A DNA stretch of 64,000 nucleotides from Halobacterium sp. R2-5 (lineage in GTDB: Archaea; Halobacteriota; Halobacteria; Halobacteriales; Halobacteriaceae). The stretch spans positions 124,001 to 188,000 of the forward strand of contig NZ_JAANTH010000003.1 of the NCBI RefSeq assembly GCF_011734195.1, read 5' to 3'. The notes under the pieces are model-generated. The model was not told where the DNA came from. It ran no database searches and saw only the letters and a list, made by a program, of their open reading frames with translations. This document shows positions 1 through 64,000 of the stretch, in pieces. The translations under genes and the position numbers were made by a program. How positions within the stretch are numbered: position 1 is the stretch's first letter; every line of letters begins with the position of its first letter.

Positions 1-676
1 TGGTATCCCCGAGAATCCGGAGCTTCTCGCCGTCCTCGCGCGGACACTCGAGGCCGCGGATATAGGATCCCTCCTCAATTTCGTAGTCTCGGGTGCCGAC
101 CCGGGTCGGTGTGTCGGAGTCCCAGATACCGATGGTGATGCGGTCCTCGGGGTCCCGATAACGGTTGATCTGGTCGAGGTACGAGATGAACCGATTGAGC
201 TGGTCGACGCCGAGCGTCTTCATTGGATAGACGACCAGGGACTTCAAACCCGGCTCATCTGTAGAGAGGCAATGCTCGAGGACCGGGAGGAAGAACGCTT
301 CCGTCTTCCCGGTCGCCGTGGGAACTGCGAGGATATTGTCGTTCGTATCGCCCTCGATGGCGTCGATCGTCTCTGCCTGGTGTTCGTACAGCGACCCGTT
401 AGGGTCGCCGTCGAATAGCTCAGCGGTGACGGCGTCGATGAGTTCGTCACTGTAGCCCAGCGAGCCGAGGAACTCCGCTGCCGGCTGGTGGTGGAACTGC
501 GGCGCATCGACAAACTCCACGTAGGGTCCTTTCTGCTCGACAACCTCGTTCTGGACGAACGAGGTCGCTTCCTCGTCGCTGACCACCTCGTTGAGGCGGG
601 TCATCTGGCGGTTCCACCAGGTAATCTCTGCTGCGCGGTCTATGGCTTCGTCGAGCGTCTGTTGAGGCGAGTGCAT
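1..676 (-). CDS. DEAD/DEAH-box helicase, N-terminal part (runs off left edge)
   Basis: About 225 residues are visible on the minus strand, starting with ATG at 676. A Q-like element (YEHQ) near residue 98 is followed by a Walker A motif (PTATGKTEAFF) at about 119-129 and motif Ia (VVYPMKTLGVDQL) near 148-160. The spacing and the EAFFLPVL sequence fit large superfamily 2 helicases of the COG1205/DUF1998 type, which unwind or translocate on nucleic acid and occur in several defence islands. The gene lies 64 bases downstream of the 914-residue gene on the same strand, so the two are probably co-transcribed. The 3' part, including the DEAH box and helicase C domain, is outside the window, so the subfamily cannot be settled here. 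Confidence 0.8.
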   Translation of the reverse strand, partial: MHSPQQTLDEAIDRAAEITWWNRQMTRLNEVVSDEEATSFVQNEVVEQKGPYVEFVDAPQFHHQPAAEFLGSLGYSDELIDAVTAELFDGDPNGSLYEHQAETIDAIEGDTNDNILAVPTATGKTEAFFLPVLEHCLSTDEPGLKSLVVYPMKTLGVDQLNRFISYLDQINRYRDPEDRITIGIWDSDTPTRVGTRDYEIEEGSYIRGLECPREDGEKLRILGDT

Positions 677-740
677 TTTCGTTGGCGTCCGTATGCGTGC
701 TTGATCTGTCTTTTTGCTTTATCTCGGTGCCGTCGGCCGG

Positions 741-3485
741 TTAGTCGCTCACATTCAACTTGATTCGCAACGCGATCTGGCGCCCAATCGAATCAACTGC
801 GGCCAGCTCGTCGATGGACGCGTCTTTGAGATCGTCGGGGCTCTTGTGACCCTCGGCGATGAGCGCCTCAGCAATTTCCTCGGTCACGCCGTTAACCTCG
901 GTGAGGGAGTCTACGGCTGTGGTGGTATGTGAGGACGAACGACTCGTCGTCGAGACCGAAGTCTCTGTTCCATCTTCCGCCCCGGGCTCCGGATCAGTGT
1001 TCGCGCTGGCCGAGGCGGGGCGTTCCGGGAGACGTTCGAGCATCTGGACGGCACGGTCGAGCTCCGACTGCGACTCTACGACCACCGGGAGCCGGGCGCC
1101 GTTTTGTGAGTCGACCGGCAGGTAGAACTTGTCCGGGTCGCCGTCGATTATGTCCCCCAACAGTGACCGCACGGCCGCTGGCGGCCGCCTAGCTTCAGTC
1201 TCAGCGAACTCTGTGACACGGCCGTCTGTCCCGAACTTCTCCCGGTACTCCGCCATCGAAAACGGGTTCCGGTCCCGCTGCTGTACGCTGTACGCTGCTG
1301 CATCGCTAGATGTGTCCGCAGGGTACTTCCTGAGGCGCTTTACCCACATGTCTATCGGCCCGATCTTATTATCGTCATCAAGAACATCCCACCTAGCGTC
1401 CACGATAGCATCGCAAAGCACCCGTAGATTCCGGACCTGCTCGTACAGCTCGCTCAACTCATTTTGGATGACCTCGGACTCTGCGTCCGAGTTATCCTCC
1501 GAGTTCACCGACCGAATGTCGTCCAGAGCGTCGCCCCAGCTGTCCCAGTACTTGTAGACAACGTTGGCCGAGTACGGCGAATCCTCAGCAAAGTCGCTCA
1601 TCGTGGGTCGTCCGGCCGTGCTGGCGACGACGTCCGCGAGACACTCCCGGACGTGCGACTCTACGTCGAGACCCGCTTCCTCGAGAGCAGCGTTCACGCT
1701 ACCGAACTTGAGCTGGTAGGGGTACGAAGCATACTTGCCGTGTTCGTCAATGTGGGATTCGCGTGGTGGGAACCCCAGCTCGGACGCTAACCGGTCTAGT
1801 TCGGCGAGTAACTCCTTCCGGGACGGGATTCCTGCTTCCGACGCATCGAGCGCATCCTCCCACGAATCAAAGTGTGCGTACACCTCTCCCTTCGTGTAAA
1901 GTCCGTGTGACGCGTACTCCGCGAGCTTTGGAGAGTTTCCGAGTCTGTCGGCGACCCGTTCGATGTCCTCAAGGACGGCCTTGCGGCTCGGTTCGCTGCT
2001 CGCACCGGACGAACTGCTGGCGTCCGCCGTCGTGATTCCCGAACTCGAAGCGGTCGACCGTGTCGCCTCGCTAGCGGCCGGCTCGCTGGACGCTGACTCA
2101 TCTGGGGCGTCGTTGGAGACGACATTGGAGATGCGGTTCCAGCTCTTGAACTCCTCCAGAAACGCCTGCTTGTCGTATCGTGCGTACTTCTTGACGAAGA
2201 ATGGTGTGGGCTTCTTTCCTGTTTCCGATTCGATGCGGTGCAGCTCTTCGATTAGATCTTCTCTGGCAGGGTCGTTCGGCAAGTCGTCCGACGCTCCCGT
2301 CCCCTCACTGGTTCTACTGGATGCTGGCCGACTGTCGTTGGGAGACTGGTCTGACTCGTCTTCGTCTTCGCCTGCCCACTCCCATTCCCTTGAGTCCGCA
2401 ACTCCAGATGCTTGTACCGGGTCGTTCGCCCCGTTTTTGGATTCAACCGAACCATCATCGTCAAGCTGTTCGGCCAAGCTTGTCTGGCGCTCGTCGAGAC
2501 TCTCGGTTCCGAGACCGAGGTCATCCGCGACACCTTTCGCGTCTTCGATCGAGTCAAGGAGGTCAGTGAGGGTCGAGTTGGAGACTTCGTTACCGTTATC
2601 GATCAGCACGAGCTTCCGGTCAGCTTGCGCCTTCACGGTGCGAATCTCCTGGAGTGACTCCAGTGTCGATTCGACGTACTCGATCGCTCTCCTGATTGAC
2701 TCCGTAGACAACCCTTGCTCGTCGGCGATCGATGAGAGCTGGTCACGAGCAGTCTCGAGTGCTGAAATCGCCTCGTTCAGTTCTGCTTCCTCAAAGTCGA
2801 GGTGGCGGACTGTTCCGACTGCCTCGGCCAGCTGTTGGAGAGCCTTTTCTGAAACAGCGGTGGCGTCTTCGACGAAGTCAGTGTCAATAACGTCGACGGC
2901 CTTGGCACTAGTCGAGACTCCGCCGTTCGCTCGTAGTTCAGCGCTTCTTGTTCCGTCTTCGGGCCCGTTAGTTGTGACGGGAACGAATTGCTTCCGAACG
3001 TACTCAACCGCGTCATCAGCGTCCGAGGACCTCATCTTCTTGACGCTCACTGAGTAGGTCTTCCTGGAGTCGGCACGAGCAGACTTCACCGACTCTGCCG
3101 TCGTCTCGAAGACGACCTTCGTCGACAACAGCCCCCCTTCTCGTTTAGCGGCCGTAACAGCGGGCGGTTCGAGTTCAATGACTCTATCGCCACCCCTACG
3201 CCCGATTGCGATCAGTATCCGCTGGTCAGTCACTGCCACTACCCCCTTGAGCCCCCTGTCCGGCGTAACGGTTTCCGGCTCCGGGGACGTGCCGGACTCG
3301 ATTTCGACACTGTTGGAGCCAGTGAATAAGAGATAGTGGATCTGTTCGTCTTCTTGTAGCAGGTCGTATGCGGACGTATCCGAGAGGTATTCGGATGAGA
3401 AAATCCCGGACTCGTCGTCGGTGAACACGCTGGACGCGATCGATCCCTCAGCCCGCGAAACAAGCGTGTTAGGATCTGGTTTCAT
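741..3485 (-). CDS. 914-residue protein: PH-like domain, coiled coil, homing-endonuclease-associated repeats, C-terminal HhH
   Basis: Large acidic protein, no recognised catalytic domain. Residues about 40-165 look like a bacterial PH-like/YokE-type domain (alternating strands with the VVAVTDQRILIAIGRR pattern). Residues 200-335 are helical and probably coiled-coil. Four copies of the short homing-endonuclease-associated repeat follow at about 405-455, 499-550, 553-606 and 610-656; each has a helix, a G-x-x-P turn and a FGSW/DSW-x-x-AL-type end. Such repeats are small helical DNA-binding modules. The last 50 residues form a helix-hairpin-helix pair (VNGVTEEIAEALI, VDSIGRQIALRI), a non-specific DNA-binding fold. 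It is immediately upstream of the helicase gene, so it may be the DNA-targeting partner of that helicase. The function is inference; the domain calls are by eye. Confidence 0.75.
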   Translation of the reverse strand: MKPDPNTLVSRAEGSIASSVFTDDESGIFSSEYLSDTSAYDLLQEDEQIHYLLFTGSNSVEIESGTSPEPETVTPDRGLKGVVAVTDQRILIAIGRRGGDRVIELEPPAVTAAKREGGLLSTKVVFETTAESVKSARADSRKTYSVSVKKMRSSDADDAVEYVRKQFVPVTTNGPEDGTRSAELRANGGVSTSAKAVDVIDTDFVEDATAVSEKALQQLAEAVGTVRHLDFEEAELNEAISALETARDQLSSIADEQGLSTESIRRAIEYVESTLESLQEIRTVKAQADRKLVLIDNGNEVSNSTLTDLLDSIEDAKGVADDLGLGTESLDERQTSLAEQLDDDGSVESKNGANDPVQASGVADSREWEWAGEDEDESDQSPNDSRPASSRTSEGTGASDDLPNDPAREDLIEELHRIESETGKKPTPFFVKKYARYDKQAFLEEFKSWNRISNVVSNDAPDESASSEPAASEATRSTASSSGITTADASSSSGASSEPSRKAVLEDIERVADRLGNSPKLAEYASHGLYTKGEVYAHFDSWEDALDASEAGIPSRKELLAELDRLASELGFPPRESHIDEHGKYASYPYQLKFGSVNAALEEAGLDVESHVRECLADVVASTAGRPTMSDFAEDSPYSANVVYKYWDSWGDALDDIRSVNSEDNSDAESEVIQNELSELYEQVRNLRVLCDAIVDARWDVLDDDNKIGPIDMWVKRLRKYPADTSSDAAAYSVQQRDRNPFSMAEYREKFGTDGRVTEFAETEARRPPAAVRSLLGDIIDGDPDKFYLPVDSQNGARLPVVVESQSELDRAVQMLERLPERPASASANTDPEPGAEDGTETSVSTTSRSSSHTTTAVDSLTEVNGVTEEIAEALIAEGHKSPDDLKDASIDELAAVDSIGRQIALRIKLNVSD

Positions 3486-3891
3486 AACGTAGTCGGTGAA
3501 TCGTATGTGGTAGAGTGTGACGCATACTGATGACCGTTATCATTTGTGTTGATTGGCTGGGATGTGTCCGCTCCCCTTCACCCAGTTGTGGCCAACCTTG
3601 ACATAAAAATAGTGAGGAAGACCACGTATTCACCTCGGAGTTGCCGACTATCACACAGCCATCACCAGTCTGTCTGATCCCCGTGCGTACGAAGCGACAG
3701 CAGTTCCAGATAGGGCCGCACGACGTCGTCAAGTATCCGGAGGTAATTACCAGATTGAACAACCACACCGGGCCGATTGGTGAACAATTCAGGACACTGA
3801 TTAGCGGAGTTCACGGAATGCCGGCTGGAAATCAGTCGCGGCACTCAGCTGTTCGTCAGTTTATGTGTAATCGTGGACCTCGGTCGAATGC
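3486..3891. other. Intergenic region, divergent promoters
   Basis: About 400 bases lie between the start of the 914-residue gene (minus) and the vWA gene (plus). I see no convincing gene; a 60-codon minus-strand frame at 3662-3844 has no recognisable similarity or codon bias. The stretch is more AT-rich than its surroundings near 3600 (acataaaaatagtgagg) and must hold the promoters of both flanking genes. Confidence 0.5.
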
Positions 3892-4518
3892 ATGAACACC
3901 CACGTCACGTTCGTTCTCGACTCTTCGGGGTCAATGGCGAAGATCGCGGGCGATACAGTCGGCGGGTTCAACTCGTTCCTAGACGACCAGCGATCGGAAC
4001 CGGGAACGGCGACCGTATCGTTATACGACTTCGACACCGGCGTGGAACGTGTCTACCACGGGTACCCGATTGAGGACGCACCAGAGCTGGACACGGAAAC
4101 GTACAGTCCTAGCGGTCAGACGGCACTCTACGACGCGATTTCGATGGCGATTGCGGGGGCGGAGGACTACCTGTCGAAGCTGGACGCGGACGCGTCCCCG
4201 GAGAATGTCATTGTCGTCGTCTTGACTGACGGCAAGGAGAACGCCTCGGAGACGCCACAGCGCCGCGTCCGCGAGCAAGTCACCGAGCGGCGCGAAGAGT
4301 ACGGTTGGGAATTCCTGTTCATCGGCGCGAACCAGGACGCCGCCCTCACTGCCACCAGCATGGGTATGGACGCCGATAACTCTCTGGACATGGCGCACAG
4401 CAGCAAGGGCACGCAGGCCGCCTACGAGTCCACGTCCGAGCGAATCAGCGAGGCGCGGCGAGAGGGATCGACCGGCGGGTTCGACGACGATAACCGCGAG
4501 CGCCAGGATCAGGCCTGA
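3892..4518 (+). CDS. vWA-domain protein
   Basis: 208 residues, almost entirely one von Willebrand factor A domain. The MIDAS metal site is complete: D-x-S-x-S at residues 10-14 (DSSGSM), a Thr in PSGQTALYD near residue 75, and an Asp in VVLTDGKEN near residue 111. vWA domains bind a divalent cation and mediate protein-protein contact; stand-alone cytosolic vWA proteins frequently work with AAA+ ATPases or in defence and tellurite-type gene clusters. No signal peptide or membrane segment is present, so it is intracellular. The C-terminal 30 residues are polar and probably disordered. It lies between the helicase pair and the preQ0 operon and is transcribed away from the former, towards the latter. 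The role in this island is unknown. Confidence 0.85.
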   Translation: MNTHVTFVLDSSGSMAKIAGDTVGGFNSFLDDQRSEPGTATVSLYDFDTGVERVYHGYPIEDAPELDTETYSPSGQTALYDAISMAIAGAEDYLSKLDADASPENVIVVVLTDGKENASETPQRRVREQVTERREEYGWEFLFIGANQDAALTATSMGMDADNSLDMAHSSKGTQAAYESTSERISEARREGSTGGFDDDNRERQDQA

Positions 4519-4566
4519 GCATTGGACCGCCCGTACTGAACAACCGTAACAGCGTGACCTGAATCG

Positions 4567-5259
4567 CTACGCGGTGTACTCCGGCCGTTCGGCGTATTCG
4601 ATCGGGTCTCGCTCGCCGAGATTCTGAAACGCTTGCAGTCGGAACGCGCACGCGTCACACGTGCCACACGCTGGTGCCTCGTCCCGGTAGCAGCTCCAGG
4701 TGTGCTCGTATGGGACCTCGAGTTCGAGGCCGCGCTCGGCGATGTCCGTCTTCGACGACTCGACGAATGGCGCTTCGACGCTGATCTCCGTCTCCGGTTT
4801 CGTGCCGACGTCGACGACCTGCTGAAATACCTCGAAAAATTCCGGCCGGCAGTCCGGATACCCCGAGAAGTCTTCACTGTGTGCGCCGATGAATACCGCC
4901 CCACAGTCATTTGCTTCCGCGTACGACGTCGCCATCGACAGCAGGTTCGCATTCCGGAACGGCACGTACGAGCTCGGAATCTCGTCACTCTCCAAGTCAG
5001 CCTCCTCGACGTCCATATCTTCGTCAGTGAGACTCGACGCACCGATCTTCGAGAGGTGATCCGTCGTCAGGTGCAGAAAGTCAGCGGCGTCGAAGGCTTC
5101 AGCCTGGGCCTTCGCACACTCGTACTCCTTGCTCTCAGTCTGCTGGCCGTAGGACGTGTGCAGCATGTACAACTCATAGCCAGCATCTTGCGCGACAGCT
5201 GCGGCCGTTGCACTATCCATTCCCCCGGACGCCAGGATGACCGCCCGCTTTTCACTCAT
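4567..5259 (-). CDS. queC: 7-cyano-7-deazaguanine synthase
   Basis: QueC converts 7-carboxy-7-deazaguanine and ammonia, with ATP, into preQ0. The 230-residue protein has the PP-loop ATP-pyrophosphatase signature SGGMDS at about residues 11-16, the YGQQ-x3-E pattern near 38-45, and the C-terminal zinc-binding cysteines (CYRDEAPACGTCDAC, about 190-204). The length is normal for the family. It is the last gene of a four-gene minus-strand operon; its ATG overlaps the 3' end of the folE gene by four bases. PreQ0 is the precursor of archaeosine in archaeal tRNA and of 7-deazaguanine bases in modified DNA, so the product alone does not say which pathway is served. Confidence 0.95.
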   Translation of the reverse strand: MSEKRAVILASGGMDSATAAAVAQDAGYELYMLHTSYGQQTESKEYECAKAQAEAFDAADFLHLTTDHLSKIGASSLTDEDMDVEEADLESDEIPSSYVPFRNANLLSMATSYAEANDCGAVFIGAHSEDFSGYPDCRPEFFEVFQQVVDVGTKPETEISVEAPFVESSKTDIAERGLELEVPYEHTWSCYRDEAPACGTCDACAFRLQAFQNLGERDPIEYAERPEYTA

Positions 5260-5864
5260 TGCTTCCCCTCCGTGTGGTTGATTGCGGCCTGAAACCGCTC
5301 ACGCTCGGCCTCAGTCGGCTCGCCGACCGTCGCTCTGGTGGTAGTCGTACTCTCCGTTTCGACGCCGCGCATCGCTTCACAGAGATGTGTTGCATTCATT
5401 TCGACGAGGACCGTAGCTGCGTCAAGCTCCTCTGCAAGTCCCGACGCGATATCGTTCGTCAGCCGCTCCTGCATCGTGAGCTGCCGTGACTGCCAGCGGA
5501 CGTACCGCGTTAGCTTCGAGAGCCCCACAACCTCGTCTGTCGGCCTGTACGCGAGATTGATCGTTCCAAAGAACGGAAGCAAGTGGTGCTCACACAGCGA
5601 GTACACGGGAATACCGGTTTTCACGACGAGGTTATTTGTCTCGGCGTCGAACGTCCGCATGGTCGGTTTTGCGTTCTCGCGTTGGCATTCTGTAAGTGTC
5701 GCGAACGCGTCGGGAACACGACGCTGCCAGGTCTCAGCCAGCGCGTCACTATCCGGATCTTCGCCGACGGCCTCTAGCAGGAGGCGGACGCCGCGCTGTG
5801 CCTTCTCGTAGTCGATGTCGGATTCGGCTTCGTCAGTCGCGATCTGTGAGTGCGTGCTCGTCAT
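5256..5864 (-). CDS. folE: GTP cyclohydrolase I (FolE type)
   Basis: 202 residues. This type I enzyme opens the GTP ring and yields dihydroneopterin triphosphate, the first intermediate of preQ0 synthesis. The zinc site is visible: Cys91 and the following HH in the SLCEHHLLPF motif, and Cys162 in THLCEAMRGV. The substrate-binding VVGLSKLTRYV segment is at about 112-122. Many archaea use the unrelated MptA (FolE2-type) enzyme, so a type I FolE embedded in a preQ0 operon suggests a self-contained biosynthetic cassette. The gene starts one base after the queE stop and overlaps the queC start, so translation is probably coupled. Confidence 0.95.
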   Translation of the reverse strand: MTSTHSQIATDEAESDIDYEKAQRGVRLLLEAVGEDPDSDALAETWQRRVPDAFATLTECQRENAKPTMRTFDAETNNLVVKTGIPVYSLCEHHLLPFFGTINLAYRPTDEVVGLSKLTRYVRWQSRQLTMQERLTNDIASGLAEELDAATVLVEMNATHLCEAMRGVETESTTTTRATVGEPTEAERERFQAAINHTEGKQ

Positions 5865-5865
5865 G

Positions 5866-6639
5866 TTACGTTTCGGGGGCGTCGTTCCAGAGGTCGACGT
5901 GCAAGCGGGGCGTGTACCGGTAGCCGTACTCCATCGCGAGGTCGGCGACCGCGTTCCGGCGGGCGTCGAGTTCGTCCCGGGTCGTCCCTTCGGGCATCAG
6001 CAGCACGTCGGAGTCCAGGATTTGGCTAGCGGTCACCTCGCGGACGTCGGCGAGGAGTGATTCGATTTCGGGCAGGTCGTCGGGGCCAGTGACGACGAAC
6101 TTGAGTTGCGCGTCGTAGTCGTCGACGAGCGCGCCCAGCGCGTTGAGGTCAATGCGGCGGTCCTCGTGGCGATCCGCCCACTCGCCGTCACCCTTCGGAT
6201 CTTTCTCGGGGGTGGGTGTGCTGGAGACGAGTTTCGGACTGATGCTCGCCAGATCGATGGGGGCGTCGCGGTGGATGGTGCCGTTGGTTTCGACGGTGTT
6301 GTGGTAGCCGAGGTTATCGAGGCGTTCGAGGAGGGTGACCGCTTCCTCGTGGACGAGCGGTTCACCACCAGTGAGGACGACGTGGTCGGCGTCGTCGTGT
6401 GACTGGACTTCCTCGACGATGTCGTCGACGCTCATGGTGGCGTGGGTCGGCTCCCAGGAGGTATGATAGGAGTCACAGAACCAACAGCGGAGGTTACAGC
6501 CGCTCGTGCGGACGAATACTGATGGCGTCCCGGTGAGCTTGCCCTCGCCTTGGAGCGAGTAGAAGAGCTCATTGATTGGCAGCGTCGCACCATTGACATC
6601 GTCTGCTTGCTTCTCGTCGGCGGTAGAGCTGACCGGCAT
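5866..6639 (-). CDS. queE: 7-carboxy-7-deazaguanine synthase (radical SAM)
   Basis: 257 residues. QueE uses S-adenosylmethionine and a 4Fe-4S cluster to contract the ring of 6-carboxytetrahydropterin to 7-carboxy-7-deazaguanine. The cluster cysteines are in a CX3CX2C arrangement at residues 48, 52 and 55 (SGCNLRCWFCDS). The upstream INELFYSLQGEGKLTG segment is the usual QueE substrate-entry sequence, and HVVLTGGEPLVHEE is the SAM-binding GGE motif. It follows queD with overlapping stop and start codons at 6639-6641 and precedes folE. Nothing is truncated. Confidence 0.95.
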   Translation of the reverse strand: MPVSSTADEKQADDVNGATLPINELFYSLQGEGKLTGTPSVFVRTSGCNLRCWFCDSYHTSWEPTHATMSVDDIVEEVQSHDDADHVVLTGGEPLVHEEAVTLLERLDNLGYHNTVETNGTIHRDAPIDLASISPKLVSSTPTPEKDPKGDGEWADRHEDRRIDLNALGALVDDYDAQLKFVVTGPDDLPEIESLLADVREVTASQILDSDVLLMPEGTTRDELDARRNAVADLAMEYGYRYTPRLHVDLWNDAPET

Positions 6640-7094
6640 TAGTGAGTTGCCCCCGCACAGAGTTCCGACGTCTCGCGAACGGTGACTGCGACCTCAGAGA
6701 CCGATTCAGGGAGTGTCTCGAGGAGTTTTCGTTCCAAAACGAGCCCCATCACTTCCGCAGTTGGCGGGTGTTCAAGAACGACGAGTGAATCACCGTCACC
6801 GCTCTGCTCGAAGGCTTCGATGAGAGGGTCGTCCTCTTCGAGGAGGAATCGGTGATCCCAGTCATCTATTACTGAGGTAATATCCCCTTTGTCTACGACC
6901 CAGCCATCTTGAGTGAGAGATCCGGTGACCTCAACCGAAATCTCGTAGTTGTGGCCGTGCGGACGACTGCACTTTCCATCGTGGTGGAGAAGCCGATGCC
7001 CGGTGCTAATTCGGATAGGGCGATCGCTCCCAACTTGGAGCGTTCGCTCGCCGGCATCAGCGAGCGATGATGAGGATTGTTGTTCTAAAGGCAC
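6639..7094 (-). CDS. queD: 6-carboxy-5,6,7,8-tetrahydropterin synthase
   Basis: 151 residues of the 6-pyruvoyl-tetrahydropterin synthase fold. QueD turns dihydroneopterin triphosphate into 6-carboxytetrahydropterin. The zinc-binding histidines are His33 (STGHRL) and His46/His48 (RPHGHNY), with the catalytic cysteine at residue 42 (GKCSR) and the WDHRFLLEEDD segment near 84-94 matching the family. It is the first gene of the minus-strand preQ0 operon, so the promoter should lie in the AT-rich gap at 7095-7284. All four enzymes from GTP to preQ0 are therefore in one transcript. Confidence 0.93.
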   Translation of the reverse strand: MPLEQQSSSSLADAGERTLQVGSDRPIRISTGHRLLHHDGKCSRPHGHNYEISVEVTGSLTQDGWVVDKGDITSVIDDWDHRFLLEEDDPLIEAFEQSGDGDSLVVLEHPPTAEVMGLVLERKLLETLPESVSEVAVTVRETSELCAGATH

Positions 7095-7284
7095 GGAAAC
7101 TCATTCTCCAGGTATGAACTAAATATTATCGGAAGAATATCGAAAGGCCGATGATAGTTTTCGAGAAAATAACAAGACAGTCAGGAATGGGGTACTCCAT
7201 GTGCTATCCCTGTATTGAGCAGGAGGAATGACTTCTAATTCAAAAATCAGACGAAGAGCTGTAATACGAAGAAGGCGACTGAAC

Positions 7285-7515
7285 TTACTCTACTAATTCC
7301 CACAGGAGGGCATTGCCCACTTTCCGGCTTGTTGCTTTACCCTCGTCTTCAAGTGATTGTAATTTGAGATACGCAGTTCGCCGATCGCAGCCGATATGGG
7401 TCGAAATTTCGGTTGTTCCAGCAGGACCAAGTTCCTCAAGGGCCCGGAGAAAATCTTCCCGTGGGTACTCCTCCACGAATTTCCCACTCTCCTTGTCCCG
7501 TTCCCGGTCACCCAT
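7285..7515 (-). CDS. Small winged-helix regulator, divergent to the RAMP operon
   Basis: 76 residues, acidic, with one winged-helix domain: YPREDFLRALEELGPAGTTEISTHIGCDRRTAYLKLQSLEDEG holds the first helices and the recognition helix, followed by a short wing (SRKVGNALLWELV). Proteins of this size and pattern are common haloarchaeal transcription factors. It faces away from the gene set that starts at 7702, with a 187-base gap between the two start codons that contains three copies of an ACTAATGG-type motif. The nearest copy (7539-7546) sits 24-31 bases upstream of this ATG, where a haloarchaeal TATA box would be, so negative autoregulation is likely. The DNA target is inferred, not shown. 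Confidence 0.75.
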   Translation of the reverse strand: MGDRERDKESGKFVEEYPREDFLRALEELGPAGTTEISTHIGCDRRTAYLKLQSLEDEGKATSRKVGNALLWELVE

Positions 7516-7538
7516 GCCACAGGCGTTGATGTGGTTTC

Positions 7539-7611
7539 ACTAATGGCTATTGGAGCAGTTTCCATTAGTCGAACAGCCAAAGGCTTATGCCATTGGACCC
7601 TTGACTAATGG
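7539..7611. promoter_or_regulatory. Three copies of ACTAATGG/CCATTAGT, candidate operators
   Basis: ACTAATGG at 7539-7546, CCATTAGTC at 7562-7570 and GACTAATGG at 7603-7611 form two overlapping inverted-repeat pairs in the gap between the winged-helix gene (minus) and the RAMP operon (plus). The last two copies bracket a candidate core promoter (CCAAAGGCTTATG near 7577-7590). The layout is that of operators for the divergently encoded regulator; binding is inferred. Confidence 0.6.
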
Positions 7612-7630
7612 TTGAGGCCCGGTACAACAC

Positions 7631-7707
7631 GGCGTTCATTCGAAGAACGCCCGGGTGTTAGGGCACCCGGACCAGGTTCTCATGCAACTGCCAAAGAACC
7701 CATGAGA
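7631..7707 (+). promoter_or_regulatory. Structured 5' leader of the RAMP operon with three hairpins
   Basis: Two perfect 7-bp stems stand back to back: GGCGTTC/GAACGCC (7631-7637 with 7645-7651) and CCGGGTG/CACCCGG (7651-7657 with 7664-7670). A third region can fold in two exclusive ways: GGTTCT/AGAACC (7675-7680 with 7695-7700) leaves the start codon free, while TCTCATG/CATGAGA (7678-7684 with 7701-7707) would bury the ATG at 7702. This could be a translational switch, or the processed end of a small RNA. Confidence 0.5.
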
Positions 7708-8253
7708 GAATCAGAGTCACAGGATGAAGAGAGTATCGCCCAAGGATTAATTGAAGATATAATCCAACTGAAACGGACTGCGCTCGGGGAAGGGGCGGGT
7801 TCGTGTCACGTGTGCGGTGAAGATGTCGTGGAAGGCATGGAGGTTGGTGTGGTTGTCTTCCGCGGGGCGGGGTCGCCCGCTTTTGAGGTGCAGTACGTGT
7901 TGTGTGATGATCATTTAGACGGGTACTCGACTGAGTTTACGTTGGGTGTGCGTGAGGTGGTGGTTCGTGGTCAGTTCGGCTGGTACTCGGTGGACGAGTC
8001 TAGGTTGTGTCCGGTTGTGGTGTCGCCAACGATTGTTGGCGTGAGTGAGGCGTCAACGACGTCAATCCGAGAAATCTCAGATCGTGAGGGTGTTAGTGTT
8101 GACTTCGGTGATCGACTGGTGTGCGAGCGTGAGAGTGGTGAAGGGCGGGTGGTGCCGCGGATGCGGGTGGTGATGGAGTTGCCGGTGGGGTGCCGGGTTG
8201 AACAACCAGCTGTTGCGGCTGATGATGAGGGGGTGAGTGGGGATGGCGAGTGA
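7702..8253 (+). CDS. Small Zn-finger protein, first gene of RAMP operon (candidate Csf1-like subunit)
   Basis: 183 residues. A zinc-finger-like set is visible: Cys35-x2-Cys38 (CHVC) and Cys68-x2-His71 (CDDH), followed by a beta-rich segment and an acidic tail. No other known domain is apparent. In type IV CRISPR-Cas loci the small large-subunit-like protein Csf1 carries a similar early zinc finger and stands next to the Cas7-like gene csf2, which is the arrangement seen here, so Csf1-like is a reasonable but unproven assignment. ATG 7702 is preferred over an in-frame TTG at 7612 because the latter would place the leader hairpins inside the coding region. The gene overlaps the next one by 11 bases. 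Codon use is unusual: many TTG and GTG codons. Confidence 0.6.
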   Translation: MRESESQDEESIAQGLIEDIIQLKRTALGEGAGSCHVCGEDVVEGMEVGVVVFRGAGSPAFEVQYVLCDDHLDGYSTEFTLGVREVVVRGQFGWYSVDESRLCPVVVSPTIVGVSEASTTSIREISDREGVSVDFGDRLVCERESGEGRVVPRMRVVMELPVGCRVEQPAVAADDEGVSGDGE

Positions 8254-9190
8254 TTCGTTGGTGTTCGAGACGGCCGAGCTTGACTGTGGGTTCGATGTGC
8301 CGGTGTCGGTTGATGAGTTCGGGTTCCCAGATGTCTACGTGGGCTTAGAGGCTGGGTTGTTAGCGCCTGGTGATGGTATCGTAACGGACAGACACCACGC
8401 TTCAGCTGACCGGTATGAGGCGGATGATCCGCAGAATCAGATTGCGGGGCAGATTTCGCCGTTCACCCTCAGTGGGTGGCTCCGTCACGGCTGTGAGCGG
8501 GTTGTGCAGGAGTTAGGTGGGTCGGCGTGCCATCCTGGAGAGGCGAATGCGGAGTTCATGCTTGAGGATGTGTACGAGCGTGACCTCAACGCTAGGTACC
8601 ATGAGAAGGGTGCGTGTGTGGATGCGGGTGATGATGACCAGGGTTGCATGGTGTATGATTTGTTTGGTGGGTTTGGTGATCGTGCGGGGCGGGTGATTCG
8701 TCGGCCGATTCGGTTCTCGCCGATTCGCCGGCAGGTCGATGTGGTGGAGGGTGAAGCTGAAGCGCATTATCGGCAGTTGAGTACGCAGGTTCGGTCGCGG
8801 AACGAGGAAGACGAAGGCCAACCGTTGCGGCAGGCGGACCGAGACGTTGTCGGAAATCTCGTGGGGACGTGGCGGTTGACGCTGCGCGAGTTGAAGCCCG
8901 AATACGTCGGGTTGCTCGTCAAGGCGGTCGATTACCTCGATAGGCATAGTGCGGAATACGAAATGCAGCTCGGTGGAGCGCGGAATTTCGGTGCCGGCAT
9001 CGTCGACGCAGACGTCGTGAATCCGTTGTACACGGACGATGAGCTACGCCGAGTGTACAACCGTGCGCAGGCGGCGACCAACCGGATGGAGGAGAAAGAC
9101 GAATTGTGGCGCGACGAATGCCGTGGGGCGTTTGTTGGGGCGTTGGAGTCGCGTGTTGCGGCGACTGTGGGGGTGATGGGTGATGACTGA
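8243..9190 (+). CDS. RAMP-superfamily protein, Cas7/Csf2-like
   Basis: 315 residues with the hallmarks of the RAMP (Cas7) fold: an ISPFTLSGWLRHGCERVV segment at about 71-88, which matches the 'SSLRGALR' helix of Cas7 proteins; DLFGGFGDRAGRVIRRPIRF at 139-158, matching the 'LFG...GRV' strand; and a glycine-rich loop QLGGARNFGAGIV at 242-254. Cas7-family proteins form the helical backbone that coats the crRNA in type I, III and IV effectors. The small size, the adjacent Zn-finger gene and the lack of cas3, cas8 or cas10 favour a Csf2-like assignment. It overlaps both neighbouring genes, indicating translational coupling. What RNA it would carry is unknown, as no CRISPR array lies in the window. 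Confidence 0.75.
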   Translation: MASDSLVFETAELDCGFDVPVSVDEFGFPDVYVGLEAGLLAPGDGIVTDRHHASADRYEADDPQNQIAGQISPFTLSGWLRHGCERVVQELGGSACHPGEANAEFMLEDVYERDLNARYHEKGACVDAGDDDQGCMVYDLFGGFGDRAGRVIRRPIRFSPIRRQVDVVEGEAEAHYRQLSTQVRSRNEEDEGQPLRQADRDVVGNLVGTWRLTLRELKPEYVGLLVKAVDYLDRHSAEYEMQLGGARNFGAGIVDADVVNPLYTDDELRRVYNRAQAATNRMEEKDELWRDECRGAFVGALESRVAATVGVMGDD

Positions 9191-9479
9191 CGAGTTCGAG
9201 GACGAGGAGGCGTTGGAGGAGCACCTTGAGGCAGTCAAACCTGACCCGGTTGATCAGGCGGAGTTGGATGAGTTAGTGGAGCCGTCAGTTGACGTGGGGA
9301 CGGGGCAAGACGACGAGCAGGCGGCTGTGGACGACGCTGCTGCTGGTGGCTCTGATGAAGCCGGGGGCACCACTGGGTTGGCGAGCGATGAGTTGGATGA
9401 GTTGGCGGAGCCGGTAATGGAGCTCCGGACGGTGCAGGAACTGCAAGCGGTTGACGAGGCTGGTGATGGCAATGAGTGA
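9183..9479 (+). CDS. Small acidic protein within RAMP operon
   Basis: 98 residues, extremely acidic (Asp and Glu dominate, plus a Gly/Ala-rich centre). It contains a near-repeat, AELDELVEP near residue 25 and DELDELAEP near 70, each within a helix-prone stretch, separated by a low-complexity linker. No family recognised. The start overlaps the end of the Cas7-like gene by eight bases and its stop overlaps the start of the next gene, so it is made as part of the operon. It might be a small-subunit or linker protein of the complex, but nothing in the sequence shows this. Confidence 0.6.
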   Translation: MTDEFEDEEALEEHLEAVKPDPVDQAELDELVEPSVDVGTGQDDEQAAVDDAAAGGSDEAGGTTGLASDELDELAEPVMELRTVQELQAVDEAGDGNE

Positions 9480-10323
9480 GGCTACTGCCGACGAGGAGGT
9501 CGGCGTGGATGAGATGGTGGGGGTGTATCGGCATGATGTGCACAAGTTTCGGGGGCGGCAGCATGGGTCGGGGGTTGGTGAGTTTGCTGGGGTGCGGGTG
9601 AATGAGCGAGTGCCGTTGGGGGCGGATGCGGATGCGTCGATGTTGAGTCGGCCGCGTGGGAATCCCGAACAGTCCGTCGACAACCACGCGACGCCGCATC
9701 GGTTGTCGTTGGTGTCGGGTGATCGTGCCGTTGATGACCCACGCCTAGTGGCAAATCGGCGGGGTGATATTGAGTGGTTGGTGACGCCCTCGGAGCCGGA
9801 GGTGTTGCATGCGCGGTGGTTGACGAGCACGGTGGCGGGCGCGTACAACGAGACGGTGTACTACCCGTACACGTCCCTGCAATACCACGTGTTGTTGGCG
9901 GGGGCGTTGCTGGATAATTACCGCGAGGGGTACGACCTCGAGGATCTCTACCTGGTGGCGACTGAACCGGGGGAGTTTGAGCGGTGGCCTGGGGCGGCGC
10001 AGGACTCGGATGTGGTGGAGGCGTTTCGGACGGTGTTGTGGACGCCGGCGTTCGCGTTGCATGTGACGGGTGCGCCTGGTGGGCGGCCTGGGGTGCGGCT
10101 TGGTGAGCGGGCGGTGCGGTCGTTTGGTGATGTGTGGGCGCGCCTCCCGGTGTATCCGTTCGATGTTGGGAGTGGGCGGCGGTGGCGCGTGTTGGACGCA
10201 CAGCTCCGCCGCATCCGAGCGTGGTCGACCGCCCTCGCGTACATCAGGGACTTCACCGCCGCGTACAAGCCTCACGAACCATCAGGGGACGCCCGCCGCC
10301 CATCACGGGGTGAAGGCCCATGA
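9472..10323 (+). CDS. Unknown protein of RAMP operon
   Basis: 283 residues, not recognised. The first 110 residues are polar and Arg/Asp-rich; the middle (VYYPYTSLQYHVLLAGALL, about 129-147) is hydrophobic and helical; a GAPGGRPGVRLGERAVRSFG stretch at about 200-219 could be a glycine-rich loop; the C-terminal part is helical and basic-aromatic (RRWRVLDAQLRRIRAW). The start ATG lies inside the preceding stop (AATGAGTGA), so translation is coupled. By position it may be another effector subunit (Cas5-like or large-subunit-like), but this is only inference from context. Leu is mainly TTG in the first half, as in its neighbours. Confidence 0.55.
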   Translation: MSEATADEEVGVDEMVGVYRHDVHKFRGRQHGSGVGEFAGVRVNERVPLGADADASMLSRPRGNPEQSVDNHATPHRLSLVSGDRAVDDPRLVANRRGDIEWLVTPSEPEVLHARWLTSTVAGAYNETVYYPYTSLQYHVLLAGALLDNYREGYDLEDLYLVATEPGEFERWPGAAQDSDVVEAFRTVLWTPAFALHVTGAPGGRPGVRLGERAVRSFGDVWARLPVYPFDVGSGRRWRVLDAQLRRIRAWSTALAYIRDFTAAYKPHEPSGDARRPSRGEGP

Positions 10324-10393
10324 GATCCCTCTCTCGCCGGAGACCGCGTGCACCTCTCGGGGGCGTGGGTGAGGAGAACACTAGCAGAGTGGG

Positions 10394-11416
10394 GTGGTTG
10401 TGGTGACGGTGATTCAGCAGGTGTTGTTCGAGTTGGACGCCCCATACTACGGGCATCCGTACGCCGTCACGGGACACGCGTTGTTCAATGCGATTGCACG
10501 GCGTGTCGGCGAACCAGTGCGGCGTGACCTTCAGGTGAGTCATGGGGTGTTTACGCCGAAGGAGTTCGCGGAATATCCACGCGAGCATTCGCAGTCGGGG
10601 TATGCGGGGAAGCTTGGCGGGTCGTTGCCGGACGTGGAGGCGTACGAGGATTTGTTCGTGTATCGGGACCCTGCACAGCGGTGGTTGCAGAATGGGCGGC
10701 CACGCGACGCCCATAACGTACATCCAGTCCAGTCGTTGGGTGGGCGGTTGGCGTTCGCGCCGGAGTGTTATTTTGGGCGGCCGCCGGAGACGCGGAACTC
10801 GAAGCGCTCGGTCTCCTGGTACCTGCAGTGCTACCTCCACACCGGCCGCGGCCCCAGTGACTGCCTGCCGCTCGACGAGTCCGTGTTAGATGGTCTGCGA
10901 GTGGGTGGTGGACGGAACTACGGGCTGGGGGAAGTGTCGGTGACGGACACCCAGCTGGTGGATTTGGATGCGTTGGATTATTCGCGGTTAGAGGCGGGTG
11001 CCGCGAGCAGTGGGTCGTGCCAGGTAGAGCTGGTGTCGCCGTACGTGCTCGAGAGCGGATTTCCGGGGGCGGACGACCAATCGGTGCCGTGGTGGTGGAA
11101 CGTCGACCAGACAGCCGTGTCGGTCCCTGCAGGCGAGGATGGGTTGCGGCGGCGGGAGACCCGGCTCGCCGTCGATGGCGACACCCACGCACTCTCAGTC
11201 GTCGATCACGGACAAATCGTTGCGTATGCGGGGAGTGACGTGGTGGGGACGGCGATCAATGGGGTGTTGCGCGTCGGCTCGCACGCCAAGTACGGGTTTG
11301 GCGAGGTACGCCTCCGGCCACCTCAGACTGATCGGGTGCCGAAGCGACGCCCAGCGAAAAAGCGGGTGAATTGGTGGCGGCGAGCCGGTCAACTGGATGG
11401 GGGTGAGGGAGTGTGA
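10394..11416 (+). CDS. RAMP-like protein with two glycine-rich loops (Cas5/Cas6-like)
   Basis: 340 residues. Two glycine-rich loops characteristic of paired ferredoxin-like RAMP domains are seen: VGGGRNYGLGEVSV at about 170-183 and GSHAKYGFGEVRL at about 295-307. The N-terminal strand-helix (VIQQVLFELDAPYYG, then YAVTGHALFNAIARRV with a histidine at 28) also fits the fold. Such two-domain proteins include Cas5, Cas6 and Csf3/Csf5; Cas6 types cut precursor crRNA. The last 30 residues are strongly basic (RVPKRRPAKKRVNWWRR), suited to nucleic acid. GTG at 10394 or one of the GTGs just after it is the start; a 70-base gap precedes it. The stop overlaps the exonuclease start. Exact subunit identity is unresolved. 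Confidence 0.65.
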   Translation: MVVVTVIQQVLFELDAPYYGHPYAVTGHALFNAIARRVGEPVRRDLQVSHGVFTPKEFAEYPREHSQSGYAGKLGGSLPDVEAYEDLFVYRDPAQRWLQNGRPRDAHNVHPVQSLGGRLAFAPECYFGRPPETRNSKRSVSWYLQCYLHTGRGPSDCLPLDESVLDGLRVGGGRNYGLGEVSVTDTQLVDLDALDYSRLEAGAASSGSCQVELVSPYVLESGFPGADDQSVPWWWNVDQTAVSVPAGEDGLRRRETRLAVDGDTHALSVVDHGQIVAYAGSDVVGTAINGVLRVGSHAKYGFGEVRLRPPQTDRVPKRRPAKKRVNWWRRAGQLDGGEGV

Positions 11417-12081
11417 CTGACTTGGAATTGGTGGCGTTTGATATTGAGACGACTGGGTTCACGGTTGAGGATGAGGTGACGGTGGTTGGGTTTGTGGTGC
11501 CGTTGGGGTGTCGGGTGTTCTGCCAGACAGGCGGGCGATCAGCGCCGGACTTGGAGACCTGGGTGCGTGAGCAGGTAGGTGAGCACGTGGTGGTCTCAAC
11601 GCACGAGTCGGAGGCGGGGTTGTTGGAGGCGGTGGGAGAGTTCGCTGGGGAGCGGTTTCGTGACTCGGAGGTGTTGTTGGTGGCGTACAATGGGGAGCGG
11701 TGGAAGGCGGGGTTCGACTTGCCGTTCTTGCGGACACGGTTGGCAGCCACGGATGTTGTCTGGCCGTTCGAGGACGTACCGTACGCGGACTTGTTACCGG
11801 TGGTGACGAATCGGTTTAACACGACCGTCGATGCTGATGAGACCGTCGGTGACCTCGTGAACGTCTACGAGGTGTTGTGTGATGGCGAGTACAGTGGCCT
11901 CGATCCCTTCGAGGACAGCCAAGAGGCAGTCACCGCCTACGAGGACGGACAGTTCGAGGAGTTAGTGCTGCACAACGTCGCCGACATCCTCCGCACCCGC
12001 TCGCTGGGACGGTTGGCGGAGCGGTACTGCAGTAAATCGGATTTCAAACTGAAGTCCCTCACGCCCACCATCCATGATTGA
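11413..12081 (+). CDS. DEDD-family 3'-5' exonuclease (RNase H-like fold)
   Basis: 222 residues. The DnaQ/RNase H-like exonuclease motifs are all present: ExoI with Asp10 and Glu12 (FDIETTGF), ExoII with Asn93 and Asp102 (AYNGERWKAGFDLPFL), and ExoIII with His187 and Asp191 (LHNVADILR). The sequence resembles the predicted stand-alone 3'-5' exonuclease family of RNase H-like proteins more than polymerase proofreading subunits. Its GTG start overlaps the stop of the RAMP gene (GTGTGA), so it is part of the same operon. In a Cas-type locus it could trim guide RNA or degrade target nucleic acid; the substrate is not evident from sequence. Confidence 0.8.
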   Translation: MTDLELVAFDIETTGFTVEDEVTVVGFVVPLGCRVFCQTGGRSAPDLETWVREQVGEHVVVSTHESEAGLLEAVGEFAGERFRDSEVLLVAYNGERWKAGFDLPFLRTRLAATDVVWPFEDVPYADLLPVVTNRFNTTVDADETVGDLVNVYEVLCDGEYSGLDPFEDSQEAVTAYEDGQFEELVLHNVADILRTRSLGRLAERYCSKSDFKLKSLTPTIHD

Positions 12082-12231
12082 CACCGTCGCGACAACCGTC
12101 GTTGGTCGTGGGGTGGGTCAGCGGTGTGGTTCGGGTACGCGGGCGTTGGTGTGCGGTCTTGAAGCGATACATCACCCACAGCCCGGAGAGTGTCACTGGA
12201 TGATCAGCGAGCGACTGTACGTACCTTATTG

Positions 12232-13143
12232 ATGCCAGCAGCGAACGAACACAGTCACGACGGTAGTGGTGGTGAATCGAGTAGTGCGAGTAGTGGGGCG
12301 CGGTTTGGGTCGCCGGCGCGGTGTCATGAGACAGTGGATCCGGTGACACGGGAGGCGTTGCTAGAGCAGGATCGGTGGCGGTGTCAGGTGTGTGGGCGGC
12401 GTGGCCCGGGTGCGGGTGGGTTGGCGACGCTACACGCCCACCACATCGACCGTGATCCCAAGGAGATTGATGTGCACGCGATCGAGAATTTGACGACGTT
12501 GTGTCGGCCGTGTCACCGGTGGCTGCACGACCGCCCGACCGTTACGGATGCGCCGGTTGAGTTGAGTGATGGGGATCTCAGCGTGTTGTTGCCGCAGGAT
12601 TTTGAGATTCTGCGGGTGCTCGATCGTGGCGGGCCGGCGCGGACGGGTGAGATCGCGGCTGCGCTCACCGCGGATTTGACGGTGAGCGCGGTCCGCGAAC
12701 GCCTGTGGGTGCTCATGGGCCTCGACCACAAGGTCCAGGGCCGGGAGGCGCCGCTCGTTGACAAAGACGTGCAGACCGGACAGTGGGGGTTCCCGGGGGA
12801 CATCGAGACGTCGGCGCGTGGCCACATTCCTAGCGATCCGGGGGTGTTGTTGCAGCGCATGGAGGACGAGCAGGTGCGGCGGGCGCTTGCGCGTGGGTGT
12901 GATCGGCAGGCCGTTATGGACGTTCTCGGCGTGTCGCGTCGTTCGACGTTCTACAAGGAGAAGCGCGCGCAGGCGTACGATTTCCCACTCGACGCATTCA
13001 ACCGTGGCGGCCGACCGCCAACCAAGACCACTACTCAGCCTGGGGCAGGCGCTGGCAGTGACGGCCAGCAAGGACTTGATGATGCTACGCCTGACGTTGA
13101 GGGTGAGCTCGGGCGTGTAGAAACCTGGGGGTCTAGTTCGTAA
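12232..13143 (+). CDS. HNH endonuclease with winged-helix and HTH domains
   Basis: 303 residues from ATG 12232 (a GTG at 12190 is in frame). A full HNH motif lies at about 51-99: CQVC, then HAHHIDRD with three histidines at 68-71, Asn86, CRPCH at 91-95 and His99; the four cysteines bind structural zinc. A winged-helix domain follows (LPQDFEILRVLDRGGPARTG, about 118-170) and then a second helix-turn-helix (ARGCDRQAVMDVLGVSRRSTFY, about 223-247). HNH enzymes nick or cut DNA. The family, HNH fused to a HTH ending in a Gly/Pro-rich tail, is known in haloarchaea outside this context, so membership of the RAMP system is suggested by adjacency only; a 150-base gap separates it from the exonuclease. 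Confidence 0.8.
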   Translation: MPAANEHSHDGSGGESSSASSGARFGSPARCHETVDPVTREALLEQDRWRCQVCGRRGPGAGGLATLHAHHIDRDPKEIDVHAIENLTTLCRPCHRWLHDRPTVTDAPVELSDGDLSVLLPQDFEILRVLDRGGPARTGEIAAALTADLTVSAVRERLWVLMGLDHKVQGREAPLVDKDVQTGQWGFPGDIETSARGHIPSDPGVLLQRMEDEQVRRALARGCDRQAVMDVLGVSRRSTFYKEKRAQAYDFPLDAFNRGGRPPTKTTTQPGAGAGSDGQQGLDDATPDVEGELGRVETWGSSS

Positions 13144-13224
13144 CTGGGCCTGGGGTCACTCTCCTTGGGGAGGGGGTTTGTGGCTGGGGTAGCTTCTTTG
13201 CGGTTGCTCGTGTTTTGCTGTGTA

Positions 13225-13578
13225 ATGGCGCGCGGGCATGAACCGTCTGAGGAGAGTGAGCGGGCGGTTACAGTCATTCTGCTCTATGATGAGGCGGAGA
13301 ATGAGCGGGTTCGTCATGCGTCGTATGAGGCGGCGGTGGGGACAGTGAAGGAGAGAGCGGAGTCGGCGACCGTTGCAAAGATTGAGTCGAAGGATGGTGA
13401 GATTGTGTTCCGTTCTGATGAGATGGCGATTCAGGAGTGGGCGAATGAGTGGACGCGAGCAAAACGACGGCTCTCGGTGGACATCGACGAGTGGAAATGT
13501 CCCTACGATAGTGCTGGCTGTATCGCCGACGATCTCTGCACGCAGTGTAAGCTGGATAAGATCCAGGACAGCTACTAA
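13225..13578 (+). CDS. Hypothetical protein with C-terminal four-cysteine zinc site
   Basis: 117 residues from ATG 13225; a longer reading from 13165 is possible but starts in low-complexity sequence. The N-terminal part predicts strands (AVTVILLYDEAENERVRHAS) and a central EAAVGTVKERAESA helix; the end carries CPYDSAGC and DLCTQC, a likely zinc knuckle. No function recognised. It is the last plus-strand gene of the island, 81 bases after the HNH gene, and shares the GTG/TTG-rich codon use in its first part, so it may have arrived with the island. Confidence 0.6.
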   Translation: MARGHEPSEESERAVTVILLYDEAENERVRHASYEAAVGTVKERAESATVAKIESKDGEIVFRSDEMAIQEWANEWTRAKRRLSVDIDEWKCPYDSAGCIADDLCTQCKLDKIQDSY

Positions 13579-13806
13579 CTAAGGGGTCCTCGCCGTCTCC
13601 CGTATCCATCCACCCCGTAGTGTGGGGTTTGTGAGCGGTGTGAATGTCCGCGAAATTGACGTACAGCGGATCTAATGGGGTTATATTCGGTAGATACTAT
13701 TTGTGATGAAATCGATGGTAAGTTGGATTGCGAACATAGCGGATGTTTCGCTCTTCGTTTTCGTTATGAAAACTGTGAGATCCGATGATCCCTTCCCTGA
13801 ACGAGA

Positions 13807-14658
13807 TTACGGAGTTACGGTATCGCCGTCCTCGGCAACCACGACACGGCCGTCAAACGTCGATTCTGCCTGTCTCCGAACTGTTCCGATGTCACGGTAC
13901 GGAAGCAAGTGGTTGAGGACAAGTGTTTCGACACCTGCACTGGACGCAATCTCGCCGGCTTCGCTTGCACTTGCGTGCACTGCAGCGAGGCGGTCACGTT
14001 TCCCTTCGTTCATAGGCTCCGCGAACTCCGACCACATGACGTCCTCCTCGGATACCGAGTTGTCCACCGGCGCAATGCAGGCCTCGTGTATGAGGATGTC
14101 TGCACCAGTCGCGAAGTCTGCGAGTCGTTGGACCTGCTTCGTGTCCGCAGAGATTACCACTGAAGCACCGGTTTGCGTATCGTCGAATCGGTACGCATAG
14201 GTTTCAATGGAATGTTCGACGGGACACGCGGATACCCGCACGTCGCCGATTGTCACCTCGAACGAAGGCGTTGCACACACGAACTCGATGTCATCAATAC
14301 CTTCACCAGAGTAGCCGACCTGCTGCCGGTACTCGATGTCTTCCTCGTAGACGTGTTCGAGAGCTTCGAGCAATCGACTAGTGTTTTCGGGGCCGTAGAC
14401 CGTCAGCTCGTCGCGGCCGCCCACCGACCAGCCAGCGATGGCAAAATGAAAGAACGAAGCGTTGTGGTCCATGTGCTGGTGTGTGAACAGCAGGTGTTCG
14501 ACAGCTCCCGGATTCACCTCGTGTTCCAGTAGCCGGTACACTGTCCTCGGACCGCAGTCGACCAACAACCGTTCTCCGTCGACGTTCAGCATCGTGCTAG
14601 TCCCTGCTCTATCGAGAAGTGGCACCGGGCTCCCGGTCCCGAGGAGTACAACCTCCAT
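13807..14658 (-). CDS. Metallo-beta-lactamase-fold hydrolase (RNase Z-like)
   Basis: 283 residues. The metal site HQHMDH (THQHMDHNASF, His60, His62, Asp64, His65) is complete, with an N-terminal LLGTGSPVP motif typical of the RNase Z/arylsulfatase branch, a middle VISADTKQ metal aspartate near 170 and a C-terminal VLNHLLPYRD histidine near 252. These enzymes hydrolyse phosphodiester, sulfate or lactone bonds. Unlike tRNA-processing RNase Z it is the last gene of an ABC-transporter operon, starting two bases after the ATPase gene, so a role in degrading the imported compound is likelier than tRNA maturation. The substrate is not known. Confidence 0.85.
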   Translation of the reverse strand: MEVVLLGTGSPVPLLDRAGTSTMLNVDGERLLVDCGPRTVYRLLEHEVNPGAVEHLLFTHQHMDHNASFFHFAIAGWSVGGRDELTVYGPENTSRLLEALEHVYEEDIEYRQQVGYSGEGIDDIEFVCATPSFEVTIGDVRVSACPVEHSIETYAYRFDDTQTGASVVISADTKQVQRLADFATGADILIHEACIAPVDNSVSEEDVMWSEFAEPMNEGKRDRLAAVHASASEAGEIASSAGVETLVLNHLLPYRDIGTVRRQAESTFDGRVVVAEDGDTVTP

Positions 14659-14660
14659 TG

Positions 14661-15404
14661 CTACCAGCCGACCTCCAAAGCGTCGACTAGCTCTTCGGAC
14701 AGCGACACGAGTTCCGGGTCCGAGAGGTCGCGCGGTCGCTCAATCGTCACCTCACGGTCCGCAACCAAACTCGCTGGTCGCTGGGAGAGCGCCAGGACGC
14801 GACTTCCGAGGTAGGCAGCTTCAAGGGCGTTATGCGTGACGAAGACGATCGTCTTCGGCTCCGTCTGCCAGATTTCGACCAGGTCGGACCGCAACTGACG
14901 GGCTGTAATCTCGTCGAGATTGCTGAACGGCTCATCCATCAGGATGACGTCCGGGTCGATTGCCATCGCGCGTGCGATAGCGACTCGCTGTTTCATACCC
15001 CCCGACAGCGACCGCGGATACTCGTCTTCAAATCCGACAAGTTCGACGAGGTCCAGGTATCGATCCACGCGTTCGTCCCACTCCGACTTCGGCACGCCCT
15101 TCCCCTGAAGTGCGAGCTCTAGGTTCTCGCGCACGGTGCGCCAGTCGAGCAGCCGCGGTTCTTGGAACACGAACCCAATATTCGCCGTACCGGTGTCGTC
15201 ACCGACTCGGACTTTACCCTCTGAGGGGTCTTCGAGCCCGGCGATGAGGTTCATCATCGTGGATTTTCCACAACCAGAAGGCCCGATGACGCAGACGAAG
15301 TCGTTCGACGACGTCTGAAAGGAGAGGTCGTCGAGGACGTCGAGGTAGCTGTCGTCGCGTTGGGCGTATCCCTTAGATACGTCCTCCAGAACGATTTCGG
15401 TCAT
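14661..15404 (-). CDS. ABC transporter ATPase (nitrate/sulfonate/taurine family)
   Basis: 247 residues. Walker [10 protein letters not shown] at about 41-49, Q-loop ([11 protein letters not shown]), signature LSGGMKQR, Walker [14 protein letters not shown] and the H-loop [12 protein letters not shown] are all intact. The LLDWRTV and SNLDE features place it with the SsuB/TauB/NrtD importers, which energise uptake of small anionic or heterocyclic compounds. It overlaps the permease gene by four bases (ATGA) and is followed directly by the hydrolase gene. Confidence 0.93.
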
Positions 15405-16237
15405 TCGCGTTTCCCCCCTCCTTGTACGTCCGAATCACCGCGCCAGGCCGTTGCCCGGCGTTCGATAGTTTTCAGAATCCCGAATTCGATGAGCATCATG
15501 ACAATGGTGAAGTTCAGTGTCCAGGCGATGACACCTGTAATCGAGTACAGCTGAAACGCGTTGTTTATCTGATACCCGATTCCGGACGTCAGACCGAGTA
15601 GTTCAACGATGACGATGATTTTCCACGACAGCGCAAGCCCGAACCGTGCGGCAGCCAGCAGGTGTGGTAGCAGCGACGGCAGGATGATATGACGTGCGCG
15701 GTTTATCTTCGACATCTCAAACACTCGTCCCATCTGGAGCAAGTCCGCGTCGATGGATTTCGTGCCCTGCCAGAAATTGAAGACAATCATCGGCGTCGCG
15801 AGCAGGAACACTGAGACGTACGCAGTCAACTCGGAGAGCCCGAACCAGATGATGGCGAGGATTGCTACGGCCAACCCCGGGACTGAAATCCCGATCAACA
15901 CTGGAATATCGAAGAGATACTCGACTCGACGGTCGAGTCCCATTGCGATACCGAGTGGGATGCTGACCCCGTAGGCGATACTGAATCCAACCGCAACCCG
16001 CTGCAGAGTATCCGCGAGGTGAACGAAGAATTCGCCAGTCTCAATGATAGCAACCATTTCGACAGCAACTGGCGCGATACCCGGCAGGAGGTTGCGGCCG
16101 AAGAGTGCTGCCCCGACCTCCCACATGACGAGGAACACCAGGATCGAGAATAGGTAGTACGCGAACCGGTCAAAGCGGTGGAAGAGGTCGCCCAACGAGG
16201 CCCGAGACGACTTTCCGGAAGTGAATGCTTCTAACAT
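15401..16237 (-). CDS. ABC transporter permease (SsuC/TauC-like)
   Basis: 278 residues from ATG 16237. About six membrane segments are visible; the first (YYLFSILVFLVMWEVGAALF) follows a short cytosolic N-terminus, and a typical EAA-type loop is recognisable in the EMSKINRARHIILPSLLPHLLA stretch near residues 176-197, which docks on the ATPase. The sequence belongs to the binding-protein-dependent transport inner-membrane family of nitrate/sulfonate/taurine importers. A TTG at 16258 would extend it into the binding-protein gene; the ATG is preferred. Confidence 0.9.
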   Translation of the reverse strand: MLEAFTSGKSSRASLGDLFHRFDRFAYYLFSILVFLVMWEVGAALFGRNLLPGIAPVAVEMVAIIETGEFFVHLADTLQRVAVGFSIAYGVSIPLGIAMGLDRRVEYLFDIPVLIGISVPGLAVAILAIIWFGLSELTAYVSVFLLATPMIVFNFWQGTKSIDADLLQMGRVFEMSKINRARHIILPSLLPHLLAAARFGLALSWKIIVIVELLGLTSGIGYQINNAFQLYSITGVIAWTLNFTIVMMLIEFGILKTIERRATAWRGDSDVQGGGKRE

Positions 16238-16245
16238 GAATCTAC

Positions 16246-17322
16246 TTAGAGAACCCAACTGAAGATGTCCTCTGACGGTTCTTCCTCGATGAGTCCTATC
16301 TCATTTGCACGCTGTGCCATGTTGTACCCTGCATCGAGGAATCCCTGTTCGTCCCACTCGGATGGGTAGATCTGCGTTAACCGTTCCTTTGCGAGCGAGA
16401 TCTGCGCCTCATTCTCCAAGCCGAATGCATCCGTGTACGTGTCAATGGTTGATTCGATGTTGCCCTCGATGTACGCCTGCGTATCTCTGGATGCCTGAGC
16501 GAGCGCAACGGCAGACTCTTGATTGTCCGCACTCCAGTTGCCGTCCCACGCTAGGTCGACGGTCGTAAGTGGGAGGTTTTCACTCTCCTCCCAGACCTGC
16601 CGTGGATTGAACACGACTTCGAAATCGTTCTCAGCAAGGGCTTTCGTGACGAGGGGTTCGTTCAGCAGAATCGCGTCGAGTTCACCCTGCCTGAGCAGGT
16701 CGATACTCGCGGGTGGAGCAGTCTGCACGAACTCGAGTTCGTCCGGCTGGACGCCTGTATCCATCTCGAGAATCACGTTGAACTTCAGCCAAGCGTCGGC
16801 CTGACGGCTCGCCCAGCTGACTCTGCTCCCGGCAAGATCAGCGGGCTCGTTGATGTCGCTGTCCGAGCGTGTGAGCACGTACATGTGGTAGAGCATGTAG
16901 GGACCGACGAGCTTTGGATTATGTCCGCTGGCATTGAGCCGGGTTGCGACGATCGAACCCATGAACCCAGTGGGGATGTCCTGGCTGAGGACGATCTGTT
17001 GTTGAACTTGTGGCGGACTCGTGAAGAACTCCGGCTGGACGTTGATGCCGTACTCATTGTCATAGCCCTGTTCTTTCATCACCTCAACCAGTACGCCCGT
17101 CGTTCCGCCTTCCACGGCGCCGTGAACGACCGTCGAGAGGGGTTGCTCTGTCTGCTGTGTCTGTTGTGTTCCGTCACCGGACTGGGTGCCTGCAGTTGTC
17201 GTCTCGTCGCTACCGCTGTTGCTGTTGCCTGTACAACCGGCCAGACCAGTTACGCCAACCGCAGCGATGCCGCCACACGCCTGGAGGAATCGTCTTCGGC
17301 CTGTCGTGTCACCTTGTGACAT
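16246..17322 (-). CDS. ABC transporter substrate-binding lipoprotein (NMT1/SsuA-like)
   Basis: 358 residues. A twin-arginine signal (GRRRFLQACGG) and lipobox LAGC near residue 29 predict Tat export and lipid anchoring, as usual for haloarchaeal binding proteins; a Thr/Gln-rich linker follows. The mature part has the NMT1/SsuA fold pattern (HGAVEGGTTGVLVEVMKEQGY, then SRVSWASRQADAWLKF and LRQGELDAILLNEPLV). This family binds taurine, alkanesulfonates, nitrate, bicarbonate or pyrimidine precursors; the substrate cannot be read from sequence. It is the first gene of the transporter operon and should determine specificity. Confidence 0.9.
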   Translation of the reverse strand: MSQGDTTGRRRFLQACGGIAAVGVTGLAGCTGNSNSGSDETTTAGTQSGDGTQQTQQTEQPLSTVVHGAVEGGTTGVLVEVMKEQGYDNEYGINVQPEFFTSPPQVQQQIVLSQDIPTGFMGSIVATRLNASGHNPKLVGPYMLYHMYVLTRSDSDINEPADLAGSRVSWASRQADAWLKFNVILEMDTGVQPDELEFVQTAPPASIDLLRQGELDAILLNEPLVTKALAENDFEVVFNPRQVWEESENLPLTTVDLAWDGNWSADNQESAVALAQASRDTQAYIEGNIESTIDTYTDAFGLENEAQISLAKERLTQIYPSEWDEQGFLDAGYNMAQRANEIGLIEEEPSEDIFSWVL

Positions 17323-17590
17323 ACCAAACGATTACTATAGACATAGCTCAATAAATGTATTGATTAATCATTATTCTACTAGGCAGAACCGCAGCAGGCA
17401 GCACGAACCTACTAAAAATATTATTTATATGAATAATTTGTCTTATATTAAAGCGTATGAGGACGCTCCTGTCTGGCGGTTTCGATTGTCATCCTCCTCA
17501 AGCCAACTATATTTGATATATTGCTGCTTCCCACGCGGTCGCACTCACGTTAATTCGGACTGGCCGAACAACTTGATTGTCGCCGAATAA
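17323..17590. promoter_or_regulatory. AT-rich promoter region of the ABC operon
   Basis: The gap between the binding-protein start and the IclR stop is markedly AT-rich at 17340-17460 (aaaaatattatttatatga), in contrast to the flanking genes, and probably contains the operon promoter and the regulator site. No ORF is convincing here. Confidence 0.5.
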
Positions 17591-18361
17591 CTACTCATAT
17601 GCCAGTCTTACCTCTAATTCATTGACGAACCCAAGTAACAACTCGGGGATTTCCTCAGTCATGTATGTTCCTTTGATGCGGTTCGCAGGTCCAGCCACAC
17701 TAATTGAACCTCGAGGTCGGTCGTTGCGGTCCAACACGGGTGCAGCAACCGCATGAATCCCTTCAATTCCTTCCTCGTAATTGAATGCCACCCCTCGCTC
17801 GCGCACTTGTTCGAGCTGTTCGAACAATTCGGCACGTGATGTGATCGTGTCATCTGTGAACGGCGACAATCCGCGTCGTTCAATCATTGCTTCGACGCGA
17901 TTCTCATCCATGAACGCAAGAATTGCTTTCCCACCCGCGAACGCATGCAGCGGAATCCGATAGCCGACTCGAGTGTATGTCTTGACAGCGTGCTTCCCCG
18001 ACGAACTCGAAAGGAACACCCCGTAGTCATCCTCCTCGGTGACACACCAGACTTTCTCATCGAGTTCAGCTGCAATCTCATCAAGTTTCGAATCCGCGAC
18101 TCGGTAGAGCTCGTTCTCGTTCCGCGTATGGATGCCGTAATCTAGGTACAACAACCCGATCCGGTACCCTTCGTCACCCTCCGCCAAGTACCCCTCTTCC
18201 GTCAACGTCATCACGTGCCGGTGGATGGTGCTCTTTGAGTACTCTAGACGGTCTGCGAGCTCGGTCACCGTGGCGGGACCTTCTTCTCGCACACTGGCCA
18301 GGATGTCGAACGACTTCAACGTAGCCCGAACTGGCCCCGAACCAGCACCATCACTTCCCAT
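17591..18361 (-). CDS. IclR-family transcription regulator
   Basis: 256 residues. An N-terminal winged helix (LASVREEGPATVTELADRLEYSKSTIHRHVMTL, about 19-52) is joined to an IclR effector-binding domain (residues 75-256) with the family sequences HAFAGGKAILAFMDENRV and GIHAVAAPVLDRNDRPRGSISVAGP. Haloarchaeal IclR proteins usually control local catabolic or transport genes. It is upstream of, and parallel to, the ABC operon and most likely regulates it in response to the substrate. Confidence 0.92.
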   Translation of the reverse strand: MGSDGAGSGPVRATLKSFDILASVREEGPATVTELADRLEYSKSTIHRHVMTLTEEGYLAEGDEGYRIGLLYLDYGIHTRNENELYRVADSKLDEIAAELDEKVWCVTEEDDYGVFLSSSSGKHAVKTYTRVGYRIPLHAFAGGKAILAFMDENRVEAMIERRGLSPFTDDTITSRAELFEQLEQVRERGVAFNYEEGIEGIHAVAAPVLDRNDRPRGSISVAGPANRIKGTYMTEEIPELLLGFVNELEVRLAYE

Positions 18362-18921
18362 GCGACAGTAAACGAAGATAGCTAATCATAGTTCTTCCCC
18401 CGCACTGCCCCATGAGTTCAGGGGAGTAGATCGGAGCGAGTTCGAACTCTCGTAGAATTCGTACCCTCGCTTCGTTTATATTTCGCCCCCAGACCTACAC
18501 GGTACTTGACTGCATACTTTGCTGCGCGGGCCTTCGACCATCGAGGAGATATATCCGTAACCCGTCTGTACTTAGCAATCTGCTCTCCGGGTTGTACTGG
18601 AAGATGACATGTTCTGTGACGCTGTCAGGGAGCTAATCGGTCCGAGCGCGTTTTGATGTTGAATACGCCATTCCACTTTCACTGAGCCTACTAGTAGATT
18701 GTCGTTCGGTGTTAGGGTGAACTATCTACCGCCGGTTACCCGGCCGAACATAGTCACGGCAGTTCGTGTGGCCCTCGCGGCCACCAGCACACCCGTCGGA
18801 AGCCTCGGCTCGACAACCGCCGCCGTTTGGTGGTCGCAGGGTGCTCACTCGGCTTCGTCGACGAGATCGTCGGATAGGCCCCTACACAGACCCTTTCCCC
18901 CGTGGTACCGTAGTACACAAC
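18362..18921. other. Long intergenic region without a recognised gene
   Basis: About 560 bases between the IclR start (minus) and the membrane protein start (plus). Several stop-free frames exist but none shows a known family; 18754-18921 in the frame of the next gene reads as Pro/Arg-rich low-quality sequence and is taken as non-coding. AT-rich patches near 18470-18485 (ttcgtttatatttcg) may be promoter elements. Confidence 0.45.
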
Positions 18922-19560
18922 ATGGGACTGGTTTCGCAGACGATGGAGTACTACCCGTACGTCGTCCATCCGATTACCGTCCTCGGAGTCGGCATCGTCC
19001 TGCTCGTCCACCACGAGTGGGCCAGGCAGGGCCTCGAGCGGTCGATGCTCTGGCGTCGTATCGGTGCGTTCCTCGGAGTCGGAGTGCTCTCGCTCGTGCC
19101 GACCGTCGCGTACTTTCTCGTCGTCGGCAGTGGCGTTGTAGCGGCGACACAGGGAAAGAGCGCCGTCATGGACGGGCTCGTCGCCAGCGGCCTCCTGATT
19201 GCTGCTGCACTGACGTGGGCCGTGTGGCGGCATTTCGACTGGGGGCCGCTCGTGCCGGGTGCGATGCAGGCGCTCGCCGTAGTGACCGTCCCCTACGCCC
19301 TCGTCTCTCCGTTCTGGGACATCTCGGGCCACGTCATCATCTCGCTGATGCCCGCGCTCTATCTCACTCTCGTCAACCGACGGTTCTGGCCGCTCCTCGT
19401 CTTCCCTATCATCATGGTCCCGAACCGAATCTACCTGGACGCACACACGTGGGAACAGTCCATCGCCGGGTTCCTCGTCGCGGCACTCGTCGTCGGGGGC
19501 GTCTACTGGGTGCAGGCCTCCGGGTCACTGCAACCGGAACTGGGCACAACGACCACCTGA
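18922..19560 (+). CDS. PAP2-like membrane protein
   Basis: 212 residues, six predicted membrane segments starting with YYPYVVHPITVLGVGIVLLV. Near the C-terminus a FWDISGHVIISLMPALYLTL segment and NRIYLDAHTWEQSIAGFLVA resemble the SGH and R-x-HxxxD elements of PAP2 phosphatases, with the spacing somewhat altered and no obvious KX6RP motif, so catalytic activity is uncertain. Such proteins dephosphorylate lipid phosphates at the membrane. ATG 18922 is preferred over upstream in-frame codons because it starts directly before the first membrane segment. Confidence 0.65.
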   Translation: MGLVSQTMEYYPYVVHPITVLGVGIVLLVHHEWARQGLERSMLWRRIGAFLGVGVLSLVPTVAYFLVVGSGVVAATQGKSAVMDGLVASGLLIAAALTWAVWRHFDWGPLVPGAMQALAVVTVPYALVSPFWDISGHVIISLMPALYLTLVNRRFWPLLVFPIIMVPNRIYLDAHTWEQSIAGFLVAALVVGGVYWVQASGSLQPELGTTTT

Positions 19561-19767
19561 GTGGAGCCTCGGCTTCCGCTGAGAACGGATCGAAAAGGAG
19601 AATCCGCCCTCCCCGTGTTGATCATGAAGTGCTTTTGTACACGAAAATTCGCGGCTCCGATGCGGGCGCAAGTGGATCTGAATAGAACCTTGTCACTAAT
19701 TCCCTGCCGGGATTCTCGAATCTAGCAACAACACCCCTTGTGAGAGATGTTACCCATTCTAGATTGT

Positions 19768-20886
19768 ATGTCCAATTCACCTGATCCCCTTCACCGGCGA
19801 TCGTTCCTCACGGGTACCGCAGCTGTCGGTTGTGGGTTACTCCCCCTGCGCTCCCCCGCTCTTCAACAACCCGAGCAACTCCTGGAAATCGTGAGCACGG
19901 AAGAGGCGCAACTCTACTACGAGTTCGTCGTGCGGGGTACCGTTGAGAAGGCGACAGTCAGCGACAAAATCGAGTCTTCGGGGGACAACGACGTCATTCT
20001 AGCTGGGAATAACGAGGAGACACAGGTCGTTCGCGGGTACACCGGTAATCCAGGATACCGTGACGCCTATCACATCGATGGCGACCTCATATTCTTTGCC
20101 CGCACCGGTGGGACGAGTGACTTTTTCGTTCGTCTTGACGGCAGACGCATTCTCCGAGATGAACTTCCTCGCCAGGCTGACCCGACTATCCCTAGGCGGC
20201 CAACGTACATCGAGCGAGACCTCGATAGCACGCTTGGCATTCAAACCCCAGGTCAGGGCGAACTCTATTATGAGTTGATCGTCCAGGGAGGTGTCGACGG
20301 TGCCGAACTAAGCAACACTGTGAGCGCGACCCTCGGAACGAACGACGCGGTGTCAACGGATAACGACACGGGCGCAACCGTCATTCGAGGGTTCACCGGG
20401 AATCCCGGGTACGGCGATGCGTATGAGATCGATGGGGAACTTGTGGCCTTCCGACGGGATGGCGGGAGCGCGGACTTCGTGTTTCTGCTCAATGGCCGAG
20501 AGCTCACACTCGCACAGTTGGCGAGGACGGGAACCGGCTATGCAGCACATCCTGCCGACGAAGACCCGATCGCTGCATACCGGTCTGCCGTGCAGGCGCT
20601 TGACCAACTCGCCGACGCTCCGGGCGAACCCACCGAACGCCTTTGGTACAACCGCGCTATGGCGCAGATCCGTCGTGCCCGAACGGCGATCAAGTCGCTC
20701 GTCGAGCAAGGCTATCGCTTCCAACTCCAGGCCGGTGCCGACCTAACGATCCGTCTCGTCGAACCGGATACGACATCATCGAACACCTCTCCTCCCAACG
20801 GGTTGGGCTTTTCTGTGGCCTCCACGCGAGACACCTTAGAGACGCTGGTGGTGCTCACAGAGGTGTCAGTCTCTGCGCTATCTTGA
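19768..20886 (+). CDS. Tat-exported protein with two repeated beta domains
   Basis: 372 residues from ATG 19768. A twin-arginine signal (HRRSFLTGTAAVGCGLLPL) predicts folded export. Two similar domains of about 115 residues follow: the first from ELLEIVSTEEAQLYYEFVV, the second from QTPGQGELYYELIVQGGV, each containing V-x-RG-x-TGNPGY-x-DAY-x-IDG-x-L followed by F-x-R-x-GG. The repeated GNPGY...DAY pattern is the strongest feature. The C-terminal 120 residues are helical then Ser/Thr-rich. Haloarchaea have several uncharacterised secreted proteins with this repeat; the function is not known. It stands alone between two unrelated genes. Confidence 0.7.
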   Translation: MSNSPDPLHRRSFLTGTAAVGCGLLPLRSPALQQPEQLLEIVSTEEAQLYYEFVVRGTVEKATVSDKIESSGDNDVILAGNNEETQVVRGYTGNPGYRDAYHIDGDLIFFARTGGTSDFFVRLDGRRILRDELPRQADPTIPRRPTYIERDLDSTLGIQTPGQGELYYELIVQGGVDGAELSNTVSATLGTNDAVSTDNDTGATVIRGFTGNPGYGDAYEIDGELVAFRRDGGSADFVFLLNGRELTLAQLARTGTGYAAHPADEDPIAAYRSAVQALDQLADAPGEPTERLWYNRAMAQIRRARTAIKSLVEQGYRFQLQAGADLTIRLVEPDTTSSNTSPPNGLGFSVASTRDTLETLVVLTEVSVSALS

Positions 20887-21014
20887 GCTGGATGGTACGT
20901 GATGACATGCCGATACCGTGAGCCAGGACTGCTAGCTCATCGAGGATATCTATGTGCAAGCTGTGTGCAGTCGCCGAAATGGTTATGTATCTATGTGCAG
21001 AAGATGCACATGAG

Positions 21015-21377
21015 ATGGGTGCAAGCGACAAGCCCCGACGGGTACACTTCCAGTCTCCGGAGTACCTCGTGGAGCGGCTTGACGCGGTTGCGGATCTCTT
21101 CGATACGGACCGGACAGACCTGCTTGTCGACGCGATTCGCGAGTACCTTGAGGAGACGGCTGACAGTGAGTCGTTCCAGGAGTTGGTTGCGACGAAATAC
21201 TACGACGACCAGCTCGAGTTCGAGACCGTCAAGCAGCTCGTTGGGACCGAAACCGCCCAGCGGCTCCGCTTGCTGAAAGCGGACCTCGAGGACGAGCCGC
21301 TGGACCTTGATGCGCCGGCGGACGTCGACATCTATGGCGACGACGCGACGGAAGTTGATACCGGTGACGACGAGTAA
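21015..21377 (+). CDS. Ribbon-helix-helix type antitoxin-like protein
   Basis: 120 residues from ATG 21015. The N-terminus (RRVHFQSPEYLVERLDAVADLF) gives a strand followed by helices as in ribbon-helix-helix repressors, with TDLLVDAIREYLEE completing the fold; the C-terminal half is acidic. Its stop overlaps the ATG of the PIN-domain gene, the usual order of a VapBC-type pair in which the small DNA-binding antitoxin precedes the toxin and represses the operon. Confidence 0.75.
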   Translation: MGASDKPRRVHFQSPEYLVERLDAVADLFDTDRTDLLVDAIREYLEETADSESFQELVATKYYDDQLEFETVKQLVGTETAQRLRLLKADLEDEPLDLDAPADVDIYGDDATEVDTGDDE

Positions 21378-21946
21378 TGACCGGGCAGCGACTGCGGACG
21401 GTCGTCGCCGACACGAGCGCGCTCGTCAGTCTGGCCGTACCGCGTGCCGATAGCGCGTACGATACCGACGCAGCCCCGGACCCACTGCAGTACCTGCTTA
21501 CCTCCTGTGACGTGTTCGTCCCGTCGGAGGTCCGCACAGAGCTTGAGGAGATCACGCAGTATCAGGATATCCACGGCGCTGCAGCGACAAACGTTCTCGC
21601 GGCGCGGGACTACTACACCGTCGAAGACCCCTACAAGCGAGAGGATACCACGGATTCGCGGCCGACGTTCGGTCTCGATGAGGGCGAAACTGATGGGATC
21701 GTCCTTGCGAACGCACGCGGCGTCGATGGGTTTCTCACCGACGAGTTCGGCGGAACGAACTTCCCGCTCATCCACGCGGTCTTGCAGAGGCCACGGATCG
21801 TCCCGACGCCACGACTCATCTGTGACTACGCCCGAAACGGCTACATGAGCAACGATGATGCGCGAACGCTGTTGGCGACGATTAGTCCACACCGAAGTTG
21901 GGATAACAGCCCCTACGTTGCCAAGCTGCGAGCGCGCCTCGAGTAA
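21377..21946 (+). CDS. PIN-domain ribonuclease, VapC-like toxin candidate
   Basis: 189 residues. PIN acidic residues are visible: Asp in VVADTSALVSL (near residue 12), Glu in SEVRTELEEI, Asp in LDEGETDGIVLAN and Asp in VDGFLTDEFGG, forming a Mg-dependent endoribonuclease site. The 189-residue length is longer than typical VapC (about 130) and similar to archaeal PIN proteins with an extended C-terminus. Coupled to the upstream RHH gene by ATGA-type overlap, it is most simply a toxin-antitoxin pair; RNA targets are unknown. Confidence 0.8.
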   Translation: MTGQRLRTVVADTSALVSLAVPRADSAYDTDAAPDPLQYLLTSCDVFVPSEVRTELEEITQYQDIHGAAATNVLAARDYYTVEDPYKREDTTDSRPTFGLDEGETDGIVLANARGVDGFLTDEFGGTNFPLIHAVLQRPRIVPTPRLICDYARNGYMSNDDARTLLATISPHRSWDNSPYVAKLRARLE

Positions 21947-22374
21947 AACAGCCGTTCCGTAGGATAGCGGAGTTACAGTGGGAGTGTACCTCGTATTTAC
22001 CCGGTACTGGCCGAGTTAGACAGCTCTGGTTCTCGGTGTGCGATGTGCTGAAAGTGATGGATGAACTCACTAGTGAGAGCGAGCTTATCGAAAGCGATGT
22101 ATGGGGGATTGCGGACGGAATCGACGAGAGCAGGTGGAGCCGGTAGCGTCCTGGATTATTGTGGCCGAGCCGGTGTTGATGGCTTGAGCTGTGGGCAGTC
22201 TCTGGCGGCGCGAAAAATGCCTTGAGTTGGGTGATCACTTTGGCTACTTCGAACGTTGGTAGCGGGTTCTAGGGGCTCGTACGTCGAAGGGTCGATGCTT
22301 TTGAGGATGTAAAAGTGGCCGAGGATGAAAGGAGGGTAGTACTATTTTTTGATGGCGGTGGCTTGATGAGTCGT
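21947..22374. other. Intergenic region
   Basis: About 430 bases between convergent genes. A 31-codon plus-strand frame from 22057 (MDELTSESELIESDVWG) has good haloarchaeal codon use and may be the tail of a lost gene, but it cannot be assigned. The rest shows no coding signal. Confidence 0.4.
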
Positions 22375-24924
22375 TTAGTCGTGGCTGCTGGTTGCTGTCT
22401 GTTGAATTGGGGTGGGTGTTTGGTCGGTGACGGTCTCTGGGGTGCCGTGTTTGATCCAGATTGCGAGGAGGCTTGGAAGGACAAGTACGGCCGTGGCGAA
22501 CGAGGCGAGGAGTGCGAGTACGACTAGCGTGCCGAAGTTCTGTAGTTGTGGTGACGGGTGGAGGAGGATAGCGACGAAGGCGATGGCGGTAGTGAGGGCG
22601 CTGCCGACGAGCGCTCCGCCGGTACCGATGACGGCTGTTTCGAGTGCTTTCTCTGGGTCGAGTCCTGAGGTGAGTTCTTCGACGAACCGATCGGTGACGT
22701 GAATGTTGTAGTCAACGCCGAGGCCGATAGTGAGGCTCATGAGGAGGGCTGTGACGAGCGTCAGGGGGACAGCAAGGATGGCCATGCCGGCGATGACGAG
22801 CGCGACGACGAGCGCGATGGGCGTGACCGTAATGAGGCCGAGTGTCGCGCTGCCGTACGAGAGCGCCGTAACAGCAACGTAGGTGAGTGTGATGGCGAGG
22901 AGCGCAAGCACCATCACGCGGAGGATGCCCGCGGTGACGGCTTCGATGCCGGCCTGCTGGATGGTCGTGGGGCTAACTGCCGTCGCATCTAGGTCAACAC
23001 CCTGTCCGGCCGCGTCTTCGATGGCAGTGGCGGCGGTGCGCTGTTGGTCGGCGCGTTCCGCGAGGCTGCCGCCGCCGTCGGCGGGACCGACGACGCGTAG
23101 CGACGTGTACTCGCCAGTGTCGGGCGACCGTTCGATGACGCGTTCGGCAGTGTTCGGCGCAGCTGCGTACAGCGCGTCGTAGACGGTAGCGAGGTTCTCG
23201 TCGGGGACGCCGTCACCATCGGTGTCCGCGGCGGCGAGCGTTTCCGCGAACGCGTCGTCGCGGACGGCGACACGATGCATGACCGTGACTGGCGAGAGGA
23301 CGCGGCCGCCGTCCACGAGCGTCTTGGTGCCATCGTGGACGGCATCGAGCGCGCCGTCGTCTGTCACATCTCTTTCGACGAGTAGTTGGACGCGTTGACT
23401 GGTGTCGTCGGCGACGCCGCGGTAGTGTTCTTGGACGTAGATGTCTTGGCGGTTGTAGTCGGTGCGTTCCCAGCCGAGGGGTTCTGGGAGGTCGGTTTTC
23501 CAGTCGGCTGTGGGTTCGCGCTGCCGGTCGAACGGTTTCTCGTCGAGGCTCGTCCACGCGGCACCGCCGGCAGCACCGGCGAGGACTGCGAGCACGAGGA
23601 CGACTGGAGCGGCGCGTTTCGCGAAGCCGACGCTTCCCCGGAGCAGCGGCTTGAGGAGCGCGCTCTCGCCGAGCGGTGGCTTCTGGCGGTCGAACCCGAG
23701 GCGTTCGAGTGCGGCATCAGCGGTGACTTTCAGGGCGGGGACGAGCGTGACGAACACGACGAGTGCAGACGCGACGCCGAGTGTGATGCCGATGCCGAGC
23801 GTCTGGATGCTTTCGACGGGATTGGTGACGTTCGACAGGAAACCGATACCGGTCGTGACGGTGACGAGACCGAGGGCGACGCCGACTGACCGAACGGATC
23901 GTGCCATGGGCGCGCGGACTTCTTCGTCCGGGCGCCGGTACTCGCGGTAGCGGGTGAAGATGTGAAAGCCGTAGTCGATGCTGAGCCCGGCAATCAGTAC
24001 GGGGCCGATGATCATCGTGGTGCCGATGTCGACGTTGAGCCAGCCGAGGATGCCGAACATCCAGAGGATGGATACGCCGACGCCGAGCATGCCGACGACG
24101 ACGTCGACGAGGTCCCGGTACGTGAATGTGAGTACGACCAGCAGGAGCGCTAGTACAACGGGAACGATGAGGGCGATCGTGTTCGAGATATTCTGGGCTT
24201 GGTACTCCGCGAGCGCGTGCTCGCCGAGGGTGAATACGTCGGGGCTCTCGTGGGTGGCGGCCGTCTCGTAGAGGGCTTTTGTGGCGTCCGTTGGGGCGTT
24301 GCCCTCGCTGTCAGTTGCGGTGAACGTGAACAGCATCCGGTGGCTCTCGGCGGTGGCGGAGCCGGCCTCGTAGGACCGGGGGAGGAGTTGGCGGGCTTCC
24401 TGATTGTCGGCGAGCGCGGTCTTTGTAGCGCGTTCGACGGTTGTGGGGGTGGCGTCGGCGAGGACCGCGATCTGGGTGTCCAGCGAGGGGGTGTCGCTGT
24501 CGGCGAGCTGTGCCGCCACGAGATTCGGTATCCCGTGGATGCCGGCGCCAGTACGACTACTGTCGGCGGCTACGGTGCTGGCGACCGACTCGTTCTCGAG
24601 GACGGCTTGCTGGTAACGTAGACTTGCCAGCAGCGACGATTTCGAAAGCGCGTTCTCCCCGTCGCCGGCGTTGACGTAGACCGGGACGTGTGCGCGCTCG
24701 CTGGCGCTGTCTGAGGCGGTGGTGTAGTGTTCGGTGATGTAGTCGGCTTTCTCGGCGGGCGTGGTCGGCGGGAAATCGACGGCGCTTTCGCCGTCGCTGG
24801 CGCTGCCGAGAGTCGTGATGCCCGCGCCAACGCCGGCTGTCAGTACGAGCATCACGACGATGACGGCGATGTTGTGTGTGGTGACGATGTTGGCGGTGGT
24901 GTTGAGGAATCGTTGGAGGGCCAT
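22375..24924 (-). CDS. MMPL/RND-family transporter
   Basis: 849 residues. Two tandem halves each begin with one membrane helix followed by a large extracellular domain and a block of five helices; the first half has DVVVGMLGVGVSILWMFGILGWLNVDIG and SIDYGFHIFTRYREY, the second SLTIGLGVDYNIHVTDRFVEEL. The (G/S)xDYxxH pairs are the RND proton-relay signature. MMPL-type proteins export lipids or hydrophobic compounds, or, in haloarchaea, remain uncharacterised. A Ser/Thr/Gln-rich cytosolic tail ends the protein. It directly follows a methyltransferase gene on the same strand (6 bases apart), so the two are likely to share a transcript. Confidence 0.9.
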   Translation of the reverse strand: MALQRFLNTTANIVTTHNIAVIVVMLVLTAGVGAGITTLGSASDGESAVDFPPTTPAEKADYITEHYTTASDSASERAHVPVYVNAGDGENALSKSSLLASLRYQQAVLENESVASTVAADSSRTGAGIHGIPNLVAAQLADSDTPSLDTQIAVLADATPTTVERATKTALADNQEARQLLPRSYEAGSATAESHRMLFTFTATDSEGNAPTDATKALYETAATHESPDVFTLGEHALAEYQAQNISNTIALIVPVVLALLLVVLTFTYRDLVDVVVGMLGVGVSILWMFGILGWLNVDIGTTMIIGPVLIAGLSIDYGFHIFTRYREYRRPDEEVRAPMARSVRSVGVALGLVTVTTGIGFLSNVTNPVESIQTLGIGITLGVASALVVFVTLVPALKVTADAALERLGFDRQKPPLGESALLKPLLRGSVGFAKRAAPVVLVLAVLAGAAGGAAWTSLDEKPFDRQREPTADWKTDLPEPLGWERTDYNRQDIYVQEHYRGVADDTSQRVQLLVERDVTDDGALDAVHDGTKTLVDGGRVLSPVTVMHRVAVRDDAFAETLAAADTDGDGVPDENLATVYDALYAAAPNTAERVIERSPDTGEYTSLRVVGPADGGGSLAERADQQRTAATAIEDAAGQGVDLDATAVSPTTIQQAGIEAVTAGILRVMVLALLAITLTYVAVTALSYGSATLGLITVTPIALVVALVIAGMAILAVPLTLVTALLMSLTIGLGVDYNIHVTDRFVEELTSGLDPEKALETAVIGTGGALVGSALTTAIAFVAILLHPSPQLQNFGTLVVLALLASFATAVLVLPSLLAIWIKHGTPETVTDQTPTPIQQTATSSHD

Positions 24925-24930
24925 GGGGTG

Positions 24931-25575
24931 TCAGTTCGGGGTTGCTTCGATAGTGGTGATGATGCCGAAGAAGGCGGTGTCGACTGTTCCAGCGGTGAGG
25001 TCGGCTGCCTTGACGTGGTCCATCGGCTCCTGCGTGAGTCGGCAGCCCTGGGTAGCGTAGTGGGCGTCACGACGCCAGTGTTGGTAGCGAGCGATGAGGC
25101 TGGCGTCGCTTTCGCCGTGTTCGAGGAGGAGAATACGGCCGTCGGGACGGCAGACGCGCGCCATCTCGTTGAGGGCCGCGACGGGGTCGGGGAACGTGCA
25201 TGTGGAGAGCGCGGAGATGACGGTGTCGAAGCTGTTGTCGGGGAACTCTAGGTCTTGGGCGTCCATTTCGTAGAGGTCGGCGTCGCGGTCGCGGTTCTCG
25301 GCGACTGCGAGCATCTCTGGACTGAGGTCGATGCCGACGAGGTCGGTGGCTGCTGTGAGGTACGGGAAATTCGTCCCGGTGCCGCAGGCGACATCGAGGA
25401 CGCGGCCGGTGGCGTTCCGGAAGTGGCGTTTTCGGTAGCGACCGGTTGTGTGGCGGTCGATGAATGCGTAGCGAGCGTATTTGTCGGCGAGGTCGGCGTA
25501 GATGTCCCTGATGTCGTCGGTGGAGTGTGTTCGGGCGTCGTAGTCGGGTTGTGGTTGGTGCGTTGTGGGTGGCAT
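24931..25575 (-). CDS. Class I SAM-dependent methyltransferase
   Basis: 214 residues. Motif I VLDVACGTGTNFPYL (about 65-79) and the acidic post-I residue (DLVGIDLSPEML) form the AdoMet site; NSFDTVISALSTCTFPDPVAAL is motif II/III of the UbiE/COQ5-type group. The acceptor is unknown; UbiE-like enzymes methylate quinones, phospholipids or small molecules. Preceded by an AT-rich promoter region (25612-25640) and followed by the MMPL transporter, suggesting joint modification and export of a lipid-like compound. Confidence 0.88.
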   Translation of the reverse strand: MPPTTHQPQPDYDARTHSTDDIRDIYADLADKYARYAFIDRHTTGRYRKRHFRNATGRVLDVACGTGTNFPYLTAATDLVGIDLSPEMLAVAENRDRDADLYEMDAQDLEFPDNSFDTVISALSTCTFPDPVAALNEMARVCRPDGRILLLEHGESDASLIARYQHWRRDAHYATQGCRLTQEPMDHVKAADLTAGTVDTAFFGIITTIEATPN

Positions 25576-25763
25576 GGCTCCGTGTTGAGTAGTCGGTAGA
25601 GCCCGGCATAAGTATTATAGAATAATTGATATATTATCGGGGCAGTTTCAAAACTCGCGTTAACCACCACAACCCGGAAACTAACCCCGTAACGAGAAAC
25701 ACCCCGCGCAGACACCGGATTCACTCAACCGCTATTTTGTAACCAAAACATCACTAACCTCCG

Positions 25764-26672
25764 CTAGGACCGCCCGCGCACCACCGTCTCGGACTCCACC
25801 ACACCAACCGCCCCATCGACAACGAGCCGAAGTAAATCGCCCTCCAGCTCCATCGACACCTCGTACCCTTCCCCGCCCGCACGCTCCTCAACGGCCCAGT
25901 CTTCCACGTACGCACGGTCGTGAAGCTCCCAGAACCCCAACTGAGTCACGTCCACGCCCCGCTCCCAGTGAAACACTACCGACGCCGGATGACCCACTAC
26001 TGCGTACGGTAACGCCATCGAATACGAACGCAAGCACGACTCACACGCCAACTCAACCACGTAATCGTAGTCCGTCGGATTCTCCGGCATCATCACCACT
26101 TCACCGATCACGCGCCCAAAACACGTCGGACAAACCCCCCGCCGCATCTGCCGCACCTGCGCCACATACGCAGTCGCCATACTCTCCACATACTCCTCGG
26201 GCCCCCAATCTCTCGTCTGCGCGGGCGTCGTCGGTAACCCCGCAACCGGCCGTTCACACGCCCGACACTTCACGAGAAATATCTGCTGTTCAAACAGCTC
26301 CGCCACCAACTCCGTCCCGGCACAAAACGGACACCGCCCAGCCACCTCAACCGGCCCGAACGCCTCCGGCGTCCCGTAATTCTCCGACAGCACGAACCGG
26401 ACCATGTACTCCCCCGCGTGCGTCAACGCGTACCCACGCTCGGACTTCCGCAGAAACGTCCCCGTCAACTCCCCAAGATGGTAGGACAACTTCGACGTAT
26501 TGTCCACCGCAACGCGCTCGTAGATGTCCGAAAACGACAGCTCAACCGGTCCACTCTCCCCAAGTTCCGTCTCCCGTTCGGCCTGCGCCACCGCCCGCAG
26601 CACATCCACACGAGTATCGTCGGACAGTAACGCAAACACATCCGCTGCATCCTCAGCCATCCTCGCCTTCAT
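25764..26672 (-). CDS. ArsR-like HTH regulator with zinc-ribbon C-terminus
   Basis: 302 residues from ATG 26672 (another ATG at 26660). The N-terminal winged helix (DVFALLSDDTRVDVLRAVAQ, DIYERVAVDNTSKLSYHLGEL) is ArsR-like. Two pairs of CxxC follow (RCPFCAGTELV, VKCRACERPVAG), then CPTCFGRVIG and LACESCLRSYS, giving two probable zinc ribbons. This is a common haloarchaeal regulator type of unknown ligand. Encoded alone, convergent to nothing nearby, with unusually C-rich third positions compared with the neighbouring MMPL gene. Confidence 0.85.
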   Translation of the reverse strand: MKARMAEDAADVFALLSDDTRVDVLRAVAQAERETELGESGPVELSFSDIYERVAVDNTSKLSYHLGELTGTFLRKSERGYALTHAGEYMVRFVLSENYGTPEAFGPVEVAGRCPFCAGTELVAELFEQQIFLVKCRACERPVAGLPTTPAQTRDWGPEEYVESMATAYVAQVRQMRRGVCPTCFGRVIGEVVMMPENPTDYDYVVELACESCLRSYSMALPYAVVGHPASVVFHWERGVDVTQLGFWELHDRAYVEDWAVEERAGGEGYEVSMELEGDLLRLVVDGAVGVVESETVVRGRS

Positions 26673-26781
26673 TGACCGCACCAACCGCCTTTAACGCTAT
26701 GTCTGTCAAGTAACTCACCGAAACCACTTGCAGGTAACGTCATTCGCTCTGAAACCGGCTCTCACACGAGACGCTGACCGG

Positions 26782-28236
26782 TCACTGGAAAAACTCGTTT
26801 ACAGACCCCTGTCCCCAGTGCTTCATTGCGCGAATTAGCGGTCGAGGTGAGACGCGGCGAAGGATTGACGTCTCGGGCGGCCGGCTACCCGAAATCGATG
26901 TCTCCCATCCCGCATTCTGCTGTAAGCGTTCCCGTTCGTGCTCCGCAGTCGTCTGAACAGCCTCGACATCCATCGCTTTGACTGTCCCGCCGTCCACGAG
27001 GAGTTCCCCATCGACGACTACAGTTTCCACGTCTCCAGCAGTCACCGTATTTGTGAGGGCAGCGGGGAGATTACTGATCGGTTGATGGCGCGGCGAATCG
27101 ATGTCGATGAGCAGCAAATCCGCTCGTTTACCCGGTTTGAGGCTGCCGATCTGGTCGTCAAGCCCGAGCGCGCGGGCGGCGTCGATTGTGAGCATCTTCA
27201 GGAGGTCGTAAGACGACCACTGCTGAGCTCTGTACTCGAAATTCGCTAACAGCCGAGCGTGTTTGGCTTCCTGAAAGAGGTCCCAACAATCGAACCAAAA
27301 CGGATCGTCGAGACCGAGGACGACGTTCGCGCCGTGCTCTCGCAGTGCGGGGAGCGGAAACCACGCCTGTTCACCAGCTTGGAAGTAACTGTACACTGTC
27401 GGACAGTGAACCACGTGCGCACCCGCCTCAGCAATTCGACGTGCGTCGCGCCGGTCAGCATGAAGCAAGTGCGTTAGTAGCGTCCGGTCATCAAGCAACC
27501 CGAACTGCTCAAGGAGAGTGATCGGGTCGTCCGCACCGCTCCCAGCAGCCATCGTTTCGGCTGCGGGAGAATCATAGAGGTGCGTGTGGAGTCGTAACTC
27601 GGGGTAGTCGTCTCTGAGCTCGGCGACACCACGCCAGACGTCACGCGAACAGCCGACTTCACCACCCGGTGCGATACTCGCCAGCACGCGGCCGTCAAAC
27701 GCACCATGATAGCGCTCGATAAACCGGCGTGCATCGCGGAGCTGCTCCTGTCCGGACTTCGGTTTCAGGAAATCCGCTATTTCGGGGCCGATGACTCCGC
27801 GAAGACCGGCCTGACCGATAGCTTCTGCACCGATTGCCGGGGTGAAATCCATCGCGTTGACTGTCGTGACCCCGTGTGAAAGCTGACGGAGACAGGCAAA
27901 ACCCCAAGCGGCTTCGAAGAACGACTTGCCGAGCGTGGATTCTGCTGTGTGGTACAACGCGAGCGCTTCCTTCAGTAGTTCTGCGCCGCCAAGGTCGCTA
28001 AACAGTCCTTGAACGAGGGCGAAATCGGTGTGTCGATGCGTATCGATAAGACCGGGGATAGCGATTTTCCCTTCAGCATCAATCACATGAGCGGCTTCAC
28101 TACGCTGGTCAGCACTCGTTGTTGGGGCAACTGCTGTGATTCTGTTCCCACTTACCCGAATCGTCCCTCGTTTTATGATCCGGTCGCTCTGGTCGAGCGT
28201 GATGATTGTTGCATCGTGGACGATTATATCGCTCAT
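26782..28236 (-). CDS. Amidohydrolase (chlorohydrolase/deaminase family)
   Basis: 484 residues. Metal-binding sites of the amidohydrolase barrel are visible: HxH in PGLIDTHRHTDF (about 62-73), His in LRLHTHLYDSP, His in LLTHLLHADR and Asp in VVLGLDDPFWFD. It belongs to the Atz/Trz-type branch (ATZ-like chlorohydrolases, 5'-methylthioadenosine and guanine-type deaminases), which hydrolyse C-N or C-Cl bonds on heterocycles. It is the last gene of the hydantoinase/carboxylase operon region, 460 bases after hyuB-like, and is a paralogue of the plus-strand amidohydrolase at 38622. Together they frame the cluster, arguing for a cyclic amide or heterocycle substrate. ATG 28236 is preferred over GTG 28245. 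Confidence 0.88.
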   Translation of the reverse strand: MSDIIVHDATIITLDQSDRIIKRGTIRVSGNRITAVAPTTSADQRSEAAHVIDAEGKIAIPGLIDTHRHTDFALVQGLFSDLGGAELLKEALALYHTAESTLGKSFFEAAWGFACLRQLSHGVTTVNAMDFTPAIGAEAIGQAGLRGVIGPEIADFLKPKSGQEQLRDARRFIERYHGAFDGRVLASIAPGGEVGCSRDVWRGVAELRDDYPELRLHTHLYDSPAAETMAAGSGADDPITLLEQFGLLDDRTLLTHLLHADRRDARRIAEAGAHVVHCPTVYSYFQAGEQAWFPLPALREHGANVVLGLDDPFWFDCWDLFQEAKHARLLANFEYRAQQWSSYDLLKMLTIDAARALGLDDQIGSLKPGKRADLLLIDIDSPRHQPISNLPAALTNTVTAGDVETVVVDGELLVDGGTVKAMDVEAVQTTAEHERERLQQNAGWETSISGSRPPETSILRRVSPRPLIRAMKHWGQGSVNEFFQ

Positions 28237-28699
28237 ACGCTCCACCCGGCTGTCGAGTGACGAATTTGGTCTCGACGACTATTAACGGTTGCTGCCATAT
28301 CGGGCCTCTACTCGGTTTTTATGCCGAAAGTGGGGAACGCCCCGAGTTACCGTGTGCTGATTGCTTCGAAGGACAGCGATGGTACTCAGTCCTCAATCCC
28401 CCATTCCCAAATGGGAGAGATCCTCGAACACTCGCCGGGGCGGCGCTGAACCCTGGGGTGAGTGGTTGGATTTCTGCTGGGTTGGTCGGAGAATCGCCTA
28501 GGCGCTTTTGTGTGTTATGTTAACGGTGGTCGTAGTTCTGTGTGGGAGTGTCTTTTTCGTTGTTTGTGGTTGTGTCTTGCTAATTTGACGAACCAGGGCT
28601 TGGTTTCCGCGTGATTACTTGATGGCGATGCTGATGGCTCCGTCGCGGACGTTCTGTTGCGCGCATTTCCGTCGGCAGAAAAATGCTGGGACCGGGGCG
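28237..28699. other. Intergenic region between catabolic genes
   Basis: About 460 bases with no convincing gene. Around 28312-28360 an imperfect stem can be drawn (CTCGG...CCGAG), and 28505-28620 is T-rich. The size of the gap suggests that the amidohydrolase gene has its own promoter. Confidence 0.4.
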
Positions 28700-30760
28700 T
28701 TACTGTCGTAAGACTGGACTCTCTTTTTCGCCGTCAGGCCAACTCCCGTAGTGGTCGAGGATTTCCTCTGGTGGCTGCTTGTCCTCCCACTCGTCTTGGA
28801 ACTCCTCGAAGGGAACAGCCTCCTCAAGGCGCTGTTCGCGGAAGGATTCGCGTCGTGCCTTTGTTGCATCCTCGTCGACGGTGAGGGTGTCTTCGTCGTA
28901 CTCAATCTGGTAGAGTTCCTTTGCAGAGTGATGGGTCACGCGGTTGTCCTCAATGTCTTCCATGACCGTATCGGGGTCTCGTTCGAGGACGTCGCCGTAC
29001 CCACAGCCGCCGCCCGAGTGGCCGATGAAGAGGTCGCCGTTCTCGTACGGCTGGGACTCACGGACGTGGCTAGTGATGTTGTAGTCGGCGTCTAGCGTTT
29101 TGTCCTGCAGGAGTTCGATAAGATCGTCGGGCACGTAATCACCGTTTTTCATTCGTTCCTTCAGGTCAGAGTTGGTGATAGTGATGCCGGGAATGGTGCG
29201 GGGTGCGTATCCACCGTAGAGACCCTGCCCGGTCACCAGCTTGGAGTTATGGCAGATCGAGAGCCACTCGACAGTTGGGACGTGGTGCATCATGTACCCA
29301 ATCTGCATCCCGATACCGCCGCGGTGTTTTCCGTGCCCACATGAGTCCGTGCCGTGGCGGAAGAACTGGTGGGTGAATGGGTACTCGTTCTCGACGAACT
29401 CCATATTTGAGGCATGGCCGAACGGGCACCACGGGAAAATCGCTTCGTCTTCCCCGTCGCGTCGAGCTTGCCCACCGGTGCCATCCGTGTTGAGCGCGTG
29501 CGACATCAGGTCCGCAACTGGCTCACCGTGCTGGTTCACTCCGCCGAAGGCATACCCGGGTGCGGTGTTGGCCATCGGTGCAGTGACGTGTTCGTTCTCG
29601 CTGTCGTCATCGTACATCGATCGCGAGAACAGGGTGGTCGTTGAGTCCATGATCACCTGATTCACCATGACCGCTTGGACTGTGGACGCTTCTGAGTCCG
29701 GATAGAGTATCGACCCCTTCGGGATGTTGAAGTCGATAAGGTCGTACGTCCCGTTGCTCTTCGGCAGGTCATGGAAGGGAACGCTGAATAGGTAGTTTGC
29801 AGTGTGGGCAATAGAAGCGACCGGCTGCGTGTTGAACGACCCATCGTTCTCCGGTGAGGTCCCGCTGTAGTCGATGTGAATCTCCGGGCCGTCTTTTTCC
29901 ATCGTCGCATTGAGCCGCCAGAGACCGTCCTCATAGCCGACTGTATCCGCGAAGTGAACCGATTGGAAGGTTCCATCATTCCACTCGTCAACGCGTCTTT
30001 TCGCGCCTTCGCGGGATTCTTTGATGTTTCGGCGGAGAAGACCGCGGAAGAAGTCTGGCCCCTGCTTTTCGATGATGAGGTCCTTGATGCGTCGGCGGAC
30101 CCGATCGCAGGTCGTAACTCGTGCCCGCAAGTCAATCTCGTGCATCCGCGGTGCACGGGAGATGAAGTTCTTCTGCATCTCCACCTGGTCGCTTTTCAGC
30201 TTGTAATCCTCGCCGATTTTGATGGGGGATAGCTTCATCCCCTCGTCGTGCCGCGTTCGCGCGGAAATCGGCATCCCACCAGGCTCGATAGCGCCGGTCT
30301 CAGTTGTGTGGGCAGCCGCAGAAATCCAGGCCATAATCTCGCCATCGTGGAAGACGGGCATGAACGCGATTTGGTCTGGGTTGTGAATACCGCCGTATAA
30401 CGCGTCGTTCGCGTAGAAGACGTCGCCAGGTTCAACGCCGACAGTCTCGTCGTCGGCGAAGTTGTTAATCACGTACTTGAGCGGTGGAACTCCCGTGACG
30501 ACGTGTAGGTACGCTCCAGCGGCCGAGTCGACGAGGTCGCCTTCGGGCGTGTAGACCGCGACGGCAAGGTCGCGGGCGGCGATGAACTGCGATACCCCCG
30601 ATCGGACGAAGACGTCCATCCCCTCGTCGAGGATCAAGCGGAGGCGTTCCGAGTAAATCTCGTAGTCGCCGTGCTGCAGTTCGTCCATGCAGGCCAGTTC
30701 CTGTGCGGACGGTTCTTCCAGGTCGAGCCAGTCGATTAGTTGGTCGCGGTTAACAGTCAT
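28700..30760 (-). CDS. Hydantoinase B / acetone-carboxylase alpha-like subunit
   Basis: 686 residues of the HyuB/AcxB superfamily (N-methylhydantoinase B, 5-oxoprolinase C-part, acetone carboxylase alpha). Family stretches include FYANDALYGGIHNPDQIAFM, HTTETGAIEPGGM and HRGGIGMQIGYMMHHV. It acts with a HyuA partner on an ATP-activated substrate: ring opening of a hydantoin or carboxylation of a ketone. Its start overlaps the HyuA-like gene by four bases (ATGA). The length is close to that of known HyuB and shorter than AcxB. It is the catalytic partner of one or both HyuA-like proteins of the cluster. Confidence 0.9.
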   Translation of the reverse strand: MTVNRDQLIDWLDLEEPSAQELACMDELQHGDYEIYSERLRLILDEGMDVFVRSGVSQFIAARDLAVAVYTPEGDLVDSAAGAYLHVVTGVPPLKYVINNFADDETVGVEPGDVFYANDALYGGIHNPDQIAFMPVFHDGEIMAWISAAAHTTETGAIEPGGMPISARTRHDEGMKLSPIKIGEDYKLKSDQVEMQKNFISRAPRMHEIDLRARVTTCDRVRRRIKDLIIEKQGPDFFRGLLRRNIKESREGAKRRVDEWNDGTFQSVHFADTVGYEDGLWRLNATMEKDGPEIHIDYSGTSPENDGSFNTQPVASIAHTANYLFSVPFHDLPKSNGTYDLIDFNIPKGSILYPDSEASTVQAVMVNQVIMDSTTTLFSRSMYDDDSENEHVTAPMANTAPGYAFGGVNQHGEPVADLMSHALNTDGTGGQARRDGEDEAIFPWCPFGHASNMEFVENEYPFTHQFFRHGTDSCGHGKHRGGIGMQIGYMMHHVPTVEWLSICHNSKLVTGQGLYGGYAPRTIPGITITNSDLKERMKNGDYVPDDLIELLQDKTLDADYNITSHVRESQPYENGDLFIGHSGGGCGYGDVLERDPDTVMEDIEDNRVTHHSAKELYQIEYDEDTLTVDEDATKARRESFREQRLEEAVPFEEFQDEWEDKQPPEEILDHYGSWPDGEKESPVLRQ

Positions 30761-32904
30761 TGGGTGTCACCGTTGGTTTCGAGAATGCCGTTTCGGTACT
30801 CGTCTAGGCTGTACGTCCAGCCGTCCGGTACTGCAGTCGTCGTGTAATCGGCGTCTACGACCGCTGGGCCATCGATCTCCATTCCCGAGTGCAAGTCTTC
30901 GTACTCGAAGACCGGTGTCGAGATGTAGGCGTCCCTGTTCTCCCACATGATGTCACGTGATCCAGCTCGTGCTGGCGACGGGTCTGGACTGCCAATTTCC
31001 GACGTGGGGAGTTCGATGTCGGGACTCTTGACGCGGGCGCGGAGTGCGAAGTTTTCGACGGTGATGCCGTGGTCAGGCGTGACCGAATATGGCGAGAATC
31101 GGTCCTTGTACTGGTCGATGAAGTGCTCGCAGATGGCCTGGACATCTGATTCTTCGTGGAGTTCGAGACGGGGTGAGCGAATGCGAGCAACGTGAATCTG
31201 CCCCCCGAAGCGCATGTCCAGTTCGAGGCTATAGGTGATGTCTTCTGGGTTGTACCCCTCGCTTTTGATGTCGCGACGCCCCTTCGCTTTCAGCTCCTCG
31301 ACAACCTCGTTGAACGCGTCGTAGTCTACACTGTACGCGGCTTCCTCGCCGGAGTCGCGTAGGTACATCGAGTGGGACTGCTCGTAGATGTGGAGTGTGT
31401 CCATCGTGGCTGATCCCATCGCACAGAACACTGGCGAGTACGGCGTCGTGACGACCGTGTCGATGTCGAGATACGACGAATAGGAGGCGGCGTGGAGCGG
31501 ACCGGCGCCGCCGAAGCTGTACAGCATGAACTCACGCGGGTCGTGGCCGCGAAGCATCGTCTCCTTGCGGACGGTGTTCCCCATGTTCCCATCCGTGATT
31601 CGTCGGATGTTGGACGCAGCTTCCGTGACATCCATCCCTGCCGGATCCGCTACATGGGTTTTAATCGCCTCTTCAGCACGGTCAACCGCGAGCTGCTGGT
31701 TGCCCGCGTAGAACTTCTCCGGGTTGATGAACCCGAGGACGACGTCCGCGTCAGTCACCGTTGGCTTTGTGCCACCGCGGTTGTAGCAGGCCGGCCCTGG
31801 GTCGGCACCAGCGCTTTCCGGGCCGACTTCGATACGCCCGCCGAGTTCTTCGTTGACCGAGGCGATCGATCCGCCACCTGCACCAATCGATTTCGACTCG
31901 ATCATGGTGCCGGAGACACGCCAGCGGTCAATCACTGGTTCAAACTCGTAGGACTGGACGCCTCCTTTGGTGAGGATGCCGATGTCGAAGCTCGTGCCCC
32001 CCATGTCTGTCACGACAGCCTTGTCGTATCCGAGAACATCACAGAGGTACTCCCCGCCTTTTAGTCCGGCAACGGGACCGCCGTTAAACGTCTCAACGGC
32101 TGTAGTCTTGTACGACTCAGCCATTCCGCCGGTGTTGTGGAGCATTTGGATATCGCCCTCGTAGCCGTGGGCCTCCAAGCGGTCCTTGATATCTGCGATG
32201 TGCTCCTGCATTAACTCGGAGAGGTACGCGTCGAGTAGCGTGGTATTTGTCCGTTCGTATTCCTTCTTGGTCGGCATCACCTCCGAGGAGAGGAACACGG
32301 GAATGCTCCCGAGATACGACGGTGGATACTCGTCACGAACGAGTTCGCGAATTCGCTGTTCGTGGTCGGGGTAGGCATATGACCACAGGAGGTTCACGAC
32401 GATGGCCCGAGCACCCTTGTCCACGAGATCTCGAATCTGCTCGCGCGCGTGCTCCTCGTTGAGCGGGCGCAACACGTTCCCTTCGCTGTCGACGCGCTCT
32501 CGGATTCCGTTCGTACGGGAGTCCGGGACGAGATACGACGGTTTTTTCGCGTCCGAGATATTCCGTTGCTCGCTATCAGTGAGTCCGTCAGCCCATCGAG
32601 GACCGCGCCCAATCTGGGGGTAGTCCTGCACGCCAGCAGTGGTGAGCAGGCCGAGTTTCGGGCCCTTACGCTCGATCAGTCGATTCATCGCAGTCGTGGT
32701 CGAATACCGAATCGAGTCCACGTCACTGATCAAGTCATCGAGACCCAGCCCGAGTTGCTCAGCACACTTGTCGATCCCTTGGAAGAAGCACTCAGCCATG
32801 TCATGCTCGGTAGTTGGCGTCTTCGCTGACACGACTTCGCCGTCATGGAGCGTGAAACAGTCGGTGAATGTTCCACCAGCGTCGATGTTAATCTGTGTCG
32901 TCAT
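30757..32904 (-). CDS. Hydantoinase A / acetone-carboxylase beta-like subunit (copy 1)
   Basis: 715 residues. HyuA fold of the ASKHA ATPase type: NIDAGGTFTDCF at 5-16, DMGGTSFDIGILTKGG near 298, and GGAGPLHAASYSSYL near 470. HyuA-type subunits activate the carbonyl substrate with ATP. Compared with copy 2 the C-terminal part is longer, near that of AcxA (about 715 residues). It overlaps hyuB-like downstream and the gamma-like gene upstream, so the three subunits are translationally coupled. Product and substrate are not determined. Confidence 0.9.
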   Translation of the reverse strand: MTTQINIDAGGTFTDCFTLHDGEVVSAKTPTTEHDMAECFFQGIDKCAEQLGLGLDDLISDVDSIRYSTTTAMNRLIERKGPKLGLLTTAGVQDYPQIGRGPRWADGLTDSEQRNISDAKKPSYLVPDSRTNGIRERVDSEGNVLRPLNEEHAREQIRDLVDKGARAIVVNLLWSYAYPDHEQRIRELVRDEYPPSYLGSIPVFLSSEVMPTKKEYERTNTTLLDAYLSELMQEHIADIKDRLEAHGYEGDIQMLHNTGGMAESYKTTAVETFNGGPVAGLKGGEYLCDVLGYDKAVVTDMGGTSFDIGILTKGGVQSYEFEPVIDRWRVSGTMIESKSIGAGGGSIASVNEELGGRIEVGPESAGADPGPACYNRGGTKPTVTDADVVLGFINPEKFYAGNQQLAVDRAEEAIKTHVADPAGMDVTEAASNIRRITDGNMGNTVRKETMLRGHDPREFMLYSFGGAGPLHAASYSSYLDIDTVVTTPYSPVFCAMGSATMDTLHIYEQSHSMYLRDSGEEAAYSVDYDAFNEVVEELKAKGRRDIKSEGYNPEDITYSLELDMRFGGQIHVARIRSPRLELHEESDVQAICEHFIDQYKDRFSPYSVTPDHGITVENFALRARVKSPDIELPTSEIGSPDPSPARAGSRDIMWENRDAYISTPVFEYEDLHSGMEIDGPAVVDADYTTTAVPDGWTYSLDEYRNGILETNGDTQ

Positions 32905-33257
32905 TGGTTGTAGTCCTCCTTCAGGCTCTCAAGATCGAGGTTTGTGTCGTGCGTAATCGGATGGCCAGGTGGGAGATACTCGTTCTCGACCATCGTCCCG
33001 CAACCAGGACAGTAGAACTCCACAATCCGAACCCACTCCGGATCCGGAGCAAAGGTGTAGTCCGAATCGTCGATAAGCGGCGGATGAACCTCCCGGGGGT
33101 CTCGTTCGTTAACGAGACAGCCACGCTTGTAGTTCTCCTCTGCCGGTCCTAGCGACTCGCCGCAGTTATGGCACTGCCACTGTTCCGTATCGAGATCGAT
33201 CTCGAGGTACTCTGCAACTCGTTTCACCGCTTCAGTACTGGATTTTGAGTCTGGCAT
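32901..33257 (-). CDS. Acetone-carboxylase gamma-like zinc protein
   Basis: 118 residues from ATG 33257; longer readings to 33602 run into the preceding gene and are rejected. Two CxxC pairs bind a probable zinc: CHNCGESLG (about 29-37) and FYCPGCGTMVEN (about 81-92). The small subunit of acetone and acetophenone carboxylases has the same size and cysteine pattern. Its presence with HyuA- and HyuB-like proteins separates this set from plain hydantoinases, which lack it. It overlaps the following HyuA gene by four bases. Confidence 0.8.
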   Translation of the reverse strand: MPDSKSSTEAVKRVAEYLEIDLDTEQWQCHNCGESLGPAEENYKRGCLVNERDPREVHPPLIDDSDYTFAPDPEWVRIVEFYCPGCGTMVENEYLPPGHPITHDTNLDLESLKEDYNQ

Positions 33258-33300
33258 CTGTCGTGCTGTTTGACTCGTTCGTGAGTGATCGTTCGACGAA

Positions 33301-34257
33301 CTATGCATCCGTGTACCCCTCACGGACCGCGTGGAGCGCGTTCGGGTGTACATCGCTCGGGAGTTCTCGGCCGCTCGCGAGGAACGCTGATGCTGGAAGA
33401 TCCCGACACCGTTCTTCGACCCGTGCTGTAATCTCCGATGGCTCTGCGTCGAGGAGGTTGGCAGTAATACCGCCGCCAATACGGACGTCCGGATGTTCGA
33501 CAGCAACCGCTGCCGGGTCATCCGTGTCAAGTAGCGCGGCCGCTGGTTCTCCTTGATCAAGAACGATGTCGACTGTTGTCTCGTCGTAGCCGTTCGGAGC
33601 AAGCATCAGTGGCGTGTCGTAGAACCCGGTGATGTTGTCGAGCACTTGCAGGGTCTCCACTATGGCCTCCGCAGCCTCGCCACCGTTCAGTTGACCAACG
33701 TCCTCATACACCAGGATAGCATCCACACCCGCCTTTCCGAACGCACGGCCAAGCTCGCCAATTGCTGTCCGGACTGGTTTGGTGTACTCAGCGTCAAGTG
33801 CTGCAGCGTTCCCGAAGGTGGTCTCGATAGTCGTCAGGGGTCCAGGGACAACACCGACGACTAGGGGCTCGTCGAGACTCGAAACGAGTCGCTCCCCGAC
33901 ATCAATCACCGTCGGAACTCGCCCCCGGTTTGTAACCGTCGTTGGGTCACTCACCGCATCGGACGACACAATCGGTTCGGCCGTCTCGAATTGCTCGGTC
34001 GCAGCGTCCCATTCGACAGACGCCCCGAGTGCTTCCGCGAGAAGCGCGGTATCGACCCCCGTGAAGACGACGTCGGACTCGAATAGCCGCTGGGAACTCT
34101 GGAGTGCGTTGGTCTGCTGAGTGGCATTCGACAGAAAAATCTCTGGGGGGAGCTGGCTCACATTAGCAGCCAGTTGCCCGACAATCGGCACGTACGGCCG
34201 CGGCTTCGACTGACGACCGCGAAGATACGACATGGCTGGCGAGGTCCGAGCGCTCAT
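33301..34257 (-). CDS. UroD/MetE-fold protein of the carboxylase operon
   Basis: 318 residues, about 34 kDa. The barrel resembles uroporphyrinogen decarboxylase and methyltransferase relatives: PLVVGVVPGPLTTIETTFG, AFGKAGVDAILVYEDVGQL and a C-terminal ASGRELPSDVHPNALHAV, matching the 'G-x-E-(I/L)-P' end of the family. Residues for porphyrinogen handling are not evident, so a haem role is unlikely. It lies between the HyuA-like copy 2 gene (four-base overlap) and the gamma-like gene. A 34-kDa fifth subunit is needed to activate acetophenone carboxylase; whether this protein is its counterpart is a hypothesis from size and position. Confidence 0.75.
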   Translation of the reverse strand: MSARTSPAMSYLRGRQSKPRPYVPIVGQLAANVSQLPPEIFLSNATQQTNALQSSQRLFESDVVFTGVDTALLAEALGASVEWDAATEQFETAEPIVSSDAVSDPTTVTNRGRVPTVIDVGERLVSSLDEPLVVGVVPGPLTTIETTFGNAAALDAEYTKPVRTAIGELGRAFGKAGVDAILVYEDVGQLNGGEAAEAIVETLQVLDNITGFYDTPLMLAPNGYDETTVDIVLDQGEPAAALLDTDDPAAVAVEHPDVRIGGGITANLLDAEPSEITARVEERCRDLPASAFLASGRELPSDVHPNALHAVREGYTDA

Positions 34258-36278
34258 CGTTCGATAATTCCGTTATTGTACTGGTCAACCTCGAACGCCC
34301 AGGATTCAGGAATCACGTACGTAGTGTCCTCGGCTTCGATGATGGCGCGCCCTACAACCTCGTTCCCAGGTTCGAGATCCTCACGCTGATAGACTTCAGT
34401 TTCAACCCAGCCGTCCTCTGGCCAATACGCTTCTCGAGAGTCCTTTTGCGCGTGGCTCGCATCCTCACCTTGGAGGTCCTCCTCCGAGAATTTCTCAGTC
34501 GCAACCGGGCCGACTGCTGTGAGGACGATCGTGTCAAGATCGATTATCTCTTCGGGGTCCGACGCGACCGAGTCAAGGGTGTCAGCAAGATCTCCTGCGC
34601 GTTCGATTCGGGATGGGATCGAGATCTCCTCAACGCCGCGGTCCGAACGGACGAGCATCGTGAGGTCGAAGGTGATTTCCTCCGATTCGAAGCCCTCCCC
34701 ACGCATGTCTTGGGTTGCCTCAGCTTTGAGGTCTTCAACGACGTTGTTGTATCGCCTGACATCCACCGACGGTTCGTCGAGCGTCGACTTGTCGCCAAAG
34801 GCTGCCGTGTAGCGGTGCTCGACGTCAAGTGTTGCACCACCAAAGGCGCTGAACTCCGCGGCTGCAGGGGCCGTGATAACCTGTCTTACCCCCGCTTTCT
34901 CCGCGAAGCTACAGCAGTGCATTGGGCCAGCCCCGCCGTATGCGACCAAGGTTACGTCCTCAGGATCGGTGTCGCCGAGCTGGTCCGTAATGGAGTCGGC
35001 GATGTTCTGGTCGACAGTCTCCCGTACGCGCAAGGCGGCCTCCGCGATGGAGATATCAAGGGGGTCAGCAACTGCACGCTCGACTGCGTCGCGTGCACGG
35101 TCGGCATTTAACTCCTGGTCTCCCCCGAGGAAATAGTCCGGATCGATGTAACCAAGCGCGACGTCGGCGTCGGTGGTCGTTGGTTCATATCCGCCGAGGT
35201 CGTAGCATGCCGGGCCAGGTTCAGCGCCTGCACTTTCTGGACCGACTGTGACCGTTCCGTTGTTTGCGGAGGCGATGCTACCGCCACCCGCGCCAGCAGT
35301 GTGAACGTTAACCATCGGAATGTGCACTGGCATATTAGTGACCGATGGTTCGAGATTTCGCTCGACCGTTCCATCGTCTATTTGCCCGATATCGATACTC
35401 GTTCCACCCATATCGGTACTCAGGACGTTGTCGAGGTCGTACAGGTCACTGAACGCTTTCGCCCCGAGTACGCCGGCGACTGGCCCGGAGTTGTACGTGT
35501 GGAGTGCGACCGTTTTCGAGACGCCCGAGACGCCGCCGGCTGACTGACCGATAAGAAGTGGGTTAGCGTAACCGCTGTCGCGAACGTCGTCCTCAGCCCT
35601 ATAGAGTGAACGGGCCATCGGCCGGTGGATGTACGCGTTGATGAGTGCGGTATAGGAGCGAGCGAGATACCCGGGTCGACTGCTGACCTCGTTAGCAGTC
35701 AACACCTGATTCGGCCCCAGGTAGTGTGGCGGATACTCTGTTTCGATGATGCGACGTGCCCGTTCCTCATTTTCCGTATTGTAGAAGGAATTTGAGAGGC
35801 TGATGACGAGCAGCTTCGCGCCGCGGTTCATCAGCGTCTTCGCGGCATCGAGGATATCCGCTCTTTCCACGGGATCTACAACCTCACCGTGTGCGTCGAC
35901 ACGCTCGTCAATACTGGCAACGAGGCTCTCGTCGGTCAGTGCCGCGACGCCACCATCGCTTGCGATTTCTGCGTCGAACAAATCGTCTTTTCGTCCTTCG
36001 GACACAATCATCCCGACCTGCGGTCCAGATCGCTCGATGATCGTGTTTGTCCCAATCGTCGTCGAGAACCGGATGACGTCGGTATCGACGAGGAATCCTT
36101 CAGTTGATTGGTCGAGACTCTCCGCTGCTTTCTCGATACAGTTTCGAAAGCAGACGGTCAAGTCGTGATCTGTCGTCGGGACCTTAACCGTCGTGGATCC
36201 TTCAGGATACGATACGTACCCGTCTGTGAACGTCCCGCCAGTGTCGATACTGACGTAATATTTGCTTTGGCTTGTCAT
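34254..36278 (-). CDS. Hydantoinase A / acetone-carboxylase beta-like subunit (copy 2)
   Basis: 674 residues from ATG 36278; a start at 36299 adds seven residues with no family match. VSIDTGGTFTDGYV opens the nucleotide-binding fold, DMGGTSIDIGQIDDGT and GGAGPMHCCSFAEKAG complete it. It is clearly related to copy 1 but well diverged, as expected for two distinct subunits of one complex and not a recent duplication. First gene of the operon, which continues through UroD-like, gamma-like, HyuA copy 1 and HyuB-like genes with overlapping starts. Confidence 0.9.
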   Translation of the reverse strand: MTSQSKYYVSIDTGGTFTDGYVSYPEGSTTVKVPTTDHDLTVCFRNCIEKAAESLDQSTEGFLVDTDVIRFSTTIGTNTIIERSGPQVGMIVSEGRKDDLFDAEIASDGGVAALTDESLVASIDERVDAHGEVVDPVERADILDAAKTLMNRGAKLLVISLSNSFYNTENEERARRIIETEYPPHYLGPNQVLTANEVSSRPGYLARSYTALINAYIHRPMARSLYRAEDDVRDSGYANPLLIGQSAGGVSGVSKTVALHTYNSGPVAGVLGAKAFSDLYDLDNVLSTDMGGTSIDIGQIDDGTVERNLEPSVTNMPVHIPMVNVHTAGAGGGSIASANNGTVTVGPESAGAEPGPACYDLGGYEPTTTDADVALGYIDPDYFLGGDQELNADRARDAVERAVADPLDISIAEAALRVRETVDQNIADSITDQLGDTDPEDVTLVAYGGAGPMHCCSFAEKAGVRQVITAPAAAEFSAFGGATLDVEHRYTAAFGDKSTLDEPSVDVRRYNNVVEDLKAEATQDMRGEGFESEEITFDLTMLVRSDRGVEEISIPSRIERAGDLADTLDSVASDPEEIIDLDTIVLTAVGPVATEKFSEEDLQGEDASHAQKDSREAYWPEDGWVETEVYQREDLEPGNEVVGRAIIEAEDTTYVIPESWAFEVDQYNNGIIER

Positions 36279-36418
36279 GCCACACCACGTGGTAAACAAT
36301 ATCTATAATAAATGTTCGCACTGAATGGGTCGACTAATCAGCCCGACATTCGTTATAATCAAAACCCGGGTACGGAAGTGGGTTTACTGAGTTGCGTGGT
36401 GAATTTGGCACCTCGAGT

Positions 36419-37213
36419 TCAGTACTGGCGGTCCAAGTTGGACTGAAGGTTGATTTCCGTGTTATTTGCAGACCGAGTGACGAGATCGGGGAGTTCCTCA
36501 TGGAAATACGAACTGCGCCAGTTAGTCGCCGGCCCTGAGACACTTAGCGCCCCGATAATCCCGTTCTTGCTGTCAACAATAGGCGCACCAACCGCACGAA
36601 TACCGCGCATCTGCTCCTCATCGTTCAGCGCGTAGCCCTCCTCGCGGATTTTCTCCAGCTCGTCAAATAGGCGCGACGTCTCAGAAATCGTCTTGTCAGT
36701 GAACACCGGGAGCCCCTGCGTTTCGACAATGTCGTGAATCTTCTCGGCTGATAGCCGGGACAAAATCGCTTTGCCACCTGCCGTGCAGTGAATGTGTTCT
36801 TGTGGTTGATCACGCTTCCGTGCGTGGAAGTCCCTCCCGACTGCCTTCTCGCTGAACACTTCGTAGAGAATCAGCAACTGGCCCTCGTACTCTATGAGTA
36901 AGTGAGCGACACCATCACACGCATGAGCAAGCCGGTCAACCTCGTCTCGGGCTGCCTGATAGAGTGGGTGCTGCATGCGGACACGTTCACCAAGGGGCAA
37001 TAACTCCAGACTCAAGCGATATTCGTCACCGTGTTGTTCGACGAATCCTGCTTCTCGAAGCGTCGCTAGATACGTATGAATCGTGCCCGGCGATAAGTCG
37101 AACTCCTCAGCGAGTTCGGTGACAGTAGTTTCTCCCTCCTCGCGGAGATGAATTAGCAACAAGCATGCTCGACGCACCGATTTGATTCGGCGTGTTGGGG
37201 CATCTCTTGTCAT
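36419..37213 (-). CDS. IclR-family regulator of the catabolic cluster
   Basis: 264 residues. Winged helix at about 14-50 (VRRACLLLIHLREEGETTVTE, LSPGTIHTYLATL) and an effector domain with HCTAGGKAILSRLSAEKI and MRGIRAVGAPIVDSKNGIIG. It precedes the carboxylase operon on the same strand (140 bases), and is likely its regulator. The effector domain senses small organic acids in characterised members of the family. AT-rich sequence upstream (37214-37340) should hold its promoter. Confidence 0.92.
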   Translation of the reverse strand: MTRDAPTRRIKSVRRACLLLIHLREEGETTVTELAEEFDLSPGTIHTYLATLREAGFVEQHGDEYRLSLELLPLGERVRMQHPLYQAARDEVDRLAHACDGVAHLLIEYEGQLLILYEVFSEKAVGRDFHARKRDQPQEHIHCTAGGKAILSRLSAEKIHDIVETQGLPVFTDKTISETSRLFDELEKIREEGYALNDEEQMRGIRAVGAPIVDSKNGIIGALSVSGPATNWRSSYFHEELPDLVTRSANNTEINLQSNLDRQY

Positions 37214-37862
37214 GCTATTGTCCCATTGTCCGATGTACTTAGTGGTTTGTATATATCAAATGAATTGTAGAGGATTCGGTAGTAGATAGTACGCCGGATA
37301 ATAACGAGAATATCACGCGATTCAACATAATAAGAGAATATAATCGTCTAAATCCCCATCGGTTGCGGGATTATCAGCTGTCTTTTTCAAATAGCCACAA
37401 GATAGCAGAGCGTACGTAATAGAACCCAGTGGCCACTTCAATTATCCAAACATGGCGATACCATAGAACAATAATAGGACCCGTGAGGACGATGAAAGCA
37501 TCATCGGTCCCGATCTCAAATCAAATTGCGGAAGGTTTCTTTGACATATCCAAATAATTCCGATGCCAATAGACACCCTCAGCGATCAATCCCGTCAAGC
37601 GGTCTCGTAACAATATCTGCCGGTGCAGTAATTGGCATCTCGCACACATTGAGCTGCCCACCCGTAAACGGGTGGGATTCAGCGTGGACTCTCGTTCTGG
37701 CCGAATCATCGGCAGGTGACTAAGCAACCGATCTGTACCGTCGAGTAGTGAATGACTGCTAGTAGAAGCTCAGTGTAGTATGGCCAACCGCTCAGCGGGA
37801 CGTTCGAGGAGCGGAACTATTGCGCTGGAGTAGGTCCAATCGATATTACGTCAAAAATCACG
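37214..37862. other. AT-rich intergenic region with an IS605-type hairpin relic
   Basis: About 650 bases with no convincing gene. The part at 37230-37550 is much more AT-rich than the genome average here. At 37657-37676 there is a perfect 9-bp stem with a 2-base loop (CCCACCCGT/ACGGGTGGG), of the kind found at the ends of haloarchaeal IS200/IS605 (TnpB-only) elements, without any transposase nearby. Confidence 0.5.
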
Positions 37863-38525
37863 CTACGGAACAAGGGCTTTGATGAGTTTCACTTCGGCTT
37901 TCTGGAGATGTTCGCTGACCGTGTTCGGCGCACACCCAAGTTCATCGGCTAATTCTGCGTGCGTCGTCTCCCGAGGATGCCGATAGTACCCGTGTTCAAA
38001 CGCAGTACGAACAGCCTCACGCTGCCGAATGCTCAACGCGGACAATGGGTCCATCCGTACCGAAGGTTGCGACCCGATTTCTTCGATACTCACGTCGATG
38101 GTCTGTGGCGCGGTGTCAACTGCGGCTTGAAGTGCCTCAGCGTCTCCCACTACCTCACCTCTCGTTTCAAAGTCGCTGTACGTGACTGGGGACCTGACAA
38201 GCAACCCCGCCCGTGCCGTCAACACGAGAAAGGTCCTGAAGAACGGCAGTGCGTCGGGAGTAGCCGTAACCAGCACGAAACCCGAGCCACCGGTAGAACG
38301 CGGTACCTCTACATCTTCAATCCCGTCGGTTTCACGGGCGGCATCGACGAACACCCTCGTGTCTCCGTCAACATCGTACAGAACGGTTGCCACGTCATCT
38401 GCTGCGAGATTCCAGTCAACGAGCCGCAACTGCGAGATCGCTGACGACTCCGTGGCCGTGACGTAGAACGCCGGAAGAACTACCGGAGCCAACGACGCCG
38501 AAATCTGGAGGCGAGTCAACGACAT
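37863..38525 (-). CDS. Bacterio-opsin-activator type HTH regulator
   Basis: 220 residues. A haloarchaeal sensory N-terminal half with alternating strands is followed by the HTH-10 domain (LSIRQREAVRTAFEHGYYRHPRETTHAELADELGCAPNTVSEHLQKAE, about 165-212, cited in part as TVSEHLQKAEVKLIKAL). Proteins of this family regulate local operons in response to unknown signals. It is divergent to the amidohydrolase gene at 38622, so it is a good candidate regulator of that gene. Confidence 0.88.
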   Translation of the reverse strand: MSLTRLQISASLAPVVLPAFYVTATESSAISQLRLVDWNLAADDVATVLYDVDGDTRVFVDAARETDGIEDVEVPRSTGGSGFVLVTATPDALPFFRTFLVLTARAGLLVRSPVTYSDFETRGEVVGDAEALQAAVDTAPQTIDVSIEEIGSQPSVRMDPLSALSIRQREAVRTAFEHGYYRHPRETTHAELADELGCAPNTVSEHLQKAEVKLIKALVP

Positions 38526-38621
38526 CGACTGAGCGTGACTGCCGTTTCACCACCTTCGTGTAAAAACCCCATGACGATACTCGGCAGAACGCTCACCGGA
38601 GACACGGTCCTACCTACATCT

Positions 38622-40136
38622 ATGACGGTAACTACCGGTGAGTTGGGAGATACCACTGAAGGCGCGATATCTGACGCCGACCTCGTGGTCCACGATGCAG
38701 TCGTTCTAACCGTTGACGAAGACAACAGAATCTACGAGAATGGCACAGTTGTGGTCGAAGACGGTGTCCTCACCGACGTGCGAACGACCCGAGACCGTGA
38801 CCGAGCCTGTGACGCCAACCGCGTCATCGACGGCGAGGGCAGGCTCGTAATGCCGGGGCTCGTCAACGCCCACACCCACCTCGAACTGACGCCGCTGCTC
38901 GGCGCGTTCAGCGACCTCGACCTCATGGAGATGATGAGCGGGATGACAGCCATCTACGGCCAGATCGCCGACGGCGACTACGACTACCTCACCGAAGCCG
39001 GCTACGAACTGGCGGCACTCAACTTCCTCGCCGGCGGCGTCACCACAGTCAACTCGATGGACGTCCGGCCGAGCGCGGGCGCGGAGACGTTCGGTGAGGC
39101 GGGCCTCCGCGGGTTCTTCGGGCCGGCGCTCTCCGACCTCTTCTGGGACGTCCCCGTCGACGAGCAGTTCGACCGCGCCCGCGACTTCATCGACGAGTAC
39201 CACGACACGTACGGCGGCCGCATCCGGGCGACGATCAACCCCCACGACGACTGGTCGTGTACCCGCGAGCTGTGGGAGCGCACCGCCGCCCTCGCCGCGG
39301 AGCGGCCCGACCTGCTCGTACACACCCACCTGCTCGAACTCAAGGAGAGCAACACGATGGCGCGAGCGAACGGCGCCGAGGACTCCCTCGACCTGCTCGA
39401 CGACGTCGGCCTTCTCGACGATCGGCTGGTGGCCGCCCACTTCCGGCTCGCCGACGACGAGGACATCCGGCGCACGGCGGAGGCGGACGCGTCGGTCGCG
39501 CACTGCCCGTCGATCTTCTGCTACTGGAACACAGATGGTGACGTGCAGTGGACGCCAGTGCCGGAACTCCGCGCGGCCGGCGTCGACGTCGGCCTCGGCA
39601 TCGACGACCACTACTGGCATGATTCCTACAGCATGTTCGGTGAGGCGCGGCAGGCCCGACTCGCAGCCAACCTCAAGCGGTCGGCCGGCCAGTACTCCTC
39701 GATGGAATTGGTGCGGATGCTCACTGTCGAGGGTGCAGAGGCGCTTGGCATCGGCGACGAGGTCGGTAGCCTCGAACCCGGCAAGCGAGCCGATGTTATC
39801 CTGCTCGATGTAGACAAGCCGAAGTTCACGCCGCTGACCAACATCCCAGCGCAGGTAACCAATAACGCCGCGCCCGCCGACGTAGCGACAGTCATCGTGG
39901 ACGGCGACGTGCTGATGGAAGACGGCGACGTGAAGACAATGGACGCTGACGCCGTGCGCGACCGCGTCGGGACCGCGGTGGACCGCTTCGAGGCGGAGAC
40001 GGACTGGGACCTCGGGCTTGGGGAGAGTGAGCCACCGAGTACGTTGGATGTCGCCCGTGATGTGCCGAAGCGTGGCCCCGCTCAGTTGCTCGGGCGACTC
40101 GTGTTCCAATCGATCAAGGATAGATTGCCCTCCTAA
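38622..40136 (+). CDS. Amidohydrolase, paralogue of the gene at 26782
   Basis: 504 residues from ATG 38622 (ATGs at 38571 and a start at 38535 are also in frame). Amidohydrolase metal ligands: HTH in LVNAHTHLELTP, His in LLVHTHLLEL, His in LVAAHFRLAD and Asp in LGIDDHYWHDS. It aligns with the minus-strand amidohydrolase throughout (TTVNSMD/TTVNAMD, SIFCYW/TVYSYF, VGSLEPGKRADVILLD/IGSLKPGKRADLLLID), so the two are old paralogues. Divergent from the HTH-10 regulator. GC content is higher in the middle of this gene than in the rest of the cluster. A 505-codon antisense frame here is rejected as a codon-bias artefact. Confidence 0.88.
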   Translation: MTVTTGELGDTTEGAISDADLVVHDAVVLTVDEDNRIYENGTVVVEDGVLTDVRTTRDRDRACDANRVIDGEGRLVMPGLVNAHTHLELTPLLGAFSDLDLMEMMSGMTAIYGQIADGDYDYLTEAGYELAALNFLAGGVTTVNSMDVRPSAGAETFGEAGLRGFFGPALSDLFWDVPVDEQFDRARDFIDEYHDTYGGRIRATINPHDDWSCTRELWERTAALAAERPDLLVHTHLLELKESNTMARANGAEDSLDLLDDVGLLDDRLVAAHFRLADDEDIRRTAEADASVAHCPSIFCYWNTDGDVQWTPVPELRAAGVDVGLGIDDHYWHDSYSMFGEARQARLAANLKRSAGQYSSMELVRMLTVEGAEALGIGDEVGSLEPGKRADVILLDVDKPKFTPLTNIPAQVTNNAAPADVATVIVDGDVLMEDGDVKTMDADAVRDRVGTAVDRFEAETDWDLGLGESEPPSTLDVARDVPKRGPAQLLGRLVFQSIKDRLPS

Positions 40137-40296
40137 TACGAGATACGCGAGGGGGTGCTCGGCAACGACACGCTCAGTTTCCGCCGATACTACGAGCTGT
40201 CCACTCGGTTGCTGTCCCACCAAGGATGACCAAATTTAGGCAATGACCACTTGCTGAACCCATGCTCTGTAATCTCTATCACCCATTGTCGTAACC

Positions 40297-40595
40297 GGCA
40301 CTGTCTAAGTTGAGCTAGTTTGAGAAGCGAACAGGTCGTTGAGCTACGTGGTCAAGATACTCGCAGACCTGCTCAGCGGGGGCTATGAACACGGTTTAGA
40401 AGAATCTTGGAAGAATGAGCGGACGGCGACGCCCGTCAGGACGTTTGCCGTCCGCCTCCATAACTCGTGGGTGGGCAGTCAGGCAAGCGTCCGCGAGTGG
40501 CTTGAACAGTTCATGTATTACTACAGGCGCCAACGACCGTATCAAGCTCTCGATGGAAAAGCGCCGATCGAGGCGGTCCAGAACTAGACAGTGCC
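40297..40595 (+). mobile_element. IS remnant with inverted ends and transposase C-terminus
   Basis: GGCACTGTCTA at 40297-40307 and its inverted copy TAGACAGTGCC at 40585-40595 mark the two ends. Inside, 40339-40587 encodes about 80 residues ending in WLEQFMYYYRRQRPYQALDG, the C-terminal end of a DDE integrase-core transposase (YNxxRPHQALGGKTP type). The N-terminal catalytic part is missing, so this is an internally deleted, non-autonomous relic. No clear target-site duplication was found. Confidence 0.65.
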
Positions 40596-40831
40596 CATTG
40601 TGCGGATATAGTACTGCTAGGAGATTCGTAGCGTGTGAAATCTACCGTATTTTCGACGTTGGGTGCGCGTTCTTTTACACCAGAGTACGGAGTGCAATAG
40701 CCGCTCAGTAGAATTGCGAACCTCGTAATCGTTATTGGAACATTCTGATGGTGAGCTTCGTCCACGCTCGTCAGTTGTGTACGTCGAACCCCGAAGCCAG
40801 ACTTTTTCGGCTGGACACGCGAAATTCACTA

Positions 40832-41482
40832 ATGGCAACAGAAGCGACGTTCCGCGTTCCCGGTGACGAGTTCCCGCTGGGCACCGTCTTCGAGGAATTA
40901 CCGAACGCGACGGTCGAACTCGAACGCATCGTGCCGGGGGCCGACGTGGTGATTCCGTACTTCTGGGTGCGGGGGTCGCACTCAGATGACATCGTCACGG
41001 CGTTCTCTAACCACCCGGGCATCCGGGACATGAAACTGATTGACTCCGTCGAGGACGAGTACCTCCTCCGCGTCGAGTGGGTCTCGGACTACGAGGACAT
41101 TCTCTCGACGATAGCTAGGACGGAGGTCCCGCTTATCGAGGCGAAGGGGACGGCCGAGCAGTGGACCTTCGAGATTCGCGGGGACGACCGCAGCGACATC
41201 GCGGAGTTCCAGCACCGCTGCCGCCAGCAGAACATTCCCATCGAACTGACGGCGCTGCACGCGCTCACACCGCTCGAAACCGGAGCCGAGGCCGCAATCA
41301 CCGACTCACAGCAGGAGGCACTGACCCTCGCCTACGAGCGGGGGTACTTCGATACACCACGCGAGATAACGATGACCGAACTTGGTGAGGAACTCGGTAT
41401 CTCCCAGCAGGCGGTGGCCTCCCGGATACGGCGGGGGACGCGCCGCATCCTCGGTAGCACCCTTACATCACTCGACGCCTGA
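40832..41482 (+). CDS. Bacterio-opsin-activator type HTH regulator
   Basis: 216 residues from ATG 40832; the longer reading from 40748 adds 28 residues that fit no family. An N-terminal sensory domain (RVPGDEFPLGTVFEELPNATVELERIV) is followed by a central GAF/BAT-like part and the HTH-10 domain (SQQEALTLAYERGYFDTPRE, ELGEELGISQQAVASRIRRG, about 164-210). The operon partners are unknown; the gene stands alone, 350 bases downstream of the IS remnant. Probably a transcription factor for stress or membrane functions, as other members. Confidence 0.88.
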   Translation: MATEATFRVPGDEFPLGTVFEELPNATVELERIVPGADVVIPYFWVRGSHSDDIVTAFSNHPGIRDMKLIDSVEDEYLLRVEWVSDYEDILSTIARTEVPLIEAKGTAEQWTFEIRGDDRSDIAEFQHRCRQQNIPIELTALHALTPLETGAEAAITDSQQEALTLAYERGYFDTPREITMTELGEELGISQQAVASRIRRGTRRILGSTLTSLDA

Positions 41483-41559
41483 CCCACCACGGCGTAAAAA
41501 GCGGTTGGATAGTCATAGGTCAGCCTGAATCCGATGCGGGTCGTATCTCAGGTATCCGC

Positions 41560-41904
41560 ATGTTCTCTCAAGATACCGCTCGAACCAGTACGCCGACGGA
41601 AGATGAACTCCACGCCGCGCTCTCCAACCGGTACTGTCGCTTCGTCCTGCACTACTTCAGCGATGCGTCCGAAAGCGCTGCTTCGGTCGCTGATCTCTCA
41701 ACCGCCGTCGCCCACGAGAAAGACACGGACGAAGACAAGGCAGTGGTACGGCTCCATCATGTAGCGCTCCCGAAACTGAGCAGTATCGGTGTCGTTGACT
41801 ACGATGCGGCGAACAAGACGGTCAGCTATCTTGGCCACTCCCATCTGGAGGGGCAGCTCCGCATCGGGGAGTCGGAACCCGAGTACGTAGTGGCGGTTCA
41901 ATAA
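41560..41904 (+). CDS. DUF7344-like winged-helix protein (copy 1)
   Basis: 114 residues. A PTEDELHAALSNRYCRFVLHYF start, a helical middle and VRLHHVALPKLSSIGVVDYD followed by a short strand form a haloarchaeal winged-helix fold, here called DUF7344-like. The conserved 'L-x-N-x-x-R...HHxxLPKL' pattern also occurs in three further genes of this window (42302, 47161, 54433). Such proteins are presumed transcription regulators without known ligands. It is 78 bases after the HTH-10 gene. Confidence 0.75.
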   Translation: MFSQDTARTSTPTEDELHAALSNRYCRFVLHYFSDASESAASVADLSTAVAHEKDTDEDKAVVRLHHVALPKLSSIGVVDYDAANKTVSYLGHSHLEGQLRIGESEPEYVVAVQ

Positions 41905-41949
41905 ACAGCCGGGTAGAAACTTGTCGTGTTGTGAGTGAGAACCAGATTC

Positions 41950-42180
41950 TCACGAGTGCTTGGCCACAGTTGGGTCAGCAATCGTGACTTCCTTCTCGCT
42001 GGTAACTGTCACCTCATAGCCCGCGTAGGTGAAGGAAATACTCCCGTCTTCCAGACTCTGGATAAGAGCATCTAGTTTTTCTGGGTCAATCGTGTCGTAC
42101 AGGGGTGGCAACGCCGTCACGCCGGCATTATTCTCCTCTGCTATCTTGGTGACAATCTGCTCTGAGGGAGAAGCGCTCAT
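41950..42180 (-). CDS. HalOD1 output-domain protein (copy 1)
   Basis: 76 residues, one HalOD1 domain: SEQIVTKIAEENNAGVTALPPLYDTIDPEKLDALI, then FTYAGYEVTVTSEKEVTI. HalOD1 is a small haloarchaeal output domain found alone or at the end of signalling proteins. It is divergent from a DUF7344-like gene and the pair is repeated at 54053-54750, so the two proteins probably work together. Promoters for both should lie in the AT-rich gap 42181-42300. Confidence 0.85.
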   Translation of the reverse strand: MSASPSEQIVTKIAEENNAGVTALPPLYDTIDPEKLDALIQSLEDGSISFTYAGYEVTVTSEKEVTIADPTVAKHS

Positions 42181-42301
42181 TGGTTATTATAAACACGAGT
42201 GATTACTTAATCCTCCTCGATTATTCCATCGAATCTCTTGTGATAGAAGATTTCTGGGTGTATATGGGGTTTAACCGTTCAGGGTGGCCATATACAGTAT
42301 G

Positions 42302-42616
42302 ATGGTTTCCGGCGCTGAAATTTCCGTAGATGACGTTCTCGCTGTCTTGAGCCACTCCAATCGACGCGAACTGCTGGCCTCGCTCATTGCTGACTCCCCA
42401 CCCGACGAGGCGACGTTCTCCGTTATTGATGTCGACGGTGCTGATAGCGCGATGCACCATCTTCATTTGCCGAAGATGGCTGACTACGGTCTCATCGTCT
42501 GGGAGAAAGACGCGGACACGATTACGAAAGGCCCGAATTTCGAGATGACTGAATCAGTTCTCGACTCACTCGCTGAACACGACGCCGACCTTCTCGCAGA
42601 CGAGGTGGCACTATGA
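42302..42616 (+). CDS. DUF7344-like winged-helix protein (copy 2)
   Basis: 104 residues from the second of two adjacent ATGs (42299 and 42302; a GTG at 42284 is also in frame). VDDVLAVLSHSNRRELLASLIADSPPDE forms the first helices, MHHLHLPKMADYGLIVWEKD the recognition part, and KGPNFEMTESVLDSLAEH the end. It is similar to the protein at 54433 (shared SPPD, HLPK, YGLI and KGP-F segments), while the other two family members here are more distant. Its stop overlaps the ATG of a 47-codon gene. Regulator of unknown targets, inferred. Confidence 0.8.
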   Translation: MVSGAEISVDDVLAVLSHSNRRELLASLIADSPPDEATFSVIDVDGADSAMHHLHLPKMADYGLIVWEKDADTITKGPNFEMTESVLDSLAEHDADLLADEVAL

Positions 42617-42756
42617 GTGGGAAACGCGACAGTGCAGAGACGTCAACCGAGGAGTACGGCATCACAGACGAAGACATCGAGCAGATGGTTGAGTATCTTC
42701 GGAAGCCAATGCACACCCGGAGTGTTGACGATCCCCGTCGTTCTGAGACGAAATAA
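42613..42756 (+). CDS. Small protein coupled to DUF7344-like gene
   Basis: 47 residues starting in the stop codon of the preceding gene (ATGAGT, overlap of four bases). The sequence is acidic and helical (ITDEDIEQMVEYLRKPMHT) and not recognised. A related small frame starts in the same overlapping way after the second copy of the cassette, at 54743. Translational coupling suggests that it is a real partner peptide. Confidence 0.5.
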   Translation: MSGKRDSAETSTEEYGITDEDIEQMVEYLRKPMHTRSVDDPRRSETK

Positions 42757-42803
42757 TTCGTCCAGATGAGCAGATTGCTAACTGAATTTCCTGAACTTAG
42801 CGG

Positions 42804-43271
42804 TCACGGGCTGTTGTTCTCGGGCTGGTTTAGCTGTGCTGGGAGTTCGAAGGTGAAGAACAGAACGGCTCCGAGCCCTACAAGCGCGATTCCTGCCCAC
42901 TCTTTGAGGGGGAGGTAGACGTGGTCGGCACCCCCACCGACTCCATCACGGATTTCGTAGACGGTGCCGTCGTATCTGACGGCGTCCGGGAGCCCGTCCG
43001 ACGCGGCTTTGAGTTCGGTATCTGTCGTGGAGAAGCTCCCGAACTCCCCGGGGTCGATGGCAAGCAGGAACACGCCACGTTGCTTGGGTGGGAGTGCAGA
43101 GCTGTTCACCACTGACGCTGGTTCGCCCTCGACTGGAGCGACAGAGATACGTTCAGCGTCCGGCTGAGAGGGAGCTGACTCCTGCGTGCCAACAGCGTAG
43201 AGTGTGGCTCCACTCGCGACCAAAACCACAGCGAGAACCGTCCAAACGCGAACCGTCACCGTTCGCGGCAT
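42804..43271 (-). CDS. Membrane-anchored protein of unknown function
   Basis: 155 residues with an N-terminal membrane segment (VWTVLAVVLVASGATLYAVG) and a C-terminal one (WAGIALVGLGAVLFFTFEL), enclosing an extracellular domain of about 85 residues (EPASVVNSSALPPKQRGVFLLAIDPGEF and TVYEIRDGVGGGADHVY). Similar two-helix proteins are frequent in haloarchaea. No enzymatic motif is seen. It stands between convergent genes. Confidence 0.7.
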   Translation of the reverse strand: MPRTVTVRVWTVLAVVLVASGATLYAVGTQESAPSQPDAERISVAPVEGEPASVVNSSALPPKQRGVFLLAIDPGEFGSFSTTDTELKAASDGLPDAVRYDGTVYEIRDGVGGGADHVYLPLKEWAGIALVGLGAVLFFTFELPAQLNQPENNSP

Positions 43272-43409
43272 ATCTCAGACTCTTGCTCCCCCAGATAAGT
43301 GTCTTGTTGGGCGGTCTGTACTGCTACGAGAGTTTTCTACGCCTTTCGAAACTCACTGTCCTATAGAGTGGATGAGTGGTTCAGACGATACGAGAACTAT
43401 TCATGGGAA

Positions 43410-44024
43410 TCACCGTACTTTGATACTTGCCTCCCCAGTTTCATCTACTTCGACAATCGCATTGACCGCTGATTTCAGCGTGGTAAGCTCCTGCTGGTCC
43501 CGTGATGGATCAATATGAAAATGAATCTGTGCATCGTTCGCCGAAAGGAAGTTCGAGATTGTTCTGATAAACCGAAACACAGTTCGTGTATCCGTATACA
43601 TCAACATCGCATCAAGTGAATCAAGACAGACCAAAATATCTGTTTGATTCACCCCTAGTTCCCCAACAATTTGATTGACTTTCATACCAACCCCAGTCAG
43701 ATCATCTGCCCGAGCAGTCGCAAACGAGACATTTTCGCCATATCCCTGGGGAGTCGGACTATCACTATCAGTGATACTCAGACAATGTAACCTCGATTGA
43801 GCATCGGGATTTCTCTCAAGCCATCTATCAGCAATCTCAGAGAGTGAAAAATGATAGGACATCTTGATGACGCCTGTTTCTGCGGGGTTCTCTGGTCGAA
43901 GTAAATCGTGGCAGACCTGATCTGTGGCTTCACTCATCTGTGGGGCGACCACCAGAACAGAGGACGCCTTTCGTAAAGCAGTCGAATCAACACCGGTAGT
44001 TGAATCGCGATTATGGCCAGTCAT
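43410..44024 (-). CDS. DUF7504-like (RecA-like) signalling protein
   Basis: 204 residues. The order of strands and helices (SVLVVAPQMSEATDQVC, LTGVGMKVNQIVGELG, TDILVCLDSLDAMLMYTDTRTVFRFI) resembles RecA/KaiC-like folds without a Walker A motif; the family appears to be the one termed DUF7504 in haloarchaea. Members often lie next to DUF7344-like or HalOD1 genes, as here. It overlaps the following upstream gene (44021) by four bases. No biochemical role is known. Confidence 0.75.
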   Translation of the reverse strand: MTGHNRDSTTGVDSTALRKASSVLVVAPQMSEATDQVCHDLLRPENPAETGVIKMSYHFSLSEIADRWLERNPDAQSRLHCLSITDSDSPTPQGYGENVSFATARADDLTGVGMKVNQIVGELGVNQTDILVCLDSLDAMLMYTDTRTVFRFIRTISNFLSANDAQIHFHIDPSRDQQELTTLKSAVNAIVEVDETGEASIKVR

Positions 44025-44407
44025 CGGAATCGCTCCTCAATTGTGTCGATCACATGGCCGACAGACCCGTTCCGCTCGACAGAGACAAATAGCGCATCGT
44101 CATGCTGAAAGAAGCGAACCAAGAGGACGTTAGCTGCCAGTGTGACAAATAATTCTGAATCCCCTGCGCCGGGGACGATATCGCCATACGCATGCCGGTC
44201 AAGAAAATCCATCCGGAGGAACTCTTCTATCTTCTGCCGCTGGTCTTCATAGTTGTCAGAGCCACCAAACTCGTCGATTACGTCATCGGAAACGTAGAGA
44301 TCGTTGTAGGTGTCCGTGTTGTATTCGGCGACGATCTGCAAGTTTGAACCGAGATCATCTACGAGTTTCTCGATTGGGAAATCATGGAGTTGAGGGGACT
44401 TAGCCAC
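44021..44407 (-). CDS. DUF7522-like small protein
   Basis: 128 residues, first gene of a two-gene minus-strand unit with the DUF7504-like protein. The sequence is mixed alpha/beta: FPIEKLVDDLGSNLQIVAEYNTDT at the start, VLLVRFFQHDDALFVSVERN near the end. It matches my recollection of a haloarchaeal family that accompanies DUF7504 proteins; no catalytic residues are evident. The constant pairing suggests a complex or a signalling pair. Confidence 0.65.
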   Translation of the reverse strand: MAKSPQLHDFPIEKLVDDLGSNLQIVAEYNTDTYNDLYVSDDVIDEFGGSDNYEDQRQKIEEFLRMDFLDRHAYGDIVPGAGDSELFVTLAANVLLVRFFQHDDALFVSVERNGSVGHVIDTIEERFR

Positions 44408-44767
44408 ATCCAGTCTATACCAACCATCCTGTATAGGTGACGCCCCTACTACTGAAGGCGAACCACTGGAATTGTCATGGGTTCTCTGACCCGTTGGGCG
44501 TCCGTGACATTCAGTCAGTTGACCGGGCCGATAGCGAACACCTCTTGCGCTGCTCGTTGGCTTTCAGATATGATCGTGTTCTTGATGCCTCATCGCTTCC
44601 GAGATAGTCCTTCTTTCCGCAGCTGGGACGCACTCCAACGGTTCGCTGGCTACGTACAGCGCCACAACGACGAGACGGAAATTGAGTCGCACAGATAAGA
44701 ATAGGGACGTTCCAATCTACGTCTTGTCGGCTACGTGCGTCCTGACCATCCCGTAATGGTTCCGTTC
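44408..44767. other. Intergenic region, possible gene remnant
   Basis: About 360 bases with no intact gene. Two plus-strand frames at 44490-44700 have plausible codon use in pieces (DIQSVDRADSEHLLRCSL, then WDALQRFAGYVQRHNDET), suggesting a small, decayed coding sequence, possibly of a mobile element. I could not assign it. Confidence 0.35.
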
Positions 44768-46147
44768 CTATGAGGGGACCCGATACAATTCGATCTGGAG
44801 GCACGTCTCTCCTGCATTCGAGTCTGGGAAGTTAATCGACCCGTGAGCATTCTCGACAATCCACTTGATTAGCCAGAGGCCAAGCCCACTCGAATGCTCT
44901 AACGGGGTCTCCTCGCCCTTCTCCAATGTATACCGTTCCGAGTCCGGAATCACGCCTGCATTCCGAATCTCGATTCGGGCCGTGTCTTCGCTTGGCGTCG
45001 AGACTGACACGACAACGTGTGGCGAGTCCCTCTCCTGATGGATAACCCCATTTTCGATGGCCTCACGCAACGCAACAGCCAGATCCTCCCCAGCAAGCAC
45101 CCTCACACCCTTAGCCCCAGAAAACTCCACCGCTGCACTCGAATATTCGTCTGTCGCCCCTTCGACGGCTGTCCTGAGGACTGGGCCAAGGTCCTGTGGC
45201 TCGACCGCAGTATCGCCCGTTGTTTGTTGAATGTAGCGGGCTTTCTCCGCCATTTCGACGACCGACTCAGCATGCTCGATGGCTATCGCCAGTCGCTGGT
45301 GACTCTCGGCGGACAACGACTCCGTCTCGTCCAGTAGTTCGAGCATCCCTTTCACGAGGTTGAGGTCGTTGCGGATGTTGTGCCGGAGAACGCGGTTGAC
45401 GATACCCAACCGCTGTTCGCGTTCGTCGATGTCGCGGCGGGCGTTCGTCAGCGAATACGCCTGCTCGAGCATCAGTTGCGCGTTCAACTCCGGGCTACCA
45501 GACGAGCGATAGTCCTCGGGTGGGATGTAGAAAGGGTTCGTGCAGAGCTGGTTGTGGTAGATAATCTGTTCGTGGGTCCGGAGAGCTTTCGCGACCGAAG
45601 TCTCGTTGAAGCGTTCGAGATCGTACTGACAGAGCGCGGTAACGGGGAGGTCTGGGCAGGCTGCATCGAAGTCCGCTTCGAAGTCGAGAATGTGGTCAAA
45701 TGACTGGTCCGTATGAAAGCACCACGAGTTCTCACCGGCAACCCACAACCCATCGTAGCCATCCGCAACACTAGCATCGGCTTCGTCTTCGAGCGTCGTG
45801 ATCATCTCGGCGGGGTCGAAGCCAGATTCGAGGTAGATATTTTCCGCATCTCGAATGACGAGATCGCCAGCGTCGATACGTCCCTCGACGTCGATGTTGG
45901 CTCGCCGGAGTGCAGTTTTGATTTCGGCAGCGGTATTGACGTCAAGCAGGTAGATGCAGCGGTGGCCGGACTGGAGGCCTTCGACGAGGAAGGCTGTGGT
46001 AGCAGCTAGCTGGGATTCGTTCGACCGGTAGAAGAGTGCGAGGTGACGTGGTAGTTTCTGGGACCCGAGTTCTGCTCGGAGGTCTGCGGTGGTCGCTTGG
46101 CGCGTTGTTTCTGTTGCCAACGGCGACTCGGGTCGTCCCTCCGTCAT
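44768..46147 (-). CDS. MEDS-domain sensor histidine kinase
   Basis: 459 residues from ATG 46147. N-terminal MEDS domain at about 20-200 (RHLALFYRSNESQLAATTAF, GHRCIYLLD, PVTALCQYDL), a family proposed to sense hydrocarbons or redox state by cysteine chemistry. Then a histidine-phosphotransfer segment with the H-box NRVLRHNIRNDLN near 260-272, and the ATPase domain with N-box ALREAIENGVIHQ and the G-box SGLGLWLIKWIV. No membrane segment, hence cytosolic. There is no response regulator beside it, which is common for haloarchaeal kinases. Confidence 0.9.
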   Translation of the reverse strand: MTEGRPESPLATETTRQATTADLRAELGSQKLPRHLALFYRSNESQLAATTAFLVEGLQSGHRCIYLLDVNTAAEIKTALRRANIDVEGRIDAGDLVIRDAENIYLESGFDPAEMITTLEDEADASVADGYDGLWVAGENSWCFHTDQSFDHILDFEADFDAACPDLPVTALCQYDLERFNETSVAKALRTHEQIIYHNQLCTNPFYIPPEDYRSSGSPELNAQLMLEQAYSLTNARRDIDEREQRLGIVNRVLRHNIRNDLNLVKGMLELLDETESLSAESHQRLAIAIEHAESVVEMAEKARYIQQTTGDTAVEPQDLGPVLRTAVEGATDEYSSAAVEFSGAKGVRVLAGEDLAVALREAIENGVIHQERDSPHVVVSVSTPSEDTARIEIRNAGVIPDSERYTLEKGEETPLEHSSGLGLWLIKWIVENAHGSINFPDSNAGETCLQIELYRVPS

Positions 46148-46225
46148 TGCCGCCACTTTGAGATGGAGGTATAAGAACTGTGTTAATAGATAATTTATAA
46201 TTAGATTCATCGAGGCGGTGTCGAA

Positions 46226-46248
46226 CTCACGGCGCAAGGCCGTGAGTC
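46226..46248. repeat. Perfect 9-bp stem upstream of the histidine kinase
   Basis: ACTCACGGC and GCCGTGAGT, separated by GCAAG, form a strong hairpin 80-100 bases upstream of the kinase start. The sequence is similar in kind to hairpins at the ends of haloarchaeal IS200/IS605 elements, but could equally be a terminator or an operator. No transposase gene is near. Confidence 0.45.
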
Positions 46249-46365
46249 GCTAGTAGACAACTGGTGGCGCTCGATTTGAACCTCCTTCTCGATTCAGTCG
46301 TGCAATTTCAGCCGTGAACCTGAATAAAGAATCCGCGCTAGCAACGACTGTGTAGCGGTGGTAGC

Positions 46366-47118
46366 TTACTGGCTGATGACGAAGATTGGTGCGTGTGTCT
46401 CTTGCCCGAGTTGCTCGGGAATCGTCCCACCAAAAAAGCGTTTGAATAGTGACCGTTCGGACGCTCCGATGACGAGCAGTTCATGCGCGACGCTTTCCTT
46501 TGCTATCGTCGGGACAACATCGTCGCTGCGAACGAGGGTTGTCACAACCGAACTGTCAGCCACCATCTCGGCATACGTATCTAATCGTTGGTCGGCTACC
46601 TGTCTTTGATTATCAGTTGCGCCCTCTGGGATGACTGTCAGCAGCGTAATTGAGGCGGCCCACTCAGAGGCGATACTGCTGGCTAGCGTCACAGCAGCAT
46701 CGCTATTTGGGCCACCCGCAACAGGGACGAAAATCGAGCTGATAGCCTGATTTGTCCCCGGGCCGTAGTGGTTGATTGTCACGTCCTCAAGGCCTTCTAC
46801 GTCAGTGAAGCCGAATTCTTGGCGAACGATTGCGTCCCCAGTATAGGCGTCTTGTCGATTGACGTGGCGTAGCAGCGGATTGCTTCTACTTAGGCCGGTC
46901 GGATAGGTGATAGCGAATTTGAACGGTGGTGATTTGGTTGGGAATGCTGGCATTACTCGTGGGTGGAGACTGTCGGATTTGATTACTCGCCAGAATAGAT
47001 CGGGCGACGGTTTTTGTCGCCCACGATGGGCGATAGATGGTTCATCTAAACCTAAGCGTCGCCGGTATAATTGTTTCTCGGCTTCCATCTGATACCTCAG
47101 TCTAGTATGTTCAATCAC
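46366..47118 (-). CDS. Usp-domain protein, probably the 3' part of a transporter-Usp fusion gene
   Basis: 250 residues from GTG 47118 (or ATG 47088, giving 240). Residues about 125-250 are a universal-stress (UspA) domain: AISSIFVPVAGGPNSDAAV, then LLVIGASERSLFKRFFGGTIPEQ with the GxS-x9-G ATP-binding pattern and THAPIFVI at the end. The first 120 residues (RRRLGLDEPSIAHRGRQKP onward) look like the cytosolic tail of amino-acid permeases that carry Usp domains, so the membrane part may have been lost. Stop codons upstream bar a longer reading. Confidence 0.7.
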   Translation of the reverse strand: MIEHTRLRYQMEAEKQLYRRRLGLDEPSIAHRGRQKPSPDLFWRVIKSDSLHPRVMPAFPTKSPPFKFAITYPTGLSRSNPLLRHVNRQDAYTGDAIVRQEFGFTDVEGLEDVTINHYGPGTNQAISSIFVPVAGGPNSDAAVTLASSIASEWAASITLLTVIPEGATDNQRQVADQRLDTYAEMVADSSVVTTLVRSDDVVPTIAKESVAHELLVIGASERSLFKRFFGGTIPEQLGQETHAPIFVISQ

Positions 47119-47160
47119 CTACTAAACCTTTAGAGCGTTCACAAAAGTTTATAATGTATC

Positions 47161-47535
47161 TTGGGAGACACGAATTTAGTGCTGGGACACAGGCCTAACG
47201 CGGACGAGACGGACCGAGTAATGGGTGCGTTATCACATACTTGCTGTCGCCGGTTGCTGTTCGGACTTTATGAGGCGGAGGAAGAGGAGTCTATCAATTA
47301 CACTGAAATCACTCCGCACGACGCTGAGAGGGACCACATACAACTGTATCACTCCCATCTCCCCAAACTCGAAACACTTGGATACATCAGGTGGGACGAA
47401 GCCGAGAAGACGATACAGAAAGGCCCTCAATGGGAGGAAATTGAACCACTTCTCGAACTCCTCCATTCTCATCTTTGCGAGCTGCCGGAGTTCCTCCAAG
47501 GAAAACCATCCGACAGGAACGGGACGAAATGCTAA
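47161..47535 (+). CDS. DUF7344-like winged-helix protein (copy 3)
   Basis: 124 residues from TTG 47161; GTG 47179 and ATG 47221 are alternative starts. ADETDRVMGALSHTCCRRLLF, HSHLPKLETLGYIRWDEA and KGPQWEEIEPLLELL are the family pattern. Divergent from the Usp gene with a short 42-base gap, so the promoters overlap. It has the same presumed regulatory role as the other copies, but two cysteines (CC) replace the usual residues after 'LSH', which may matter for sensing. Confidence 0.75.
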   Translation: MGDTNLVLGHRPNADETDRVMGALSHTCCRRLLFGLYEAEEEESINYTEITPHDAERDHIQLYHSHLPKLETLGYIRWDEAEKTIQKGPQWEEIEPLLELLHSHLCELPEFLQGKPSDRNGTKC

Positions 47536-47544
47536 ATCGTTCGT

Positions 47545-47640
47545 CTGTACTTACTAAAGGTACTCAACCCATTGAAGCGGGTTCTCACCAGCTGATTTTG
47601 GGTGAAACAGCCGCCCAGTAGGTATGCGTATTGTTCGTCC
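47545..47640 (+). repeat. Dispersed repeat R1, copy A
   Basis: About 95 bases (ctgtactta...gttctcaccagctgatt...gggtgaaaca) related to copies at 51575-51660 and 56091-56187, in the same orientation. The core is GTTCTCACCAGCTGATT. See finding. Confidence 0.6.
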
Positions 47641-47685
47641 AGAGGGATACGACCACCCTGGCCACCTCTCAGCTACGCAGTCACG

Positions 47686-48591
47686 TTACCAATCAAGGAG
47701 TTTCTCACCGGCCAGCGGGGCGACAATGGCCCCACCGACGCCGATCGTGGAGCCGAAAAACGTGGCCAACAGTGGCGGTTCAACGGCATACATCACCGCA
47801 AAGAAACCGCTTGCCAATCCGAACACACCGAATCCAGCAGCTGCCTCTCGGCGGTTTGACGGATGAGCGGGCGTTGCGTCGGCGATACCACGCCAGACGA
47901 GCCACCCGCCGACGCCACTTCCAAGCGCGGCCACACTCTCGAAGGTAACTCCCTGGATCAGCCCGATAGCGCCGGCGCCAACCGCGACGAGAAGCACTCG
48001 ACCGGGGGCAGTACCTCGGTCGGCGACCACGTAGAGCACGCCCAGCCCCACCACTCCGAGACCAACCCCGACCACGACGTCAACAAGATAGTGGACACCC
48101 AAGATGAGTCGTGACAGCGAGACGAGACCGACGACAGCTGCGGCTCCGAGCCATCCCGGCCAGAGCTCGTCTTCGAAGACGACGAGTGCGAATCCACCCC
48201 ACACCAGCGTACTCCCGAAGGCGTGACCACTCGGAAATCCGGGGCCCGACCCAGTTGCAATCGAAGCTAACACGCCCTGGAAGATGGCTGGAAGCCATGC
48301 TATGACGGGTGCCTCACCCGCACCCGGGGGCCGAGGGAGCAGGAAGAAATTCTTGAGCACCCCGATGAGAGCCACATACGTGAGTACGAGACCAAGAACG
48401 AACAGACCACGCCGCCGATCGATCCCCCATCGCGGGAACTGATCGCCGGCGATGTACAGAAGACCCCCCAACAGGAAGAGAAACCAAACGTCGCCGAGCT
48501 GGGTTAGTAGAGCGAAGACGATGAGAGCCGGCTCTGAGGTCCATCCGTGAAGTACTTCGGCCACCCCGAGACCGCGATCACCTCCGATCAT
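47686..48591 (-). CDS. PAP2-family phosphatase, membrane protein
   Basis: 301 residues with six to eight membrane segments. All three PAP2 motifs are present: KNFFLLPRPPG (the KX6RP-type), FPSGHAFGS and SRLILGVHYLVD (SRX5HX3D). The active site lies at the outer face, where these enzymes dephosphorylate isoprenoid, phosphatidate or sugar phosphates. C-terminal membrane segments beyond the core (AVGAGAIGLIQGVTF, GFGVFGLASGFF) suggest added function. Its stop is only 46 bases from the R1 repeat. Confidence 0.9.
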   Translation of the reverse strand: MIGGDRGLGVAEVLHGWTSEPALIVFALLTQLGDVWFLFLLGGLLYIAGDQFPRWGIDRRRGLFVLGLVLTYVALIGVLKNFFLLPRPPGAGEAPVIAWLPAIFQGVLASIATGSGPGFPSGHAFGSTLVWGGFALVVFEDELWPGWLGAAAVVGLVSLSRLILGVHYLVDVVVGVGLGVVGLGVLYVVADRGTAPGRVLLVAVGAGAIGLIQGVTFESVAALGSGVGGWLVWRGIADATPAHPSNRREAAAGFGVFGLASGFFAVMYAVEPPLLATFFGSTIGVGGAIVAPLAGEKLLDW

Positions 48592-48821
48592 ATTCGTATT
48601 GGGGACGTCTCGGCTGTAGTACCGTTAAGACCTCGCCCTGTACTTGATACTGCCCGAATATCTCGCGTTCTCGGTCAGCTATCTATCGAAACAGCCGTTA
48701 GGTCGGGAAGTCTACTTGCAAGGCGAGCGTTCACTTGGTGTCAACTTTCAGCAAGTCGTCTCAGTAGCGACCGACGTGATTTGAGCGCAACTCTTTTTTG
48801 CGTCGTGGGTGTCCTTGGCCT

Positions 48822-49187
48822 GTGAGCCCTCCAACTAGAAAGATCGCACTCGGCTTTGTGGTTGCCCTCCTCGTCGTCTCCGCGGGCTGTAGTGCGTTCC
48901 AGAACAGCAGTACGCCAACCGACACCGTCCGGCTTGTCAACCAAGATGATACCAGCCATGCGGTCGTGGTTGAAATTAGTCAGGGTGAAGAACTGGTCTA
49001 TTCGGCAGGTCGGACGCTCGATGCTGAATCAGGGACTCAGTTGGAATCCTTTGGCGAAAACGGCGAGTACCAGGTCGCAGTGACCGTCGATGGGAATACG
49101 ACCGTGAGGACATACACCTTCCCTAGTGATGATTCGGCGACAACAATTGGCATCGATAACGACGGGCAGGTAACGATTAGTACCTAG
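48822..49187 (+). CDS. Small lipoprotein
   Basis: 121 residues from GTG 48822. A short signal peptide with lipobox VSAGC (Cys near residue 22) is followed by a soluble immunoglobulin-like beta domain of 95 residues (TVRLVNQDDTSHAVVVEI, VTVDGNTTVRTYTFPSDD). Exported and lipid-anchored; function unknown. It is divergent from the PAP2 gene. Confidence 0.7.
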   Translation: MSPPTRKIALGFVVALLVVSAGCSAFQNSSTPTDTVRLVNQDDTSHAVVVEISQGEELVYSAGRTLDAESGTQLESFGENGEYQVAVTVDGNTTVRTYTFPSDDSATTIGIDNDGQVTIST

Positions 49188-49205
49188 TCTGCCGCAGCAA
49201 TTCAG

Positions 49206-49691
49206 TGCTCAGCGAGACCATAAGGAAGTCGGCTGGGATTCTGAGGGGCACCGGGTGCTGTTCCCTTACGGGCCTTCGCGCGAGGAGAAGAACTTCCCAC
49301 AGGCGGAGCGCATCGTGGACGTGGCCCGCTCCCGGCTCGACGACCCGGTGAAACTTCAGACGATGTCGGGAGTCCCGCATGATCGCGTGTTCTGGTATAT
49401 GAACGCCGCGGAGCGATGCTACTCACCTCGACGCGAGAAGGGGCGCCGAACACGGTCAAAGAAGCACTCGCGTGTAATCTCCCAGTGATTACGACTGATG
49501 TCGGGGATACCGCTCAGCGGGTTGCGGGTGTGAGCCACTCGACGGCTGCCAACGACGACGAAGTGCTCGCAGACGCTCTCGTAGAAGCGCTTCGATCCGG
49601 GGAACGGTCCAATGGTCGAGAAGCGGTTGCTGACCTCCGACTGAAGAATCAACTAGATCGAATCGAGGCGGTCTATCGGCTAGTAGCCTGA
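49206..49691 (+). pseudogene. Glycosyltransferase (GT4) remnant with frameshift
   Basis: Two frames make one broken protein. 49206-49420 reads HRVLFPYGPSREEKNFPQAE and continues to GVPHDRVFWYMNAA; from about 49416 the adjacent frame continues with AMLLTSTREGAPNTVKEALA, the classic E-x7-E GT4 motif, to NQLDRIEAVYRLVA. The N-terminal half is missing and one frameshift lies near 49410-49418. It is the relic of a GT-B glycosyltransferase. Confidence 0.8.
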
Positions 49692-49803
49692 TGAGAGTAT
49701 CTTTCGACAGGTTTCCTAACTAGGTACTCCTGCAAATCGGCGAGTTCGATTTGTAGTCTACTATATCTAAATCCCGACCTCACTTCCCTTCCCTCTCAGT
49801 GGA

Positions 49804-49853
49804 GGAATATCCGGGTTTCGTCACAGCGTATTACTGGTGCCCTTCGCGCCCGC
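49804..49853 (+). repeat. Dispersed repeat R2, copy 1
   Basis: 50 bases nearly identical (47 of 50) to 57039-57088. The core is GGTTTCGTCACAG.GTATTACTGG. In one frame both copies read E-Y-x-G-F-V-T-x-Y-Y-W-C-P-S-R, so this may be a coding remnant. The rest of 49854-50198 shows no gene. Confidence 0.65.
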
Positions 49854-50198
49854 TAACTGCTTCTGGCCACGAATCGCCGGACAACGGCGGGATCTGCGTG
49901 CTTGATGGACTAGTCCGTGTATGGGTTTCGTCATCCGGTGTGACGAACGCACCTGGGCCGATACGTCACGAGAATCGGTCTACTGATTCTGTTTCGTTGA
50001 TGGTGATTGCTCCTCTCTGTGGAGGTACTCTGGACAATTTATTACAATTGATCCTGTTCTGCATTACCCTCGAAGTTCGTGAGCGCAGTGAGCGCCCGAA
50101 GAAGGGCCCTCGAAGAGTTGCCTCGATATTGGGCGTCGCTCAAAAGCGAATCGTATTCTCAGTGAACCACTAACGGTCGAACGTGATACGGAACTCCT

Positions 50199-51386
50199 CT
50201 AAACCGTGGCGTTGTCCTCAACCAGGCCCGTTACCAATTCGAACTGGATGTTCTCGTGTTTACCGACGATTTTGGCTGTCGGGAAGCGGTATTCCCCGCG
50301 AACACGTTCGTCGTGGAGCGTGAACGACGTCGAATTCTCTTCTGTGTGTCCGGTCACGTAGACGGCATCACCGGGTTCGAGCGGTGCACCCGTGGTGATG
50401 TTCCCGGTCGCGTCAGCGTTCGAGCGGTGGATGTCCGTCTGGTTTCCAGTGCTCATGTTCTTCACGTAGACCTCGAAGGACGCGTTCGCTGGAAGGGTTG
50501 CTCCGCCGGTGTTGCGGAGTTCGAGCGCGTGTCCGTCCTCGACCATCGAAACTGAGAGATGAGGGAGGTCTGCGACCCACGACGGAGCCCCAGACCAGTT
50601 CACGTCGGTATCGAGGGAAGCCGAGTAGTTGTAATATTCGCCCTCCGTTTCGGGGTCGGGAAGGGACAGCTCGGCGCTGTGGATAACTCCCTCGGGGGCG
50701 ATGAGTGCACGCCCGTCGTACGATGAAACATTGTCGAATGTTGATTCGTTGGCTGTGAGTTCGACGAACGTCCGGCCATCACGCTCGACAGTGCCGTTGA
50801 CAGTGTAGTTTCCGGCGTAGAAGAAACCAGTGAGTTCGTACCGTGCGGTCTGCTCAGGCTCGGTTACCCAGAGAAATCCATCTCTGATTTCGTTCTGGGT
50901 GACAAAGTAGTGGTGTCCGTTGTTACCTGTCATCCTCTCGTAGCCGTGGGTATCCGTCTGGTATCTCTCCTCTACCATTTGAACGGTCTCGTCTGAGCGA
51001 TTAGAAAAGGTGAGGAACGGTGTTTTGTTCGACCCGTGCGCGTAGCGATAGACGTCTTCTTGGCTCGAAGGGGACTCTCTGTACGTGAGTTCCATTGACT
51101 TGTTTGCCGTCGCGTCGAAGTGCGCATTGATCAATTCGGAATGATTTGTGAGCGTGCCGTTGTCCGCGACGCCTGGAGGATACTGCTCGACACTAACGTT
51201 CGGCGACCACGTACCAGCCGTGGTCGTCGAACTAGCTGTCGTGGTAGGGGTAGCCGTAGTCGTGGTCGTAGGTGTGTCAGTATTCTCGGTGGTGCTGGAG
51301 GGGGTCGTCCCGCCGCTACAGCCGGCGGTAACGAGGAGGAGGGCGACGCCGACGGCGAGCGCCGCACGTCGTTTCGAGGCCGTCAT
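50199..51386 (-). CDS. Secreted lipoprotein of unknown function
   Basis: 395 residues from ATG 51386. N-terminal signal with lipobox VTAGC near residue 23, then a Thr/Ser-rich linker (about 24-55) typical of haloarchaeal surface lipoproteins. The mature part contains beta strands and many Asn/Thr sites suitable for N-glycosylation (NVSVEQYPPG, NYTVNGTVERDGRTFVEL) and resembles LolA-like lipid-carrier folds in its repeat of DG-x-FVELT strands, although this is weak. No partner gene is evident. Confidence 0.75.
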   Translation of the reverse strand: MTASKRRAALAVGVALLLVTAGCSGGTTPSSTTENTDTPTTTTTATPTTTASSTTTAGTWSPNVSVEQYPPGVADNGTLTNHSELINAHFDATANKSMELTYRESPSSQEDVYRYAHGSNKTPFLTFSNRSDETVQMVEERYQTDTHGYERMTGNNGHHYFVTQNEIRDGFLWVTEPEQTARYELTGFFYAGNYTVNGTVERDGRTFVELTANESTFDNVSSYDGRALIAPEGVIHSAELSLPDPETEGEYYNYSASLDTDVNWSGAPSWVADLPHLSVSMVEDGHALELRNTGGATLPANASFEVYVKNMSTGNQTDIHRSNADATGNITTGAPLEPGDAVYVTGHTEENSTSFTLHDERVRGEYRFPTAKIVGKHENIQFELVTGLVEDNATV

Positions 51387-51574
51387 GGAATGATCTAACG
51401 GCGTAGCGGGTAAAACGGTATTGACTGGCACCCCGAGGTCAACGAGAGAGCAGCGGGAGCGCCGAGGAGGACACGACGGTGTTTCATACTACTTCCTACA
51501 ATGACACATGTACGTTATTTTGTCTTAGAGGGCGTGTCGGTTGTCAGAAGTACCGCTCATCAGTCCGCTCTTCC

Positions 51575-51660
51575 CCTGTGCTTAGCGAAACGCCAAACCA
51601 CCGAGATGGGTTCTCCCCAGCTGATTTGGAGTGAAACACCCGGTCAGAGGTATACGTAGT
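51575..51660 (+). repeat. Dispersed repeat R1, copy B
   Basis: About 85 bases (ctgtgctta...ggttctccccagctgattt...gtgaaacacc) matching copies A and C. It ends at the 3' end of the membrane protein gene. Confidence 0.55.
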
Positions 51661-52229
51661 TACCTTGCTAACGACTCGGGTGTGATAACGCGGAGAGTGA
51701 CGACAACTGGCAGAAGGAAGATAATTGCGACGACAACCACAGAGAGCGGAATTCCAATGATAGCATCTGATTGCTGACGGATGATGTATAAGAGACCGAC
51801 AGCCAGTAGACCAGCCATCAAGGCAAGTGGATACCGCATCTCCCGCTGACGGAACCAGAGATAACCACTCAGACTCAGCCCGATACCGGGAATAACGAAC
51901 AGACCGGTAGAAATGGAAAATAGGCCGGCGGCCATCCCAGTGTACTGCCACGGCTGAAACACGGCAAGACTCCCGACGATACCCGTGATACCGACCAGAC
52001 TAATTACGAGCGCTGGAATCTGCTCGTATCGAATTTGACTGGGTGTAGACTCTCGGAACCAGAACCAACCAGTTGCTACAAATCCGAGATTAATCAGAAG
52101 GAGAAGGATGGTTGCTAATTCCGGAAGGTCAGCATTTAACGGCCCATATTCAGGCCAAAGACCAACGATGGTAAGAAGACTACCAATAAGTCCCAGAATA
52201 ATAAGTGATTTAGCCGCTGTCGTAGCCAT
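51660..52229 (-). CDS. Membrane protein, six helices
   Basis: 189 residues, six predicted membrane segments (SLIILGLIGSLLTIVGLW first, VSVVVVAIIFLLPVVVTLRV last) with very short loops. No motif or family recognised. Ends with a short basic tail, so the C-terminus probably faces the cytosol. Single gene, promoter in the AT-rich 52230-52300 region. Confidence 0.65.
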   Translation of the reverse strand: MATTAAKSLIILGLIGSLLTIVGLWPEYGPLNADLPELATILLLLINLGFVATGWFWFRESTPSQIRYEQIPALVISLVGITGIVGSLAVFQPWQYTGMAAGLFSISTGLFVIPGIGLSLSGYLWFRQREMRYPLALMAGLLAVGLLYIIRQQSDAIIGIPLSVVVVAIIFLLPVVVTLRVITPESLAR

Positions 52230-52432
52230 ACGGACACAATCTCCCGAACATGTAAATGTCTTGTCTGTACTGGCCGATTCAGCTCTTAATGTTTCAGCCC
52301 CCGTCGGAAATAGCGTACCCTCCAGTGATTTTCCCGGTATATCTTCTCGTCGGCCCTTTCCTGGCGAGTGATGGTACAGTCGTTTGTTGAGTCCCCTGAA
52401 ACCCTTTACAGAGGCCCCGGTAGTGACTTCGT

Positions 52433-52987
52433 ATGAAACGCCGGGCAGTACTTACGACGATCTCGTCCGTGGCTGGACTCGGGGCCGTAGCTGGGTGTCT
52501 CGGCATGGACGATAACCTTGGAGACGAGACGGGAACCACCCCGGCAGAGACGACGACCACAGAAGGATTGCACACGACCTCGACGCAGACGACAGACCGT
52601 CTGCCTGAGGACTGCCAGCCGCTTCCAGATATTGACGGGTTGCCTGCTCGCCCGCAGACACTCTCAAAGGACGGTGTCACGGCGTACGTGAGGGAGTTCG
52701 AACAGGCGTATGTGGCCGCCGCCATTGACGAGGACGAAGAACTGGTTTCGCTCATCGTTGAGCGTGTCTCCGAGGAGTCAGGGGACTACACGGTCGAACT
52801 ACTCGGCGAGATGGTATCGACGACACAACGGACAACCGGCGAGGAGACGCAGACAGAGCAGCCGGTGGACGCCCGTGAGTACAGGGTGCAGTATCTGGTT
52901 TCGGAGCATCGGCTAGTTCGTGAACGTCGTGGGATTGCCGGTGGGACGGTTATCTCGCAGAATTGTTGGATGATAAACACTGCATAG
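52433..52987 (+). CDS. Secreted lipoprotein
   Basis: 184 residues. MKRRAVLTTISSVAGLGAVAGCLG is a Tat-like or Sec signal with lipobox VAGC near residue 22. A Thr-rich linker (TTPAETTTTEGLHTTSTQTT) leads to a soluble alpha/beta domain of about 120 residues. No known family. Isolated gene. Confidence 0.75.
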   Translation: MKRRAVLTTISSVAGLGAVAGCLGMDDNLGDETGTTPAETTTTEGLHTTSTQTTDRLPEDCQPLPDIDGLPARPQTLSKDGVTAYVREFEQAYVAAAIDEDEELVSLIVERVSEESGDYTVELLGEMVSTTQRTTGEETQTEQPVDAREYRVQYLVSEHRLVRERRGIAGGTVISQNCWMINTA

Positions 52988-53146
52988 ACGTTCTCTCGTG
53001 GACTGGAGAATTCTCTCGAACGCTGTAACGTTCGCCTGTACTTTGTACTTAGCCCACCAATATGGTGTGTAGAAGAATCTTCGATGACAGAGAATCAGCG
53101 AGTAAGAGCTGTACCTCCCTGAATTTCTGGGGGACAGAGAACCGTT

Positions 53147-53965
53147 TTAGCGTGAAATAGATTGCACGAAGTCAAGAACATCTTGCTCACGCTGCTGCCA
53201 ACCCATATCCAGATCCACACTCACGCTCAGTTCAATAGCATCTGACATCGAAACGTTTTGAGAATCCTCAAAGTCATCCGCAGGATAGACTCCACCACCA
53301 GCAAGAATCGAGCCGTTGGATTTCCACCGACCAGCAATACCTTTGATCGGGAGTGTCCCGCCACCGAACGTCAGTTCGTCCTGGTCACTGTGCGGGATAT
53401 CGACGCCACTTATCGTCACTTCTTCAAGCGGATACTCGCCGCGCACTACCGGGAATTCTCCCGCAGATGTATTTGACGCGTCCATTGTACCGTCGGTCTG
53501 AATGTTCTGGACGCCAAACTCACGCATTGCCGAAGTAAGATGATCTCGGATCGATTTCCTGATTTCCCCGTTTTTCAGCCTGGTGGCTATCGAGAGATGT
53601 GAGGGGAATACGTCCACCCGTGACGCAAATGCCACAGCGAATGGACGGTCGATTTCGCCGAAGGTATCTTCTTTAATCCGCTCACGAAGATGGGTGTCCT
53701 CGTAACGAACAGTATGGCCATGGGCAGTGTAATCCACAACGAATGCTGCACTTCCCTCCAGTAACAATCGAGGTTCTGAATTCGGCGTTTTGAGCGTCCA
53801 TCGGTCGACAGCATCGACTTCTGGCGCAGGGACATCTTTGTCTGAAGATTCGCCCACTTCCGCATTTGAAGAACCCCCACAGCCAGCCAAGGCACTGCTG
53901 CCGGCGACACCGATTCCAGCCAATAGACGCCGACGGCTTAGCGTCGGTTGCTCATTTTCTCCCAC
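53147..53965 (-). CDS. Tat lipoprotein of unknown function
   Basis: 272 residues from GTG 53965; a start at 54016 would add 17 residues before the signal. The twin-arginine signal SRRRLLAGIGVAGSSALAGCGG has its lipobox Cys near residue 28. The mature domain is beta-rich (RWTLKTPNSEPRLLLEGSAA, PFAVAFASRVDVFPSH). Residues include no obvious metal or catalytic set. Upstream sequence is AT-rich. Confidence 0.7.
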   Translation of the reverse strand: MGENEQPTLSRRRLLAGIGVAGSSALAGCGGSSNAEVGESSDKDVPAPEVDAVDRWTLKTPNSEPRLLLEGSAAFVVDYTAHGHTVRYEDTHLRERIKEDTFGEIDRPFAVAFASRVDVFPSHLSIATRLKNGEIRKSIRDHLTSAMREFGVQNIQTDGTMDASNTSAGEFPVVRGEYPLEEVTISGVDIPHSDQDELTFGGGTLPIKGIAGRWKSNGSILAGGGVYPADDFEDSQNVSMSDAIELSVSVDLDMGWQQREQDVLDFVQSISR

Positions 53966-54052
53966 AATGATACGACAGTTCGAATCTAATGTTAAATTCT
54001 TTCTCCTGAGAAACATCCGCTAGCAAGGGCTGCGAATGGCGCATTCACGGGT

Positions 54053-54307
54053 TCAGTCGTCGCAGTTGGCTTCGCAACTGGGAGAGTTACTTACGGTCGG
54101 TTCAGCGAGTGTGATCGCGCCATCGCTGGTGACGACAATCTCGTAGCCCGCGTACGTGAACGAGACCGCTCCATCGTCCATGCTTCCGATGAGGCGGTTG
54201 AGACTGTCGGGGTCGATTACATCGTACAGTAGTGGTAGCTCTATTGCGTCTATGTCGCGTTTCGCTGCGATGGTATCGATAATTCGCTCTGACGGAGATT
54301 CAGACAT
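54053..54307 (-). CDS. HalOD1 output-domain protein (copy 2)
   Basis: 84 residues, one HalOD1 domain: PSERIIDTIAAKRDIDAIEL, LYDVIDPDSLNRLIGSMDDG and FTYAGYEIVVTSDGAITLAEP. It shares most positions with the copy at 41950-42180 and has a short Cys-containing tail (SCEANCDD) that the other lacks. Divergent from a DUF7344-like gene in the same layout as copy 1. Confidence 0.85.
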   Translation of the reverse strand: MSESPSERIIDTIAAKRDIDAIELPLLYDVIDPDSLNRLIGSMDDGAVSFTYAGYEIVVTSDGAITLAEPTVSNSPSCEANCDD

Positions 54308-54432
54308 CAGCTAGCTATCTCATAAGAGAGACGACCACTTAATGCCGAGCCGTTTTTTGTAGCTCACTTATTCAAAAATCCGCAGCGTTCAAAGTGAATG
54401 GTGGTTATCCGTGCCGGCGGCCTATCAATGAT

Positions 54433-54750
54433 ATGACGCAGACGAAATCTGACCTCTCCATAGACGACCTGCTCGCAGCCCTCAGCAACGTCCAGCGACG
54501 CCAGCTACTGGAATCACTACTCACTGACTCGCCACCCGATGATCCAGCCTACGTCATCGTTGACGCCGACACCAACCTCGCGATGTACCACATTCACCTG
54601 CCGAAATTAGTCGAGTACGGTCTCATCAACTGGGACGAAGACACCAATCGGGTAACCAAAGGCCCGGAGTTCGAGGCGGCAGCCGACCTGCTTTCCCAAC
54701 TCACCAACCACGACGAACCCCTCCTTTCGAAGGAAGTCAACGATGACTGA
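54433..54750 (+). CDS. DUF7344-like winged-helix protein (copy 4)
   Basis: 105 residues from ATG 54433. LSIDDLLAALSNVQRRQLLE, SPPDDPAYVIVDADTN, YHIHLPKLVEYGLINWDED and KGPEFEAAADLLSQL correspond one to one to the protein at 42302. The overlap of its stop with an ATG at 54743 is also conserved. Cassette duplication is the simplest explanation. Confidence 0.8.
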   Translation: MTQTKSDLSIDDLLAALSNVQRRQLLESLLTDSPPDDPAYVIVDADTNLAMYHIHLPKLVEYGLINWDEDTNRVTKGPEFEAAADLLSQLTNHDEPLLSKEVNDD

Positions 54751-55003
54751 GCGAAGCGGCGACGCGGCGCACTCCACTGAGGGGCATGGGAGTACCGACG
54801 GGGAGAGTGAGCAGAGGGGTGTATCTGCGGAAGCCAACGCACAGGCAGAGTGTTGGCGATCTCCGTTACTCCTTGGAGAAATAACTCACTCGGAGTACCC
54901 AGGTGTATCCTCTAAACTTACTGTTCCGCCTGCTGGGATTGGAAGTCGTGGAGTTGCTCTCGAAGCTGACCGATTTCGGCCTGCTGGGAGACGAGCATTG
55001 TGA
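54743..55003 (+). CDS. Possible small coupled protein after DUF7344-like copy 4
   Basis: 86 codons beginning inside the stop of the preceding gene. The first 35 residues are polar (MTERSGDAAHSTEGHGSTDG); the rest overlaps, in antisense, a better-supported gene, so the true end may be different or the gene may be frameshifted relative to the 47-residue counterpart at 42613. Low confidence. Confidence 0.3.
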   Translation: MTERSGDAAHSTEGHGSTDGESEQRGVSAEANAQAECWRSPLLLGEITHSEYPGVSSKLTVPPAGIGSRGVALEADRFRPAGRRAL

Positions 55004-55202
55004 AGACGAGCGGCCACTTCATACTCTCAGCGCTGGCGAGCTGTGCGTGACCGGCGTACGAACGCTGCTTGGCGCGCTCGATAAGAACGTCCCAATTCTC
55101 TTGTTCGGCCGGAGGGAGGAGTCCGCGGAACGGATGCCAGTTTTCCTCGAAGTCCTCGACGAACTCTGGATAGAGTTGGTCGTCGTCGTCAGTCGTCGCC
55201 AT
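54918..55202 (-). CDS. DUF8156-like small protein (b)
   Basis: 94 residues from ATG 55202, whose first bases overlap the stop of the preceding gene. Sequence elements FVEDFEENWHPFRGLLPPAE, DVLIERAKQRSYAGHAQLAS and WPLVFTMLVSQQAEIGQL are shared in order with the neighbour at 55189, so the two are tandem paralogues; the end is a coiled coil. Not characterised; the family is haloarchaeal. Confidence 0.7.
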   Translation of the reverse strand: MATTDDDDQLYPEFVEDFEENWHPFRGLLPPAEQENWDVLIERAKQRSYAGHAQLASAESMKWPLVFTMLVSQQAEIGQLREQLHDFQSQQAEQ

Positions 55203-55449
55203 TGTCTTCCTCCAGTTTGGTTTCCAGTTCGGCGATGCGTTTCTCCTGGGAGACCAGCATGGAGAAGACGATCCCCCAGTTCGGCTCAACGGGATTTTGC
55301 TGGCCGGCAGCGTGAGCGTGCTGGTGAGCTTGGACGAGTATCTCGTCCCAGTGTGGTTGGTATTCGCGGATGAGGCCGTGGCGGAACACCTTCCAGTCGT
55401 TTTCGAAGCCCTGCAATCGGTCGCGGTAGGTTGCTCGAGTCTTCCCCAT
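55189..55449 (-). CDS. DUF8156-like small protein (a)
   Basis: 86 residues. TYRDRLQGFENDWKVFRHGL, WDEILVQAHQHAHAAGQQNP and WGIVFSMLVSQEKRIAELET parallel the downstream paralogue. The C-terminus is a short coiled coil likely to mediate heterodimerisation with it. Overlapping genes and similarity suggest a hetero-oligomer made from one transcript. Function unknown. Confidence 0.7.
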   Translation of the reverse strand: MGKTRATYRDRLQGFENDWKVFRHGLIREYQPHWDEILVQAHQHAHAAGQQNPVEPNWGIVFSMLVSQEKRIAELETKLEEDNGDD

Positions 55450-55628
55450 ACACCAGAACTCGCTGGGTTAGCGGATAAGCCAAATCCTGCCGTGCGCTGA
55501 AAGTGCAAGTGTACAATCTACCCCTCTTTTCAGTGATTTCCTCCTCTCAGAGAATACCGGATTATTCGGCGGTTTTACTACCAGAATGGCCTGTCAGCAG
55601 GGCAGCACAGATAGTGGAGATTCCGGGG

Positions 55629-56054
55629 CTATGGGATTCGCTGTGCGGTGAGTCGCTTCCAGAGCAGACCAACAAGTACCGCCAGTGTGCCGGGGACAAG
55701 CGCTGACCCACTCCCAAGTAGCAGAGCGTACCCGAACTTCGCTACTTGCGACGGGGGCTGCCCAGTATACGCGACGCCAATCACGGAGACCGCTCCAAAT
55801 AGCACACCAAACGAAATCGCGTACGCGTACGCCACGTCGTAGTCCAACGCGACAGGCAGTGCGGCGAGAACGACCAGTACTCCGCCCGCACTCCACAATC
55901 CGGCGACAAACACCACGTCCAGTATCGGCCCACTCCCATCCATTAGTTGTGCATATCGGGCCATTCCTGCACCAACGACAGTACTCCCGAGTACAACTCC
56001 GAGGAATGCTCTGAGTGATGGAAGAGGGATTCGATTTGACCAATCAGGGCCCAT
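55629..56054 (-). CDS. Membrane protein, four helices
   Basis: 141 residues from ATG 56054. Four membrane segments: LRAFLGVVLGSTVVGAGMA, ILDVVFVAGLWSAGGVLVVL, AYAYAISFGVLFGAVSVIGV and GYALLLGSGSALVPGTLAVL. The arrangement is a simple bundle without motif. Codons before the ATG (up to 56135) are not supported. Confidence 0.65.
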   Translation of the reverse strand: MGPDWSNRIPLPSLRAFLGVVLGSTVVGAGMARYAQLMDGSGPILDVVFVAGLWSAGGVLVVLAALPVALDYDVAYAYAISFGVLFGAVSVIGVAYTGQPPSQVAKFGYALLLGSGSALVPGTLAVLVGLLWKRLTAQRIP

Positions 56055-56090
56055 TATGCAATTCGTGACGCCTCTCTGGGAAATAGATTG

Positions 56091-56187
56091 CCTGTACTTA
56101 CCGAAGCTACTCACCACACCGAAGCGAGTTCTCACCAGCTGATTCGGAGTGAAAATACCCTCTCAATGGGTGTGCGAATTTTGTACG
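56091..56187 (+). repeat. Dispersed repeat R1, copy C
   Basis: About 96 bases (cctgtactta...gttctcaccagctgatt...gtgaaaa) matching copy A closely over the first 60 bases. It lies between two divergent membrane-protein genes. Confidence 0.6.
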
Positions 56188-56263
56188 GGGAAATTGAGAG
56201 TTGGAACTTAAGACCTTCCGAGAGGCGAGAAATGTTTATTATGGATACATATGATGACGGGAT

Positions 56264-56902
56264 ATGCCAACCATTGAGGGGTGGTCACTGTGGGTGCATA
56301 TTGCGGCAGGCGTGGTGGCCGTCCTCGCCGGGACAGGTGCGATCGTGACGGAGAAAGGGGGACAGCGACACCGACAGGCTGGCAAACTCTTTCTCGTCTC
56401 AATGGGCGTCGTTGTCGGGACAGTGTTCGTGCTCCTCGCTCTCAATCCGACCTCATTTCGGATCATTCTCACGTTGGTCGCCGTCTTCAGTGGGTATCTT
56501 GCCTTCTCCGGATATCGCGTGCTTTCCCGGAAGCGACCGGCTGCCACCCCTCAGCGTCTGGATTGGATCGCAACCGGGAGCGTGGTTCTGGCATGTCTCG
56601 GATTGGGTGTCTGGGGGATTGTTTGGGTCGTTACCGGTAACTCATTCGGGCTCGTGATGCTCGTCTTCGGCGGAATTGGAGTAACATTCGGAACGATTGA
56701 TATTCGAGCCTTCCAGAGAGATGCATCTGATGAGTGGCTAGTTAGTCATCTTCAACGGATGATTGCTGCGTTTATTGCGACGATCAGCGCTGTGTCCGCA
56801 GTTAATCTCACCCCCGTGTTGGGTATTCTGGCGTGGTTATGGCCGACAATCGTGGGAACACCCCTGATATATTACTGGTCAAAGGAACACAGCACGGAGT
56901 GA
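56264..56902 (+). CDS. DUF2306-like membrane protein
   Basis: 212 residues, seven predicted membrane segments. WSLWVHIAAGVVAVLAGTGA with an early histidine and GGQRHRQAGKLFLVSMGVVV with paired basic and histidine residues are typical of the DUF2306 group. A possible haem or quinone role has been suggested by the conserved histidines but is unproven. Single gene. Confidence 0.75.
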   Translation: MPTIEGWSLWVHIAAGVVAVLAGTGAIVTEKGGQRHRQAGKLFLVSMGVVVGTVFVLLALNPTSFRIILTLVAVFSGYLAFSGYRVLSRKRPAATPQRLDWIATGSVVLACLGLGVWGIVWVVTGNSFGLVMLVFGGIGVTFGTIDIRAFQRDASDEWLVSHLQRMIAAFIATISAVSAVNLTPVLGILAWLWPTIVGTPLIYYWSKEHSTE

Positions 56903-57038
56903 CACGGCGATTCCACAGTCATCCCTGTATTGCGTAGTCCTTTCCTCCAATTGACCGCCAGAGAAGTCCAAGGCGCTTCCTCGGTAGATGGTCTGGACCT
57001 AGCAATTCCTACCCTACTGCTCTTGCTGCTCAGACGGC

Positions 57039-57088
57039 GAATATCTGGGTTTCGTCACAGGGTATTACTGGTGCCCTTCGCGCCTGCT
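57039..57088 (+). repeat. Dispersed repeat R2, copy 2
   Basis: 47 of 50 bases identical with 49804-49853, same orientation, 7.2 kb apart. It lies 88 bases before the metal ATPase gene. Confidence 0.65.
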
Positions 57089-57175
57089 CCTTTCTGCGAT
57101 TAAAATACCATATTGGTGACTATTTCCCCACGTTCCCACCTACGTTGAAGCATCTGGCGGGCGACACAACCAATA

Positions 57176-59350
57176 ATGGACGATCAGAATCGGCCAGCGA
57201 ACGACGAGACAGCCCACACGGACCACGATGAGGAGGCCACTGAGCAGGCACTCCTTGAAGAGGAGGCTGAACCCCATCCTGAGAAGGAACACAGCACACA
57301 TGATCAACACGGGGAGCATGATGGCCACGGAGGGATGCACGAGGGCCACGAGCAGATGTTCCGCCGGCGTTTTTTCGTCTCGACGCTCCTCTCCATTCCC
57401 GTCCTCCTGTACAGCGAGACGCTGCAGGAGTGGCTTGGGTTCTCTGTCCCGGCGTTCCCGGGGAGCGAGTGGATCAACCCCGTCTTCGCGGTCATCGTCT
57501 TCGCGTACGGTGGGGTGCCATTCCTCCGGATGGCGGCACCGGAGCTGAAAGACCGGGCGCCGGGGATGATGACGCTGATCTCGATGGCGATCACCGTCGC
57601 GTTCGTCTACAGTCTCGCGAGCGTTGTCTTTCCCACACAGTCGGCGTTCTTCTGGGAGCTCGTCACCCTGATCGACATTATGTTGCTGGGGCACTGGATC
57701 GAGATGCGGTCCGTACGCCGGGCCTCGAGCGCGGTCGACGAACTGGCGAAGCTGATGCCCGACACCGCCGAACGAATCACCGACGACGGGGAGACCGAGG
57801 AGGTCCCGGTGAGTGAGCTCTCCGAGGGCGACCTCGTACTCGTCCGCCCGGGCGCGAGTGTTCCCGCCGATGGGGTTGTCGAAGAGGGCGACTCGAACGT
57901 CAACGAATCCATGATTACGGGTGAATCCAAGCCGGTTTCGAAAGACCCTGGCGACGAAGTCATTGGTGGAGCAATCAATGGAGACGGGAGCCTCCGCGTT
58001 CGGGTCGGTGCCACGGGTGAGGAGACGACGCTCGCGGGGATTATGCGACTCGTCGAGGAAGCCCAGCAGAGCAAGTCCCAGACGCAAGTATTAGCCGACC
58101 GCGCGGCCGGCTGGCTGTTCTACGTCGCTCTCGGAGCGGCAGTCCTGACAGCCATCGCGTGGACACTCGCAGTCTCGTTCAACGCGACCGTCATCGAGCG
58201 TGTGGTCACGGTGCTCGTCATCGCCTGCCCGCACGCGCTCGGACTCGCCATCCCCCTCGTGGTCGCAATCAACACGTCGTTGGCGGCTCGGAACGGGATG
58301 CTGGTCCGGGACCGTATCGCGATGGAGGAGGCGCGGAACCTAGACGCCATTATCTTCGACAAGACGGGGACGCTCACAGAGGGCGAGCACGGTGTCGTCG
58401 ACATGGCGACCGTCGACGGCGTCGACGAGGACGACGCGCTCGCGCTGGCAGCAGCCGTCGAGAGCGACTCCGAGCACATGATTGCGCGAGCCATCCGCGA
58501 GGCCGCCGGAGAGCGCGACCTCTCTGCGCCTGACGCGTCCGGCTTCGAGGCGATCAAAGGCCGGGGCGTCCGAGCGAACGTCGACGGCGACGAGGTATAC
58601 GTCGGCGGCCCGAATCTACTGGACCAGCTGGACAGCCAGGTACCCAGTCACCTCCAGCGCTTCGCTGATGCAGCTGGGGAGAACGCACAGACTGTAGTGT
58701 ATCTCGTCCGGGACGGCGAGTTGATTGCTGCCTTTGCGATGGCCGACGTCGTTCGTGAGGAGAGCTACCGCGTCGTCGATGCTCTACACGACCTCGGCAT
58801 CGAGGTGGCGATGCTGACTGGAGACTCCCGGGACGTTGCTAACGCTGTCGCCGACGAGCTAGACATTGACACAGTGTTCGCAGAAGTCCTCCCTGAGGAC
58901 AAGGACGAGAAAGTTCAGGAACTCCAAGGCCAGGGCAAACTCGTCGGCATGGTCGGCGATGGCGTAAATGACGCGCCGGCGTTGACGCGGGCAGATGTTG
59001 GCATCGCTATCGGGAGTGGGACGGATGTCGCGGTCCAGTCGGCCGATGTCATCCTCGTTCAGAATAACCCGGTGGATGTGGTTCGCCTCGTGAAGCTGAG
59101 CAAGGCGAGTTACCGGAAGATGCAGGAGAATATCGTCTGGGCGGCTGGGTACAACGTCTTCGCGCTCCCCCTTGCAGCCGGCGTGTTGGCACCGATCGGA
59201 ATTCTGCTGTCGCCTGCTGTGGGCGCGCTCCTGATGTCGCTGAGTACGGTCATCGTCGCCGTTAACGCTCAACTGCTTCGGCGCGTTGATCTGTCTCTTC
59301 CCGAGCTTCCTGGAGAAACCGCCTCTACTGACGCGCAACCTGCAGATTGA
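57176..59350 (+). CDS. copB: CopB-type copper-exporting P-type ATPase
   Basis: 724 residues. The N-terminus is rich in histidine ([20 protein letters not shown], about 43-62), a metal-gathering segment. Eight membrane helices carry CPH ([11 protein letters not shown]), the hallmark of the P1B-3/CopB group, instead of CPC. The actuator TGES ([11 protein letters not shown]), phosphorylation site DKTGTLTEG and hinge [16 protein letters not shown] are intact. It exports copper or silver out of the cell. No regulator or chaperone gene adjoins it. Confidence 0.93.
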
Positions 59351-59487
59351 ATTTCTCCATAATCGCTTCGGAAGCGTTCTTTTAATTGAGTCTGGTTGGT
59401 GGGAAACAATCGGTAGATCTGTGTAATTCGACGAGTGTCGGTTTGTAGTCACCACCCCCGTTTCCTAAAACTGGTTTTCCTCTCTCA

Positions 59488-59875
59488 CGCTACGCCTCAA
59501 TCCCGAAATCCAACGTAAGAAGCTTCGAACCGTTATATGGTGGCCAAGCGAACTCCTCGATGAGACGTCTGACCTAATCGTCAAAGCAGCTGTGAAAGAT
59601 GCACTGGCGGACTACAACGTCTCGGTAGATTTCTACGACGGCCTCCACGAGGAGGTCGCCCTGGACGGTGACCAGCGCCGCCAGGTCTACCCTTGGAAGT
59701 TCTATGGGCTCACGGAGGAGGTCAAGAGTTCCCGAAAGAACACAACCTGCTCGCCGCGGAGGAGACGCTCCAGCAGATCTACGACACCATCGCTGATAAG
59801 CCCGGGAAGATGATCAAGTACGAGAACGCGCCCCCTTCCCGACGACGTCTAACGGGACGTTCTATTTCCGAATAG
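59488..59875 (+). pseudogene. Frameshifted gene of unknown function
   Basis: An open frame from about 59488 reads LNPEIQRKKLRTVIWWPSEL and on to RRQVYPWKFYGLTEEVK; near 59730 it must shift to the adjacent frame to continue as FPKEHNLLAAEETLQQIYDT to KMIKYENAPP. Haloarchaeal codon use changes frame at the same point, so a real gene with one frameshift (or two programmed pieces) is likely. No start codon is obvious and no family is recognised. The gap 59351-59487 is otherwise empty. Confidence 0.5.
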
Positions 59876-59917
59876 TTTGCTATTCGTACTCTTCAGAGGA
59901 TGACAAGACGATATCTG

Positions 59918-59959
59918 GTTAACCAACAAATCTATGTCGATACGCCTTTGTTGGTTAAC
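59918..59959. repeat. Long inverted repeat, left of the origin region
   Basis: GTTAACCAACAAA (59918-59930) and TTTGTTGGTTAAC (59947-59959), 16 bases apart. A second, nearly identical pair is at 62950-62991. This copy is directly upstream of the gene at 59975. Confidence 0.75.
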
Positions 59960-59974
59960 ACGAGGCGACCGTGG

Positions 59975-60298
59975 ATGTCCTACGAGCCACCGACGCCGCC
60001 GGCGGAGCTCCCGACAAACCTCGTCAATACGCTCAGCGAGTACTCTTCTGAGCAGCTACAGCACGTTGCCCGCTACGCTGAAGAGCTAGCTGAGCACAAA
60101 GCTCGCGAGGCACGTCTCGAAGAGGACTCAGATGAAAACGAGATCGAAGAACGCCCCGACGATCTGCCGGACGACGTCCCAGCGAAGGCCACAGTCACGA
60201 TCAAGGAGATTAACGACAACCGCTACTACTACTGGCAGTGGCGGGATGGCGATGAAATCAAATCCCAGTACAAGGAGCCAGTGAATTCAGACGAGTGA
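59975..60298 (+). CDS. Small acidic protein next to the origin
   Basis: 107 residues from ATG 59975. LPTNLVNTLSEYSSEQLQHV and AEELAEHKAREARLEED are helical, followed by an acidic linker and a KATVTIKEINDNRYYYWQWR strand pair; the NNRYYYWQWRxGDxIxSxY pattern is that of a short domain found in many archaeal and viral proteins. No enzyme motif. The inverted repeat immediately upstream may control it. A plasmid-type accessory protein is likely. Confidence 0.7.
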   Translation: MSYEPPTPPAELPTNLVNTLSEYSSEQLQHVARYAEELAEHKAREARLEEDSDENEIEERPDDLPDDVPAKATVTIKEINDNRYYYWQWRDGDEIKSQYKEPVNSDE

Positions 60299-60775
60299 TA
60301 GCAACCGTCCACGTTCGACTTTGTTACGAGAGATTACGAGACGCGGTGTCGTGGGTAACACTACCTCGAAAGCTGAGGACAACACATCGATAGAGGTGTG
60401 TCTCGACTGGAAGGGGTCCATCGAACACATCGATAGAGGGGTGACTACGGACGACGGCTTAGTAGGCCGATATCTTGAGTATTTTAATTATCGGCACAGA
60501 AAAACCACGCCAGAACACTAGGTGAGGGATTGGAGGGGGTTCCAGCTATATCCGGAGATAGAGGATTTTAGCGCCCAGATCACACTTCGATAGAGGTGTG
60601 TGGTGTGAAGATAGGATACGCGGCTAAGGAGAAGAGTGGGTGATTGTGGATCGAGCGGTTTGAGCGTGATATGGGTCAACACGGCAGTACACATCGATAG
60701 AGGGGTGTCTCCTTCCGGGAGACAATCCTGAGACGAATTCGAAAGACGGGACAGTTCGGCGACGATAGAAGTCGC
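60299..60775. other. Intergenic region with plus-orientation origin boxes
   Basis: About 480 bases downstream of orc1/cdc6, no supported gene. It holds four boxes: ACACATCGATAGAGGTGTG (60382-60400), ACACATCGATAGAGGGGTG (60425-60443), ACACTTCGATAGAGGTGTG (60583-60601) and ACACATCGATAGAGGGGTG (60689-60707), all in plus orientation and irregularly spaced. Confidence 0.8.
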
Positions 60776-62221
60776 TCAGGTTTCGTTGCGAACCTGTGCT
60801 TTCACGACTGACTCGACCTCATCAGTCGAGACCATCTCGATACGAGAGTCCTCACGCAGCGTTTCCAGAATCGTCTCCGGGCGTTCGCCGAACTGGAATT
60901 CGAGGAACATCCCCGAACTAGGACCGTGGCTCCGACGCTCGAAGTCCACCAGCGAGTACGTCGTCAGCTCCTTCATCTTGTTGACGTAGGTCTCCTGGTG
61001 GTACTGGTCCGCATCGATCGACTCTGTCAGGTACTGATACACCTGGTATCCAGTGGTACTCCGTGCCGTTCCGCCGTCCGTTTGGGCTGCCACCGATGCC
61101 GTAGCGTACAAGCAGAGTTTCTTCTGGGTGCTGATCCCACGGACAACCTCAAGGACGCGGTTCTTCTCGACTTTGTCCTGGGCCATCCGGACGTGCTTCT
61201 CGCGAATTTCTTGATCGCCCTCGCGTTCGGCGAGTTCCCCAGCAACGCGCATCAAATCGATAGCTTTCCGCGCGTCACCGTGGGTTTGGGCCGCGAAGGC
61301 AGCCGCCAACGGGATGACTTCGTCGTTCACCACGCCATCGTGGAAGGCGTCTTGCCGGCGCCGGAGAATCGACTGGAGCTGGTTCGCGTCGTAGTCATCG
61401 AAGTGGACGTCTTCCGGCGTGAACGAGCTCAGAGCGCGGCTACCGACGGACTCCATCATCTTCGTGTCGTTTGAGATTGCGACGACGGAGATGTACGCCT
61501 GGAGGTCGTCGCTAGCACCGGCCCGCGAGAGCTGGTACAGGAGCCGCGAGAAAGCCGGGTCTTGCTTGTCGCGTCGGCCGACGAGCATGTCGAGTTCGTC
61601 GAGGACGAAGACGACTGAATCGAAGTTCTCGTTGACGATGCGGTAGAGTTCGTCCCATTTCTCCTTGGTCGCGACGCCGTGTTTCGGGACCTCGACGTCG
61701 ACGCCGGCTTCGTCGGCGGCCTGCTGGGCGAGTTCGTAGACTGCGACGCCGAGAGTATCGAGGTCCTGGCAGTTGACCTCGATGGTGCCGAACTGGATGT
61801 CTCGCGAGTCACAGATGCGGCTGATGTTCTTGCAGACGGCTTTCGTGATGAGAGATTTCCCCGTCCCGGACGGCCCGTAGAGAAAGAGGTTCGGTGGCCG
61901 GTTGTCACCGAGTGCGACGCGCAGCATCTTGGTGACTTCCTGGAGCTGTTCGTCACGCCCGACGATGCGGTCTTCTTCGACGACGTGGTTGGGATCGAGC
62001 AACGAGCGGTCGCGGATGAGACCGTCTTGTTCGTCGAATTCCAACAGCATATCTTCGATTGATTGGGATGGCGTCCCGCTATCCTCGCCAGAAGCTGCGC
62101 TGGGAGCGTGTTGAGACTCGGAAGATTCCGTGGAAGAGTTCCGCTGGGTGGCGTCAGTCTCTAATGACTCCGGATCGGGAGGGGTGTCCTCGGAGTCGTC
62201 AGCGTCCATGTTGAAGCCCAT
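60776..62221 (-). CDS. orc1: Orc1/Cdc6 replication initiator
   Basis: 481 residues (ATG 62221, or ATG 62209). After an acidic Ser/Thr/Glu-rich N-terminus of about 85 residues comes the AAA+ domain: Walker A LFLYGPSGTGKSLITK near 118-133, Walker B VVFVLDELDMLVG near 210-222, sensor 1 SVVAISNDTKM and a C-terminal winged helix (about 380-470). It binds origin recognition boxes, loads MCM helicase and starts replication. Boxes of one family flank the gene on both sides, and so it is probably specific for this origin. The long acidic N-terminus is typical of plasmid-type haloarchaeal copies. Confidence 0.95.
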   Translation of the reverse strand: MGFNMDADDSEDTPPDPESLETDATQRNSSTESSESQHAPSAASGEDSGTPSQSIEDMLLEFDEQDGLIRDRSLLDPNHVVEEDRIVGRDEQLQEVTKMLRVALGDNRPPNLFLYGPSGTGKSLITKAVCKNISRICDSRDIQFGTIEVNCQDLDTLGVAVYELAQQAADEAGVDVEVPKHGVATKEKWDELYRIVNENFDSVVFVLDELDMLVGRRDKQDPAFSRLLYQLSRAGASDDLQAYISVVAISNDTKMMESVGSRALSSFTPEDVHFDDYDANQLQSILRRRQDAFHDGVVNDEVIPLAAAFAAQTHGDARKAIDLMRVAGELAEREGDQEIREKHVRMAQDKVEKNRVLEVVRGISTQKKLCLYATASVAAQTDGGTARSTTGYQVYQYLTESIDADQYHQETYVNKMKELTTYSLVDFERRSHGPSSGMFLEFQFGERPETILETLREDSRIEMVSTDEVESVVKAQVRNET

Positions 62222-62949
62222 ACAAGGCAGAAGTAAAAATGTTCCCCACCCCTATCGAAGTGTAAATCATGTAGTGAGGCGCGCATTCACCTCGATAGTG
62301 CCAATACAGTTCGTTTCTCTGCTAGTTTCCTGATGCGCCTAACGAAGTGTTCAGAACGATTCTTGACGAAACGACTGGAGACACACACCCCTCTATCGAT
62401 GTGTTCGACGAATCTGCTGTGAGGGTGAATCTGAACCTAGCATCGAGGATCCAGCCACTATCAAGACAGCGTGTACAGCCTAGTTTCACGGAATACAGCA
62501 TGGAATACTGCTATTCAACGTGTTTCTGTCATCGCAAGAAGACTGTCTATTCTCTTCTTCTCTTCTAGCTTTCTAGAACAAACACACACACACCTCTATC
62601 GATGTGTTCGAAGTGTTCAGGTGGCGTCAATATCTGTTCCCTCTCCTCGAACACAATCTCGTACGGTCTCGTATCCGCTGACTCGTCACGAACGGCTCCA
62701 TGTCCCAGATGACGTCCTCCAAATCATCTGTTTCTCCGTCTGTTCTCCCTTCTCGTGCGTTCTTCTCCTCAGCCCTTCCTTGGATTGAACACATCGATAG
62801 AGGGGTGTCTGTCTATACTCCCTCCTACGCATCGAGTCTCGTCACTCGCGACATTCTCTGCTGACTTGGACCGCTCTCCCGAACACATCGATAGAGGGGT
62901 CTCTCCTACTCACTCTCTACTCCAGTGGGGGTAGCAGACTCTGCAAACC
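62222..62949. other. Replication origin: origin recognition boxes and AT-rich unwinding region
   Basis: Upstream of orc1/cdc6. Minus-orientation boxes are at 62247-62263 (variant), 62386-62404 and 62589-62607; plus-orientation boxes are at 62790-62808 and 62883-62901. The consensus is ACACATCGATAGAGGGGTG. A pyrimidine- and A/T-rich stretch at 62500-62590 between opposed boxes is a candidate DNA unwinding element. No credible gene is present. Confidence 0.85.
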
Positions 62950-62991
62950 TTAACCAACAAATCTTGCAATGTCGTCGGCTTGTTGGTTAAC
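62950..62991. repeat. Long inverted repeat, right of the origin region
   Basis: TTAACCAACAAA (62950-62961) and TTGTTGGTTAAC (62980-62991), 18 bases apart, with ATGTCG in the spacer as in the left copy. With the left copy it brackets orc1/cdc6 and all boxes. Confidence 0.75.
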
Positions 62992-63295
62992 ACTCCACTC
63001 TGACAGCGTGTTGTCCGATCTACCCACAGGTTCCGTCTATCGAGGCTTCTTGCGTCTTCTTGGTCCTAATCCCAGGAGATCACTCCGATCCGCTCCGTTA
63101 CAACCCTCAGCTAAATGACGGGACGAACACGGTGGATTCTACAGCTTGTCGAGAGACCGTTTGCTCATCTCAAGTCGCGACTAAACTACGGGCTACGTGC
63201 CAGAACGACCAAACCGGGAATTTCGAGGAGTTCGATCAGTCTTAGACACAGAGCAGCTGCAACCAGTTCCTCCTCAGACCTGTCCTCTCTGTTGG
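62992..63295. other. Intergenic region right of origin
   Basis: About 300 bases with no assignable gene. A short plus frame (RPFAHLKSRLNYGLRART near 63145-63200) has a basic helical sequence vaguely like a transposase end, but support is too weak to call. Confidence 0.35.
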
Positions 63296-63577
63296 TTACT
63301 CTTCAAGGTCGACGTATTGACTCTCCCATTCACGGCGGGCCGAAAGTTCCCGTTTCCCTCGTCGTGTTACTGTGTAGAAGTTTGTTCGCTCGTCGAGTTC
63401 GCCTTTGTCGACGAGGCCTTTGTCGACGAGAGTATCGAGATTCGGATAGAGGCGCCCGTGGTGAATCTCGGATTCGTAGTACTCCTCGAGCTCGTCTTTG
63501 ATTGCGAGACCGTGTGGTTCCTCTAAGCCAGCGACGGCGTAGAGGAGGTCACGCTGGAATCCTGTAAGGTCGTACAT
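63296..63577 (-). CDS. PadR-family regulator
   Basis: 93 residues: DLTGFQRDLLYAVAGLEEPH, AIKDELEEYYESEIHHGRLY and LVDKGLVDKGELDERTNFYT form the PadR winged helix with the conserved Tyr and 'GRLYPNL' pattern; the C-terminal helix is short (PadR-s2 type). It represses a nearby gene by sensing small molecules. Divergent to the broken iminopeptidase gene. Confidence 0.9.
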   Translation of the reverse strand: MYDLTGFQRDLLYAVAGLEEPHGLAIKDELEEYYESEIHHGRLYPNLDTLVDKGLVDKGELDERTNFYTVTRRGKRELSARREWESQYVDLEE

Positions 63578-63695
63578 ATCCCTTATCGCGTCTCTGAATT
63601 GTATAATTGTTATTCTTCCTCGCTATCCGACCTGAGTAATGTACGAATGTCTTTAACCTCGTTTCAAAACGGTGAACGACCGGGGTTTCTATTCT

Positions 63696-64000
63696 AGTGG
63701 TTTTCGTCGCACTCCATGTCGGTCCGGGAGTGCCCCATGACTACCTAGCCCCGCTCGTTCGACACGCCGGCGAGGACTTCACCGTCTACCTCTCCGACCA
63801 GTTCGGCGTCGGCCACTCCGATGAACCAGCACCGTGCGACAACGAGTACATTCTCCTGGACACGGCGCGTCTCCGCGATGGGACGTCCGCGACCAGATTT
63901 GCGATATTGACGCGCCGACACTCGTCCTCTCCACCGAGTACGACGAAATCAAGCCGTCGATTGCACGCGACATCACCGGCCGCATCCCGAACTCGGAGAT
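63696..64000 (+). pseudogene. Proline iminopeptidase relic with internal deletion (runs off right edge)
   Basis: The first frame reads LHVGPGVPHDYLAPL and DFTVYLSDQFGVGHSDEPAP, the N-terminal oxyanion region of an alpha/beta-hydrolase aminopeptidase. At about 63865 the sequence jumps, with a frame change, to WDVRDQICDIDAPTLVLSTE and SIARDITGRIPNSE, which belong near the C-terminal Asp/His. The nucleophilic serine region (GxSxGG) is gone, so it is inactive. Confidence 0.8.

Follow-up and report, generated by a model that had tools for sequence, protein, structure and literature searches.

Genes of the protein families HalOD1 and DUF7344 adjoin in many haloarchaea, and their reading frames often overlap; both observations suggest that HalOD1 works together with DUF7344, a small predicted DNA-binding regulator. 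In a stretch of 64,000 nucleotides of the Halobacterium sp. R2-5 genome (the window, to which all coordinates without a prefix refer), genes of both families form a cassette with a small ORF, here called 'o', at two places. We see roughly even chances that this cassette is a small regulatory module, with DUF7344 as ArsR-like DNA binder, HalOD1 as its dedicated partner and 'o' as an optional part. No earlier description of the HalOD1-DUF7344 pairing was found in the literature searched, and DUF7344 (PF24035) is named in no paper of that literature.

Both places harbour a minus-strand HalOD1 gene, a plus-strand DUF7344 gene and a start codon overlapping the stop of the latter, and the coordinates agree with those given in an earlier, sequence-only reading of this DNA. 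In copy 1, the stand-alone HalOD1 protein (41950..42180, minus strand, 76 aa) matches PF18545 with 77.1 bits (cut-off 26.3) over profile positions 2-73 of 74. A divergent gap of 121 bp (42181..42301), the least conserved among four gaps compared, separates it from the gene of the DUF7344-like, putative winged-helix protein (42302..42616, plus strand, 104 aa), whose ATG start was picked by comparison with its paralogues. The PF24035 match of this protein is marginal (28.3 bits, cut-off 27.8) and limited to profile positions 46-76. The intact 'o' (42613..42756, plus strand, 47 aa) starts within the DUF7344 stop (ATGA). Copy 2 consists of HalOD1 (54053..54307, minus strand, 84 aa; PF18545 75.8 bits, profile positions 2-72 of 74), a divergent gap of 125 bp (54308..54432), the DUF7344-like, putative winged-helix gene (54433..54750, plus strand, 105 aa; PF24035 again marginal with 32.0 bits, limited to positions 49-76) and 'o' (54743..54884, plus strand). 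Upstream of DUF7344, the gap of copy 2 contains a conserved block that is common to two other copies in the genome. The start codon at 54743 overlaps the DUF7344 stop (ATGACTGA), but the 'o'-homologous DNA, which extends to 54884, lies in another frame than this start and only its C-terminal part matches, so that 'o' is either broken here or affected by a sequencing error. The overlapping start previously noted as third element is thus present at both places, whereas an intact third ORF exists only in copy 1.

Further genes were observed nearby. Copy 1 is adjoined by a further DUF7344 gene (41560..41904, plus strand, 114 aa; PF24035 52.0 bits), and upstream lies a Bat-like BAT-HTH_10 regulator (40748..41482, plus strand; PF04967 61.1 bits, PF15915 56.3 bits). 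Another DUF7344-like gene (47161..47535, plus strand; 31.6 bits) has no HalOD1 partner and is located beside a Usp gene (46366-47118). All four DUF7344 members in the window score above the PF24035 cut-off.

The 'o' protein has a length of 40-47 aa and the motif GITDEDxxxIxxYLxKPxHxRSVDDL. We rejected the possibility that it is a chance ORF, since it has conserved relatives, is under purifying selection and shows the same overlap with the DUF7344 stop in genome G235. In three other genomes 'o' is found directly 3' of DUF7344, and in one of these DUF7344, 'o' and HalOD1 are consecutive on one strand. At 18 distinct 'o' loci neither HalOD1 nor DUF7344 is present within 1.5 kb. Searches against Pfam, NCBIfam and PHROGs yielded nothing of weight (best PHROGs E 0.044), and a search of plasmids gave no match. 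Like 'o', DUF7344 and HalOD1 are under purifying selection: dN/dS was 0.16-0.39 for DUF7344, about 0.34 for HalOD1 and 0.11-0.21 for 'o' where dS was computable, dS being near saturation and two HalOD1 and 'o' comparisons giving no dS.

An AlphaFold2 model of the copy 2 DUF7344 protein places helices at residues 10-17, 20-31 and 47-61, a beta hairpin at 65-76 and a further helix at the C-terminus. With low to moderate confidence, this predicts a winged-helix fold of ArsR-like topology (mean pLDDT 64.9, from an alignment of five sequences). When the model was compared to the PDB with Foldseek, the best matches were ArsR/SmtB repressors (CadC, HlyU and BigR; probability 0.96-1.00, E about 0.01). 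The copy 1 protein is very acidic, with 22 aspartate and glutamate residues against 5 lysine and arginine residues; acidic proteins are usual for haloarchaea.

Counted in other genomes, the pair occurs above chance, contrary to the outcome that the sequence-only reading had named as refuting its idea. HalOD1 lies within 500 bp of DUF7344 at 11 of 58 loci and is absent from this distance at the other 47, the sample being all matches of one DUF7344 search except those in the window's own genome. Around these loci the density of HalOD1 genes per 100 kb is 19 at less than 500 bp and 2.2 at 1-4 kb, an approximately nine-fold difference (binomial p 1.8e-5 for less than 500 bp vs 500-4000 bp). In one DUF7344 subfamily, present in 94 of 292 genomes, HalOD1 follows DUF7344 within 500 bp at 18 of the 30 best loci, or at 15 of 27 when three search seeds are left out; these loci are the best match in each of 30 of the 94 genomes. 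The frames overlap at the stop in 17 of the 18 pairs, across several families, and those members of operon-type pairs that were tested score above the curated Pfam cut-offs. In the fetched loci HalOD1, DUF7344, HTH_10 and 'o' were recognised with our own, iteratively built profiles, selected proteins being checked against Pfam.

The pairing rates depend on the choice of loci. Recurrent adjacency, as expected of a two-gene unit, was found in the samples above, but among the nearest DUF7344 relatives of other genomes (the best 29 loci fetched, the window's own genome left out) HalOD1 lies within 500 bp in only one, and there it is co-directional. When HalOD1 was taken as the centre, 28 of 30 loci had no DUF7344 within 500 bp. 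A HalOD1 tree of 112 domains requires at least 17 changes of pairing, and its well supported branches force at least five; it was built from 73 columns for 112 rows and many of its forks are without resolution. DUF7344 relatives were also found in 54 plasmid records. Of the 16 inspected, seven have HalOD1 annotated within 3 kb of the central DUF7344, and in three (L131, L135 and L138) the distance is at most 500 bp. A contig scan with the copy 2 DUF7344 returned one locus, which lacks HalOD1 across 8.3 kb; two degenerate DNA patterns had no match in viral contigs, and DUF7344 had none in phage records. A HalOD1-DUF7344 gene fusion was rejected, as no fused ORF occurs among the loci of the first sampling.

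The most likely reading makes DUF7344 a repressor of ArsR-like type, with HalOD1 as partner or relay, presumably through direct contact. As a dimer, the putative winged-helix protein DUF7344 would bind DNA at the promoter region of its own gene, probably also at other sites, and may thereby regulate that gene. HalOD1, as a signal-responsive dedicated partner, would bind DUF7344 or hand a state on to it and so relieve or set the repression. As HalOD1 is read divergently in this genome, the gap of 121-125 bp might hold one operator for both sides. Many other haloarchaea have DUF7344 and HalOD1 in a single operon with overlapping frames. The 'o' protein may be an optional third part, made together with DUF7344 via translational coupling. 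For this reading speak the adjacency above chance, the operons, the changes of pairing, the position of 'o' behind DUF7344 in other genomes, purifying selection, the predicted fold with its PDB matches, and the clustering of HTH_10 regulators with DUF7344. Against it count the unpaired loci, the absence of a fused ORF among the loci first sampled, the independent loss of parts, the 18 'o' loci without either family, the E value of the fold match and the mean pLDDT, the acidity of DUF7344, and the missing PDB match of HalOD1.

The two proteins could also be linked without contact. HalOD1, as an enzyme or metal binder, would then alter a small ligand which DUF7344 senses while controlling the HalOD1 gene, resulting in a local feedback loop. 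The accessible text of Galperin et al. 2018 (PMC5847659) describes (DE)hh(DEN) motifs in HalOD1 with possible metal binding or enzymatic activity, and ligand- or metal-sensing ArsR proteins are among the best fold matches of DUF7344. On the other hand, no catalytic fold was recognised for HalOD1 (its model had no PDB match below E 0.5 in Foldseek, the best being E 0.54) and neither DUF7344 copy has a cysteine. In addition, HalOD1 is also found fused to REC domains (PMC5847659, same text), which better suits an output or contact domain. We regard this explanation as unlikely.

Rather more doubtful is the idea that abundant HalOD1, DUF7344, HTH_10 and Lrp-like genes merely pile up in plasmids or islands as passengers without a common function. 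Both families are indeed numerous, the whole genome (2.98 Mb) containing 22 HalOD1 and 25 DUF7344 matches. Moreover, HTH_10 regulators also cluster with DUF7344 (within 500 bp at 7 of the 58 loci), and the nearest DUF7344 relatives are mostly unpaired. However, an island effect does not explain the steep fall in HalOD1 density between less than 500 bp and 1-4 kb, nor the overlapping frames of the operon pairs in several families.

It is very improbable that the layout recurs only because one cassette was copied, its neighbours having no special relation. Duplication itself is evident. Copies 1 and 2 share 47% identity in DUF7344 and 51% in HalOD1, and blastn aligned them over 429 columns (65.7%). 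In the same genome, a relative with this layout but without the small ORF is located at C1:232-896, and its alignment with copy 2 spans the gap too (564 columns, 66.7%). Another relative, at C3:59.3-60.0 kb, has a broken HalOD1 with DUF7344 and the small ORF intact, and at C1:347.4-348.3 kb the layout involves another DUF7344 subfamily. Given 22 HalOD1 and 25 DUF7344 matches in the genome, five divergent neighbours at less than 500 bp are far above random placement. The parts of the cassette have been lost independently: HalOD1 is broken at C3:59 kb, and 'o' is disrupted in copy 2 and missing from C1:0.2-0.9 kb. As copies 1 and 2 are old paralogues of one cassette, we rejected them as independent evidence. 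The sequence-only reading had argued from conservation of the layout that both families form a signalling unit, and this interpretation is partly supported: pairing of the families recurs elsewhere, but the layout argument fails, since the copies are paralogous, the layout is rare among the nearest relatives (1 of 29) and only 1 of the 11 pairs in the 58-locus sample is divergent. A divergent layout conserved across haloarchaea was rejected accordingly. As a full account, duplication is largely refuted, because it leaves the operons in other genera and the repeated changes of pairing unexplained. The pair also persisted under purifying selection while its copies diverged to about 50% identity. 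The slimmest chance of all is given to a toxin-antitoxin-like pair, in which the winged-helix protein would be the antitoxin and regulate its own gene, and HalOD1 or 'o' would be the toxin. This fits small overlapping genes, occurrence on plasmids (the 54 records) and decayed copies, but not the common presence of HalOD1 without adjoining DUF7344 or the shape and motility phenotype that results from deleting the HalOD1 gene ddfA (accessible part of PMC10869688).

For the preferred reading, a DUF7344 repressor with HalOD1 as partner, we infer physical interaction of the two proteins and 'signalling' between them. A recurrent partner with a predicted DNA-binding fold makes the action of HalOD1 testable: does it modulate DUF7344 regulators? 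A wider proposal, which we put forward tentatively and hold to be somewhat more doubtful than probable, is that HalOD1 is a dedicated co-regulator of DUF7344 ArsR-like proteins, at times with 'o', in a module that has been built repeatedly in different layouts, with DdfA-type shape control among its uses.

Among known systems, the ArsR/SmtB repressors CadC, HlyU and BigR resemble DUF7344 in predicted topology and best fold matches. In contrast to them, DUF7344 has no curated family match (NCBIfam HTH_metalloreg 12.6 bits vs a cut-off of 55), and the metal-binding cysteines are absent, with 0 Cys in both copies; such cysteines are not universal in the ArsR/SmtB family. The Bat-like BAT-HTH_10 regulator adjoins copy 1, but is a separate gene outside the cassette. 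With 76 and 84 aa and 75-77 bits, both cassette HalOD1 proteins are typical short members of the stand-alone HalOD1 (PF18545), which the accessible text of PMC5847659 reports from nearly all haloarchaea, with up to 49 copies per genome, and without mention there of a winged-helix partner or DUF7344. One pipeline study (PMC11459464, accessible part) places HalOD1 third among the frequent domains that it lists. The HalOD1 protein DdfA (disk-determining factor A, HVO_2176; NCBIfam NF053557) sits with RdfA and Sph3 in Haloferax volcanii, and the accessible part of PMC10869688 does not mention a DUF7344 partner. All three intact HalOD1 proteins of the cassette copies fall below the DdfA cut-off of 70 bits (64.1 for copy 1, 63.4 for copy 2 and 68.7 for the third). 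At locus L056, from a genus other than Halobacterium but of the same family, a HalOD1 gene divergent to DUF7344 clears this cut-off with 71.6 bits, which ties the question of HalOD1 and DUF7344 to the rod-disk and motility switch.

Within the window, a minus-strand HalOD1 gene (PF18545) and a plus-strand DUF7344-type winged-helix gene (PF24035), whose stop is overlapped by a further start codon, occur together twice, at 41950-42756 (copy 1) and 54053-54750 (copy 2), just as the sequence-only reading had described. HalOD1 and DUF7344 of both copies scored above the Pfam cut-offs, DUF7344 by a narrow margin, and the two genes are separated by 121 bp in one copy and 125 bp in the other. When the alignment of the divergent gaps was read by eye, three of four had in common a block ending about 20 bp upstream of the DUF7344 start. 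In these gaps the start codon is preceded at about 30 bp by the TATA-like GGTTAACC or a variant, and a TCAAA-type element recurs at about 18 bp; this fits a predicted leaderless promoter with a possible operator. Copy 1 is surrounded by a signal-transduction cluster (40748-47535) holding a BAT-HTH_10 regulator, three DUF7344 genes, HalOD1, DUF7504 (43410-44024), a MEDS histidine kinase (44768-46237) and Usp. A separate gene row at 7612-13143, with weak PADLOC matches to Csm3, Cmr3 (RAMP-type), a DEDDh exonuclease and HNH (E 8e-4 to 5e-5), may represent a defence locus, either CRISPR-like and diverged or of another kind.

The structure model of DUF7344 follows the order helix, helix, helix, hairpin, helix, which is ArsR-like, with moderate confidence in the central part; its best solved relatives were CadC, HlyU and BigR. 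The HalOD1 model (mean pLDDT 76.5) consists of helices followed by three strands, and the structure search found no solved relative of it. We give even chances to a reading in which DUF7344 would bind DNA as a repressor and have HalOD1 as partner or relay; that the two proteins touch, that DUF7344 binds DNA and that a signal is involved are all inferred. Local feedback via a ligand is the first rival to this reading.

To count the pair elsewhere, all 58 DUF7344 loci that one search gave outside the own genome, from 22 other genomes, were inspected over about 4 kb per side where contigs allowed. HalOD1 was present within 500 bp in 11 of the 58 loci, and its density per 100 kb was 21.0 and 17.7 for the two bins below 500 bp against 5.4, 3.6, 2.8 and 0 beyond, up to 4 kb (11 of 21 matches inside 500 bp; binomial p 1.8e-5). 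The adjacency thus recurs as the sequence-only reading required, but its divergent layout is rare: seven pairs run DUF7344 to HalOD1 on the same strand and two HalOD1 to DUF7344, with one convergent and only one divergent. Nor do the closest relatives of the cassette DUF7344 proteins in other genomes support it, as only 1/29 had HalOD1 within 500 bp; in five more (L192-L195 and L199, apparently one orthologous group) it lies about 1.2 kb downstream on the opposite strand, with other genes between. A second rival, clustering of regulator genes, has to be weighed here, as HTH_10 trends likewise (within 500 bp of DUF7344 in 7/58 loci; p 1e-3 for 8/18 matches). Around HalOD1, sampled once per genome in 30 genomes including the own genome, DUF7344 was found within 500 bp in two and within 1 kb in six.

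The strongest case of pairing is the DUF7344 subfamily of loci L076, L077 and L083, with matches in 94 of 292 genomes. In 30 of these 94 genomes, each represented by its best-matching locus and with the three seeds included, 18 loci carried HalOD1 within 500 bp, and 17 of the 18 HalOD1 genes begin inside or at the DUF7344 stop. Leaving out the seeds, 15/27 were paired, spanning 13 genera and four family codes; representative partners scored above the Pfam cut-offs. A tree of 112 HalOD1 domains (37 paired) required at least 17 pairing changes, at least five of them forced by well supported branches. DUF7344 relatives occur in 54 plasmid records, 16 of which were examined; among these, HalOD1 was annotated within 3 kb in seven and lay no more than 500 bp from the central DUF7344 in three, often beside HTH or Lrp regulators.

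The own genome (2.98 Mb, five contigs), in which the window spans C3:124001-188000, holds 22 HalOD1 and 25 DUF7344 matches. Besides the two copies, HalOD1 and DUF7344 without the small third ORF lie on contig C1 at 232-896, and at 59.3-60.0 kb of contig C3 DUF7344 and the small ORF are intact next to a truncated HalOD1 and a piece of a Usp gene. In the latter (locus L004, 2520-2929; C3 about 59.0-59.4 kb), HalOD1 is cut to 45 aa and reads into the last third of the Usp gene, a junction we take for a deletion or recombination scar; the intact Usp relative (window 46366-47118) adjoins another DUF7344 gene. A fifth divergent pair (C1, 347.4-348.3 kb) has a DUF7344 of another subfamily; behind it come an HTH_10-type regulator and one more DUF7344 gene. 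With their own model the four cassette DUF7344 proteins scored 174-186 bits, the next best match in 391 genomes 123. Mere duplication is a third rival. Protein identities between copies were 45-51% for HalOD1 and 47-65% for DUF7344, whose dN/dS was 0.16-0.39. For HalOD1, dS was computable in two of three comparisons, which gave a dN/dS of about 0.34; for the small ORF, four of six comparisons gave 0.11-0.21. These values indicate that the cassette copies are old, selected paralogues.

The small ORF encodes 47 aa in copy 1 and matched no curated family in Pfam, NCBIfam or PHROGs. In copy 2 the homologous DNA (54743-54884) does not share the frame of the overlapping start, through either real decay or a sequencing error close to a G run. 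Profile searches found it in 13/391 genomes with three seeds and in 75/391 with fourteen, many of the latter matches being weak. It directly follows DUF7344 in genomes G235 (ATGA overlap) and G005; in G033 a related ORF with no obvious long start is flanked by DUF7344 and HalOD1, all three on the same strand, and at L013, L118 and L128 HalOD1 lies within 250 bp. Ten loci of one genus (L157, L162-L170), which look orthologous, have a relative of 41-52 aa tail to tail with DUF7344 at about 255 bp, and HalOD1 about 1.1-1.4 kb off in eight. At 18 distinct loci both families were absent within 1.5 kb, and therefore the link of the small ORF is looser than that between HalOD1 and DUF7344. A toxin-antitoxin pair comes last among the rivals.

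Literature searches on HalOD1, halobacterial output domain, haloarchaeal winged-helix, operon and DdfA returned no report of the pairing in the portions of text available, likewise those of PMC12852389, PMC7230728, PMC13286277, PMC11459464 and PMC11784639, and no paper in the collection searched names DUF7344. According to the accessible part of PMC5847659, from 2018, HalOD1 is an output domain of haloarchaea that mostly forms stand-alone proteins and may bind metal. The disk shape of Haloferax volcanii needs the HalOD1 protein DdfA, as stated in the parts consulted of PMC10869688 and PMC7824242. The cassette HalOD1 copies fall slightly below the cut-off of the NCBIfam DdfA model, whereas a HalOD1 of another genus in the same family (genome G020, locus L056, 3317-4306), divergent to a DUF7344 gene of 41.3 bits, passes it (71.6 against 70).
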